The translations under genes were made by a program, and so were the position numbers. The notes under the pieces are model-generated. The model worked only from the letters and a program-made list of their open reading frames with translations. It did no database searches and had not been told where the DNA came from. 53,790 nt of DNA from Pseudomonadota bacterium (GTDB lineage: Bacteria; Pseudomonadota; Alphaproteobacteria; Sphingomonadales; SMXR01). The stretch lies in contig JADFJJ010000001.1 of the NCBI GenBank assembly GCA_022566215.1, forward strand, positions 1 to 53,790, in the 5' to 3' direction. This document shows positions 1-53,790 of this stretch, piece by piece. Positions within the stretch are counted from its first letter, which is position 1. Every line of letters begins with the position of its first letter.

Positions 1-482
1 AGTTTCAATCTCTCCGCCGCTGCGCACCCACATGGGTGACCGGATGTGGCGCAGGACGATCACACGGATCGGGGAGGGCATCGTGGCCGAAAAGAGGGCG
101 GTCTGTCGGTCCTTGGGTGAGTAGGATAGAATCCGATCAATGCTTGGCAAGAAGCCTATGTCCAGCATCTGATCGGCTTCATCCAACACCACCGTCCGAA
201 GCTTTCCCAACTGTAGAGTCTGGCGGCCCAGGTGGTCTAGCACCCGGCCCGGGGTCCCCACGACAATATGGGCTCCTCGATTAAGGTCGGCGATCTGTTT
301 GGAGATAGCGTGGCCGCCGTAGCAAGCCACAACCCCCAGACCACGAAATTGGGCCAGGCGGCTCAACTCATCACGGACCTGGACCGCCAACTCCCGAGTG
401 GGAACCAGCACCAGCCCCTGCACCTCGGTCAGGGCCATGTCCACCTGTTCAACCAGTGGGATGCCAAAGGCGGCCGTCTTTT
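1..482 (-). pseudogene. DEAD-box RNA helicase fragment, open at the left edge and cut at ~482
   Basis: Hand translation of the reverse complement gives ...KTAAFGIPLVEQVDMALTEVQGLVLVPTRELAVQVRDELSRLAQFRGLGVVACYGG...IVVGTPGRVLDHL...VVLDEADQMLDIGFLPSIDRIL...QTALFSATMPS. Motifs PTRELA, TPGR, DEAD and SAT are present. Homology stops abruptly inside motif I (GKT). Confidence 0.85.
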
Positions 483-840
483 GAACCGTGCCGGCGACGG
501 GGCGATTTATATCTTTACGGATGCGGATCAGGCCGTCTCGGCTTCCAAGAATTTCATGATCCGGTTAGACCAGTTTAACAAAGAGACCAACACGCTGCAG
601 TCCTCGTTTAAAGTCCGGATAGGTCTCAATACCGGCGAAGTCCTGGCGAATGCCACGCAGAAACATCCGGATGTTTTGAGTCAGGTTCTGGATATTGCCG
701 GCCATCTTCAAAAACAGGCGGAAGCGGGTGAAGTCCTCATTACGGAGAGCACCTTTAGACAGCTTATCGTAAATCAAGGCTTCCGGCCCAGAGAAGAGTT
801 GAAAGAAAATAACGAGTCTGTTTACTCCCTGGAAAAATGA
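470..840 (+). pseudogene. Class III adenylate/guanylate cyclase catalytic domain, C-terminal fragment
   Basis: GGRLLNRAGDGAIYIF...FKVRIGLNTGEVLANA...DVLSQVLDIAGHLQKQAEAGEVLITESTFRQL has the GDG and R(I)GL(N)xGEV features of class III cyclases. The N-terminal part is missing; the ORF upstream of ~470 is antisense to the helicase. Confidence 0.7.
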
Positions 841-846
841 TCCGTT

Positions 847-2211
847 TTAGAGTCGCGGATCCGTTTTCAGTTTGGATATTTCCAGGTCAGCCATGACCCC
901 GCGCGGGTCACGCCGGGCGAACAGCGCGGCACCGATGGCGCCGGTATAGATGCTGTCGTTGCCGATGTTAATAACCATGTCCCCGTAATTCTCAATCACC
1001 AGTTTTTTCAGCGCGGTGGTCGCCGCCTCGTTGCGGGCGACCCCACCGGTAAAGGTAAACTCGTTTGTCACCCCGCCGCTGCGCGCCAGCAACGACATCG
1101 CCCTCAGGATAATCGCCCGGTGCAGCCCGGCCAGGATGTCCTCGCGCGCCTCGCCAAGCGCCAGGCGCTCGCGCAGTTCCGCTCCGGCGAAGACCGTGCA
1201 GGTGGAATTGATCCTGACGGTCTTGGATGACTTCATCGCCAAGGGGCCGAGCTGGTGCACCCCCATATTCATTTCATCGGCGATATAGCCCAGGTAACGG
1301 CCACAACCGGCGGCACAGCGGTCGTTCATCTGAAAGGCCGTAACGATGCCCTCTTTATCAACCTGGATCGCTTTGGTGTCCTGGCCGCCGATATCCAGAA
1401 CGGTGCGGGTTCCCGGAAACATGAAATGAGCGCCGAGACCGTGGCAAAGTATTTCCGAGCGGATCTGCTGTTTGGCGAACGGTAGGGTCAACCGGCCGTA
1501 ACCGGTGCCGACCGTGTTGACCACGTTAAAGGTGGTGGAAATGGTTGCCGCAACCGCCTCGGTAATATCATCGGCAAACGGTGCAAAGCGCGGCGCCTGT
1601 ATCGTCTTGGTCCGGGCAAATTCCAGATATTCCTCATAGCCGCCAGCAAAACTGTGGCTTTCGGTGCGAAGGATGGCGCCATCGAACAGCCCGACCAGAC
1701 GGCCGAATGACAACCCGCGCTCCATACTGACCTGCTCGGCCAGCCGCATATAGGCGCTGCTGGCGAGATCGCGGAAAAAATCACTCTCGGAGCGTTTTTC
1801 GGGATCAAATTCATCATAAACTTCCCGTTCCATTTCGCTAAAGATGTAAGACAGCGCCTGGGTGAATTTCTCCGCCTCCGCTTCCGGGCTATTCCAGTGT
1901 TTTCTGGCCCCCAGGCACTCGCTCCGTAACGTTTCCAACTGGCGAAGATATTGCGCCAGGTGGTAATAGCAGGTAAGCCACTTCAACAGGCTTGAGCTAT
2001 GTTTGCCGACATGTTTTGACTGCTCCAAATGCTGGCCGAGCAAGGCAAAACGGGCATTGATCTCCGCTTCCTCGCGGGCGATCTGGCAGGCCAGTTCATA
2101 GTTGGAGCGGGAATTGGTGATGCCGCGCCCGAGCACCCGTTCCTGGTTATCTATAAACACCGCCTTGGTGGTGGTTGATCCCAGGTCGATGCCGATGTAA
2201 CAGCGGTCCAT
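847..2211 (-). CDS. bcrA: Benzoyl-CoA reductase ATPase subunit, large BcrA/BadF type
   Basis: 454 aa. IGIDLGSTTTKAVF, VLDIGGQDTKAI, MNDRCAAGCGRYL and STCTVFAGAE are typical of the BadF/BadG/BcrA/BcrD ATPase family; long insertion as in BcrA; follows BcrC/BcrB. Confidence 0.85.
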   Translation of the reverse strand: MDRCYIGIDLGSTTTKAVFIDNQERVLGRGITNSRSNYELACQIAREEAEINARFALLGQHLEQSKHVGKHSSSLLKWLTCYYHLAQYLRQLETLRSECLGARKHWNSPEAEAEKFTQALSYIFSEMEREVYDEFDPEKRSESDFFRDLASSAYMRLAEQVSMERGLSFGRLVGLFDGAILRTESHSFAGGYEEYLEFARTKTIQAPRFAPFADDITEAVAATISTTFNVVNTVGTGYGRLTLPFAKQQIRSEILCHGLGAHFMFPGTRTVLDIGGQDTKAIQVDKEGIVTAFQMNDRCAAGCGRYLGYIADEMNMGVHQLGPLAMKSSKTVRINSTCTVFAGAELRERLALGEAREDILAGLHRAIILRAMSLLARSGGVTNEFTFTGGVARNEAATTALKKLVIENYGDMVINIGNDSIYTGAIGAALFARRDPRGVMADLEISKLKTDPRL

Positions 2212-2214
2212 AAT

Positions 2215-3504
2215 TCAGGCTCCTGGGCGTTTGGTTTCAATCATCTGGAAATAGGATTCCAGGCGGTTCTTGATATTGGCCGCGCTGAAATAACGCGGGT
2301 CAACCAGGTCGGATTCGATAAAGACTCCGGCTTTGCCGGTGCGTTTTTCCAGTTCGCGCATTATCAGAAGCTGACCGGCGGAGAACGAGTTGCAGCTTTT
2401 GATCGAATGGATCATGAAGCCGTCAGCGGAAAAATCCTTGATGTATTTCTCGAGTATATCGACCCGTGCCGGCAGCGAGTGGTTGGTATAACAGCCCATG
2501 CAATATTCGCCCAGGCTCTCGAGCGGGCGCTCCGGGTCATGGCGGAAACCGTCCTCGAACAGCCCCCCAACTTTGGTATAGGTGGAGGCCACCATAACCA
2601 CCCCTTCATCGGTGAGGATTTTCCAGAAATCACGGAAGTTGGGCCATGACGGCGGCCCTTCGACAACGATCCGGTATTTCTGGTCGTTCAGCTCGCCCTC
2701 GGGCGTTACCGGGCCGAGCTTGTTTTTAATTCGGTAATTCACTTCAGCCTTGAGGGCCTTATAATAGTCCACACACTCCGGCAGGCCGCGAAACGCAGTA
2801 AAAATGGGGCCGATGTAAAACACCCCGCCGAAATAGGCATCGATCGGCGATGGCTTGTTCTTGGCCGAATTCCATACCTCCACCAGCAGGTCCTCGGCCT
2901 GTGCGGACAGGGCCAGCATTTCCTTCAGCCGGTCGCGATCAAACTTTTTGCCGGAAACCTTCTCCAGCGCCGGAACCACCACTTCCTCAAGCTGCCTGGT
3001 GACATAATCGCGCATTTCCGGGGTGATTTTACCCTCAGCCTGATAAGGCACCTGCAACAGGACGATCGGGCAGTCATATTCTTTCTTTAATATCTCGAAC
3101 CATTTGAGAAAGGTGAAACATCCGGTGTAGCTGAGCAACAGCAGGTCGGGTTTGGGCAAGGGCAGGCCAGTGGGGCCGATATTGCCTTTTTTCATCATCC
3201 CGATGTCACATTTGACATAGGCGCAGACATCTTCCGAGTGGCCAAATTTCTCAGCCTCCTGGATATAATCGCCGCTCATCTTGCGCATGCCGGATTGCAG
3301 CGCGTTGACCTCCGGGTGAACCGGCAGCATGTCAAAGGCCAGGATCAATTCGTTAAGATTGCCGGGAACGAAGGTATAGACCACCTTCTTGCCGTTCTCT
3401 GTAGCGCGCGCGAGATTTTCGAAATGGCCAGCGATCATTTCCTTTTGCATGATCATGCTGTCTTCTTTTTGAATTTTCTGCTGAACGTTCATTGGGACCC
3501 CCAC
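2215..3504 (-). CDS. bcrB: Benzoyl-CoA reductase subunit B-like (2-hydroxyacyl-CoA dehydratase subunit family)
   Basis: 429 aa. Contains PGNLNELILAFDMLPVHPE..., LLLSYTGCFTFLKWFE, YCMGCYTNHSLPARVD and HSIKSCNSFSAGQLLI; next to bcrC and bcrA. Confidence 0.85.
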   Translation of the reverse strand: MGVPMNVQQKIQKEDSMIMQKEMIAGHFENLARATENGKKVVYTFVPGNLNELILAFDMLPVHPEVNALQSGMRKMSGDYIQEAEKFGHSEDVCAYVKCDIGMMKKGNIGPTGLPLPKPDLLLLSYTGCFTFLKWFEILKKEYDCPIVLLQVPYQAEGKITPEMRDYVTRQLEEVVVPALEKVSGKKFDRDRLKEMLALSAQAEDLLVEVWNSAKNKPSPIDAYFGGVFYIGPIFTAFRGLPECVDYYKALKAEVNYRIKNKLGPVTPEGELNDQKYRIVVEGPPSWPNFRDFWKILTDEGVVMVASTYTKVGGLFEDGFRHDPERPLESLGEYCMGCYTNHSLPARVDILEKYIKDFSADGFMIHSIKSCNSFSAGQLLIMRELEKRTGKAGVFIESDLVDPRYFSAANIKNRLESYFQMIETKRPGA

Positions 3505-4646
3505 AGTTTAATGGAATCGGCAAAAGTGCCTGTCTGTTCTTTGATCACCTGAATTTGTCCGGTGTTCTCGGCGTATTTGAAGGCGGTGTAAGGGATGTTT
3601 TCCCGGGCCAGCACTTCCTGGATCATGGGCCGGTCCAAAAGCGCCGGATCACAGAAGCTGGGGGCGGCAAAGATCACCCCCTCGGCCTTCCGCTCACGCA
3701 CCTGCCTGACCAGGTAGTCCCCTTTACCTGGGCCCGGAACATAACGCGAAGCGGTCGCCACCGTTTCACCCAGATAGGCATCGGCCAGAGCCTCGATCGG
3801 TTTATCGCCAATGGCGATCGGCTCCAGCTGGTAACGATTTCCCAGGACCCAGTCATCATCAACGATAAAGCAGCCGCTGTTTTCCAGCGCCTTGACCAGG
3901 GTTAGCGGCGGCTGTTCGCAAAAGGTTCCAGTCACCACCACCCGGACATGGTCGCGCTCCGGCCGCTCACTGTTTGAGATGGCCGTAATATAATCCCGCA
4001 GCATTTTTGTGTGTTCGCCTACTTCCAGAATATTGGACGCGCGCATCAGCAAAAACAGCTCAGCGGTTTTGACCTTGTGCGGCATCTGGCTGCGGAGATC
4101 ATATAACTCGGTGATCAGGTGTCGGTTTTCATTGTAAAGCCCGAATGAGTGATTGAGCGCCTCCGGCGTGATCTTATTCCCTGAAATTTTTTCGAAAGCC
4201 TTTGCCATACCGGCAAGCTCGGTGAGATAAAATCTCCGCCCCTCGGCGCCGAAATTCTGAGGCATATCGAGATACTTGATGTATTTGCCCTCGAACATAA
4301 TTTGCCACATGCCACTCAGGTTACGGATCACATCGCAGATCGCCGGGAACAGCATGCCGTCCAGAAAATCAAGCCGTCCGGAGACCCCGAGCTCGATGGT
4401 TGAGCGGGGGATGCGGCAGATATAAGACTGGAAATAGGCATCTCCCCGGATGATCTCCAGGTTATCGCCGCCGCCCATGATCCCGACCGGCAGCATGCCG
4501 GCGGCATGGATCAATTCTCTCGGGGCGTAAACCGGCATAAAGCCAATCGCCCCGGCCTTGTTTTTCTCTTTCCAGTCCTTGACATAATTGAAATCAAGAT
4601 CATCGTAGAGGTCTTCACAGCGTTTTATGATGGTTTCCACTTTCAT
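3489..4646 (-). CDS. bcrC: Benzoyl-CoA reductase subunit C-like (2-hydroxyacyl-CoA dehydratase family)
   Basis: 385 aa. GFMPVYAPRELIHAAGMLPVGIMGGGDNLEIIRGDAYFQSYICRIPRSTIE is characteristic of the HgdB-like family; overlaps bcrB. Confidence 0.85.
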   Translation of the reverse strand: MKVETIIKRCEDLYDDLDFNYVKDWKEKNKAGAIGFMPVYAPRELIHAAGMLPVGIMGGGDNLEIIRGDAYFQSYICRIPRSTIELGVSGRLDFLDGMLFPAICDVIRNLSGMWQIMFEGKYIKYLDMPQNFGAEGRRFYLTELAGMAKAFEKISGNKITPEALNHSFGLYNENRHLITELYDLRSQMPHKVKTAELFLLMRASNILEVGEHTKMLRDYITAISNSERPERDHVRVVVTGTFCEQPPLTLVKALENSGCFIVDDDWVLGNRYQLEPIAIGDKPIEALADAYLGETVATASRYVPGPGKGDYLVRQVRERKAEGVIFAAPSFCDPALLDRPMIQEVLARENIPYTAFKYAENTGQIQVIKEQTGTFADSIKLWGSQ

Positions 4647-4658
4647 TTTTTTCTCCGC

Positions 4659-5252
4659 TTACCCAGCCGCACAGCCTTCGGTGAAGGTGCGGAAAATATC
4701 GTCCGCCAAATCCTCCGGGGTGCCGTGAGCGCCGCTTGAATACCAGCCGAAAATCCAGTTCATCATGCCGAACAGCAAATAGGTTTTGCGCGCCAGTTCC
4801 ACCTCGCTCAGACCAGACCCGCGGGCCTCGGCAATGTAAGCCTGAACAATTTCCTGAACATTTTGGCGGTAAACCTCCTTGAGCCGGTTGATCTCCCGGC
4901 CCCGGTCCTTACTCAATTCAAGGGTGCCGAACATCATCACCCGCATTTCATCCAGGTGGTCGACGAAAAACCCGATATGTCTGTTGATCAGGCCCTTGAG
5001 CATTTCAGTCGGCCCAAACCCGGCCTCGCGCAGGTCCTCAGCCAAGTCCAGAAGCGAGCTAAAGCCCCGCTTGTTGATCAGGTACAACAGGTCCTCCTTG
5101 CCTTCGAAATAATGGTAAAGACCCGACAGGCTGCGCCCGGTTACCTCGGCCAGGTCACGCATACTGGTGCCGTGGTAACCACGGTGCGCCATTAAGCGCG
5201 CGGACCTTATCAGAATTTCGTCCAGGTTCGGGTTGGGGTTGGTCTCAAGCAT
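4659..5252 (-). CDS. TetR family transcriptional regulator (start taken at MLETNPNPN)
   Basis: N-terminal HTH: ILIRSARLMAHRGYHGTSMRDLAEVTGRSLSGLYHYFEGKEDLLY. Confidence 0.9.
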   Translation of the reverse strand: MLETNPNPNLDEILIRSARLMAHRGYHGTSMRDLAEVTGRSLSGLYHYFEGKEDLLYLINKRGFSSLLDLAEDLREAGFGPTEMLKGLINRHIGFFVDHLDEMRVMMFGTLELSKDRGREINRLKEVYRQNVQEIVQAYIAEARGSGLSEVELARKTYLLFGMMNWIFGWYSSGAHGTPEDLADDIFRTFTEGCAAG

Positions 5253-6021
5253 GTTTCCACTCCGGTTTGCGTTTTTCCAAAAAAGCCGCGATGCCTTCAT
5301 TGGCATCATGGCTGGCCATCAGGTCATCCAGATAAAGGCGTTCCAGATCGCCAATGTGTTCATTGTAATAGCGGACCAGGGCCCACCGCGCGGCCTTATG
5401 TGCTATGCGCAAGGAGCTGGCGCTCTTGGGGCAGATCTGGTTTTCGATAAAGTCCGCCAAGACATTGTCCAACTTCCCAGTTGGGGCCAGCGTATCGACA
5501 AATCCGGCCCGGTGCAGGGCCTTGGCGCCCATCCCGTCTCCGGTCAGAACCAGCCGGTTGGCGCGGGCGCTACCCACCGTCCAGGGCAGTAAAAGCGCCG
5601 CCACCGGCGGAAAGACCCCCAGTTTAATCTCCGGCACGGCGAAGTTTGCGCTCTCATCGGCGATCACAAAGGTGCAGGCCAGTGCTATCTCGAACCCGCC
5701 GCCCAGACACTGGCCGGACACTTTGGCAAGGGTCGGAACCGGATGGTCCAGAATCTTACCGATCAGGCGATGAAAGGCCGGCAACATATCACCAACCTGG
5801 TCACGCTGGTGTTCCTCGACACTGGCGCCGAAACAAAAATTCTTACCGGCTCCCTGAAAGACGATCAGCTTGCGTCCTGCCTCAGTTCTCTCCAGCTCCA
5901 GCCGGTCCTCAATTTCAGCCATCATCCGGGCGGTCAGGATATTGGCGGGTGGGGCGTCAAGCGTGATTTCACACACCTGGCCGTCAAACAGCTCCCGAAT
6001 TTTTATGGTCTGATACCTCAC
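5245..6021 (-). CDS. dch: Crotonase-family hydratase, probable cyclohexa-1,5-diene-1-carbonyl-CoA hydratase
   Basis: 258 aa crotonase fold (GAGKNFCFGASVEEH...VSGQCLGGGFEIALACTFVIADE); sits between oah/had and bcr genes. Confidence 0.8.
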   Translation of the reverse strand: MRYQTIKIRELFDGQVCEITLDAPPANILTARMMAEIEDRLELERTEAGRKLIVFQGAGKNFCFGASVEEHQRDQVGDMLPAFHRLIGKILDHPVPTLAKVSGQCLGGGFEIALACTFVIADESANFAVPEIKLGVFPPVAALLLPWTVGSARANRLVLTGDGMGAKALHRAGFVDTLAPTGKLDNVLADFIENQICPKSASSLRIAHKAARWALVRYYNEHIGDLERLYLDDLMASHDANEGIAAFLEKRKPEWKHA

Positions 6022-6024
6022 AGC

Positions 6025-7119
6025 TTATCCTTTCGGCATGATCTTTTCGAACAGGCGTTCGTCCCACGGAGCGGCTTTGGCCAGCTCGCGCCTCAGCCTT
6101 AAGAAATCCACCTCGCGGTTATGACGCGGCCCCTCATTGAAGGCGCGGAAACCGGCCTTGCCTTCGGTCATCATGTTGAGCGCCAGCCACGAGCGGTTGG
6201 TCTCACAGTTCTTAAGCCAATGCTCCAGTTTCTTTTTGCGCAGGGATTCAAGAGTTTTGTTCAAGCAATCGGGCATGGTCAACGCAAGACGGTAGGCAAA
6301 TCCATTGACCTCGGCGTCCAGCAGACTTTGATCGACCGTGCATTCGGCGGCCACCTTTTTGGCCTCCGCGCGGGCCTCGCCGGTCTTGAACGCGCCATAG
6401 CTGGGGTTGCCCCAGGCGTCAAAAGGTTCCGTCCCGATAAACGGATTGGAGATAAACTCGCCCCGAGCGTCTTTCAACACCGGCACGATCTTGTTGATCA
6501 ATCCCAAATGTACCGCCGCATGAGCCGACCATGGTTCGCACAAGGTGCAGCTTTCAATGGCATGGCCGATGCCGACAAAAAGATGCAGAAAGTCGGTCGC
6601 ACCGCCGTCCGGAGCTGAGCCGTGCTTGGGGCCGGCTTGGCCGAAACGCGCGGTATCGGCGGCAATAGTGTAATCGCAAGCCATGCCGATTTCCTGACCG
6701 CCCCCAACCCTGAGCCCGTTGACCCGGTTAATGACCGGTTTGTCACAGGTCAGGATGCCAGTGACCATGTCGTTAAAGAGACGCATGTACTGTTTGTATT
6801 CTTGCGGATTACCGGCGTAATATTCGGCGTATTCCTTGGTGTTGCCCCCGCTGCAAAATGCCTTGTCTCCCATGGCTGTAAAAACCACTGCGACCACCGA
6901 ACGGTCGCATGACGCTTGACGAAAAGCGAGAATGATCTCTTTGATCATTTCGGTGGTATAGGAGTTGAACTGGGCCTCGTTGTTGAGCACGATCCAGAAA
7001 TTATAAAGTCCCTTTACTGTCTTTCCTTCACCGTCCAGCAACGGGCGTTTTTCAGCGGTAATTTCATTGTACTCGGGGTCCTTTATCAAATGATGGTTCT
7101 TCATGTTTCCACTCCTCAA
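6025..7119 (-). CDS. oah: 6-oxocyclohex-1-ene-1-carbonyl-CoA hydrolase
   Basis: 364 aa crotonase-family protein: NNEAQFNSYTTEMIKEIILAFRQASCDRSVVAVVFTAMGDKAFCSGGNTKEYAEYYAGNPQEYKQYMRLFNDMV; neighbours dch and had. Confidence 0.88.
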   Translation of the reverse strand: MRSGNMKNHHLIKDPEYNEITAEKRPLLDGEGKTVKGLYNFWIVLNNEAQFNSYTTEMIKEIILAFRQASCDRSVVAVVFTAMGDKAFCSGGNTKEYAEYYAGNPQEYKQYMRLFNDMVTGILTCDKPVINRVNGLRVGGGQEIGMACDYTIAADTARFGQAGPKHGSAPDGGATDFLHLFVGIGHAIESCTLCEPWSAHAAVHLGLINKIVPVLKDARGEFISNPFIGTEPFDAWGNPSYGAFKTGEARAEAKKVAAECTVDQSLLDAEVNGFAYRLALTMPDCLNKTLESLRKKKLEHWLKNCETNRSWLALNMMTEGKAGFRAFNEGPRHNREVDFLRLRRELAKAAPWDERLFEKIMPKG

Positions 7120-7121
7120 AT

Positions 7122-8189
7122 TTAATGCCCTGGTGCCAGAATGGCCCGGCGCTCAAGCTTGTGAGCAACAGCCAGAGCCACCACTTCATTGATCTGGTCC
7201 AATGGGTGGATTTCGATATTGTCGGCCAAGTTGATCTTTCGCGTCAGGACGTCACCCACCACCACCGGGTAGTGCCGGGGAGAACACCCCCAGTTGCCGA
7301 AAAGAGAGGCATCAAAAGCCATCACGTTCGACAGCCGGAGTGAAATCTTCTCCATGGTAAAGCCGATGATGCTGACCGACCCGGCGAAGCTCAGCAGCGC
7401 AAAGGCCGCGCTTTGGCCGCCGGCGCTGCCGCTGGCCTCATATACTTTCCACTGGGTGCCGGGCAGCTTTTGTTCCTTGACCAGGGCGCGGACGGTTTTT
7501 TTCAACTCCCGCTCATCCCGGCCCTTGCTGCAGATGGTGAAATCTGCGCCTTGCTTTTCAGCAACCGCCAGCTTGGCGGCATCGACATCGATTGCGATCA
7601 CGGTGGCGCCGGCGTTTTTGGCGTGCTGGACCATATAAAGCCCGATCCCACCGGTGCCGATAACGATTGCCAGATCTCCTGCTTTTAGACCTGATCTCAC
7701 CATTGCCTGATAGGGGGTGGTGATGGCATCGGCGACAACCGACAGCTGCGCCAGGTCAAAGCCTTCCAGATCGTCGGGCAATTGGCACAGCGACCGTCCT
7801 GGCACCACCACATGGCTGGCAAACCCGCCGTTAAAGTCGTTTCCCGGCATTTCCTGGTGGCGGCAGATATTGTCGCGCCCGGCCAAGCACAACTCACATT
7901 CCCCACACGGCAGGACCGCCGGGACAATCACCCGTGTTTCAAGTTTGTCCTGATAATGCGCCCCGGCGGCGATCACAGCGCCGCTGATCTCATGACCCAG
8001 CACCAGCGGCAGATCGTGCTTGGTGCGCACATCGCCGGACATAAAAGCCAAATCGGTATGGCACAGGCCACACCCGGCGACCTCGACCACTACCTGATCG
8101 TCGGCCAAGGCATCAATGGTAAATTCCCGCCGCTCCAGAGCTTCGCCTGGAGTGCAAAGAAAATATCCGTAAGCCTTTATCTTGTCCAA
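7122..8189 (-). CDS. had: 6-hydroxycyclohex-1-ene-1-carbonyl-CoA dehydrogenase (zinc-type MDR)
   Basis: 355 aa. CGLCHTDLAFMSGDV, LGHEISGAV, CGECELCLAGRDNIC and GTGGIGLY; position in the benzoyl-CoA operon. Confidence 0.85.
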   Translation of the reverse strand: MDKIKAYGYFLCTPGEALERREFTIDALADDQVVVEVAGCGLCHTDLAFMSGDVRTKHDLPLVLGHEISGAVIAAGAHYQDKLETRVIVPAVLPCGECELCLAGRDNICRHQEMPGNDFNGGFASHVVVPGRSLCQLPDDLEGFDLAQLSVVADAITTPYQAMVRSGLKAGDLAIVIGTGGIGLYMVQHAKNAGATVIAIDVDAAKLAVAEKQGADFTICSKGRDERELKKTVRALVKEQKLPGTQWKVYEASGSAGGQSAAFALLSFAGSVSIIGFTMEKISLRLSNVMAFDASLFGNWGCSPRHYPVVVGDVLTRKINLADNIEIHPLDQINEVVALAVAHKLERRAILAPGH

Positions 8190-8235
8190 AACGCTGCCTC
8201 CTATATGGTCACTAAAGGCACTGGTGTTTGAAACC

Positions 8236-8249
8236 CGAACGATCGTTCG
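8236..8249. promoter_or_regulatory. Perfect 14-bp palindrome CGAACGATCGTTCG, candidate TetR operator upstream of had
   Basis: Self-complementary sequence in the had upstream region; a tetR gene lies in the downstream operon. Confidence 0.5.
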
Positions 8250-8351
8250 TTCTTTTTATGTTTAATACATTTCATGACCAAGTGCAAATCCTTTAGTTGA
8301 TTAAATATAAAGTCCCGGTATTCCTTTAATTTTTTCTCTTTTTCCACTCTT

Positions 8352-10112
8352 TCATTGGATCACCATCACCCCTGGCCCGCCCTGGTAAAGGCACGTTACC
8401 AGACCGGCGCGCCGCTCAAGCACCGCCCGCTGGCTGATGTATCCCTTGTCGGTAATTTCATTGGCATCGACATTCGGCGGCTCGGCCAGCAACAGAACCC
8501 GCCCGATCCGGGTGCTCGAGCCCGGGTTTTTGCGGTTATAGGCGGCAAGCCCTCGGCACAGTATTTTTTGCACCTTAATTTCAGCGATAACCTGATCTAG
8601 TGAGGTATCAGAATCCAGACCGGCAACCTTGGCGGCTGCCTCGATATTGGGAAAAATTAGCAGACCCACTTCGTCCCGGTCATGACCGGTGACCACGGCG
8701 TCCTGGATAATCGGCGCCCCGGCGGAGATGGCCTTGATACGCAGCTCACCAACATTTACCCACGAACCCGTCATAAGCTTGAAATCCTCGGCGATCCGGC
8801 CATCAAACACCAAGCCCTTTGAGGGATCGTCCGGATCGGCGAACTTGACCGCGTCGCCGATTTTATAAAACCCGTCCTCATCGATGACCTCGGCAAAAAG
8901 ATCAGGGTCTTTATAATACCCGGGAGTTACGTTGGGGCCGCGGACGCGAACCTCCAGTTTACCGCCGTTAGGCACCAGCTTAAGCTCTGATCCCGGGACC
9001 GGCAGACCGATCACCCCGGCCTTGTCGACTGGGAAGTGAACCGAGGTTACTAGCGGCGCGGTTTCGGTCGAGCCCCAGGCGGCGGTCATCGGGATCTTTT
9101 TTCCACAGCTTCCCAGGGACAGTTTTTCCAGCCGTTCCCACAGCTTCTGCGGCAAGGCGGCGGCGGCGTAAAAAATCATATCGAGCCTGGAAAAGAAGTG
9201 ATCACGCAAATCCTGGTCCTGCTCCAGATAGGGAAGCAACATGGCATAACCGCTCGGGACATTGAAATAAGCCGTCGGCGCGACCTCGCGGAGATTGGCG
9301 ACCGAGCGGGAAAACAGGGCCGGGGTTGGTTTGCCCGCGTCAATATAAAGCGTCCCGCCGTTGCGCAGGATCATATTGAAATTATGATTGCCGCCAAAGG
9401 TATGGTTCCACGGCAGCCAGTCCAGCAGCACCGGCGGCCGTTTGGCGACAAACGGCCAAACCTGGGCCATCGCCTGCTGGTTGGAGCAAAGCATCCGATG
9501 GGTATTGAGCACCCCCTTAGGTTTGCCGGTAGAGCCCGAAGTGAACAATATCTTGGCAACCGTATCGGGGCCGACTTTAGCAAGGGCTTTTTCTACCAAC
9601 GGTGTCGGGACTGTCTCTTCCAGTGCAGCAAAGTCTTTATCGGCGACCACCTCGACACCGGCAAGATCAAGCGCGCCGAGCGCTTTTGAATAGGACTTTC
9701 CGTTCGCCGCATATATCAGCCCCGGCTGGATCAGGTTGAAAATATAGCGAAGTTTTCCGAAATCATCCGAGAGCAGCGAATAGGCTGGTGAAACCGGCAC
9801 AGCCGGGACGCCGATATACATGGCCGCCAGTTGCAAAAGTCCGTTTTCGATACTGTTTTCCGACAAAATCATGACCGGACGTTCCACCTCAAGGTCCCGG
9901 TCGAGAAGCGCTTGGGCGATGGAGCGAACCCGCTGAAGGGTGTTCCGATAGGATATTTTCTGCCAGTGATTGGCCGCATCCCGCTCAGCCAGAAAGGTCC
10001 GGCCGGGGGCTTTTTCAGCCCAGTATTTCAGGTATTCCAGCAGGTGTTTGGCATAAGGCTCCAGCGCCACCGGCGAGCGCACAATAAGCCGCCCGCCGCT
10101 CAAGCTTTTCAC
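8352..10112 (-). CDS. Feruloyl-CoA synthetase-like acyl-CoA ligase (true start probably further upstream)
   Basis: 586 aa ANL enzyme: [58 protein letters not shown]. The frame stays open and homologous upstream ([15 protein letters not shown]), so the start may overlap the thiolase gene. Confidence 0.8.
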
Positions 10113-10159
10113 CTCAACCAGCGGGGGCGCGAAATCCGGTATGGTCCGTGGGGTATCGA

Positions 10160-11386
10160 TTATCCGGTCCTTTTTGTCCTTTGCTGATCCCGCACCCGCA
10201 GCACCACCGCCATCGCCGTATCGCCCGCCGCACAGCCCTGGAACAAGCCGGCGCCGCCGCCGCGCAGCGCAAGTTCCTCGATCAATTCGATCATTGAGCG
10301 CAGCGCCGTCGGCCCCTGCGGGTGTCCCCAGATCAGCGAGCTGCCAAAATTGTTCATGGTCTCGAGATTGGCGCCGGTCTCCCTGGCAAACACAATGTCA
10401 TTCACCGCGAACGGGTTATGCGATTTGATCGCATCCATATCACTGATCGCCAGTCCCGCCTGGTCCAGCGCCCGCCAGGCGGCGGGGATTGTGGCCTCCG
10501 GCATAAAGGCCAGTTTGGTCCGGGCGCTGCCAAAGCCCAGGATTTCAATTATAATGTTTTTATCCCGGCTCAACTCAGCGGCGCACCCGGGCGTTGTTAC
10601 GATCATCGCCGCGCTGCCGTCGGCCGGGTGGGTCTGGGCGGCATAGGTGAGCGTACCCCCCTTGATAATCGGTTTCAGTCCGGCCAGGCTCTCCTTGGTT
10701 GAGGTGCTGATACCCTCATCTCCGTCAAGCATCCCGGCAGCCTTGCGGTAATTGGCGCTAGGCACCTCAAACGGCAGGGTCATGTAACGCCTCTGGAACG
10801 CCCGCTTATTCTTAAGTGCATCACCATACTGGTCCTGACGGCGTAGCACGACGCTGTGCTGTTGCTCGGTACTGATGCCGTGTTTGGCGGCGACATTCTC
10901 AGCAGTAGTGATCATGGCGTGGCCGCCCAGCGGATCGCAGGAGAAATTATCCATAACCCAATTCTCAGATATGCCTGTTCCCCCCGGGCCTTCTGGGTTG
11001 GGGTAATAAACATGGGGGCCGTTCGAGGTCCTATCGCAGGTCATGATCAGCACAGTTTCCGCCAGCCCGGCGTCAATTTCCTGCGCCGCCGCCAGCAACG
11101 CCCGGGTGCCGGTGGCGCAAGCCTGGTTGATGGTTGGCCCGCCCACCCCGTCTGCCCCCATGAGGCCGGTCAGCCAAGGGGTTCCATAGAAGGATTGATG
11201 CTGGGGGATGGTCATCCCGAGGATTGCGTAATCAAATGCCTCGGCCGCAACCCCGCGCGCTGCAAGTTCCCGTTCCGCCACATGGGCGGCGAACCTGATG
11301 CTATGCAGATGCGCCAGGCTGCCCTGCCACTTGGCGAACGGTGTTGACCAATAGGCGCCGTAAGGGATGCGAGCTGAATAGGTCAT
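10160..11386 (-). CDS. Thiolase-family protein, candidate aroylacetyl-CoA thiolase
   Basis: 408 aa. Nucleophile region GPTINQACATGTRALLAAAQEI; SHNPFAVND, WGHPQGPTA and GCAAGDTAMAVVLRV resemble NEAF/HNPF, GHPxG and Cx(2)G thiolase motifs. 4-bp overlap with the aminotransferase gene. Confidence 0.8.
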   Translation of the reverse strand: MTYSARIPYGAYWSTPFAKWQGSLAHLHSIRFAAHVAERELAARGVAAEAFDYAILGMTIPQHQSFYGTPWLTGLMGADGVGGPTINQACATGTRALLAAAQEIDAGLAETVLIMTCDRTSNGPHVYYPNPEGPGGTGISENWVMDNFSCDPLGGHAMITTAENVAAKHGISTEQQHSVVLRRQDQYGDALKNKRAFQRRYMTLPFEVPSANYRKAAGMLDGDEGISTSTKESLAGLKPIIKGGTLTYAAQTHPADGSAAMIVTTPGCAAELSRDKNIIIEILGFGSARTKLAFMPEATIPAAWRALDQAGLAISDMDAIKSHNPFAVNDIVFARETGANLETMNNFGSSLIWGHPQGPTALRSMIELIEELALRGGGAGLFQGCAAGDTAMAVVLRVRDQQRTKRTG

Positions 11387-12690
11387 AATTGAACCTCAGC
11401 AGCAACATCTTTCAATGCCGCTCCCGCGCGTTCCAGAGCCTCATCAATATGAGCATCGGTCATGACCGTCGATAAGGCCATCATGCCGCGCGGCGCCAGG
11501 AACAACCCGTGGTTCAAGGCGGCATGATGAAACATGCCCATAATTTTAGTATCCTCGCGGACGATGGAAGATTCCGGTGCTGCCGCGCTGAAATAAAGAT
11601 TGAGGCAAGAACCGAAATGGTTAACCGAAACCGGCAGCCCAGCCTTTTTGACTGCCCGGATCAAGCCGTCTTTGAGTTTTTCAGCCAAGCCATGCATGAC
11701 CGCGATCCGCTCGCCCGTCAACTCCCGCACAGCGACATCGCCGGCAGCCATGGTGACCGGGTTGGCGTTATAGGTGCCGGTGTGGAAAACCTTCAAGTCG
11801 GCGGGGTCAAAGACCTTCATAAACTCAGCCGCGCCGCCCACCGCGCCGACCGGAAACCCACCGCCGATGGCCTTGCCGAGCATGGTCAGGTCAGGCTTGA
11901 TGTCAAAATGCTCCTGGCAGCCGCCAGTGGCGAATCGGAAGCTCAGAACCTCGTCCAGAATAAACAGCGCCCCGGCTTTATGGGCGGCGGCTTTGACCCC
12001 TTTAAGAAACTCAGGCGTGGCCGGAATAACCCCGCCCGAACCCAACACCGGCTCGAGAAAAACCGCGGCGATTTCATTGCCGTGCTTGGCCAACACGGCC
12101 TTGAAATTCGCCAGGTCATTGAAGGCGGCAAGATAAGTGATCGGCCCCTCATGACCGAACGAACCGGTCTCAAACTCCATCAATGAGCCGTGATAACCAT
12201 AACGCGCCATCAGCAATTTCCGGCGTCCGGTAATTTTACGGGCGATGGTGAAAGCCAGCGCCCCGGCTTCGGTACCCGAATTGGTAAACCGTACCTGATC
12301 CACTGACGAAATACGGGCCACAATTTGTTCGGCCAAACGGTTTTGCATCCGATTGCCCGCTGCCCAGCCGGTACCCCGCCGAATCTGCCTTTCCGCCGCT
12401 GCGACAATTGGCGGGTAAGCATGGCCATGAACCATGGAGGTATAGTTGTTGATCATATCGAGATAACGGCGCCCGTCGACGTCAAACAGATGTACACCCT
12501 CAGCCCGCTCGATCGCCAGCGGATGTGGGGTCCAGAAACTGGCCTGCCGGGAATTGCCGCCCGGCATAACCCGCTGGGCCGCCTCAAAAAGCGCCGCACT
12601 TTTCCGCGTGCGGGCTCGGTATGTCTTTAGGATTGGCGAAGCGATAGGAGCAGCTTGTGTGTTAAAACCGGATGTGAGTTGAGAAACCAT
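11383..12690 (-). CDS. PLP class III aminotransferase of the GSA-aminomutase/beta-amino-acid aminotransferase group
   Basis: 435 aa. MPGGNSRQASFWTPHPLAIERAEG, RFTNSGTEA, FILDEVLSFRF, LTMLGKAIGGGFPVGAVGG (PLP lysine), FHTGTYNANPVTMAAG. Confidence 0.82.
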   Translation of the reverse strand: MVSQLTSGFNTQAAPIASPILKTYRARTRKSAALFEAAQRVMPGGNSRQASFWTPHPLAIERAEGVHLFDVDGRRYLDMINNYTSMVHGHAYPPIVAAAERQIRRGTGWAAGNRMQNRLAEQIVARISSVDQVRFTNSGTEAGALAFTIARKITGRRKLLMARYGYHGSLMEFETGSFGHEGPITYLAAFNDLANFKAVLAKHGNEIAAVFLEPVLGSGGVIPATPEFLKGVKAAAHKAGALFILDEVLSFRFATGGCQEHFDIKPDLTMLGKAIGGGFPVGAVGGAAEFMKVFDPADLKVFHTGTYNANPVTMAAGDVAVRELTGERIAVMHGLAEKLKDGLIRAVKKAGLPVSVNHFGSCLNLYFSAAAPESSIVREDTKIMGMFHHAALNHGLFLAPRGMMALSTVMTDAHIDEALERAGAALKDVAAEVQL

Positions 12691-12698
12691 ACCGCCCC

Positions 12699-14366
12699 CT
12701 ACCAGTCGTAAGCATCTACGTTCGGTGGCAATGCCATCAGCAAGGCGCCCGACTGAAACAGATCCGCGGCGGCCTCGAGATGATCGGTCATCGGCTCGTC
12801 ATGGTCGAGATAAGGAACCTTTTCCCGCACCACGTCATAGAGCTTTTTTGTTGCCCGGCTGAGGTGCTCTACACCACGAATGTCGGCCGCCTGGCAGGCA
12901 CAAAGCAATTCGAACCCAAGGATATAATAACAGTTCTTCAGGATATCGCGGGTGCGTCTGGCAGCCACCAGGCCGAACGACACATGATCCTGGAAATCTC
13001 CGGTCGAGGGCAGCGATTGTATCGACATCGGGGTGCACATCTGGCGCACTTCCGCGGTCAAAGATGTAGCCATAAACTGACCCCCCATAAGACCCTGGCG
13101 CAGGCCCGGGTTCTCCTTGCACAGGAACGGCGGTAAATCGCCGTTAAGGCTGGGATGCAGAAGCCGGTTATTGCGCCGGTCCGACAAATTGCACATGGTC
13201 ACCAACACCGTTGCCATCTGGTCCATGGCGTTTGAGATATACTGTCCGTGGAAATTGGCGTTATGAACAACATCGTTTTCAGCGACTACGATCAGCGGGT
13301 TGTCGTTGGAGGAGTTAAGCTCAATCTCGAGCGTCCGCTGGACAAACAGCGTGGTGTCAAGAACCGGCCCCAAGACTTGTGGCGTGGCTCTTATGGAATA
13401 AGCATCCTCGATCTGTTCATCCAGGCCGCGCGGTTTATCCCGGGCCATTTTCCTGAGCCACTGTTCCACTTCATGGTCCTGAACAATCATTTTACTGTCG
13501 GCCAGGGTGCGGTAAATGCAGTCCGCGACCCGGACCTGGCCGGGATGCGGTTTTTGCCGATGGGCGGCGGGGTGGAACGGCATGATCTTTGCTTTCTGCA
13601 CCTCAAGACTGAGGCACGTGGCCAGCAGATAAGCGTTTATCAGTTGTTTGACATCGGCGGTCAGACAAGAAGCCATCCCGGCCATCAGCGAGGTTCCGTT
13701 TATCAGGGCCAAGCCTTCCTTGTAGCCCAACTCCATCAGCTCAATGCCGGCCCGCTTCATGGCTTTGGCTCCTGGTATAATCTCGCCCTGGTACTTGGCG
13801 CGCCACTGCCCGGTCCCGACCAAAGCAATACAGGCCAGAGGCGACAGATCACCGCTGGTGCCGAGCGAGCCTTTTTCGGGAATGCACGGCACGATGCCGC
13901 GGTTGTACATCGCCACATATTTTTCGAAATTTTCCAGGGAAATCGCCGAAGCCCCGCGTCCCAGCGAATTAATCCGCGCCAGCATTGCCGCGCGCACATA
14001 ATGATCGTCCAGATAATCCCCGACATTGGACTGGACACACTTAAGGATATTGTTCTGCACCTCACCAGCCATGGAGGCCGGAACCAGCCAGTTGACGAAC
14101 CCGCCCACGCTGGTCGTAACGCCGTAAATAATGCGGCCCGAAGCCACAAATTTTTCGAGCAACTCACGCGAGGCGGTTACGCGCTCACGGATTTCATCGG
14201 TAATTTCAACTTGACTGAGGGGCTCTTGGACGGCGGCGGCCAGCGCTTCGATGGTCATACTGACGCCGTCGGGAATGATCTGGGGAGGAAATGTTTTGCC
14301 GTGACCATTCGGACTGCAGTCAGTGACGTGTTTAGCGGCAACTGGCTTGGGAGCCTTGAGATTCAT
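12699..14366 (-). CDS. MIO-type aromatic amino acid ammonia-lyase/2,3-aminomutase
   Basis: 555 aa. IYGVTTSVGGFVNWLVP inner loop; GSLGTSGDLSPLACIALVGTGQWRAKYQGE gives a Thr-Ser-Gly MIO triad (codons at 13851-13859); LINGTSLMAG; NSSNDNPL; HNANFHGQY. Confidence 0.88.
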   Translation of the reverse strand: MNLKAPKPVAAKHVTDCSPNGHGKTFPPQIIPDGVSMTIEALAAAVQEPLSQVEITDEIRERVTASRELLEKFVASGRIIYGVTTSVGGFVNWLVPASMAGEVQNNILKCVQSNVGDYLDDHYVRAAMLARINSLGRGASAISLENFEKYVAMYNRGIVPCIPEKGSLGTSGDLSPLACIALVGTGQWRAKYQGEIIPGAKAMKRAGIELMELGYKEGLALINGTSLMAGMASCLTADVKQLINAYLLATCLSLEVQKAKIMPFHPAAHRQKPHPGQVRVADCIYRTLADSKMIVQDHEVEQWLRKMARDKPRGLDEQIEDAYSIRATPQVLGPVLDTTLFVQRTLEIELNSSNDNPLIVVAENDVVHNANFHGQYISNAMDQMATVLVTMCNLSDRRNNRLLHPSLNGDLPPFLCKENPGLRQGLMGGQFMATSLTAEVRQMCTPMSIQSLPSTGDFQDHVSFGLVAARRTRDILKNCYYILGFELLCACQAADIRGVEHLSRATKKLYDVVREKVPYLDHDEPMTDHLEAAADLFQSGALLMALPPNVDAYDW

Positions 14367-14508
14367 GTTGAATTCCTGATTGGTTTTTGAACTTTATGAC
14401 AGCTTACACCTAATTTGGCGGAGAAAATTGTCTATTTTACCGAAAAATGATGTAAAACTAAAAGGAATGGTCTATAATTAAACAAAATAAGAAAGGATAT
14501 TCTATATT

Positions 14509-15003
14509 ATGACGCCAACCCGACAAGACTGTGCACTTGCTTTCGACAGTTATGAACGCCATATCCTTATCGAGCTGCAGGCCAACGCGCGGCTGACCAA
14601 CCAGGAGTTGGCCGAACGCGTGAACCTTTCGCCTTCGGCCTGCTGGCGCCGGGTCAAGGCCCTGGAAGACGCCGGCGTCATCCTGCGCTATGTGGCCATT
14701 CTCGATCCCCGGAAGGTTGGTTTTGGGGAAAATGTCTTTGCCCATATTACCCTGATACGCCATTCGGCAACCCTGGCCCGGGAGTTTACCGACGAGATCA
14801 GCAAACACCCGGAGGTGATGGAATGCTTCAACACCACCGGCGACGCCGATGTCCTGCTGCGGGTCGTGACGCCCAGTGTCTCGGCCTACGACGAGTTTCT
14901 TGAAAAGACCATTTTCAGGGCTCCGGGATTAGCCCAGGTGCGCTCCAACTTCGCACTCAGACAGGTGAAATTCGAGACCGCCCTGCCGATCGCAAAACCT
15001 TGA
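14509..15003 (+). CDS. Lrp/AsnC family transcriptional regulator
   Basis: 164 aa. FDSYERHILIELQANARLTNQELAERVNLSPSACWRRVKALEDAGVI HTH plus RAM-type effector domain. Confidence 0.92.
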   Translation: MTPTRQDCALAFDSYERHILIELQANARLTNQELAERVNLSPSACWRRVKALEDAGVILRYVAILDPRKVGFGENVFAHITLIRHSATLAREFTDEISKHPEVMECFNTTGDADVLLRVVTPSVSAYDEFLEKTIFRAPGLAQVRSNFALRQVKFETALPIAKP

Positions 15004-15037
15004 AACCAGTTTGCCAAATTATTGTCTGAATTTGAGG

Positions 15038-15523
15038 ATGGGTGACGTGAAAAAAATTGTCAAATTCACACTTAACGGACAGCCGCATGTCGGGGCTGTT
15101 GCTGATAATATTCTTCTCATCGATTACCTGCGTGGAATGGGACTGACCGGCACCAAAACCGGTTGTGATGGCGGCGAGTGTGGAGCTTGCACGGTTTTGA
15201 TCAACGACCAGCCAGCCCTGGCCTGCCTGACCCTTGCACCAACCGTTCAGGGCGCCCGGGTTGAGACCATCGAATCACAATCCCGGGGCGGCGGCCTTTC
15301 GGATATTCAGCTTGGGTTTCATCACAAACTCGGGTCCCAGTGCGGCTTTTGTACGCCCGGTTTTATCATGGCGGCAGAAGGGCTGCTGCGCCGCAATCCC
15401 CAGCCGAATGATGAGGAAATCCGCGAGGCGCTGGGCAGCAATATCTGCCGCTGCACCGGTTATGTGAAAATTATCGAAGCTGTCAAATGGGCCGCCAAAG
15501 AGCGTGGCAGGGGGGTGAGGTGA
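15038..15523 (+). CDS. hcrC: 4-hydroxybenzoyl-CoA reductase gamma subunit, 2x[2Fe-2S]
   Basis: [21 protein letters not shown] and [10 protein letters not shown]...CRCTGY motifs; followed by Mo subunit and FAD subunit. Confidence 0.85.
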
Positions 15524-17838
15524 CTGAAACCACCACCCGCGTCAGATCAATCGGCCTCCATGTGCCAATGGTCGATGGCCCGGAAAAAGTTTCCGGCCGG
15601 GCCAAATACACCGCCGACCTGGTGCCGGTGGGGGCGTTGGCCGGACGAATTTTCCGCAGTTCCTGCAGCCATGCCGAGATTATCAGCCTGGACACCTCTG
15701 CCGCCTTAAAGCTGCCTGGCGTGATGGCGATCGTGACCGGCGCGGATTGTGACACAACCTTCGGGGTGTTGCCGATTGCCGCCACAGAATACCCGCTGGC
15801 TAGGGTGCGCATTCGCTACCAGGGGGAACCGGTCGCGGCGGTTGCCGCCGTTGATGACGCCACCGCAAAAAAAGCCTTGTCGCTGATCAAGCTGAAAGTC
15901 AGGGAATTGCCAGCCTATCTGACCCCGGAGGCGGCTACGGCAAAAGACGCCATCGACCTGCACGAGAAACGCCCCGGAAATATTGAGCGCGAGGCCGATT
16001 ATGAATTGGGGGACGTGACGGCCGGGTTTGCCAAAGCCGATCTGGTGCGCGAGCAAACCTTTACCACCTCAGAGGTCTGCCAGGCCCATATGGAGCCCCA
16101 CGCCGCGATTGCCGAGTTTGACCCTGTCCGCAGCCGGCTGACGGTGCATTGCACCACCCAGGTTCCCTATTATGTGCACCTGATGCTGGCCCGCTGCCTG
16201 AAAATGGACAAATCGCAAATCAGGGTGGTGAAACCCCAGCTGGGGGGTGGATTTGGAGCCCGGACGGAGGCCCTCAATGTCGAGCTGATCTGCGCCTTGC
16301 TGGCGAAGAAGGCTGGCGGCACGGTGCGTCTGCTGATCAGCCGCGAGGAAACTTTTTTAACCAGCCGCTGCCGCCCGCAGTCTTGGTTAAGGATGAAAAT
16401 CGGCCTGACAAAGGAGGGCCAAATCACCGCGGCGGAACTGGAAACTATTCAGCGCGGGGGCGCTTACAGCGGCTACGGCATTGTCACTATCCTTTATGCC
16501 GGGGCACTTCTTTATGGGCTGTATGACCTTCCCAGCGTCAAATTCCTTGGCAAAAGGATATTGACCAATACCCCGCCCTCGGGGGCCATGCGCGGCCATG
16601 GGACGGTTAAAACCCGTTTTGCCTTTGAGGCTTTGCTGGACAGCATGGCGCGTGAGTTGGACCTCGATCCTTTCACGGTGCGGCGCGCCAATTTGCTGAA
16701 GGCCCCAACTTTCACTAAAAACGATTTAATGGTCAACAGTTATGGGCTGGCCGAATGTTTGGATTGGACTGAAAAAGCCAGCGGCTGGAAGATCAAAAAA
16801 GGAAAACTGGAAAAGGGCCGGGGGATCGGCATGGCCTGTTCCCACTATATCAGCGGCGCCGCCAAACCGGTCAACTGGACCGGCGAGCCACACGCCACCA
16901 TCAACCTCAAGCTTGATTTTGACGGCTCGGTAGTGGTGCTGACCGGTGCCGCAGAGATCGGCCAGGGGTCATCCACTATCCTGGTTCAATGCGTGGCCGA
17001 GGTTCTGGGCCTTGATCTTTCGCGCATTCGGATTGTCGCCGGGGATAGTGAGGTAACCCCCAAGGACAACGGCTCTTATTCGTCACGGGTGACCTTCATG
17101 GTTGGCAACGCCGCCGTTGAAGCGGCCCGCAACCTCAAGACTGTTCTGGTCACGGCGGCGGCCAGAGAGCTGGGCGTCAAACCGGAGGATATCGAGGTTC
17201 TGGGGGAAATCTACCGTGCCGCCTCACAGGATAAGGGGCTCAGTTATGATCAGGTGGTTGCCGCAGCGCTAAAAGATAGCGGCACCATCATGGTAAAAGG
17301 TACCTTCACGACCCCGCTTGAAGCCCAGGGGGGAAAGGCCTACCGGGGCGCCGCGGTGGGCGCGACCATGGGGTTCAGTTATGCCGCCCAGGTGGTTGAA
17401 GTCAGTGTTGACGAGGAAACCGGCCAGGTCACGGTCGAAAAAGTGTGGGCGGCGCACGATTGTGGCAAAGCGCTTAACCGGCTTACGGTCGAGGGCCAGA
17501 TCCAGGGCTCGGTGTGGATGGGTATGGGCCAGGCCCTCAGCGAAGAAGTGGTATACCACCCCAAAAGCGGTCTTCCGCTGACCGCCAGTCTCCTGGATTA
17601 CCGGGTTCCGACGATCAAGGATTCGCCCCCGATTGAATGCCATATCGTTGAAAGTAACGACCCCAACGGCCCGTTTGGCGCCAAGGAGGCCGGCGAAGGA
17701 TCCCTGGCGGCATTCATCCCGGCGTTCACCAACGCCATTGAGGATGCCATCGGGATACGTTTTACCGATCTGCCGGTAACCCCGGACAAAATTTTTGCGG
17801 CAATGGAAAAAAGAAAACGCGCTACAGGAAAGCTATAA
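15520..17838 (+). CDS. hcrA: 4-hydroxybenzoyl-CoA reductase alpha subunit (molybdopterin), GTG start
   Basis: Xanthine dehydrogenase-family large subunit: [56 protein letters not shown]; overlaps hcrC stop and hcrB start. Confidence 0.87.
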
Positions 17839-18824
17839 TGGAATCCTTACCAGACTTCGATCTGATCCGCCCGCGCACCCTGGACGAGGCGGTAAAAGCG
17901 CGGCAAAAGTTCCCCGGCAACCGCCTATTAGGTGGCGGCACCGACCTGCTGGTCAATATCCGGCGGGGCATAGGAGATGCGCCCACCGCTCTGATCGACA
18001 TGACCAATATTGCCGAGCTTAAAACTATTAAGGCTGATGCCAAGAAGCTGAAAATAGGGGCCTCTGTGACTATTCAGGAGGTCGCAGATGACAGCACCAT
18101 CGCCCATCACTATCCGGCGATTGCCGAGGCCGCGGCTTCAATTGCCGGGCCCACCCAGCGGGCCATGGGAACACTCGGCGGCAACCTTTGTCTTGATACC
18201 CGCTGCATCTATTACAATCAAAGCGACTGGTGGCGCTCGGCCAACGGATTTTGCCTCAAATACCAGGGTGAAAAATGTCACATCGCGCTCAAAAGCAAAA
18301 CCTGTTTTGCAACCTATTCGGGGGACCTGGCTCCCGCGGCGATGGTCCTTGGGGCGGAGGTTGAGATTATTGGCCCAAATGGCCAGCGGAGACTAACCCT
18401 GACCGATCTTTATTCCGGCGACGGGCAAAACTATCTGACCCTGGAGGAAGGGGAGATTATAACCGCCCTTTCAATCAAGAAAGAGCCCGGCCTTCGGAGT
18501 GGTTATGAAAAGATCAGAACCCGCCAGTCGATTGACTATCCCCTGGCCGGGGTGGCCGCTGGGTTGTGCCGGGAAGGCAATAAAATCACTGATTTTCACA
18601 TCGCCGTAACCGGGACAAATCCAAAACCGGTGTTGCTGGATGGCACGGCGCATCTGGTTGGCGGTCCGCTTGATGATGAATTTTTCAATGCGCTTGATAA
18701 GCTGATGAGCGCACAGATCAAGTCGATGAAAACCACCCTCGCGCCCGGCAATTACCGCCGCAAAATGGCTGGGGTTTTGGCCCGGCGTTTAACCAAAAAA
18801 CTGTTCGACAATTATTGCCAATAA
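17838..18824 (+). CDS. hcrB: 4-hydroxybenzoyl-CoA reductase beta subunit (FAD plus additional [4Fe-4S] loop)
   Basis: 328 aa FAD subunit with Cys-rich insertion CLDTRCIYYNQSDWWRSANGFCLKYQGEKCH, the feature that separates HcrB from ordinary XDH FAD subunits. Confidence 0.88.
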   Translation: MESLPDFDLIRPRTLDEAVKARQKFPGNRLLGGGTDLLVNIRRGIGDAPTALIDMTNIAELKTIKADAKKLKIGASVTIQEVADDSTIAHHYPAIAEAAASIAGPTQRAMGTLGGNLCLDTRCIYYNQSDWWRSANGFCLKYQGEKCHIALKSKTCFATYSGDLAPAAMVLGAEVEIIGPNGQRRLTLTDLYSGDGQNYLTLEEGEIITALSIKKEPGLRSGYEKIRTRQSIDYPLAGVAAGLCREGNKITDFHIAVTGTNPKPVLLDGTAHLVGGPLDDEFFNALDKLMSAQIKSMKTTLAPGNYRRKMAGVLARRLTKKLFDNYCQ

Positions 18825-18834
18825 CTCTTAAGGC

Positions 18835-20028
18835 CTAAAGGTGGCTTTCGGTCAAAAGGTTCATGATAGCGCGTTTGACCGGCAAGACATGATTTCCCAG
18901 CCTTAGCATAGTGTCGCGGACAATCCGGGCCGGGAGAATTTCAGTAGTATAAAGATCGACAATCGCATTGGTGGCCAGATAAAGCGGCAACGATATACGC
19001 CGGTGTTTAGACTGGTAGCGCTCAAGCATTTCGGAAGACCCAATATCTTCACCAATGTTCAAAGCGGTTTTTATTTCATCCGCCAACGTATGCGCACTTC
19101 TTAAGCCTAAGTTGAACCCATGCGCGGTGACCGGGTGCATACCAACCGCGGCATCGCCTATCAGGGCAAAACGGGTAGTGACAAACTTATTGGCGTAAAC
19201 CGCGACCAAGGGGTATGAATAGCGTTTTCCAATCAGTTTCATCTTGCCCAAACGGTTCTCAAACCGCTGTTGTATGTCCTTGTTGAACATGGACTTTTCC
19301 ATATTCAGCACCTCCTCGGAAGCGCCTGCCGGCAGGGTAATAATGATCGAGGATTTGTTGCCGGGAAGTGGTAGAATGGCCAGTGTTTGTCCGTAATAAA
19401 AGCACTCAAACGCGGTCTCATTATGAGGTTTTTCATGTTCCATTTGGCACACGATCGCAACCCTGCTGAAGTCATGCATCGAAGCGGGGATACCCTGGTT
19501 GCGGCGGATGGTGGAAAAGCGGCTGTCTGCGGCTACCACCAGTGAACATTCCAGCGTCTTACCATTGGCAAGCCGGACAATGCCGCTGGTGCTGTTTGTG
19601 GCCGTTGAGGTAACCTCAACCTTTGTCATCAAATCAATATTTGAAAAATCAGCCAAAGTCTCATAGGCGGCCTTCCTGATGAGGTGGTTCGAGACCATAA
19701 AGCCGAGCGTATCCTTACCGGTTTCGCGACAATCAAAATGTAATACATAAGGGGAAGCGCCGTTTAGAATCTTGGCTTCCTTCAAAAGCGATATCTCGCT
19801 TTTGGGAATGCGCGGCCAGATATCAAGCTCTCTTAATATTTTTTCAGAAAGGTGCGTCAGGGCGATATCCCGACCGTCCTGGGGCGGGTTAGCCAAAACC
19901 TTCTCTGAAAGTTTTTCGATCACCGCAATTTTAAGGCCGGTTCCCGCCAACTCCCGTGCGAAGCACAGCCCCGCGGGACCTGCCCCGACAATAATGACAT
20001 CGTAATTGGCTGGTGTGTTTGTTTGCAA
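18835..20028 (-). CDS. UbiH/VisC-like FAD-dependent monooxygenase
   Basis: 397 aa. YDVIIVGAGPAGLCFARELAGTGLKIAVIEK and FALIGDAAVGMHPVTAHGFNLGLRSAHTLADEI. Confidence 0.8.
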   Translation of the reverse strand: MQTNTPANYDVIIVGAGPAGLCFARELAGTGLKIAVIEKLSEKVLANPPQDGRDIALTHLSEKILRELDIWPRIPKSEISLLKEAKILNGASPYVLHFDCRETGKDTLGFMVSNHLIRKAAYETLADFSNIDLMTKVEVTSTATNSTSGIVRLANGKTLECSLVVAADSRFSTIRRNQGIPASMHDFSRVAIVCQMEHEKPHNETAFECFYYGQTLAILPLPGNKSSIIITLPAGASEEVLNMEKSMFNKDIQQRFENRLGKMKLIGKRYSYPLVAVYANKFVTTRFALIGDAAVGMHPVTAHGFNLGLRSAHTLADEIKTALNIGEDIGSSEMLERYQSKHRRISLPLYLATNAIVDLYTTEILPARIVRDTMLRLGNHVLPVKRAIMNLLTESHL

Positions 20029-20079
20029 GGCATCCTCCCAATCAAAAACACAAGCTACAGCAAAAAAAGGATTATGGTT

Positions 20080-20093
20080 TTGATTTCAATCAA
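20080..20093. promoter_or_regulatory. FNR/ANR-type box TTGATTTCAATCAA
   Basis: Exact TTGAT-N4-ATCAA in the divergent intergenic region. Confidence 0.75.
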
Positions 20094-20171
20094 ATACTAA
20101 AGATTAAATGTTTGTACAATTGCACGCCTTGAGAATTTCCCATTTATGGGAAATGAAAGGGACAATTTCAG

Positions 20172-21170
20172 GTGAAAGTTCTGGTAACAGGGGCGAACGG
20201 CTTCATCGGAAGCAACCTTTGCAAGCATCTCATCCGGGACCGGCACTCGGTTGCCGGACTGGTCAGGCCGTCAGGAGAGCGCACATTTCTTGAAGGGCTG
20301 GAACCCCTGGCAATCAAACAAGGTGACATCACCGAACCCGAAAGTTTGAAAAACACCATGGCGGAAGTATCAATAGTCTATAATGTCGCCGGTTATTCCT
20401 CCGACTGGGGCCCCTGGGCGACCTTCCGGCGGGTCAATGTCGAGGGCGTCAGGAATGTTATGGAAGCGGCCCGCGAGGCCGGCGTCAAGCGTGTTGTCCA
20501 TATCAGTTCGGTAAGTGTCTACGGCTTTCCCGGCAAGACCAACGTTGCCGAGGACACCCCCTTCACCCCGCGGCCTGATGACCCCTACATAACAACCAAG
20601 GCAGAGGGGGAGCGCCTTGCCATGAGTTACAACGGCAAGGGCCTTGAGGTTGCGGTCATCCGCCCGGCCGGTGTTTATGGACCGAACGACCGCACCACCA
20701 CCCTGCAGCTGGCGCCGGTGCTTCTGGCCGGAAAATTTGCCCACGTGGATGGTGGCCGCCATATCATGGCGCCGGTCTATATCGACAACCTGGTTCAGAT
20801 AATCCGCCGTGCCGGTGAAAGCGCAGGCGCCCCGGGTCAGGCCTTCAATGCTGTTGATGATGATATGGTAACCTGGCGTGAGTTTATCGAATGGATGTGC
20901 ACTGACCTGGCCTGTCCGACGCCCAGACTGTCGGTCCCGGGCCGCCTGGCCTGGCCGTTGAGTGTGTTGGTTGAAAATATCACCAAAGCGTTTGGCAAGA
21001 AAGACAGTCCGCTGATTAACAAATACCGGGTTCGCGTAGTCATGCGCGACAGCCATTATTCAACCGAAAAGGCCAAAAAGCTTCTAGGCTACCGGCCCAG
21101 GGTTTCAACCCGCGAAGGGATGCGCCGGACTATCTCCTGGTACCGCCAGTACGCCGGGCTTGGAAGCTAG
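20172..21170 (+). CDS. NAD(P)-dependent epimerase/dehydratase (extended SDR)
   Basis: 332 aa. MKVLVTGANGFIGSNL, YITTKAEGE (YxxxK), RPAGVYGPNDR. Confidence 0.85.
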   Translation: MKVLVTGANGFIGSNLCKHLIRDRHSVAGLVRPSGERTFLEGLEPLAIKQGDITEPESLKNTMAEVSIVYNVAGYSSDWGPWATFRRVNVEGVRNVMEAAREAGVKRVVHISSVSVYGFPGKTNVAEDTPFTPRPDDPYITTKAEGERLAMSYNGKGLEVAVIRPAGVYGPNDRTTTLQLAPVLLAGKFAHVDGGRHIMAPVYIDNLVQIIRRAGESAGAPGQAFNAVDDDMVTWREFIEWMCTDLACPTPRLSVPGRLAWPLSVLVENITKAFGKKDSPLINKYRVRVVMRDSHYSTEKAKKLLGYRPRVSTREGMRRTISWYRQYAGLGS

Positions 21171-21174
21171 AAAC

Positions 21175-22110
21175 GTGAAAACCTACTGCATAACGGGCAT
21201 CTCCGGCTACATCGGCCAGCTTTTGGCCACAAGGCTGGCCCGGGATGCCGAAGTCCGTGTTGTTGGCATTGATGTCAAAACCCCTGAGGGTCTGGATAAC
21301 ATCGTTTTCCACAAGATAGACATCCGCGACCCGGCGATCACTGACATTTTACAAGCAGAGGCGATCGACACGCTTATCCACTTGGCCTTTTATACGCACC
21401 CGGAAGGCGACCCGAAGGAAGCCTTGTCGGTCAATATCGATGGCACGAAAAACATCCTGGGCGCCGTGGCCGCGGCCGGGACCGCGAAATTTGTCATGGC
21501 CTCAAGCGCCGCCGCCTATGGAAGCCATCCCGATAACCCGGTGCCGATGTCCGAGGATCAGCCGTTGCGTCCTAACGATTACTTTTATTATTCGTGGCAC
21601 AAGGCCGAACAGGAACGGCTGGCGGGGGACGTCTTGGGAAGCCGGCCTGATATCAAGACCGTCATTCTGCGGCCGTGTGTTCTGATCGGCCCCCATATCA
21701 ACAACCCGACCGGAGATTCATTGCGGCAGAAAATACTCTTTTATATGAAAGGGGATGCCCCGCCGATCCAGCTTATTGACGAGGACGATGCCGTGGAAGC
21801 CTTTTATCTTGCCGCCACCGGGGACGGGGAGGGTGTTTTCAATGTCACCGGAAAGGGGATGTTGACTTATCCCGAACTTGCCGGGATTTTGCACAAGAAA
21901 ATTGTGCTCTTGCCCTATGGCCTTCTGGCTTCGCTTGCGACGCTGGCGAAATGGCTTGGCCTTTCACCGGTCAGCGCCACGACGCTCAGGTTCATCAGGA
22001 ACCCGATCGTGATCGACGGGTCGAGATTCCAAAAGCGCTTCGGTTTCAAGCCCAAACACAACCAACAACAAATTTTGCTGAAGTTTCTAAATTCACAAAT
22101 AAAGGACTAA
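21175..22110 (+). CDS. NAD(P)-dependent epimerase/dehydratase (extended SDR), likely GTG start
   Basis: CITGISGYIGQLLATRLA, ASSAAAYGSHPDNPVPMSED, YYSWHKAEQE (YxxxK-like), RPCVLIGP. Confidence 0.82.
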   Translation: MKTYCITGISGYIGQLLATRLARDAEVRVVGIDVKTPEGLDNIVFHKIDIRDPAITDILQAEAIDTLIHLAFYTHPEGDPKEALSVNIDGTKNILGAVAAAGTAKFVMASSAAAYGSHPDNPVPMSEDQPLRPNDYFYYSWHKAEQERLAGDVLGSRPDIKTVILRPCVLIGPHINNPTGDSLRQKILFYMKGDAPPIQLIDEDDAVEAFYLAATGDGEGVFNVTGKGMLTYPELAGILHKKIVLLPYGLLASLATLAKWLGLSPVSATTLRFIRNPIVIDGSRFQKRFGFKPKHNQQQILLKFLNSQIKD

Positions 22111-22115
22111 ACTCA

Positions 22116-23342
22116 ATGGAACAAACGCTCAACCATCTCGATTTATACCGGCTGCCATGGAATTTCTCGGACAACGGGATATCGTGGCTAGAGCCGACCA
22201 CCAAATGCAATCTTCGCTGCCAGGGCTGTTACCGGGACCTGGAAAACCCCGTCCACAAATCCCTTGAGGAAATGAAGGCCGAGCTCGAGGTTTTCAAACG
22301 GCTCAGGAAAAGTGACTGCATGAGCATCGCCGGCGGCGACCCGCTGTTGTATCCGCCGATCGTCGAGCTGGTAAAAATGATCAAAGAGATGGGCTGGAAG
22401 CCGATCATCAACACCAACGGCATTGCGCTTACCGAAACCCTTCTGAAAGACCTGAAACAAGCGGGCGCTTTCGGTTTTACCTTTCACGTCGATACCAGCC
22501 AGAATCGCCCGAAAGCGAAAAGAAAATCGGAAACTGAGCTAAACGAGGTTCGCCAGCACTATGCCGAAATGGTGGCGCGCGAGGGCGGGTTGGCCTGTTC
22601 CTTCAACGCCACGGTTTCCGAAAAAACCTTAAGCGAAATCCCGAACCTTGTGGCGTGGGCCCAGGACAACGCTGAAATCGTCCATACTATGGTTTTCATC
22701 CTGTTCCGCTCGCCTGAGCTTTCCGGCGATTTTGAAAGCCACCCAAGCGGCCAGAATATGGATTTTGCCGCAATCTACAAGGAAAGCGAATGGAGCGGCT
22801 CGAAAAGCATTTACACTGATGATGCGGTCCGGATGATCCGGAAAGCCGACCCGCTCTATTCACCGGCGGCGTACCTTAACGGGACTATCAATCCCGATTC
22901 CCTGAAGTGGCTTCTTGCCGACCGAATTGTCCTGAATGGCGAGACCATGGGCTACCTGACGCCGAAGTTCGTTGAGGCCGCCCAGAACCTGAACCATTTC
23001 ACAAAGGGAACCTACCTCGCCTATGTCGGCCCAAAGAGCACTACGCGCGGAAAACTTTTGGCCCTACTGGGGGCCATGTTCGATAAGGAAATGAGAGGGG
23101 TTTTTTACCGGATCCTCAGGCGCACCCTGACCCGCCCGGCCAACCTGTTCCGCAAAGCCCACATGCAAAGCATCATGGTTATCCAGCCCATCAACATTGA
23201 AGCAGATGGCCGCCAGGACATGTGCGACGGCTGTCCCGACATGACCGTTCATGAAGGAAAATTGGTGTGGAGTTGCCGGCTTGAGGAACTGAACAAATTC
23301 GGGACTTTTGTCGGAACCCATGGAGGTCAGAACGTTAATTAA
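22116..23342 (+). CDS. Radical SAM protein with extra C-terminal cysteines
   Basis: EPTTKCNLRCQGCYRD (CxxxCxxC), SIAGGDPLLYP (GGD); C-terminal DMCDGCPDMTVHEGKLVWSCRLEEL. Start taken at MEQTLNHLDLY, downstream of the listed ORF start. Confidence 0.85.
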   Translation: MEQTLNHLDLYRLPWNFSDNGISWLEPTTKCNLRCQGCYRDLENPVHKSLEEMKAELEVFKRLRKSDCMSIAGGDPLLYPPIVELVKMIKEMGWKPIINTNGIALTETLLKDLKQAGAFGFTFHVDTSQNRPKAKRKSETELNEVRQHYAEMVAREGGLACSFNATVSEKTLSEIPNLVAWAQDNAEIVHTMVFILFRSPELSGDFESHPSGQNMDFAAIYKESEWSGSKSIYTDDAVRMIRKADPLYSPAAYLNGTINPDSLKWLLADRIVLNGETMGYLTPKFVEAAQNLNHFTKGTYLAYVGPKSTTRGKLLALLGAMFDKEMRGVFYRILRRTLTRPANLFRKAHMQSIMVIQPINIEADGRQDMCDGCPDMTVHEGKLVWSCRLEELNKFGTFVGTHGGQNVN

Positions 23343-23436
23343 CCCTCCCAATGCCCTGCAATAGGTATAATGAGTAGTTTTGAGCCGTGGTTATAAAACT
23401 TAAAACCTTCGCTAAAGGGTAATAACAGAAAAGATT

Positions 23437-24480
23437 TTGGGCAAGAAAGACAAAATACAACTGGAATGGGAAAAAGCTTCAAATTGGCTTAAGACCGGCA
23501 GCAAGGTTGCCTTTGCAACGGTTGTCAAAACTTGGGGTTCTTCACCACGACCCCTTGGGAGTGTCCTTGTTATCAGAGAGGATGGGGTTTTTGAAGGGTC
23601 GGTAAGTGGTGGATGTGTAGAGGGTGCGGTTGTTTCAGAGGCCCTGGAAATATTAAACACCGGCAAACCGCAATGTTTGCATTTTGAAAACGATACCGAT
23701 TCAGTTTGGAGTCCCGGCCTTTCATGCGGAAGTAAGATTTCAATTTTTGTGGCGCCAATAAAGAAAGAAAATTTTGGCGCCTTTAAAAGGATCGCCAGGT
23801 ATCTGAAAAAGCGGTCTCCCACCCTTTTAATAACCCGGCTTAATGATGGACAAATGCACCTAATGACCAGAAAAGGGGGTAAACTGGATACATCAAACCC
23901 ATTTTCCGAAACTCTGGGGGAGGAAGCAAAACTTTGTTTGAAAAACAGGTTTTCAAAATTAGTTAGCGATAATAATCAAGATTATTTTATTAATGCAATT
24001 CTTCCTCGGCCGAGACTTTTTGTAATTGGCGCTGTTCACATTGCCCAAAGTCTTGTGCCAATGGCTCAAATGGCTGGTTTTGATGTTACTTTGGTTGATC
24101 CGAGGGAGGCTTTTGGGAATTTCGCCCGGTTTCCGGGCCATAATTTAGTTGTAGAATGGCCTGATGAATTTTTGGAAAAAGAGGGTTTGGATACTGAATG
24201 TGCGGTCGTAACACTTTCTCATGATCCAAAAATTGACGAAGCAGCTCTAAAAGTAGCCCTGAAATCAAAATGTTTTTACATTGGTTCTCTGGGAAGCAAA
24301 AGAACCCATCAAACGAGAATTTGTAAATTAAAAGGGGAGGGGTTTTCTGAGAAACAATTGGCAAGGATTTCTGGCCCTGTAGGGCTTGCAATTGGGGCAA
24401 AGACTCCTCAGGAAATTTCAATTTCAATCCTGGCCGAAATAATAAATGCTATGAGGAATGGTGGGGAGGAGCAAGATTGA
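23437..24480 (+). CDS. XdhC/CoxI family Mo-cofactor maturation protein
   Basis: 347 aa. FATVVKTWGSSPRPLGSVLVIREDGVFEGSVSGGCVEGAV; Rossmann region IGAVHIAQSLVPMAQMAGFDVTLVDPREAF. Confidence 0.88.
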   Translation: MGKKDKIQLEWEKASNWLKTGSKVAFATVVKTWGSSPRPLGSVLVIREDGVFEGSVSGGCVEGAVVSEALEILNTGKPQCLHFENDTDSVWSPGLSCGSKISIFVAPIKKENFGAFKRIARYLKKRSPTLLITRLNDGQMHLMTRKGGKLDTSNPFSETLGEEAKLCLKNRFSKLVSDNNQDYFINAILPRPRLFVIGAVHIAQSLVPMAQMAGFDVTLVDPREAFGNFARFPGHNLVVEWPDEFLEKEGLDTECAVVTLSHDPKIDEAALKVALKSKCFYIGSLGSKRTHQTRICKLKGEGFSEKQLARISGPVGLAIGAKTPQEISISILAEIINAMRNGGEEQD

Positions 24481-25079
24481 ATTTGGGTAGGAAAAGGGTG
24501 GCAATTGTATTGGCCTCTGGGATTTCCAAACGCTTTGGACCAGGAAACAAGCTAACAATATCCTTAAGCGGTAAAAGTATTATAGAAAAAACCGTAGAGC
24601 GACTGGAACAATCGAACATTGACGAAATAACTACGGTCATCGGGTATCAGGGCCAGCTTGTGCGGCGCGCGTTAAAAAATCACAATACAATTTTTATTGA
24701 AAATCCTGATTTTTCCAAGGGAATAGGAACATCCATTCATGCGGGAATTTTATCACTTGAAAGAGATGTCGGAGCGGCCCTTATTGTTCTTGGAGATATG
24801 CCCTTTGTGGATCCGGAAACAGTTAATCTCCTTTTAAGGGCTCATGAAAACAAGAACGAAAAATTAATTTTTGTTCCAACGCATAATTGTAAAAGGGGAA
24901 ACCCGGTTCTTTGGGACAAGGCATTATTTCCAGAGCTATTAAGCCTAAGGCCGGATCATGGTGGAAAAAAAATCATGAAGGAATGTCCAAAATTTGTACA
25001 AGAGATAAATGTTTGTGACGATGGAATCCTGGTTGATATAGATTTGCACAAGGATCTTAAATTATTCGAAGGGAAATGA
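24477..25079 (+). CDS. MobA-like NTP transferase, probable molybdenum cofactor cytidylyltransferase (MocA-like)
   Basis: 200 aa. IVLASGISKRFGPGNKL, VLGDMPFVDPETVN, KRGNPVLWDKALFPELLSL; TTG start overlapping the xdhC-like stop. Confidence 0.82.
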   Translation: MNLGRKRVAIVLASGISKRFGPGNKLTISLSGKSIIEKTVERLEQSNIDEITTVIGYQGQLVRRALKNHNTIFIENPDFSKGIGTSIHAGILSLERDVGAALIVLGDMPFVDPETVNLLLRAHENKNEKLIFVPTHNCKRGNPVLWDKALFPELLSLRPDHGGKKIMKECPKFVQEINVCDDGILVDIDLHKDLKLFEGK

Positions 25080-25158
25080 CTTAACAATAGCAAGACCGGA
25101 TATTTAAACCACCTCCGCGGCTCCATTATGGAACCCCCAAAAAACAAAAACTCCAATT

Positions 25159-25172
25159 TTGATTTGAATCAA
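25159..25172. promoter_or_regulatory. FNR/ANR-type box TTGATTTGAATCAA
   Basis: Exact TTGAT-N4-ATCAA 46 bp upstream of the tryptophanase ATG. Confidence 0.75.
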
Positions 25173-25218
25173 AGGGTGAGCAGCCAAATTATGTACATTG
25201 GCTTGTGGAGTAAGGCCC

Positions 25219-26583
25219 ATGAAAACCATTATCGAGCCGTTCCGCATCAAGTCGGTCGAGATGCTGCGTATGACGACGCGTGATGAACGCGAAAAACTGA
25301 TCCGCGAGGCCTATTACAACCTCTTTTATTTGCATTCCGACGATGTCCTGATCGACCTTCTGACCGATTCTGGCACCACAGCGATGAGCAACCGCCAATG
25401 GGCCGGTATCATGCTGGGGGATGAGAGTTACGCCGGTTCGCCGTCCTACTTCCGCTTTAAGGAAGCAGTTCGTAACCTGATGCCGTTCAAACACATAATC
25501 CCGACCCACCAGGGCCGGGCGGCGGAGAAAATCCTTTTCAGCATCTTGGGCGGCAAAGACGTGATTGTCCCTAACAACACCCATTTCGATACCACCCGGG
25601 CGAACGTTGAGGCGACCGGCGCCCGCGCCCTTGATCTGATTACGGCAGCCGGGCTGGATCCCGCCTCAACCGATCCCTTCAAGGGCAATATCGACCTTGA
25701 GGCCCTAAAGGACTGCCTGGAGAAAGACGGCGACAAAGTACCGTTGGTGATGATTACCATTACCAACAATTCCGGCAGCGGCCAGCCGGTCTCAATGGCC
25801 AATATCCGCGCCGCCGCCAAGCTTTGTAAAGCGCATGGTACGCCACTGTTCCTCGATGCCTGCCGGTTTGCCGAAAACGCCTGGTTCATCAAAAAGAAAG
25901 AGGAGGGTTATCAGAATAAATCGATCCTCGAGATTGTCCGTGAGATATTTTCCTATGCTGACGGCATGACCATGAGCGCCAAGAAAGACGGTCTGGTGAA
26001 CATGGGCGGTTGGCTGGCTTTGAACGATGAGGCCTGGGCGATGGAGGCCCGCAACCTGCTGATCTTAACCGAGGGCTTCCCCACCTACGGCGGGCTTGCG
26101 GGCCGCGACCTGGAGGCGATCGCCATCGGCCTTGAAGAGGTCGTCAATGAAGATTACCTTGAATACCGCATCACCTCGACCTCATATCTTGGAAAATCGC
26201 TGACCAAAATGGGCGTACCAATCGTCCAGCCCCCCGGCGGCCATGCCATATATGTCGATGCCCGCGCGATGCTTCCGCACATCCCGCCGTTGGAATACCC
26301 AGGTCAGGCGCTGGCGGTTGAACTTTACAAAATGGGCGGCATCCGCGCCTGTGAAATCGGCACCGTGATGTTCGGGCGGCAAACCGATGGCAGCGAAAAG
26401 CCGGCGGCGCAGGATCTGGTGCGCCTTGCCATCCCGCGGCGGGTCTATACCCAGAGCCATATCGATTACGTAATTGAGTGTTTTAAAGAGGTTTATACCG
26501 GGCGCGAAAAGCTCAAAGGCTTTCGCATCATTTATGAGCCGCCAATGCTGCGCCACTTCACCGCCAAGTTCACATTGCTTTAA
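25219..26583 (+). CDS. tnaA: Tryptophanase (beta-eliminating lyase family)
   Basis: EPFRIKSVEMLRMTTRDEREK, LLTDSGTTAMSNRQWAGIMLGDESYAGS, FSYADGMTMSAKKDGLVNMGG. NTHFDTTR and RACEIGTVMFGR have the tryptophanase-type residues (Asp; Ile) where tyrosine phenol-lyase has Thr and Arg. Confidence 0.87.
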   Translation: MKTIIEPFRIKSVEMLRMTTRDEREKLIREAYYNLFYLHSDDVLIDLLTDSGTTAMSNRQWAGIMLGDESYAGSPSYFRFKEAVRNLMPFKHIIPTHQGRAAEKILFSILGGKDVIVPNNTHFDTTRANVEATGARALDLITAAGLDPASTDPFKGNIDLEALKDCLEKDGDKVPLVMITITNNSGSGQPVSMANIRAAAKLCKAHGTPLFLDACRFAENAWFIKKKEEGYQNKSILEIVREIFSYADGMTMSAKKDGLVNMGGWLALNDEAWAMEARNLLILTEGFPTYGGLAGRDLEAIAIGLEEVVNEDYLEYRITSTSYLGKSLTKMGVPIVQPPGGHAIYVDARAMLPHIPPLEYPGQALAVELYKMGGIRACEIGTVMFGRQTDGSEKPAAQDLVRLAIPRRVYTQSHIDYVIECFKEVYTGREKLKGFRIIYEPPMLRHFTAKFTLL

Positions 26584-26730
26584 GATGGGCGTTTCAGCTA
26601 CCTTAAGATTTTGTTTCCTTGGAGAACCTTTCCATAACAACAAACTCGCCAGTCCAAACCAAAGGCCGTTGATGCGGGTCAAAAACCGACAATAAAGGGC
26701 ATTGACACATCAATTAATTTTGAAACGATT

Positions 26731-26830
26731 CTTTGGCTTAGCTGCACTGGAAAATGGCAGTTTTCTTGGATTTAAATTACAGCGTATTTCCAAATTTACA
26801 TGAAACATTGAGTTAATGTGACAATGCCTT
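26731..26830 (+). repeat. ~100-bp dispersed direct repeat, copy 1
   Basis: GGCTTAGCTGCACTGGAAAATGGCAGTTTTCTTGGATTTAAATTACAGCGTATTTCCAAATTTACATGAAACATTGAGTTAATGTGACAATGCCTT; near-identical to 38787-38886. Confidence 0.85.
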
Positions 26831-27088
26831 TCCGGCCATTAAACAAAGGATAAAGACGCTGTCCACTTCCCCCCAATCCGGGAATGTTTGCCTAACAGGT
26901 GTAGGATCAGGGGTTAAGGCAATGCGGTCTGTGAGGCTTCGGTTGATTTCGGCAGCTTTTGTGCGGCAATGCCCATCCCTAGTTGAGCCAGGGAAGGATA
27001 TGAGAACCTTTTTCGAACAGTTTTTCCCTCACAAATTGTTGATGAAGCTCTTGATTCAAATCAAATTTAATGCCTGCGAATTATGAAA
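26829..27088 (+). repeat. Duplicated promoter region, long copy A (contains FNR box)
   Basis: Shares TCCGGC..TTAAA.AAAG.ATAAA.ACG.TGTCCAC, TGTGAGGCTTC..TGATTTCGGCAG and CTTGATTCAAATCAAATTTAATGCCT with 28041-28168. Confidence 0.75.
27051..27064. promoter_or_regulatory. FNR/ANR-type box TTGATTCAAATCAA
   Basis: Exact TTGAT-N4-ATCAA upstream of the 266-aa ORF. Confidence 0.75.
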
Positions 27089-27196
27089 TAAAAGTTTCAG
27101 AAATAATTTATGACGGGTTATTCTTAAAATTTTCCGGAGTTGTTGGGGTAGCCCAGAATTTGCTTTTTCTCTTTTGGCGAAACAGGAAATTGTGAC

Positions 27197-27997
27197 ATGA
27201 ATAAAAAAACCCCGATAATCAACTTTGAAAAATATTCCACAAAAGACCTGAAAACCATGGCCGAAGCTGGTCTCGAGGTTGTTGAATGTCACCGGGTTCT
27301 GGCCAAAACAGGTGATAATATTGTCAGAGAACTGCTTCCCAAAGAAGAAACATTCTACCAGTTTGACCACTGCCCGCCGGGCGACATTATCGATTATGAC
27401 AGCCACTCTCAATTCTACTACCACGCCCATCGCGAAGGCGAACATGGCCATTTTCACATTTTTATGCGGGAAAAGGGCATGCCCAAGGATTGCCGGCCTG
27501 CAAAACAGTCCAAGGTAGAACCCATAGAAGAGCGCGAAGACAAGATCTGTCATCTTGTTGCAATTTCGATGGACCGTTACGGCATCCCGATCCGGCTTTT
27601 CACAGTCAACCGGTGGGTGACCGGTGAAAATTGGTATAATGCCAGGGATGTTTACGCGATGGTCGAACGCTTCCAGATTGACCAGACCAAACCTTCTTGG
27701 GTTGTGAACCGCTGGGTGACCGCTTTGCTGTGGCTGTTTCGTCCCCAAATCAGGGAGCTCCTGGAAGAAAGGGATGCCGTCATTGCCAAATGGAAAAAGA
27801 AATACCCGGGCAAGGATGTTTTTGAAGACCGGGACCTTGGTCTTCCCTCAATGATTGAGATTTCGATTGATGACCAAAACCAGGCGCTGTTGAGGGAGTT
27901 GACCAGGCGCCATGAAAAAACAACCCAAACCCAAAAACGAAAACCCATCAAACGGACCAAAGGTTCTCAGAAACAAAGGGCCGCAAGCCGGGCATAA
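27197..27997 (+). CDS. Conserved-looking hypothetical protein (possibly DUF6969-like), His-rich segment
   Basis: 266 aa ORF with an upstream FNR box. Contains FDHCPPGDIIDYDSHSQFYYHAHREGEHGHFHIFMR and two RWVT motifs. Family name is from memory. Confidence 0.7.
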   Translation: MNKKTPIINFEKYSTKDLKTMAEAGLEVVECHRVLAKTGDNIVRELLPKEETFYQFDHCPPGDIIDYDSHSQFYYHAHREGEHGHFHIFMREKGMPKDCRPAKQSKVEPIEEREDKICHLVAISMDRYGIPIRLFTVNRWVTGENWYNARDVYAMVERFQIDQTKPSWVVNRWVTALLWLFRPQIRELLEERDAVIAKWKKKYPGKDVFEDRDLGLPSMIEISIDDQNQALLRELTRRHEKTTQTQKRKPIKRTKGSQKQRAASRA

Positions 27998-28040
27998 ATC
28001 CCGGAACTGGAATAGACCTTGGGATGAGAGTCCGAACACC

Positions 28041-28168
28041 CTTCCGGCTGTTAAATAAAGAATAAAAACGATGTCCACCTGTGAGGCTTCAGATGATTTC
28101 GGCAGTATAAATTGTTTCTGAAGTTCTTGATTCAAATCAAATTTAATGCCTCCGAGGCATGAGATAAC
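28041..28168 (+). repeat. Duplicated promoter region, short copy B (contains FNR box)
   Basis: See copy A at 26829-27088; copy B reads as the same blocks with two internal gaps. Confidence 0.75.
28127..28140. promoter_or_regulatory. FNR/ANR-type box TTGATTCAAATCAA upstream of the nar operon
   Basis: Exact TTGAT-N4-ATCAA; first downstream ORF 28286, narG 28745. Confidence 0.8.
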
Positions 28169-28285
28169 AGATCCAACTGGAATCCGGCCCAAACAGTTAA
28201 CCGGCTTGGCACGGCCATGTGCGTTACGTTCGGGGTGAACAAGCACCAATAGAGCACAGCCTGCAAAGCGTAAGGGAGTGTCACC

Positions 28286-28705
28286 ATGACGGCAAATAAC
28301 CATGATGCAGATCGGGTGCGCACCAGCGCTGCGAAATCGCCCCAAGAAGCCCCGTTAGCGGGCGGCCAAGTCTATGACGGCGACCTGCCGGTGCTGCAGT
28401 GGGAAATTAACCCGCAAGATCCCAGCGCAAAATCAGGGACCACTAATATCATGATTGAGGACTGGGAAATGCGGCTGTGGTGGCAGGTCCATCCCGACCG
28501 GATTGTCTATGCATCGCTGCAGGCGATGCAGGAGGACTTGACCAACCACGAGGGCGCGGCACGACCCCATCCGGTGGGGCGCTCGGAGGCTGTTAATCTT
28601 GTTTACGACATCGACCGCAAGGCGATTGTGGCGATCTACGGAACAGTCCGGGATTTCCGGCCCTTCGTGGACGCCTTTTATCAAGGTTACGTGCTGCAGA
28701 ACTAG
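28286..28705 (+). CDS. Hypothetical 139-aa protein leading the nar operon
   Basis: ORF between the FNR box and narG, same strand, 39 bp upstream of narG. Confidence 0.65.
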   Translation: MTANNHDADRVRTSAAKSPQEAPLAGGQVYDGDLPVLQWEINPQDPSAKSGTTNIMIEDWEMRLWWQVHPDRIVYASLQAMQEDLTNHEGAARPHPVGRSEAVNLVYDIDRKAIVAIYGTVRDFRPFVDAFYQGYVLQN

Positions 28706-28744
28706 GCGCCGCCCGGAACAGGGGGAAGGAAAAAGGTTGGAGCA

Positions 28745-31700
28745 ATGACAAAAGACAAGAAGAACGGTAATGGATCACGCTGGTTTCGGATTCTTGATGA
28801 GCCGCGAAACTGGGAGAAATTTTATCGCAACCGCTGGTCCTACGACAAATCAGTGCGCACCAGCCACGGTGTCAATTGCTCGGGCTCGTGTTCCTGGGAA
28901 GTGTTCGTGAAGGACGGGCTGATTACCTGGGAATTGCAGAAGACCGACTGGCCGCAGATCAATGACGAAACGCCGAATTATGAGCCGCGTGGGTGCCAGC
29001 GCGGAATTTCCTCGTCCTGGTATCCTTACAGCCCGGTGCGGCCCAAATATCCCTATGTCCGCGGCGTATTGCTCGATTATTACCGCAGCGAACGCAAAGC
29101 CGGCAAGGATCCGGTAGCAGCTTGGGCGGCAATCGTCGAAAATCCGGAACGCTCAAAAACCTATCGCAACGCCCGCGGCAAGGCTGGCTGGCAACGGGCC
29201 TCATGGGAAGAATCGACCGAGATTATCGCCGCCGCCAAGATCTACACGATCAAGAAATACGGGCCCGACCATCTTGCCTGCTTCTCGCCCATTCCGGCGA
29301 TGAGCATGGTCAGCTTCTGTTCCGGCCACCGGCTATCCAACCTGATGGGCGGCACCATGCTGAGCTTTTATGAGTGGTATCACGACCTGCCGCACATCAT
29401 GCCGATGATGTGGGGGGATCAGACCGATGTGCACGAATCCGCGGACTGGTACCAAAGCGCCTACTGGATCGTACTCGGCTCCAACCTGCCGATGACCCGC
29501 ACACCGGACGCCCACTTTGCCTCGGAGCACAAATATAACGGCGGCAAGATTGTCAATCTATCGCCGGATTACGCGGACATCACCAAATTTGCCGATCTTT
29601 GGGTGCCAATCCGCGCCGGCACCGACGCGGCATTTCTGTTGGCCTGCATCCATGTCCTGCTCACAGAATTCCACGTCCAGAAAAAGACCCCGTATTTCAT
29701 CGATTATACCAAGCAGTACACTAACCTGCCGTTCCTCGTCATGCTGGAGGAACAGGACGATGGCAGCTATCTCGCGGGCCGTTTCCTGCGCGCCAGCGAC
29801 GTCAGTGAATTTGCCGGTGAGGAAAATGCCGACTGGAAGATGCCGATGTTTGATGCGGCAGGTGAGTTGAGGCTGCCCGGCGGGTCGGTCGGCTTCCGCT
29901 GGGAGAAAAAGAACCCCGGGCGCTGGAACAACAAGAACGAGGATGCCACAACCGGGGTAGCCTTCGATCCGTTGCTGACCTGCCTGGACCTCAAACATGA
30001 AACCATACAGGTCGCGCTTGCCGACTTCACGGACACGTTTAATCTCGAGCTCGGCACCACGCCAGGGAAGGGCAACCTATCCCGCGGAATGGCCAGAGGC
30101 GTGCCAAGCCGGACCGTGACCACACTGGACGGCAAGACTGCCCGCGTCACCACTGCCTACGATCTGCTACTCGCCCAGTTCGGCATCGACCGTGGCCTTG
30201 GCGGCGACTATCCGGCGGACTACAATGACGGCGACCAACCCTTCACTCCAGCCTGGCAGGAACAGGAGACCGGTGTCTCCCGTGAGCTGGTGCTGCGGGT
30301 CGCGCGTGAATGGGGTGACACCGCCAGCAAGACCAAGGGCAAATGCCTGTTCATTACCGGTTCCGGTATTCTGCACTGGTATCACGGCGGGACGCTGACC
30401 TACCGCGCACAGGCGGTGATGGGCATCCTCACCGGTTGCATGGGCAAGAACGGCGGTGGTTTCGCGCATTATGTCGGGACCGAAAAAATCCGGCCATTCG
30501 CGGCCATCGGCATGCTTGGCGGCGCCACCGACTGGACCGCGCCCCCCCGCCACATGAACTCGACCTCCTATTTCTATTTCCATACCGACCAGTGGCGCTA
30601 TGACGGCATGAGCCTCGACCCCCTGTGGGCGCCATGGGCGGAGAAATTCCCGGCGAAGGCGCAACACTCGGCGACAATGAACAGCCTGGCGGTGCGAAAC
30701 GGCTGGCTGCCGTTCTTCCCGCAATTCGACAAGAAGAACCCGATTGAAGTCTTGAAAGACGCCCGGGCGGCGGGCTGCAAGACCGAAAAAGAGGTCGGCG
30801 ACTGGGTTGCCAAACAATTCAAGAACGGCGATCTCAAGTTTGCTCTCAATGATGTTGACGCCCCGGAGAACCACCCGAAGGTCCTGGGTATTTATCGCGG
30901 TAACCTTATCGGCACCTCCATGCGCGGCCATGAATACGCGCTGAAGCACCTTCTTGGGACCCACAACAATGTGCTGGGCGAAGATCGTGCCAAAGATCTG
31001 GTCGAGGAAATCAAATGGCACGACCAGGCGCCACAGGGCAAACTTGATCTTATCTACAACGCGAACCTTCGGATGGACTCATCGGCCAATTATTCCGATA
31101 TCGTTCTGCCGACGGCGCACTGGTACGAGAAGTTCGATCTCACCTGCACCGATCTGCACTCTTTCTTCCACCCCTTCACCCCGGCGCATGATCCCCCTTG
31201 GGAAACCCGTGATGACTGGGAAATTTTCAAGACCATTGGCGAACAAGTCAGCAAACTGGCGGCGAAGCACCTCCCCGAGCCGGTCGAGGATCTGGTCATG
31301 ACCGCGCTGATCAACGACACTCCGGATGAGATGGCGCAGCCGATGGGCGAGTTGACCGATTGGCAGGCCGGCGACGTCGAACCGATCCCAGGTAAAACCT
31401 TCCCCAATGTTCGTGTGGTGACGCGTGATTACACCAAGATTGCGGACAAATACTCGACACTTGGCCCCAATGTGTGCAAGCCCGGCGGATACGGCGCCAA
31501 GGGCATCTTCATCGATCTTACGGACACCGTCGAGGAGATTAAGAAAAGCTATCTGGTGGGCGAGAAGGATGGGCGCGTTTCGCTCGAAAAGGCCCAGCAG
31601 GTGGCGGAAGTTATCCTGCGCATCTCACCGGAGAGCGACGGCGAAATCTCGCACAAGTTCTTCGAGACACTGGAAAAGCAGACCGGCCTTGAACTTACTC

Positions 31701-32509
31701 ACCTGATAGAGGGCGACCGCGAGATAGCCCACCATTTCCCGGATCTCATATCGCAGCCCCGGCGGAGCCTGACATCCGCCCACTGGTCGGCGATAGAAAG
31801 TCCCGGCAGGACCTACTGCCCGTGGACCATGAATATTGAGACCCTGAAACCCTGGCATACCCTCACCGGCCGCCAGGAAATCTATTTTGACCATCGCATC
31901 TACCGCGAATTGGGTGAACATCTGCCGACCTACAAACCGCCGGTGGATATGGTCAAGATCGGCGACGCACAGATGGAGAAAATGGAGCCTAACTCCAAGG
32001 TGTTCCGCTTCTTAACCCCGCACGGCAAGTGGCAGATCCACTCGATGTTCGTTGATACCTGGCACATGCTGAATATGTTCCGGGGCGGCCCGACGGTCTG
32101 GATCAACGACGAAGACGCAGTCGAGATCGACGTCGAGGATAACGACTGGATCGAGGTCTATAACGAAAACGGCATCGTCGTCGCCCGCGCTGTGGTCAGT
32201 AACACCGTGCCCCGCGACACAGTAATTATGTACCATTCCAGCGAACGCCATGTGAATGTTCCTTTCTCATCGCTGGCGCGGGAACGCGGGGTCAGTGATT
32301 TGCGCGGCGGCAACAATAACGCGCCGACGCGGATCATGATGAACCCGGCCACCATGGTCGGCGGCTACGCCAACTGGACCTATTTCCTTAACTACTGGGG
32401 CACCAGCCCGTCGGAGCGCGACTGCGCCGTCTTCATCCGCAAGAAGCCGCTGGAAAAGGACGGACGCAAAGTGATCTATCAGGAACGTGATCTGGAGTTG
32501 GGGGCCTGA
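28745..32509 (+). CDS. narG: Respiratory nitrate reductase alpha subunit
   Basis: 1254 aa. SHGVNCSGSCSWEVFVKDGLITWELQKTDWP, NYEPRGCQRGISSSWY, LPTAHWYEKFDLTCTDLHSFFHPF. Confidence 0.97.
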   Translation: MTKDKKNGNGSRWFRILDEPRNWEKFYRNRWSYDKSVRTSHGVNCSGSCSWEVFVKDGLITWELQKTDWPQINDETPNYEPRGCQRGISSSWYPYSPVRPKYPYVRGVLLDYYRSERKAGKDPVAAWAAIVENPERSKTYRNARGKAGWQRASWEESTEIIAAAKIYTIKKYGPDHLACFSPIPAMSMVSFCSGHRLSNLMGGTMLSFYEWYHDLPHIMPMMWGDQTDVHESADWYQSAYWIVLGSNLPMTRTPDAHFASEHKYNGGKIVNLSPDYADITKFADLWVPIRAGTDAAFLLACIHVLLTEFHVQKKTPYFIDYTKQYTNLPFLVMLEEQDDGSYLAGRFLRASDVSEFAGEENADWKMPMFDAAGELRLPGGSVGFRWEKKNPGRWNNKNEDATTGVAFDPLLTCLDLKHETIQVALADFTDTFNLELGTTPGKGNLSRGMARGVPSRTVTTLDGKTARVTTAYDLLLAQFGIDRGLGGDYPADYNDGDQPFTPAWQEQETGVSRELVLRVAREWGDTASKTKGKCLFITGSGILHWYHGGTLTYRAQAVMGILTGCMGKNGGGFAHYVGTEKIRPFAAIGMLGGATDWTAPPRHMNSTSYFYFHTDQWRYDGMSLDPLWAPWAEKFPAKAQHSATMNSLAVRNGWLPFFPQFDKKNPIEVLKDARAAGCKTEKEVGDWVAKQFKNGDLKFALNDVDAPENHPKVLGIYRGNLIGTSMRGHEYALKHLLGTHNNVLGEDRAKDLVEEIKWHDQAPQGKLDLIYNANLRMDSSANYSDIVLPTAHWYEKFDLTCTDLHSFFHPFTPAHDPPWETRDDWEIFKTIGEQVSKLAAKHLPEPVEDLVMTALINDTPDEMAQPMGELTDWQAGDVEPIPGKTFPNVRVVTRDYTKIADKYSTLGPNVCKPGGYGAKGIFIDLTDTVEEIKKSYLVGEKDGRVSLEKAQQVAEVILRISPESDGEISHKFFETLEKQTGLELTHLIEGDREIAHHFPDLISQPRRSLTSAHWSAIESPGRTYCPWTMNIETLKPWHTLTGRQEIYFDHRIYRELGEHLPTYKPPVDMVKIGDAQMEKMEPNSKVFRFLTPHGKWQIHSMFVDTWHMLNMFRGGPTVWINDEDAVEIDVEDNDWIEVYNENGIVVARAVVSNTVPRDTVIMYHSSERHVNVPFSSLARERGVSDLRGGNNNAPTRIMMNPATMVGGYANWTYFLNYWGTSPSERDCAVFIRKKPLEKDGRKVIYQERDLELGA

Positions 32510-32510
32510 C

Positions 32511-34055
32511 ATGCGCATCAAACAGCAAATGGCAATGGTGTTTAATCTGGACAAGTGTTTGGGGTGCAATACCTGCACGCTGGCCTGCAAGAACGTGTGG
32601 ACCAACCGCGAGGGTGCGGAATACATGTTCTGGAACAATGTCGAGACCAAACCCGGCATCGGCTATCCCAAGGAATGGGAAAACCAGGACAAGTACCGTG
32701 GTGGCTGGCAGCACCGGCCGGGAAAGGACAGCCCGGGTTTGCGTGTCGCCTCCAGGTTCTGGGAGATGATGAACCTTTTCTACAACCCGGTGATGCCGCA
32801 GATGGAGGATTATTACGGCAAGGGACCGTTCACCTTTACCTACGAAGACCTCCACAGCGCGGAACAGACGAAATACTCGCAACCGGTCGCGCGCCCGAAA
32901 TCGATGATCACCGGCGAGGAGGACATCGACATCACCTACGGCGTCAACTGGGAAGACAATGCCGCCGGCACGCATGAGGGCGGAACCGGAAAGCACGACT
33001 ATAATTTCTCCGACATGACGGCGGAGGCCCGCAAGGTGTTTCTGGCGTTTCGCGACAGCTTTATGATGTACCTGCCGCGGATCTGCAATCACTGCCTCAA
33101 TCCCGCCTGCGTAGCCGCCTGCCCGAGCGGCGCCGCCTACAAGCGCGAGGAGGACGGCGTGGTCCTGATCGACCAGGACCGCTGCCGCGCCTGGCGGTAC
33201 TGCCTTTCCGGCTGCCCCTACAAGAAGGTCTATTACAACTGGCGGACCGGCAAATCCGAGAAGTGCGTGTTGTGCTATCCGCGCATCGAAACCGGACAGC
33301 CGCCGGTGTGCTTCCAGGCCTGCCCAGGCCGGATTCGCTATATGGGGCCGCTCCTTTATGATCTGGACCGGGTGGCGGAAACGGCCAACGCAGCGGAAAA
33401 AGACCTCGTCTCATTACACCGTGAGATCATTCTCGACCCCCATGACCCGGACATTATTGCTGCGGCAAAACGTGACGGTGTCAGCAGCGCCTGGATCGAC
33501 GCCTGCCAGCGTTCACCGGTTTACCGCATGGTCAAGGACTGGGAGATTGCGCTGCCCCTCCATCCCGAGTTCCGAACCCTCCCGAGCCTGTTTTACATCC
33601 CGCCGGAGAGCCCGGTGGCCAACGCGGTGGAAAAACGCAAGTGTTACGACATGGTCGGCAAAGGTACCGTCCTTCCCAATCTTGAGGAGTTCCGCATCCC
33701 GATCAAATATCTTGCGCGGATGCTGGCCGCCGGAAACGAGGAGGAGGTCGGCAAGGCGCTGAAGCGCCAGCTTGCCGTGCGCTATTTCCGCCGCACCGAG
33801 CGGGTCGAGGGCGTGATCGACACCGCACCCCTCAAGGCCGCCGGTCTGACGGAAGCGGACGCGCGCGACATGCACCGTCTCTTGGCGCTGGCCCATTTCC
33901 ACGAGCGGTTCGTGATTGCCACGACCCGGCCCGAGGAGACCGGGCACTCCCCGTATGTTGAACGTGGTTTTGTTGGATTTGACGAGCTGGCGCCGGGCAA
34001 GACCCCGCCGCGCCGCCGGTTTCTCCACGGCCGGAAAACAGGAGTTGAAAGTTAG
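32511..34055 (+). CDS. narH: Respiratory nitrate reductase beta subunit
   Basis: DKCLGCNTCTLACKNVWTNREG, CNHCLNPACVAACPSGAAYKREEDG, CRAWRYCLSGCPYKKVYYNW. Confidence 0.97.
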   Translation: MRIKQQMAMVFNLDKCLGCNTCTLACKNVWTNREGAEYMFWNNVETKPGIGYPKEWENQDKYRGGWQHRPGKDSPGLRVASRFWEMMNLFYNPVMPQMEDYYGKGPFTFTYEDLHSAEQTKYSQPVARPKSMITGEEDIDITYGVNWEDNAAGTHEGGTGKHDYNFSDMTAEARKVFLAFRDSFMMYLPRICNHCLNPACVAACPSGAAYKREEDGVVLIDQDRCRAWRYCLSGCPYKKVYYNWRTGKSEKCVLCYPRIETGQPPVCFQACPGRIRYMGPLLYDLDRVAETANAAEKDLVSLHREIILDPHDPDIIAAAKRDGVSSAWIDACQRSPVYRMVKDWEIALPLHPEFRTLPSLFYIPPESPVANAVEKRKCYDMVGKGTVLPNLEEFRIPIKYLARMLAAGNEEEVGKALKRQLAVRYFRRTERVEGVIDTAPLKAAGLTEADARDMHRLLALAHFHERFVIATTRPEETGHSPYVERGFVGFDELAPGKTPPRRRFLHGRKTGVES

Positions 34056-34104
34056 ACCTGACGCCCGGGAGGTCCAGACGCCAAAACGTATCGGAGATCT
34101 GATA

Positions 34105-34788
34105 ATGAAAAAGACCCAGCTGATATCGGCCTACCGCGTGATCTCGGAGCTGTTTCTGTATCCTGAAGACCGCGATGAGGATCGGATCAGGGCCGGAATG
34201 AAGGCGCTTGCGGGCGCGCCGGCCGCACTCCGAACACCGCTCACGACTTTCCTGACCACGCCCGCCGCGTCCGATACGGCGGAATATGTGGCGACACTGG
34301 AACTGGCGCCGCCGGTCCCGCTTTATCTTGGTGCATATCTCTTCGAGGAGCCCAAGTCCTGCCGCGGCGCCGGCATCTCGGGACGCAATAGTTACATGTT
34401 GGAGCTGGCCAATATCTACCGCCACTTCGGAGTCGAATTTTCCGGCCGTGAAATGGCGGATTTCGTACCGGTGGTGGTCGAATTCCTCGCCGTCAGCCTG
34501 GAACGCAGGGAAGAAGACCGGATCGGACTGCGCCGCTACCTTGTGGAAACCCTGCTGATCAAAGGCATTGAGTCCCTGTTAACGGCGCTCCGGAAACACG
34601 AGAGCCCGTATGTGCTTTTGGTTGACGCCCTCGGTGTCGCTTTGGCGAAAGATATTACGCTGATGGCCAAGGGGCCGAAATGGCAGCCTCCCGCGGAGGG
34701 CGAAGGTGTTGGTCAGGGGGCGCAGCCTTCCATCCATGGCATGCCAGGGGCCACCCGGCTAACCCAGGAAAATGGAGCAAAGCTATGA
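34105..34788 (+). CDS. narJ: Nitrate reductase molybdenum cofactor assembly chaperone
   Basis: KTQLISAYRVISELFLYPED..., YLFEEPKSCRGAGISGRNSYMLELANIYRHFGVEF; position between narH and narI. Confidence 0.88.
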   Translation: MKKTQLISAYRVISELFLYPEDRDEDRIRAGMKALAGAPAALRTPLTTFLTTPAASDTAEYVATLELAPPVPLYLGAYLFEEPKSCRGAGISGRNSYMLELANIYRHFGVEFSGREMADFVPVVVEFLAVSLERREEDRIGLRRYLVETLLIKGIESLLTALRKHESPYVLLVDALGVALAKDITLMAKGPKWQPPAEGEGVGQGAQPSIHGMPGATRLTQENGAKL

Positions 34789-35552
34789 CGAACCTGATTT
34801 GGGGTGTGTACCCTTATGTGGTTTTTACGCTGTTCTTCGTGGTGCCGGTCATCCGTATGGTGTTCCGTCCCTACAGTTTCACGACCCGGGCGAGCGGTCT
34901 TTTCGGCCATCGTCTTCAGGGCCTCGCCATGCTTCTGTTCCACTGGGGCATTTTTGCGGTCTTCTTCGGACATGTGGCAGGATTTGTCGGGGGCGGGCTT
35001 GGTCTTGACGCCTGGGTCGATCTCGCCTTCTACTGGCTGGCGCTGATCGGCGGTCTGATGGTGCTGGCCGGATCGGTGATGGCGCTGGTGCGCCGGCTCA
35101 CGGTGCCGGAAGTGCGCGCCATGAGCAACCAGCATGATGACTATCTGGTCCATATCTTCCTGATTGCGATCCTCGGGATTGGATTGTATCAGGTCGTCGT
35201 CGAGCAGATTTTCGGATTTGCCTATGTAGTCGCGCCGTGGTTCGTGAGCATCTGGACGTTTTCGCCAGAGCCGGAGATTATGGAGGGTGCCAGCCTGCTG
35301 ACCCGCGTCCACGTCTTCCTCGCGCTCACTTTCTTCGGTTATTTCCCGTTCACAAAAATGGTCCACTTCTGGACCGTGCCGATCAATTATTTCGTACGCC
35401 CCTACTTGGTGATGCGCACCAACCGGTTCCACAGCGAAGACCGGTGGGAATTTGCACTCAGGAGCGACAAATCGTATCTGATTTATTTAGGCGCAACCAT
35501 CCTCATCGGGGTGATCGCAATTTCGGCCTATGTCCAGATGGCTGTGGGCTAA
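34785..35552 (+). CDS. narI: Respiratory nitrate reductase gamma subunit (cytochrome b)
   Basis: Multi-TM protein: VYPYVVFTLFFVVPVIRMVFRPYSFTTRASGLFGHRLQGLAMLLFHWGIFAVFFGHVAGF; histidines in TM segments. Confidence 0.93.
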   Translation: MTNLIWGVYPYVVFTLFFVVPVIRMVFRPYSFTTRASGLFGHRLQGLAMLLFHWGIFAVFFGHVAGFVGGGLGLDAWVDLAFYWLALIGGLMVLAGSVMALVRRLTVPEVRAMSNQHDDYLVHIFLIAILGIGLYQVVVEQIFGFAYVVAPWFVSIWTFSPEPEIMEGASLLTRVHVFLALTFFGYFPFTKMVHFWTVPINYFVRPYLVMRTNRFHSEDRWEFALRSDKSYLIYLGATILIGVIAISAYVQMAVG

Positions 35553-35656
35553 CGGAGAAGCCGATCGGCGGCTGGGTGAGAAACTTTCCGACAATACTCT
35601 TTGATGAATCAGACCGGCAGAGCCGAAACCGCATGATAAAGAAGGGGGCCGTTTAA

Positions 35657-37003
35657 ATGCATATTCTTGACGGGGTGACTAAATCTGAACAAACACGGAT
35701 GTTAGTTACCAGTACGCTGGCTTTTACGGTCTGTTTTGCGGTCTGGACGATTTTTTCAATTCTTGGCCTGCAAATAAGGGAAAACCTTGGGCTAAGTGAT
35801 ACCCAATTCGGTATTCTGGTCGCCACCCCGATCCTGACCGGGTCCTTGAGCAGAATTTTCCTTGGCATCTGGACCGACCAGTACGGCGGGCGCCTCGTTT
35901 ATACGCTTTTGATGCTCTTAACCTCGGTCGGGGTGTGGCTACTGTCCCTGGTTGAAACCTACCCGATGTTCCTCCTTGCCGCCCTTTTTGTCGGTCTTGC
36001 CGGAGGGTCGTTTGCGGTCGGCATTGCCTATGTCTCGCGCTGGTACGAAAGGGACCGTCAGGGCACTGCCCTTGGTATTTTCGGAATGGGAAATGTCGGC
36101 GCCGCCGTCACCAACTTTGGGGCCCCTTATTTGCTGCTGGCGCTTGGCTGGGAACAAACGGCGGTAGTTTACGCCGGGATACTTTTTATCACCGCGATCC
36201 TTTTTTATCTTTTTACCAAGGAGGATCCGGCCACAGCCGAGAGGAAAGCCAAGAAGGAAAAAGTCATCCCCGCGCTGATACAGATGACACCCCTGAAGAA
36301 ACTTCAGGTGTGGCGGTTTTCCCTTTATTACTTCTTCGTATTCGGGGCTTTTGTGGCCCTGGCTCTTTGGTTGCCCCGCTATTACGTCGGGGTTTATGAC
36401 CTGAGTTTTAAAGAAGCAGGCTTTTTCGCCATGATGTATGCCTTGCCCGGCAGTATTTTCCGCGCCCTTGGGGGCTGGCTGTCTGACAAATTTGGTGCCC
36501 GGGCGATAATGTACTGGACCTTTATTGCCTCAATTATTATCTGTTTCTTTTTAAGCTATCCGGCAACCTCATACATTGTGGACGGCATAGAAGGGCCGAT
36601 TAAATTCACCATCAAAATGGGCCTGACCCCGTTCGTAATTCTGACCATTTTCCTGGGCTTTTTCATGTCATTGGGAAAGGCCGCAGTCTATAAACACATC
36701 CCGGTTTACTATCCGAATAATGTTGGGGCCGTTGGCGGCCTGGTTGGCCTGATCGGCGGCCTTGGCGGATTTGTCCTGCCCATCACCTTTGGCGTTATGA
36801 ACGACCTGATCGGGGTCTGGACCGCGTGCTTCATGCTGCTGTTCACACTGGTCAGTATCGCGCTGGTCTGGATGCATTTTACCATCCGGCGGATGGAGCG
36901 CGCCTATGTACCAGAACTTGGCGCCCTGCCTGAATTGCCCGAGATGAAAGAGATCCATAAAGCTCACCACCGCCTCAAGCCCAAAGCCAAACCTGCGGAA
37001 TAA
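35657..37003 (+). CDS. narK: MFS nitrate/nitrite transporter, NarK family
   Basis: 448 aa; LVATPILTGSLSRIFLGIWTDQYGGR; multi-TM; directly after narI. Confidence 0.9.
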   Translation: MHILDGVTKSEQTRMLVTSTLAFTVCFAVWTIFSILGLQIRENLGLSDTQFGILVATPILTGSLSRIFLGIWTDQYGGRLVYTLLMLLTSVGVWLLSLVETYPMFLLAALFVGLAGGSFAVGIAYVSRWYERDRQGTALGIFGMGNVGAAVTNFGAPYLLLALGWEQTAVVYAGILFITAILFYLFTKEDPATAERKAKKEKVIPALIQMTPLKKLQVWRFSLYYFFVFGAFVALALWLPRYYVGVYDLSFKEAGFFAMMYALPGSIFRALGGWLSDKFGARAIMYWTFIASIIICFFLSYPATSYIVDGIEGPIKFTIKMGLTPFVILTIFLGFFMSLGKAAVYKHIPVYYPNNVGAVGGLVGLIGGLGGFVLPITFGVMNDLIGVWTACFMLLFTLVSIALVWMHFTIRRMERAYVPELGALPELPEMKEIHKAHHRLKPKAKPAE

Positions 37004-37026
37004 ACCCATAATTTAGGAGAACAAAT

Positions 37027-38637
37027 ATGGGCAAAGACTTAAAAAACTGGGATCCGGAAAATGAACAATTCTGGGCAAGCGAAGGCAAAAAAATAGCCAC
37101 CCGGAATTTATGGATTTCAATCCCGAGCCTGCTGTGCGGGTTTGCGGTTTGGTTGTACTGGGGCATCATCACCGTTCAGATGCTGAATTTGGGCTTTCTG
37201 TTTGAAAAATCGGATCTCTTTACCCTGGCGGCCATCGCCGGTTTGTCGGGGGCGACACTGCGCATCCCCTCAACTTTTTTCATAAGACTGGCGGGAGGGC
37301 GAAATACGATCTTTTTCACCACCGCGCTGTTAATGATTCCGGCAGTAGGAGTGGGTCTGGCCTTGATGGATCCATCAACCCCCCTCTGGCAGTTCCAGGT
37401 CCTGGCCCTATTGTCGGGCTTCGGTGGCGGCAACTTTGCCTCCTCGATGTCCAATATCAGCTTCTTTTTTCCGAAAAAGGTTCAGGGGCTATCGCTCGGC
37501 CTCAATGCCGGGCTAGGCAATTTCGGCGTCACCACTATGCAGGTCCTAGTGCCACTGGTCATGACCATGGGCGTTTTCAGCGGCGGGTCGTTGATTTTAG
37601 AAAGCACCAGCGGCACCCTGATCGGGAAAATCCCGGCCGGGTCCGAAGCTTGGATTCAGAACGCCGGATTTATCTGGCTGGTGTTCCTGATCCCGCTGGC
37701 GTTCGCCTCCTGGTTCGGCATGAACAACATCACTGCCAAGCACGTCTCGCCTGATATCGGATCGCCTTTAAGCTCTTTTTCAAAAATTTCCGGGATGCTG
37801 TTAATCGGTTTCATGACCGCCTCGGCCGGTCTCTGGATGATGCTTCCGGAAGCGACCGGCGGCTCGGGCTGGGACGTCAGCAAATGGATTGTCCTGCCGA
37901 TTGTAATTGTCGCTACGGTCTTTTTGCTGAAGCTGATCCCGGGTGATATCAACAAAAGCCTCAAGCGCCAGTATAAGATTTTCGATAACAAACACACTTG
38001 GGCGATGACGGTTATCTACACCATGACCTTCGGATCGTTTATCGGCTATTCGGCGGCATTTCCGCTGGCTATCAAGGTGATCTTTGGTTTCAGCCATGTC
38101 ATGGGTCCGGATGGCGTGATCGATCACTCTGTCGTCAACCCCAATGGTCCCAGCGCCCTGATGTTCGCCTGGATGGGCCCCTTTATCGGCGCCCTGATCC
38201 GGCCCGTGGGCGGCTGGATTTCCGACCGTATGGGCGGCGCCAAGGTGACTCAGATCATCTCGGTTGTGATGGTCGCCAGTGCTTTGGGGGCGGCCTATTA
38301 CATGCGCCAGGCCTATGCCTCGGCGACGCCGGAGGAATTCTTCCTGCCATTCTTTATCCTGTTCCTGATCCTGTTCGCCGCCACCGGCATTGGCAACGGC
38401 TCGACCTTTAGGACCATTGCGGTTGTCTTTGACAGGGAACAGGCAGGCCCGGTTCTTGGTTGGACCTCGGCGGTGGCGGCTTACGGCGCCTTTATCATCC
38501 CAAAGGTTTTCGGGGAGCAGATTACCGCCACAACCCCTGAATATGCGCTTTATGGATTCGCCATCTTTTATAGCATTTGCATCTTGATCAACTGGTGGTT
38601 CTACCTGCGCCCGAACGCGTATGTGAAAAACCCTTAG
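37027..38637 (+). CDS. narK: Second MFS nitrate/nitrite transporter, NarK family
   Basis: 536 aa; LAAIAGLSGATLRIPSTFFIRLAGGRNT, GGGNFASSMSNISFFFPKKVQGLSLGLNAGLGNFGVTTMQVLVP. Confidence 0.92.
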   Translation: MGKDLKNWDPENEQFWASEGKKIATRNLWISIPSLLCGFAVWLYWGIITVQMLNLGFLFEKSDLFTLAAIAGLSGATLRIPSTFFIRLAGGRNTIFFTTALLMIPAVGVGLALMDPSTPLWQFQVLALLSGFGGGNFASSMSNISFFFPKKVQGLSLGLNAGLGNFGVTTMQVLVPLVMTMGVFSGGSLILESTSGTLIGKIPAGSEAWIQNAGFIWLVFLIPLAFASWFGMNNITAKHVSPDIGSPLSSFSKISGMLLIGFMTASAGLWMMLPEATGGSGWDVSKWIVLPIVIVATVFLLKLIPGDINKSLKRQYKIFDNKHTWAMTVIYTMTFGSFIGYSAAFPLAIKVIFGFSHVMGPDGVIDHSVVNPNGPSALMFAWMGPFIGALIRPVGGWISDRMGGAKVTQIISVVMVASALGAAYYMRQAYASATPEEFFLPFFILFLILFAATGIGNGSTFRTIAVVFDREQAGPVLGWTSAVAAYGAFIIPKVFGEQITATTPEYALYGFAIFYSICILINWWFYLRPNAYVKNP

Positions 38638-38786
38638 GGGGCAACAAGGATCAAGAAAATGAGCCATGTTCTGGATCAATTGATGTTCTTAAAAATATGC
38701 TGACAGTTTTTCTGGCGGCGGGCGCTTATTTAAAATGCATGTCAATGCAATAAGCACATTGATTGATCTGCGACACTCTTTTTTGA

Positions 38787-38886
38787 CTTTGGCTTTGCTA
38801 CACTAGAAAATGGCAGTTTTCTTGGATTTGAATTACAGCGTATTTCCATATTTACATGAAATGTTGAGTTAATGTGACAATGCCTT
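38787..38886 (+). repeat. ~100-bp dispersed direct repeat, copy 2
   Basis: GGCTTTGCTACACTAGAAAATGGCAGTTTTCTTGGATTTGAATTACAGCGTATTTCCATATTTACATGAAATGTTGAGTTAATGTGACAATGCCTT. Confidence 0.85.
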
Positions 38887-39283
38887 CTAATTGAAGAAAG
38901 AAGAGAGTTTCTTCTCGGAAAGGATGGCTTAATTGCAGGGTTTAACATCGGGATAAACAATAGAGAGGATGCTGGTCAGGCTATTTTCTTTTGTCATATT
39001 CACCTACTACTCAGGCGAAGGGGTGATGTTGATAATCCCAGAGGTGGCGTTTAAGGAGTTATTCCTGAAAAGATGGGATATTAAAGCCGGCCCTTTTCCC
39101 TGTTATTCTCTGCTACACTAATTCCCAAATTGAAGAACTATCCTATTTTTCATGGGCTTGGTAAAAATTCGCCGCAGATAAACAATTATTTTCCTCCGTT
39201 TTCCTTGGATTACAGAAATTTTTCACGAGAGGTAAGTTCGGATGTGACTGCCCCCTCCGCCATCTAAAAAGGGGTCTGTATGA

Positions 39284-39646
39284 TCATCTTTTTCGCCGTG
39301 CGATCACAAGGCCATATATTACCATGTTGATGATGATGACAAAAACACCAACCCAGATTTGTATATCCCTGGTAATTTCACCGGGATAAATCAGTGGCAC
39401 AAGGTAGTACTCAATAAAGCCGCCAGAATAGCCTTCTTCGCCCGCTGTGATCCTCAAGCTTTTCTCGAGTGGCGTGAGCGGGCATCCCCAACCCTGGAAT
39501 TCAAGAAGCACACCCCAAACCGCAGCCGGGATGTGTGCATAAAGAATCCAGCGCCATTTCAGGACTAAAAGGCCTCCAGCCACCACAAAAATGACAAAGC
39601 TGAGGTGAAAAACCACTATTAAATCAGCTGCGATTGAGTGCCACAT
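39284..39646 (-). CDS. DUF2784-like membrane protein
   Basis: 120 aa: ADLIVVFHLSFVIFVVAGGLLVLKWRWILYAHIPAAVWGVLLEFQGWGCPLTPLEKSLR. Confidence 0.75.
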   Translation of the reverse strand: MWHSIAADLIVVFHLSFVIFVVAGGLLVLKWRWILYAHIPAAVWGVLLEFQGWGCPLTPLEKSLRITAGEEGYSGGFIEYYLVPLIYPGEITRDIQIWVGVFVIIINMVIYGLVIARRKR

Positions 39647-40504
39647 GAGAATAGGCCCTTATTTCTGGTCAAAACAAAATGTTCTTCATTGCTAACATAA
39701 TTTGAAGATTTTTGCTCTGAAACCCACCGTCCCCTCAACCTGATAGCATCAAACCGGCATAATTGCCGATTTTAGAAAATTGCTGTAAATTTCTTTTGGG
39801 GACAATAACAACGTAGGGATGTAGGTGATGAAAAAATTATCGGTTGCAGCAATTAGATTTCGTTTTCCTGACATATCCAGGCTGCTTCTTCTCGGGCTTT
39901 ATACTTTGACTTTTTATCTGGCGCCGGTGTTGTCACTTTCCTCAAAGCCGGAAGAAGTAAAATATTCGAGCTCCGGTAATCACCATTTTATTAACGCATT
40001 CGACAACTATTTTGAATTTGGGGATTATTGAAAAGGGCTGACATCTTTGTGCAGCTTAGGGACGGTTGCGTTTTCTGGGAGTAAGTAAAGCCAACCTTAG
40101 AATACAATCCGGCCGAAAACTTTTTGTGCGACGCTGATTAAATATGATCCGGCCATGCTGGCTGAGACCGTTGCGGGCGCCGAGATTGCCCGGACCCGGG
40201 CCGAGTCTGATTTCCCGATCATCAGAAACTCCCTAGATGAAGCTTTTGAAAATGTCTTTTCCATCTTTACCGGTCTCAACAAGGCGTTGATCGGATTCTT
40301 GCTAATGGCGCTTTTAATTGTCTGGGTTACTGTTGCCGGACACGTTTTTTCGGTAGCCAAAAACCTCCCATCGAATACCCTTCGTAATGAATAGCATTGT
40401 TGTAAATCTTTGCCCTGAGTGCAGCTCTTTTTAAAATTATAAAACAGCTCTTTCCATCGGAGCCAAAGGATTATAAAAAATAGCTGGAAAAAGCGTCAGT
40501 TTTC

Positions 40505-41104
40505 TTGCTATCAAAGGTCAAAAGAGGGAGAAGGCCCGTGGGGAAACCAGGAATGAGAAATATATTGATCGGCGCTATTATTATGGTCGCCGGATATTTG
40601 CTTAAAACTCAGTTTAATGACTGGGGTTTAAGTTTTCTTTATTACGTTTTTGAGGTTGGCGGACTTTTGATTTTTGCCCTTGGGGTGAAAACATTTTTCC
40701 AGGACAAGGGGAAGAGCGATGATGACCGGGCCGAGGAACACACGAATTTGAGAAACGAGGTTCTTTTGAAAACCCTGGCCAGGATGACTTACGCCGACAG
40801 CAATACCAAAGCAGTGGAAGTGCAGGCGGTTCAGAAGATTTATAAAAAAGCCACGGGGAAAAACATCACCGGGCCTGAAGTCAGAGTTGCCGCGCGCGGT
40901 GATTTGCACGAATCAAAAGGTTTTTCCAGATATCTTGCCGGCGTTAGGGATAAAATCTCGATGGAGGATAAAACCTTCATTATCAAGGCTATGGGCGATG
41001 TGGTTAAGGCTGATGGCTCAGTCAGCCCGGGTGAGGTGATTTTCTTTGACGAGGTGGGTAAAGCTTTCAGGTTAAATCCTTCAGAAATAGTCGACCTGAA
41101 ATAA
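40505..41104 (+). CDS. TerB/DjlA-like domain protein with N-terminal membrane segments
   Basis: 199 aa; two hydrophobic segments, then LARMTYADSNTKAVEVQAVQKIYKKATG...IIKAMGDVVKADGSVSPGEVIFFDEVGKAFRL. Confidence 0.7.
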   Translation: MLSKVKRGRRPVGKPGMRNILIGAIIMVAGYLLKTQFNDWGLSFLYYVFEVGGLLIFALGVKTFFQDKGKSDDDRAEEHTNLRNEVLLKTLARMTYADSNTKAVEVQAVQKIYKKATGKNITGPEVRVAARGDLHESKGFSRYLAGVRDKISMEDKTFIIKAMGDVVKADGSVSPGEVIFFDEVGKAFRLNPSEIVDLK

Positions 41105-41130
41105 ACGGCTTCGAATTAATAACTGACAGG

Positions 41131-41168
41131 ACGGCCCGGCGCATTTTTCCGGGCCGTTTTTTATTTTT
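41131..41168 (+). terminator. Rho-independent terminator
   Basis: ACGGCCCGG-CGCATTTTT-CCGGGCCGT followed by TTTTTTATTTTT; 9-bp perfect stem. Confidence 0.85.
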
Positions 41169-41177
41169 AGGGCTTTC

Positions 41178-41206
41178 TTGACTTTAAACATGGTTTAAGC
41201 TTAAAC
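41178..41206 (+). promoter_or_regulatory. Promoter/operator: -35-like TTGACT plus perfect palindrome GTTTAAGCTTAAAC (41193-41206), candidate MarR site
   Basis: 14-bp self-complementary sequence overlapping a putative promoter just upstream of the 41232 CDS; a MarR gene is in the same operon. Confidence 0.55.
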
Positions 41207-41231
41207 TATATTTGTTCCAGGAGGACGAGCC

Positions 41232-43535
41232 ATGAAAATAGCCATCATAGGCGGCGGACCGGCGGGTCTTTATTTTGCCATTTCCATGAAACTCAGAAAA
41301 CCCGACTGTGAAGTTGAGATTTTTGAGCGCAACAAACCGGGCGATACTTTTGGCTGGGGGATAGTGTTTTCCGACCAGACGCTGGAGAATTTAGAAGCCA
41401 ACGATCCAAAAAGCGCTGAAGAAATGGCTGACAATTTTGCCCATTGGGACGACATTGACGTTCATTTCAAGGGAGAGGTCATCACCTCAGGCGGCCACGG
41501 GTTTATTGGTATCGGCCGTCTCAGGCTTCTGGAAATTCTCCAGGCGCGGGCAAAGGAGCTTGGGGTTAACCTTCATTTCGAACAGGAGATTGAGCCCGAA
41601 GACCTGGAAACCCGCTTCAAAGGGTATGACCTGATCATCGCTGCCGATGGAATCAACAGCAAAATCCGCATCGCTTATGAAAAAGAGTTTCAAGTTGACC
41701 GCGAGGTTCGGAAAAGCAAGTTCGTTTGGCTCGGCGTAAAAAAAGTGTTTAAGGCTTTCACCTTTATTTTCAAGGAAACCGAAAACGGCCTGATCTGGGT
41801 TCATGCCTACCGGTTCGACAAGGACACCTCCACTTTTATCGCTGAATGTTCGCCCGGGACTTGGAAAAATTTCGGCTTTGATAAAATGAACCCGGATGAA
41901 ACCAGCCGCGCGCTTGAGGAGCTGTTTACTGAATACCTCGACGGCCAAACCCTCATCAACAATGCCAAGCATTTGCGGAGTTCAGTGTGGCTGAACTTCA
42001 CCCGGATCTTAAGTGAGAAATGGTACCACAAGAACATCATCCTCCTCGGTGATGCGGCGCACACCGCACATTTCTCGATCGGTTCGGGAACCAAGCTCGG
42101 CTTTGAGGACGCGATCAAGCTGGCCGACGTTCTAACCACCTCAAAACTCCCACTGCTTGAGGCTTTGAAGCAATATCAGGAAGAACGCCATCTTGAGGTC
42201 ATCAAACTGCAATCGGCTGCCAGGAATTCCACCGAATGGTTCGAAAACGTTGAGCGCTATATTGATTTCGAGCCAACCCAGTTCGCCTACTCCCTTTTGA
42301 CCCGGAGCCAAAGGGTCAGCCATGAAAACCTTAGGCTTCGCGACCGGGATTGGCTGGAAGGGGTGGAAAAATGGTTCGCCAATCGCGCCTTCGGGAAAGC
42401 CGTCAACAAGCCGGTGCCGCCAATGTTCACACCCTTTAAGCTAAAGGACATGGAACTTAAAAATCGCATCGTGGTCTCACCCATGTGTATGTATTCCGCC
42501 GAAGACGGCCTGGTGAATGATTTCCATTTTGTCCATTACGGCTCGCGGGCCACTGGCGGCGCGGGCCTTGTTTATACGGAAATGACCGATATTTCGGCAG
42601 ACGGGCGCATCAGTCCCGGGTGCGCCGGGCTTTATAATGATGAGCACGTAAAAGCATGGAAACGGATTGTCGACTATGTCCACTATCATACCGGGGCCAA
42701 AATGGTGATTCAGCTGGCACACGCCGGGCGGAAAGGCTCCACCAAGCTGGTATGGGAAGGGATGGATGAGCCGCTGGATGACGGCAACTGGCCCCTGCTC
42801 GGACCCTCCCCAGTCCCCTGGGCCGAGGCCAACCAGGTTCCCCGCGCTATGACCCGGGATGATATGGATAAGGTCCGCGATGATTTTGTTGCCGCCACCA
42901 GACGGGCGATCGAGTGCGGGTTTGATATGGTCGAACTCCACGCCGCCCATGGTTATTTGCTCTCTTCCTTTATCACCCCGGTTTCAAATCAGCGGAATGA
43001 TGAATACGGCGGCTCCCTGGAAAACCGGCTTCGTTACCCCTTGGAGGTTTTCCGCGCCATGCGAGCTGTGTGGCCGGAAGAAAAGCCGATGTCAGTTCGG
43101 ATTTCAGCCACCGACTGGATTGGTGACAAGGGGGTTACGGCTGAAGATGCGGCTGTGATCGCCCGTGCCTTCAAGGATGCCGGCGCCGATATCATTGATG
43201 TGTCCGCCGGCCAAACCACCCCGGAGGCCAGACCGGTTTACGGGCGGATGTTCCAGACGCCTTTTTCCGACAAAATCAGGAATGAGGAAGAGTGCGCCAC
43301 CATGGCGGTCGGCAACATATATGAGGTTGATCACGTCAACTCGATCCTGATGGCCGGGCGCGCCGACCTTTGTGTTTTGGCCAGGCCCCATTTGATGGAC
43401 CCTTACTGGACGTTTCGCGCTGCCGCCGAACTTGGCTACCGTGATATCGACATCCCGCCGCAGTACTCTTCAGGCTTTGATCAGCTTGAGCGCAACCTTG
43501 CCCGCCAGGCGGACATGATGGTGATGAAGGCATGA
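41232..43535 (+). CDS. abmA: Bifunctional FAD monooxygenase/old-yellow-enzyme reductase, probable 2-aminobenzoyl-CoA monooxygenase/reductase (salicylyl-CoA 5-hydroxylase family)
   Basis: 767 aa fusion: [34 protein letters not shown]...[14 protein letters not shown] plus [43 protein letters not shown]. Confidence 0.87.
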
Positions 43536-44293
43536 ACGACTTTTCCAAACATCATGTCCTGATCACTGGCGGCGGTGGTGGTATCGGCCTGGCCATTGCA
43601 AAGGATTTTGCCGCCAGAGGCGCACACGTCAGCATTACCGGGCGTAATGAAAAGAAGCTTGAGGAAGCAGCTAAAACGTTGGCCAATAGCCAGTGGGCGG
43701 TGATGGACGTAAGCGATGAGGCCTCGGTAAAGAAGGCGCTTGCGGAATTGACTGAAAAATTTGGGCCGGTGACAATCCTCGTCAACAATGCCGGGATTGC
43801 CGCTTCCGCCCCGCTTGCCAAGATGGATCTGGAGCACTGGCAAAAAATGCTCGATGTTAACCTGACCGGGGCGTTCCTGGTAACCAGGGAGGTCGGCCCC
43901 GCCATGCAAAAACGAAAAGCCGGGCGGATTATCAATATCGCCAGTATCGCGGGATTGGAGGGCCTGGCCTACACTTCCGCCTATTGTGCTTCCAAGCATG
44001 GGCTGGTGGGCTTTACCCGCGCGCTGGCCGATGAGCTCAAAAAAGATTCGGTGACCGTGAACGCGGTTTGCCCTGGCTTTACCCGAACTGGAATGGTTGA
44101 CCGTGCCGCCGAGAACATTATGGCGAAAACCGGAATGAGCCGCGGCCAGGCGCTGGCGGAACTTGTTAAACTGAACGCTGGCGGGCGCATGATTGAACCG
44201 GAGGAGGTGGCCAAGGTTGTCCTGGAACTGGCCTCGGACGAAGCGGCGGACAAGACCGGGTTGACCATTCCCATCACCGGGGAGGATAGTTAA
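43532..44293 (+). CDS. Short-chain dehydrogenase/3-oxoacyl-ACP reductase family
   Basis: 253 aa; [46 protein letters not shown]. Confidence 0.9.
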
Positions 44294-44294
44294 C

Positions 44295-44786
44295 ATGCCA
44301 TTATCCCCGGTCATGGAAAGGGAAGAAATCCCGGCCGGTAAGGAGGCGCTTCGGTTGTGGTTGCAGCTGCTGACCCTGACAACCATGGTGGAGAAAAAAA
44401 TCCGCCGAAAATTAAGCGACGAATTTGAAACCACCCTGCCGCGCTTCGATGTAATGGCGACGCTTGATCGCACAAATGGCAAAATGACCATGGGTGAACT
44501 TTCCAAAAAGCTCCTGGTTTCCAAGGGCAACGTCACCTGGGTAGTATCATCTCTGGTAAACCAGGGGTTGGTCAAAAGGGAGCAAGGCAAAAATGACAAG
44601 CGCACCCATTACCTGAGCCTGACGGTCAAGGGCCGGCGCGAATTTGAAGCCCAGGCCAGAGCCCACAGAAGATGGGTAATGGATATTTTTTCCGGTTTGA
44701 ATGAACAGGAAATGATTAAAATGACCAAAAAGCTTTCAAAACTGAAAGAGGCCGCGAAACTCAACCAAACGGGGAAAAAGGCATGA
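44295..44786 (+). CDS. MarR family transcriptional regulator
   Basis: 163 aa; [76 protein letters not shown]. Confidence 0.9.
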
Positions 44787-45592
44787 ACCCTGAAACTTAC
44801 AATGCGAAACATTTCAAATGGGATTTTCGTGATGGCATCGCAACCATCACCCTGAATCGCCCGGAAAAAAAGAACCCGCTGACGTTCGAATCCTACGCTG
44901 AGCTTCGGGATACCTTCCGCGCGCTTGGCGAAAACCGCACTGTAAGGGCCGTAATCCTGACCGGTGCCGGGGGAAACTTCTGCTCCGGCGGTGACGTCCA
45001 CGAAATTATCGGCCCACTGGTCAAAATGGACCATAAAGAACTGCTGGACTTTACCCAAATGACCGGCGATGTGGTCAAAGCCATGCTGCACAGCGCCCAG
45101 CCTATTATAGCCGCTGTGGATGGTATTTGCGTTGGCGCGGGAGCAATTCTGGCGATGGCCTCAGACATCCGCCTTGCGACGCCCGAGGCCAAGACCGCAT
45201 TCCTCTTTAATAAAGTCGGCCTTGCCGGGTGTGACATGGGAGCATGCGCGATGCTGCCCCGGATCATCGGCCAGGGCCGTGCGGCAGAGCTCCTCTATCT
45301 CGGCCGTGTCATGTCAGCGGAGGAAGGCTTTGACTGGGGCTTTTTCAATCGCCTAGTTAAAACCGAAGATTTGATGGCGGAAACAAGGACTTTCGCCGAA
45401 AAAATCGCCAAAGGGCCACCGCTTGCCAACAGCGTAACCAAGAAGCAGTTGCTGCGGGAGTGGGACATGGGCTTGCTGGAAGCTATTGACGAGGAAGCAG
45501 TTGAGCAGGCGAAGTTGATGAAAACAAACGATTTCCGGCGTGCTTATGAGGCATTTGTCAAAAAGGAAAAGCCGGAATTCAAGGGAGACTAG
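44783..45592 (+). CDS. Enoyl-CoA hydratase/isomerase family protein
   Basis: 269 aa; [55 protein letters not shown]. Confidence 0.9.
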
Positions 45593-45595
45593 GAC

Positions 45596-46762
45596 ATGCA
45601 CGATTATCTGAACTGGCCTTTTTTTGAGAACCACCACCGGGTTTTAGCCCAGGATATTGACGCTTGGGCAGACCAGACCCTGACCCCCTTGGCTGGAAAG
45701 GCGGAAGGCGATGTCGATGACTTGTGCAAGACCCTGGTCGGCGAACTGAGCAAGGGCGGCTGGCTGGATTACGTTGTCCCGAAAGCGTATGGCGGGAAAT
45801 TTGAGGAGTTTGACGTTCGCTCGCTTTGTATTATCCGCGAAACCCTGGCCCGGCATTTAGGCCTCGCGGATTTCACCTTCGCCCTGCAGGGACTTGGTTC
45901 CGGCGCCATAACGCTGTTTGGAACCAATGACCAGAAGCAAAAATACCTGCCTGATGTCAGGGGGGCCAAGAAAATTGCCGCCTTTGCGCTGACCGAACCA
46001 AAAGCTGGATCAGACGCCGCCAACCTTTCAATGACGGCCAAGGAAATGGGTGACCATTATATTCTCGACGGCCAGAAGACCCTGATTTCGAACGGCGGCA
46101 TTGCTGATTACTACACTGTCTTTGCCCGCACCGGTGAGGCCGATGGCGCCAAGGGCATCAGTGCCTTTTTGGTTGACGCTGATACCCCCGGACTTGAAGT
46201 GGCTGAGCGGATAGAAGTGATGGCCCCGCATCCACTGGCACGCCTGAAATTTTCAGGCGTCAAGGTTCCAAAGGAAAACCTTATAGGGAAGCCGGGAGAG
46301 GGGTTCAAGGTGGCGATGGCAACCCTTGATGTGTTCCGGATTTCTGTGGCGGCCGCGGCGCTCGGTTTTGCCAAGTGCGGGCTGATCAAGGCCGGCAAGC
46401 GGGCGAAAAGCCGAAAAATGTTTGGCGTCCCAATGTCGGAATTGCAAATGCTGCAGGCGATGCTGGCAGAAATGGTTATGGATGTCGAGGCCTCGGCGCT
46501 TCTGATCTACCGCGCCGCGTGGAAGCGCGACGTTAAAAAAGTCCGCGTCACCAAGGAAGCCGCAATGGCCAAACTGTTCGCGACCGAAGCGGCGCAAAGG
46601 GTGGTCGACAAAGCGGTCCAAATCTGGGGAGGCATGGGGGTGGTGAAGGGCCAGACGGTCGAGCACCTTTACCGAGAGGTCCGCGCGCTTCGTATCTACG
46701 AGGGGGCATCAGAAGTTCAGAAGATCATCATTGCCCGGAAGTTCCTTGAGAGCTTGAAGTAA
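45596..46762 (+). CDS. Acyl-CoA dehydrogenase
   Basis: 388 aa; AFALTEPKAGSDAANLSMTA, QIWGGMGVVKGQTVEHLYREVRALRIYEGASEVQKIIIARKFL. Confidence 0.92.
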   Translation: MHDYLNWPFFENHHRVLAQDIDAWADQTLTPLAGKAEGDVDDLCKTLVGELSKGGWLDYVVPKAYGGKFEEFDVRSLCIIRETLARHLGLADFTFALQGLGSGAITLFGTNDQKQKYLPDVRGAKKIAAFALTEPKAGSDAANLSMTAKEMGDHYILDGQKTLISNGGIADYYTVFARTGEADGAKGISAFLVDADTPGLEVAERIEVMAPHPLARLKFSGVKVPKENLIGKPGEGFKVAMATLDVFRISVAAAALGFAKCGLIKAGKRAKSRKMFGVPMSELQMLQAMLAEMVMDVEASALLIYRAAWKRDVKKVRVTKEAAMAKLFATEAAQRVVDKAVQIWGGMGVVKGQTVEHLYREVRALRIYEGASEVQKIIIARKFLESLK

Positions 46763-48370
46763 ATGGCTGCAATCAAGACCGCATTGAGAGACACCTTTGT
46801 CATTGATAACCTGCCGTCACAAGAGGCGTGGCCGGATCTGGTATTCGACGTTCCAGAGGTTAAGTATCCGGAATATTTGAACGTTGCTTCAGCGCTTCTG
46901 AAAAATGATCCGGCCGGTATTGCCATTCGCTCAGAAGGGCAGACCTGGACGTACCGGGAAGTGGATGAAATCTCCAATAAAATCGCCCGGGTGCTAGTTG
47001 AGAACATGAGATTGGTCCCCGGCAACCGGGTTCTACTCCGCGCTCCCAACAGTCCGATGATGGCGGCTTGCTGGCTTGCGGTCCTCAAAGCCGGAGGGGT
47101 GGTGGTCGCAACCATGCCGTTGTTGCGTTCGGTTGAACTTTTTAAGGTTCTCGAAAAAGCCAGGGTCAGTCACGCGCTCTGTGATTCCCGGATGATGAAC
47201 GAGCTTCTGGATGCCAAGGCCAAAAGCAAAACCCTTCGAACCATCATGACCTTTGAAGACGGCGACCTTGAGCAGCAGATGAAGAGTAAACCAAGTGATT
47301 TTGATGCGCTCAAAACTTACTCCCACGACCCGGCGATCCTGGCCTTTACGTCGGGAACCACCGGAAAACCCAAAGCGTGTATTCATTTCCACAGCGACGT
47401 CATGGCGATGGCCGATACCTTTTCGCGCTATATTCTAAAGCCTGAAGGCGATGAGGTTTTTGCCGGCACACCGCCGCTGTCTTTTACCTTCGGGCTGGGA
47501 GGAATGCTTGTGTTTCCATTCGCGGTTGGCGCCTCGTCTGTCTTAAACTCTGCAAAAGGGATCGAGGCGATGGCAAGGGATATCGAAACCTTCAAGGTGA
47601 CGACTCTGTTCACATCGCCAACCGCTTACCGGGCGTTGCTTGGATTTACAGGCAAGTACGATTTCAGTTCCCTGAAAAAATGCGTCAGTGCCGGGGAAAC
47701 TCTTTCGAAAGTCACTTCAGATGCGTGGTTAAAGGCGACCGGGGTTCGCCCGATTGACGGAATTGGCTCGACCGAAATGATCCATATCTTCATTTCGGCC
47801 TCAGGTGATGATATCCGCCCCGGGGCAACCGGAAAGCCGGTGCCGGGGTTCAGGGCTGCGATCCTGGATGATAATTATGAACCGCTGCCGCCGGGAAATA
47901 CTGGCTTCCTTGGCATCAAGGGACCCATCGGATGCCGCTATCTCGATGATCAGCGGCAAAGCGATTACGTCAAAGGCGGCTGGAACGTGACAGGAGATAT
48001 TTTTCGCCAGGACAGGGATGATTATTTCTGGTTCAAGTCGCGCTCAGACGACATAATCATCTCTAGCGGTTACAATATCTCAGGGCCCGAGGTTGAGGAT
48101 TCACTTCTTGCCCATGAAGCTGTTTTTGAATGCGCAGTGGTGGCGTCTCCAGATGAAAAGCGCGGATCGATCGTCAAGGCCTTTGTGGTGTTGGAAAACA
48201 GCACCGACGCCTCGGACGAAACGGTCAAAGCATTACAAGATCATGTCAAGGCGACCATTGCGCCTTACAAGTACCCGCGCACGATCGAATTTTTAAAGAA
48301 GCTTCCAAAAACCGAAACCGGCAAAATCCAACGCTTCAAACTGCGCGCAAAAGAGGCCGGAAAGGACTGA
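46763..48370 (+). CDS. Aryl-CoA ligase, probable 2-aminobenzoate-CoA ligase (benzoate-CoA ligase family)
   Basis: 535 aa ANL enzyme; LPSQEAWPDLVFDVPEVKYPEYLNVA, ILAFTSGTTGKPKACIHFHSDV, IGSTEMIHIFIS, KLPKTETGKIQRFKLR. Confidence 0.83.
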   Translation: MAAIKTALRDTFVIDNLPSQEAWPDLVFDVPEVKYPEYLNVASALLKNDPAGIAIRSEGQTWTYREVDEISNKIARVLVENMRLVPGNRVLLRAPNSPMMAACWLAVLKAGGVVVATMPLLRSVELFKVLEKARVSHALCDSRMMNELLDAKAKSKTLRTIMTFEDGDLEQQMKSKPSDFDALKTYSHDPAILAFTSGTTGKPKACIHFHSDVMAMADTFSRYILKPEGDEVFAGTPPLSFTFGLGGMLVFPFAVGASSVLNSAKGIEAMARDIETFKVTTLFTSPTAYRALLGFTGKYDFSSLKKCVSAGETLSKVTSDAWLKATGVRPIDGIGSTEMIHIFISASGDDIRPGATGKPVPGFRAAILDDNYEPLPPGNTGFLGIKGPIGCRYLDDQRQSDYVKGGWNVTGDIFRQDRDDYFWFKSRSDDIIISSGYNISGPEVEDSLLAHEAVFECAVVASPDEKRGSIVKAFVVLENSTDASDETVKALQDHVKATIAPYKYPRTIEFLKKLPKTETGKIQRFKLRAKEAGKD

Positions 48371-48372
48371 TC

Positions 48373-48801
48373 ATGAAAGAGTTTTATTATTCCAAGAAAG
48401 TCCGTTTTGGCCATACCGACCCGGCCGGAATCGTTTTTTATCCGCGCTATTTCGAAATGATCAACGAGGCGATCGAGGACTGGTTCGAGATCCTCGGATA
48501 TTCCTTTGAGGACATGCACTTGGAACAGAAATTTGGGGTCCCGATGGTCCATATCGAGGCGGATTTCGCCCGCGCTAGCCGCATCGGCGATGACCTGGAT
48601 TTTTGTCTTAAGGCCGTAAAACTGGGACGTTCATCGCTCGAGATTGAAATAACGGTGACCTGTAAAGGGAAACACCGCTTCAGGACTAAAGGCACCATGG
48701 CTAACGTCAATTTGACCGAGGGCAGAGCGGTCCCGTGGCCGGAAGCGTTCAGGAAAATTATACAGGATTGGCTTCCCAGTGAAGGAAAGGATGTATCATG
48801 A
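48373..48801 (+). CDS. Hotdog-fold acyl-CoA thioesterase (4-hydroxybenzoyl-CoA thioesterase-like)
   Basis: 142 aa; KKVRFGHTDPAGIVFYPRYFEMINEAIEDWFEILGY. Confidence 0.88.
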   Translation: MKEFYYSKKVRFGHTDPAGIVFYPRYFEMINEAIEDWFEILGYSFEDMHLEQKFGVPMVHIEADFARASRIGDDLDFCLKAVKLGRSSLEIEITVTCKGKHRFRTKGTMANVNLTEGRAVPWPEAFRKIIQDWLPSEGKDVS

Positions 48802-49190
48802 AAATATTGTTGCCGGAGGGCTGGCCCCGGCCAAAGGGATATTCTAACGGTATCGCGACAGGGGGGCGGATGATCTTCACTTCCGGCCAAGTGGGCTGGA
48901 ATGAAAATGAAGAGTTCGAGGCTGAGGATCTTGCCGGCCAGGTGCGACAAACCCTGCTGAACACCCTGGCAGTCTTGAGAGAGGGCGGCGCCGGTCCGAA
49001 GCATATTGTCCGCATGACCTGGTATATCACCGACAAGCAGGAATACCTCGATAACCTGAAAGATATTGGCGCGGCTTACCGTGAGGTTATTGGCGGACAT
49101 TATCCGGCTATGGCCTTGCTGGAGGTTAAAAGCCTTCTTGAAGACGGCGCCAAAGTGGAAATCGAAATAACCGCCGTGGTGGAGAACTAG
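48798..49190 (+). CDS. RidA/YjgF family protein
   Basis: 130 aa; YSNGIATGGRMIFTSGQVGWNENEEFEAEDLAGQVRQTLLNTLAVLREGGAGPKHIVRMTWYITD. Confidence 0.9.
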   Translation: MKILLPEGWPRPKGYSNGIATGGRMIFTSGQVGWNENEEFEAEDLAGQVRQTLLNTLAVLREGGAGPKHIVRMTWYITDKQEYLDNLKDIGAAYREVIGGHYPAMALLEVKSLLEDGAKVEIEITAVVEN

Positions 49191-49193
49191 GGT

Positions 49194-50384
49194 TTGACCG
49201 AAGCCTTTTTGATAGACGGGATCAGAACCCCGATCGGACGCTTTGGCGGGGCTCTATTATCCCTCCGTCCCGACGATTTAGCCGCGCATGGTATCCGGGG
49301 CTTGATGGCGCGTCATGAAAGTGTGGATTGGACGCGCACCGATGAAGTGATCCTGGGCTGCGCCAACCAAGCGGGCGAGGACAGCCGCAACATCGCCCGG
49401 ATGGCCGTTCTTTTGTCTGGTCTTGCGGTCAGCGTTCCCGGGGTGACGGTCAACCGGCTTTGCGCGTCTGGCCTTGAGGCGGTGGCGGAGGCGGCGCGAC
49501 GCATCAAGCTTGAAGAGGCCGATCTGGTTATTGCCGGCGGGGTCGAAAGTATGTCGCGTGCGCCGTTGGTGATGCCCAAGGGTACCGACCCGAAAGCCTC
49601 CAAGGCCGAGGTTTACGATTCGACCATCGGCTGGCGGTTTATCAATCAGGAAATGCACCGGCTTTTTGGTACCGATTCAATGCCGGAGACCGCCGAGAAC
49701 CTGGCCGGGGAATTTGGCATCAGCCGTGAGGATCAGGACGCCTATGCCCACCGCTCGCAAATGCGTACCAAGGCAGCGCGCAAACGTGGGTTTTTTAAGG
49801 ATGAGATCGTCCCGGTCGAGACCGAGGAAGGGCTGGTTTCAGAGGATGAACACCCGCGGCCAACAACAACGCTGGAAAAACTGGCCGCCCTTGATACCCC
49901 TTTCCGAAAGGGCGGAGTGGTAACAGCAGGCAATGCCTCCGGCATCAATGACGGTGCCGCGGCTTTATTGGTTGGTTCCGAAAAAGCTATCAGGGATTAC
50001 GGCCTGAAACCCCTGGCGCGGATTATCGCCTCAGAGGCTATTGGTGTCGAGCCCCGGATTATGGGCATCGGCCCGGTCCCGGCAACTGGCAAGATAATGG
50101 CGCGAACCGGTTTATCCCTAAAGGACATGGATGTGATTGAGATCAACGAAGCCTTCGCCGTCCAGGTTCTGGCTTGTTTGAGGGAACTGGGAATCAAGGA
50201 TGATGCGGGCCACGTCAACCCGAACGGCGGAGCGATTGCGCTGGGCCATCCTTTGGGGATGAGCGGGGCAAGGCTGGCGCTGACCGCGGCGCGGGAATTG
50301 AATGCGAGAGGCGGAAAATACGCCCTTGTCACCATGTGTGTGGGCGTTGGCCAGGGTCAGGCGATGATGCTGGAGAGGGCTTAA
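49194..50384 (+). CDS. Acetyl-CoA C-acyltransferase (thiolase), TTG start
   Basis: 396 aa; VTVNRLCASGLEAVAEAARRI, GGVESMSRAPLVMPK, INEAFAVQVLACL, NGGAIALGHPLGMSGARL, MCVGVGQGQAMMLER. Confidence 0.93.
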   Translation: MTEAFLIDGIRTPIGRFGGALLSLRPDDLAAHGIRGLMARHESVDWTRTDEVILGCANQAGEDSRNIARMAVLLSGLAVSVPGVTVNRLCASGLEAVAEAARRIKLEEADLVIAGGVESMSRAPLVMPKGTDPKASKAEVYDSTIGWRFINQEMHRLFGTDSMPETAENLAGEFGISREDQDAYAHRSQMRTKAARKRGFFKDEIVPVETEEGLVSEDEHPRPTTTLEKLAALDTPFRKGGVVTAGNASGINDGAAALLVGSEKAIRDYGLKPLARIIASEAIGVEPRIMGIGPVPATGKIMARTGLSLKDMDVIEINEAFAVQVLACLRELGIKDDAGHVNPNGGAIALGHPLGMSGARLALTAARELNARGGKYALVTMCVGVGQGQAMMLERA

Positions 50385-52486
50385 GCATTCTCCTTATCCC
50401 AGTCGGCGAAGGTTTTTCCTTCCCTTACCAAGCGTTCCAGAAGCGGCGCCGGTTCCCAGAACAGGGGGCCAAATTTTTCCCGGTATTTTTTCATGCCGGC
50501 AAGGATTTTATCGAGACCGATATGGTCGGCCCAGAACATCGGCCCGCCCTTGTGGCGGGGAAAGCCGTAGCCGGCGGTCCAGACCACATCAATATCGCTG
50601 GCGCGAAGCGCGATCCCTTCATCGAGAATATTCGCCCCCTCATTGACCAGGGGGTAGAGACAACGCTCGAAGATTTCTTCCCTGCCGGGTGGATCCTGTA
50701 CGACACCCAAATCCTCGGCCGTCTTTCGAATTAGAGCCAGTGCGTCGGGGTCTTCGAAACGCCCGCGCGTTCCCTTTTCATAGCGGTAAAACCCGGTGCC
50801 GGTTTTCTGACCGAACCGCCCGGCATCATTCATCACGGCGCCGGCGGCGAAGAAAGTGGGATCATCGGGTTTGTTATCTCTCATCGCCTCACGTATCTTA
50901 TGGCCGACGTCGATTCCGGCCAGGTCATAAACCGCCAGAACCCCCATTGCCATGCCAAAATCCTCAAGGACAGAATCGATATCCTTCGGGCTTGCACCCT
51001 CAAGAAGCATACGCTGGGCTTCGCGGCCATAGGGAGAAAGCATGCGGTTGCCGATAAAGCCAAAGCATATTCCGGAAACCACCGGTATTTTCCGGATGCG
51101 TTTTCCAACTTGAAGCGCGCTTTTCAGAACCCCGGCATCCGTCTTGGCCCCACGCACCACTTCCAATAGCGGCATGATATTGGCGGGACTGAAGAAATGA
51201 AGGCCGAGAACGTATTCCGGTCTTTTGGTCTCAGCGGCTATTTCATCGACATCCAGCGTCGAGGTGTTGGTGGCAAGAATTGCTCCCTGTTTGCAGATGC
51301 TATCAAGCTTCCTGAACACCTCTTTCTTTAAGTCCATATTTTCGAACACCGCTTCAATCACCAGATCACAGTCCGCAAAATTGGCCATATCGAGGCTTCC
51401 CCGGATATTCGCCATCAGGGCATTCTTTTGCTTTGCGCTGAGGCGGCCTCTTTTGACCGTCCTTTCATAATTCCGCTCAATGGTGGCAAGGCCTCGCTTC
51501 AGATTATCCTCATTCGCCTCAACCAGGGTTACGGGTAAGCCGGCGTTGGCGAAACACATGGCAATGCCCCCGCCCATGGTGCCGGCGCCCAGGATGCCGA
51601 CATTTGCAATTTCATGCACCGCTGTATCCTCCGGAAGACCCGGAATTTTCCGGGTTTTACGTTCGGCGAAAAAGATGTGCCGCAACGCCTTGGATTCAAA
51701 GGTATCCTTAGCTTCAAGGCACAGTTTTAGCTCTAGCGCCAGGCCTTCCTTGAAGGGTAAATCCATGGCTGCCCGGACCGCTTGCAGCGCTTTCAGGGGG
51801 GACGTCCGCCCCTTAAGGCGGCTTTTGGCAAAGGCTTCATAATGGGCGAAAGCCTCCTCTACCCCCGTGCCGTCAACCGACAACCTTGAGACCGGCCTTG
51901 GTCCTTTGCCTTCCTCCACCAGCTTTCGGGCATAAGCTTTGGCTTCAGCCATAAGATCACCGCCGGCAATATGATCAACAATGCCAAGCTCTTTGGCTTT
52001 TGACGCACTGATCGGTTTGGCGGTCATGATAATGTCGAGCGCCCCCCGGACACCGATCAGCCTAGGCAGGCGCTGGGTTCCCCCGGCGCCAGGAAAAATG
52101 CCCAAATTCAACTCCGGTAAGCCCAACCTGGCCTTGGCGTCCGCCACCCGGTAATGACATGCCAGGGTAGCTTCCATCCCACCGCCTAGCGCAGTGCCGA
52201 AAATGGCGGCGACAACCGGGACTTTCATACCCTCAATAGTATCAAAGACATCTTGCAGGTGCGGGGCCTGAACTGGTTTGTCAAATTCACTGATATCTGC
52301 CCCGGCAAAAAAAGTGCGGCCCTTGCAGGCCAGGATAATCGCCTTGGCATCTCCCTCTTTGGCGAGGCTTTCAAAGGCCTCCATTAACCCAAGGCGGACG
52401 GCGTGAGAGATAGCATTCACCGGCGGGTTATCGGTCCAGACTACGGCGATTTCGTCTTTTCTTTCTATTGTCACGGGATTGGTCAT
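50381..52486 (-). CDS. Bifunctional enoyl-CoA hydratase/3-hydroxyacyl-CoA dehydrogenase (FadB-like)
   Basis: 701 aa; N-terminal crotonase ([30 protein letters not shown]) and C-terminal [38 protein letters not shown]. Confidence 0.93.
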
Positions 52487-52493
52487 TCGGTCC

Positions 52494-53135
52494 TCAACTT
52501 GGTTTTGGAAGTTTGTTCATACGCGCCAGCCACTTAACCACAACAAAGGAAATAATTGCTCCGGTGATGGCGAGGGTGTGGTCTTTTTGGGCATCAAAAA
52601 TATCCCCTTGAGTTCCAAGAAAGGCAATTGCCACTTCCGAATCCGGGTAAATAATAGTTGCGACGATCCATTCAATCGCTTCATAAATTGCGCTCATGGA
52701 AATGATGAACAAAAGTCCGATCAGATCGTCCCAATGGTTTTTCGTCCCTACGATCTCCTTGGCAACCTCGCGCAAAGGCCAGAACATCAAAAGCCCGAAA
52801 GAGAAATGAATGATGCGGTCATAATGATTGCGGCCAAGGTCAAGCAGGTCAGAAATCCAAAACCCTAGCGGCACTTCGGCATAAGTATAATGACTCCCAA
52901 GTGTGTGAAATGCCATGAAGACGGCGATCATGGTATAGGAAGCGTTGGACAGCTGAAGCGTGGGATATGTTCGCCAAATCACAATAACCACAATGATAAC
53001 CAAAATATTTTCCAACGCCCAATCCTCTAAATCCAGAGGATTTATAGCCATGATCACCCACCAAATGCCGTAGGCGATGACAAGCATCATATGATATTTT
53101 GAACGGAAAAACCCGTCGCCTGATTTTCCTGTCAT
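52494..53135 (-). CDS. YjdF/DUF2238-like membrane protein
   Basis: 213 aa multi-TM; AFHTLGSHYTYAEVPLGFWISDLLDLGRNHYDRIIHFSFGLL...AIYEAIEWIVA. Confidence 0.8.
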   Translation of the reverse strand: MTGKSGDGFFRSKYHMMLVIAYGIWWVIMAINPLDLEDWALENILVIIVVIVIWRTYPTLQLSNASYTMIAVFMAFHTLGSHYTYAEVPLGFWISDLLDLGRNHYDRIIHFSFGLLMFWPLREVAKEIVGTKNHWDDLIGLLFIISMSAIYEAIEWIVATIIYPDSEVAIAFLGTQGDIFDAQKDHTLAITGAIISFVVVKWLARMNKLPKPS

Positions 53136-53151
53136 ATATCCCCTAACAACC

Positions 53152-53790
53152 TCAAGACCGTTCCAGTTCGGCCTTCATAGTGAAATAATCAAGCATATCT
53201 TTCAATGTCAGAATGCCCAAAAGCTGCCCACCCGTTGATATAACAAGCACGCGCGAACGCTTCAGTTTTTGTAGCCGGGCCAAGGCCCCCATTGCATCCA
53301 TGGTTTCAGGCACTGTGTTTTCATGGCTTAATTTTTGCATAATGTTCGCTACCGGAACCGTATCCCATTTGTCGGGGGCAACCTGCTTGACGTCCTTCAG
53401 TTCGATCACCCCTTGCAATATTTCGCCATCGACCACTGGGAAAAGTTTGTGATGGTGCTTGTAAAAATAATCCTCGACCAACTCGCGTACAGTAATGGTC
53501 GAGGGGACGGAAATCGGCTCCGTTATCATAAACCGGCTAATCAGCTGGTTCTCTAACGAGCTTTTCAGCAAAACCTGCTGGTATGAAGCGAATGAAGCAT
53601 TTTTTAAAAACACGCCTATCAAAATCCACCAGATGCCACTGATAATATTTCCGGTGATAAGAAAAAAAGCTCCGGCGATCATAAAAGCAGTGCCAAATCC
53701 TGAGCCATATCTGGAGGCTTTTTTGGTGGCCTTTTGGATATCCCCTGACTTGTGCCACAGGATTGACCGGAATACTCGTCCGCCATCCAG
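53152..53790 (-). CDS. Site-2-protease-like M50 metalloprotease with C-terminal CBS pair, truncated at right edge
   Basis: Reverse translation past the listed ORF start gives LDGGRVFRSILWHKSGDIQKATKKASRYGSGFGTAFMIAGAFF... (M50 LDGGR motif), followed by two CBS repeats. Confidence 0.82.
   Translation of the reverse strand: MDGGRVFRSILWHKSGDIQKATKKASRYGSGFGTAFMIAGAFFLITGNIISGIWWILIGVFLKNASFASYQQVLLKSSLENQLISRFMITEPISVPSTITVRELVEDYFYKHHHKLFPVVDGEILQGVIELKDVKQVAPDKWDTVPVANIMQKLSHENTVPETMDAMGALARLQKLKRSRVLVISTGGQLLGILTLKDMLDYFTMKAELERS

Follow-up and report, generated by a model that had tools for sequence, protein, structure and literature searches.

To our knowledge, MIO aromatic aminomutases are described only from antibiotic and taxol biosynthesis. 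The EncP-led route, which is biosynthetic as well, leads from cinnamate to benzoyl-CoA via beta-oxidation. AdmH (PaPAM) of andrimid biosynthesis, represented by structure 3UNV and family model TIGR04475, forms (S)-beta-phenylalanine (PMC3903478), a compound from which Paraburkholderia forms the beta-keto acid by transamination (PMC6150868). In the acetophenone route of Aromatoleum (Apc, Bal), a benzoylacetate-CoA ligase is followed by a so far unknown thiolase (PMC4729919), and the standard anaerobic route of phenylalanine degradation in A. aromaticum runs via phenylacetyl-CoA (PMC9765128).

The window, i.e. the whole stretch of 53,790 nucleotides of alphaproteobacterial DNA analysed here, carries an AdmH-type MIO gene that probably heads a catabolic operon leading from phenylalanine, possibly from both phenylalanine and tyrosine, via a beta-amino acid to benzoyl-CoA. 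This catabolic setting, a benzoyl-CoA operon combined with a beta-amino-acid transaminase, appears to be the main point of the locus and was missed by an earlier, sequence-only reading of the MIO gene.

Kinship and active site of the MIO enzyme

The MIO open reading frame (12699-14366, minus strand) comprises 555 uninterrupted codons, and both peptides GSLGTSGDLSPLACIALVGTGQWRAKYQGE and IYGVTTSVGGFVNWLVP are present in its translation. The TSG triad and the AdmH-like inner loop noted by the sequence-only reading are borne out in this intact 555-aa frame, the triad as T170-S171-G172 (13851-13859) and the loop as residues 80-96 (14079-14129), both on the minus strand. The protein is a full-length match to Lyase_aromatic (PF00221; 519.7 bits over positions 1-466), and this score, the XSG triad and the catalytic Tyr identify it as a genuine member of the MIO superfamily and not a chance match. 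Alignment showed that residues Y81 (14124-14126, minus strand), Y323, R326 and N356 are retained.

Comparison with the PDB ranked AdmH/PaPAM (3UNV) first with 604 bits, followed by an SgcC4-type tyrosine aminomutase (318 bits), and by HAL (~250 bits), Rhodobacter TAL (245 bits) and Anabaena PAL (200 bits). Among NCBIfam models, the phenylalanine aminomutase family TIGR04475 (747.2 bits) preceded HutH (454), TAM (424) and PAL (274). The cut-off of this D-beta-phenylalanine-forming equivalog is 800 bits, which the window protein missed, and the other tested members of its clade scored 728-744 bits, so that the clade forms a consistent set narrowly beyond the limits of this curated family.

The phylogeny proposed by the sequence-only reading was computed by maximum likelihood from a MAFFT alignment of 39 proteins that included HAL, AdmH and SgcC4, with PAL and RsTAL absent from the tree, and placed the window MIO beside AdmH and outside HAL. 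Together with homologues from the alphaproteobacterial genomes G006, G164 and G777 and from the deltaproteobacterial G775 and G776 (two copies each), the window protein formed one clade (100/99), sister to the AdmH-type clade with joint support of 100/99 and apart from SgcC4 and HAL. The two MIO halves of G777 (L040 and L129) were merged as one protein because both contigs end inside the gene; the poorly placed long-branch lyases of plasmid origin (L139-L142) were left out of the evidence. The clade is rare, being found in 2 of 385 sampled genomes of the class, source included, and only in the source genome in a phylum sample of 399. The source genome has a second MIO gene on contig C49, which groups with HutH. 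An AlphaFold2 model of the window protein (pLDDT 83, pTM 0.87; low confidence at the N-terminus and inner loop 83-91) retrieved 3UNV at rank 1 in a fold search, with 55% identity.

Hence the kinship with AdmH and the preference for an aminomutase over HAL, PAL or TAL put forward by the sequence-only reading were upheld by PDB, NCBIfam, tree and fold, and the enzyme is predicted to be an aromatic 2,3-aminomutase forming (S)-beta-phenylalanine from L-phenylalanine. The TSG triad, which that reading had used as a discriminator, was rejected as an aminomutase marker, since ASG occurs within the same clade, in deltaproteobacterial members whose MIO gene adjoins a transaminase gene, and also on the AdmH side of the tree in Roseibium and Fluviispira members. 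Sequence separates MIO aminomutases from lyases, but without certainty, and by analogy the window enzyme may have mixed aminomutase/lyase activity. With AdmH it shares ~55% identity, TSG, the inner loop IYGV(N/T)TS(M/V)GGFV, valine and phenylalanine at positions 111 and 431, and the fold; contrary to AdmH, it belongs to a sister clade below the TIGR04475 cut-off, and its gene is part of a catabolic operon, not of an NRPS/PKS cluster. It is best described as a predicted new sub-clade within a known kind of enzyme. The Roseibium plasmid MIO (ASG; L024 10004-11599), near the AdmH clade, is flanked by adenylation-domain genes and a methylaspartate mutase gene, and this locus is possibly an uncharacterised natural product cluster for a beta-amino acid.

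The pocket permits a partial statement on substrate preference. The Lys-Cys selectivity pair reported before proved to be off by one: MAFFT aligned V111, next to C110, with His93 of SgcC4, and AdmH-type enzymes have Ala-Val here. The column of SgcC4 Tyr415 holds F431 (13074-13076, minus strand), and both V111 and F431 are as in AdmH homologues. The tyrosine 2,3-aminomutase SgcC4 (SgTAM) shares the MIO aminomutase fold and the catalytic Tyr with the window enzyme at ~38% identity, and differs by its His and Tyr at these two positions. The residues therefore lean toward phenylalanine as substrate, and the earlier view that the Phe/Tyr preference cannot be read from the sequence holds only in part. 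In the two Deltaproteobacteria, the duplicated MIO genes surround the transaminase gene (G775, L038 6532-8190 and 9965-11584; G776, L039 7319-8485 and 10004-11605), and the equivalent of position 431 is Tyr in copy 1 (MIO1) and Phe in copy 2 (MIO2), which suggests a division of labour between tyrosine and phenylalanine. Copy 1 of L039 is split into two ORFs.

Gene neighbourhood and its conservation

The minus-strand order is MIO, transaminase, thiolase, acyl-CoA synthetase, had, oah, dch-like, TetR, bcrC, bcrB and bcrA. A class-III PLP transaminase, predicted to be a beta-phenylalanine:2-oxo-acid aminotransferase (11383..12690), lies 8 bp past the MIO gene and overlaps by 4 bp with the gene of a divergent thiolase, the predicted benzoylacetyl-CoA thiolase (10160..11386). 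These are followed by an acyl-CoA synthetase (8352..10112; NF009232/PRK12582, above cut-off), which is a predicted benzoylacetate-CoA ligase, and by the genes for 6-hydroxycyclohex-1-ene-1-carbonyl-CoA dehydrogenase (had, 7122..8189) and 6-oxocyclohex-1-ene-1-carbonyl-CoA hydratase/hydrolase (oah, 6025..7119), both above cut-off. Further along are a dch-like cyclohexa-1,5-dienecarbonyl-CoA hydratase (5245..6021; best model, below cut-off), a TetR-family regulator within the operon (4659..5309), and benzoyl-CoA reductase subunits C (bcrC, 3489..4646) and B (bcrB, 2215..3504), both above cut-off, with a bcrA-like ATPase/activase subunit (847..2211; 555 bits, cut-off 578). No bcrD was found in this assembly; in G775, G776, G777 and G164 a bcrD-like second activase adjoins bcrA. 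Beyond bcrA (1-847), a short cyclase-domain ORF (268-840, plus strand) overlaps the end of a DEAD-box helicase.

The best PDB matches of the transaminase were VpAT (4AO9; 270 bits), StoTA (6K8H; 270 bits) and MesAT (2YKU; 266 bits), a narrow margin over GSAM (247 bits). Because this margin is modest, its assignment leans on residues and context as well. R48, K273 and R401 align with the residues of VpAT and MesAT that comprise both substrate-carboxylate arginines (P-pocket and O-pocket) and the PLP lysine; in the PDB chain of VpAT, residue numbers are shifted by 20 throughout. R48 aligns as well with R36 of StoTA, the proposed substrate-carboxylate binder of that enzyme (PMC10589169). Although these three are its closest structures, the window transaminase has 37-39% identity to them and forms a separate subgroup. 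From its nearest solved relatives, residues and context, it is predicted to be of beta-phenylalanine type.

In the thiolase, the Cys-His-Cys set C90, H355 and C385 is kept in three orthologues, HNPF replaces the canonical NEAF motif, and the best curated model scored 171 bits, below its cut-off of 241. No orthologue was found in G164 and G776. The ligase family presumably includes feruloyl-CoA synthetases, and cinnamate would suit it equally.

On the plus strand, an Lrp/AsnC regulator (14509..15003) is divergent from the MIO gene, an arrangement present in all six genomes. The region between them (14367..14508) is a candidate Lrp operator with two ATTCCTTTT / TATCCTTTC-like sites 31 bp apart. 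In three alphaproteobacterial genomes (window, 14367-14508; G777, L129 8783-9015; G006, L027 4652-4766), tandem copies of approximately ATCCTTTCT, spaced by 30-31 bp, lie next to the divergent Lrp gene. This pattern was spotted by eye and post hoc; in G164, with its distant Lrp, it is missing. The Lrp gene is followed by those of 4-hydroxybenzoyl-CoA reductase, i.e. a gamma-like subunit (15011..15523, below cut-off), an alpha subunit (15487..17838, above cut-off) and a beta subunit (17838..18824, above cut-off), all on the plus strand, and then by a nar operon with narG above cut-off. Near the nar genes, in both the window (27197-27997, plus strand) and G006 (L027 12614-13399, minus strand), there is a DUF6969 protein with ~68% identity between the two. 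A second aromatic amino acid enzyme of the window (25198-26583, plus strand) belongs to the tryptophanase/tyrosine phenol-lyase family (PRK13238 above cut-off; TPL 551 and Tna 527 bits, both below their cut-offs). A separate plus-strand cluster (41232-50384), whose first gene encodes a bifunctional salicylyl-CoA 5-hydroxylase/oxidoreductase of PRK08255 type (above cut-off), continues with SDR, MarR, enoyl-CoA hydratase, acyl-CoA dehydrogenase, CoA ligase, thioesterase, RidA and PcaF-type thiolase genes; it is reminiscent of a CoA pathway for 2-aminobenzoate or salicylate.

Besides the window, G164, G775 and G776 also have MIO and transaminase genes side by side, which makes four of the six MIO genomes. 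G164, from another alphaproteobacterial family, has Lrp divergent from MIO (75%) followed by the transaminase (64-66%), with bcrCBAD on a separate contig. One 61-kb contig of G775 (L038) unites bcrDABC, dch, oah, had, thiolase, MIO2, transaminase, MIO1, Lrp and ligase. In G776 (L039) the order is ligase, Lrp divergent from MIO, transaminase and MIO, and bcrCBAD-dch-oah lie on another contig. The transaminases of these Deltaproteobacteria are StoTA-like (361 bits, next match 277) and 35-37% identical to that of the window; therefore two beta-transaminase subtypes pair with the same MIO clade. Two contigs of G777 (L040/L129) carry bcrCBAD, ligase, Lrp divergent from MIO, thiolase, ligase and RidA, with bcrCBAD ~5 kb from the MIO start; no transaminase adjoins MIO here, and a VpAT homologue (52% identity) is encoded elsewhere in the genome. 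G006 (85% complete) showed only the Lrp gene divergent from MIO (81%), and no close relative of the transaminase and no bcr genes were detected in it. Overall, bcrB was present in 5/6 MIO genomes versus 15/385 sampled in the class, and its presence in four of the five MIO genomes besides the source has P ~1e-5 at the class rate, two of them lying outside that class.

Proposed route and competing readings

According to the proposed route, the MIO aminomutase would convert L-phenylalanine into (S)-beta-phenylalanine, which the transaminase, judging from the solved structures nearest to it and from its two arginines for substrate binding, would turn into benzoylacetate. The acyl-CoA synthetase would then form benzoylacetyl-CoA, the thiolase would cleave it to benzoyl-CoA and acetyl-CoA, and Bcr, Dch, Had and Oah, assigned to their families by computation, would reduce and open the ring. 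In a beta-tyrosine variant, the product would be 4-hydroxybenzoyl-CoA, to be reduced to benzoyl-CoA by the adjacent 4-hydroxybenzoyl-CoA reductase. The divergent Lrp regulator probably acts as the amino acid sensor. The proposed route would bypass phenylacetate, need neither enoyl-CoA hydratase nor hydroxyacyl-CoA dehydrogenase, and be oxygen-free. Its stereochemistry fits, because AdmH makes the (S)-beta-phenylalanine that is transaminated in Paraburkholderia. The pathway families, gene order, conservation and residues were computed here, and from them we infer every substrate. The phenylacetate-CoA ligase model had no match in the source genome (93% complete) and none over cut-off in G164, with matches above it in G775, G776 and G777.

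The same genes could serve a lyase route, with the MIO enzyme acting as PAL or TAL, the ligase forming cinnamoyl- or coumaroyl-CoA, beta-oxidation and the thiolase yielding (4-hydroxy)benzoyl-CoA, and the transaminase being unrelated. EncP is a PAL and AdmH shows such activity at high temperature (PMC3903478), the MIO genes of G777 and G006 have no adjoining transaminase, and FadB-, hydratase- and thiolase-like genes do occur elsewhere in the window. However, at no locus does a dedicated hydratase or dehydrogenase gene lie between those of ligase and thiolase, transaminases of beta-amino-acid type and of two distant subtypes adjoin MIO in four of the six genomes, and the tree groups the window protein with aminomutases, all of which makes this route unlikely. 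MIO aminomutases are reversible, so that the enzyme might also run in reverse, or as salvage, in the degradation of external beta-phenylalanine or a related beta-amino acid. The known beta-phenylalanine transaminases do stem from degraders of this compound (PMC6150868), but with a transaminase present an MIO enzyme would be superfluous for beta-phenylalanine, and the MIO gene comes first and is the element conserved most consistently, even in G777 and G006 where no transaminase adjoins it; we regard this reading as very improbable.

A reading in which the operon serves mainly tyrosine, yields 4-hydroxybenzoyl-CoA and depends on the Hba reductase is unlikely, too. The hba genes just past the divergent Lrp gene, found above cut-off in G164 and G777 too, and the Tyr of deltaproteobacterial MIO1 in place of the Phe shared by MIO2 and the window enzyme argue for it, whereas V111 and F431 of the window enzyme resemble the phenylalanine enzyme AdmH and not SgcC4. 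The nearest named relatives of the window MIO are annotated phenylalanine aminomutases in NRPS/PKS clusters, which might point to beta-phenylalanine made for a natural product, as by AdmH. The window ORFs include no recognisable NRPS, PKS or carrier-protein gene, and genes of benzoyl-CoA catabolism are the neighbours in several genomes; a biosynthetic role was rejected on this gene context and is extremely improbable.

Relation to known pathways and significance

The preferred reading, degradation via a beta-amino acid, has benzoylacetate and benzoylacetyl-CoA as its last two intermediates in common with the acetophenone route of Aromatoleum, where benzoylacetate arises by carboxylation of acetophenone and not by the transamination of beta-phenylalanine proposed here. 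It shares the benzoyl-CoA endpoint and a nitrate-respiring context with phenylalanine degradation in A. aromaticum, whose phenylpyruvate/phenylacetate steps are absent from the proposed route. The EncP-led route likewise combines an MIO enzyme, a CoA ligase and a thiolase toward benzoyl-CoA, but it is biosynthetic, uses beta-oxidation and has no transaminase. In the literature searched, of which most subscription journals were not a part, nothing was found that links an MIO aminomutase to benzoyl-CoA catabolism, and the pathway appears from it to be a new combination of known steps. For a wider beta-amino-acid route from phenylalanine and tyrosine to (4-hydroxy)benzoyl-CoA in anaerobes, with Tyr and Phe paralogues in some Deltaproteobacteria and AdmH as sister to the catabolic lineage, we consider the chances evenly balanced.

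If the proposed route holds, the catabolic clade would give MIO aromatic aminomutases a role in primary metabolism and would bear on the origin of AdmH-like enzymes, and protein-derived phenylalanine and tyrosine would reach benzoyl-CoA without passing phenylacetate. The window thiolase is a candidate for the benzoylacetyl-CoA thiolase, an enzyme still to be identified, according to PMC4729919, in acetophenone degradation. The enzymes of the operon would offer a natural set toward enantiopure beta-amino acids.
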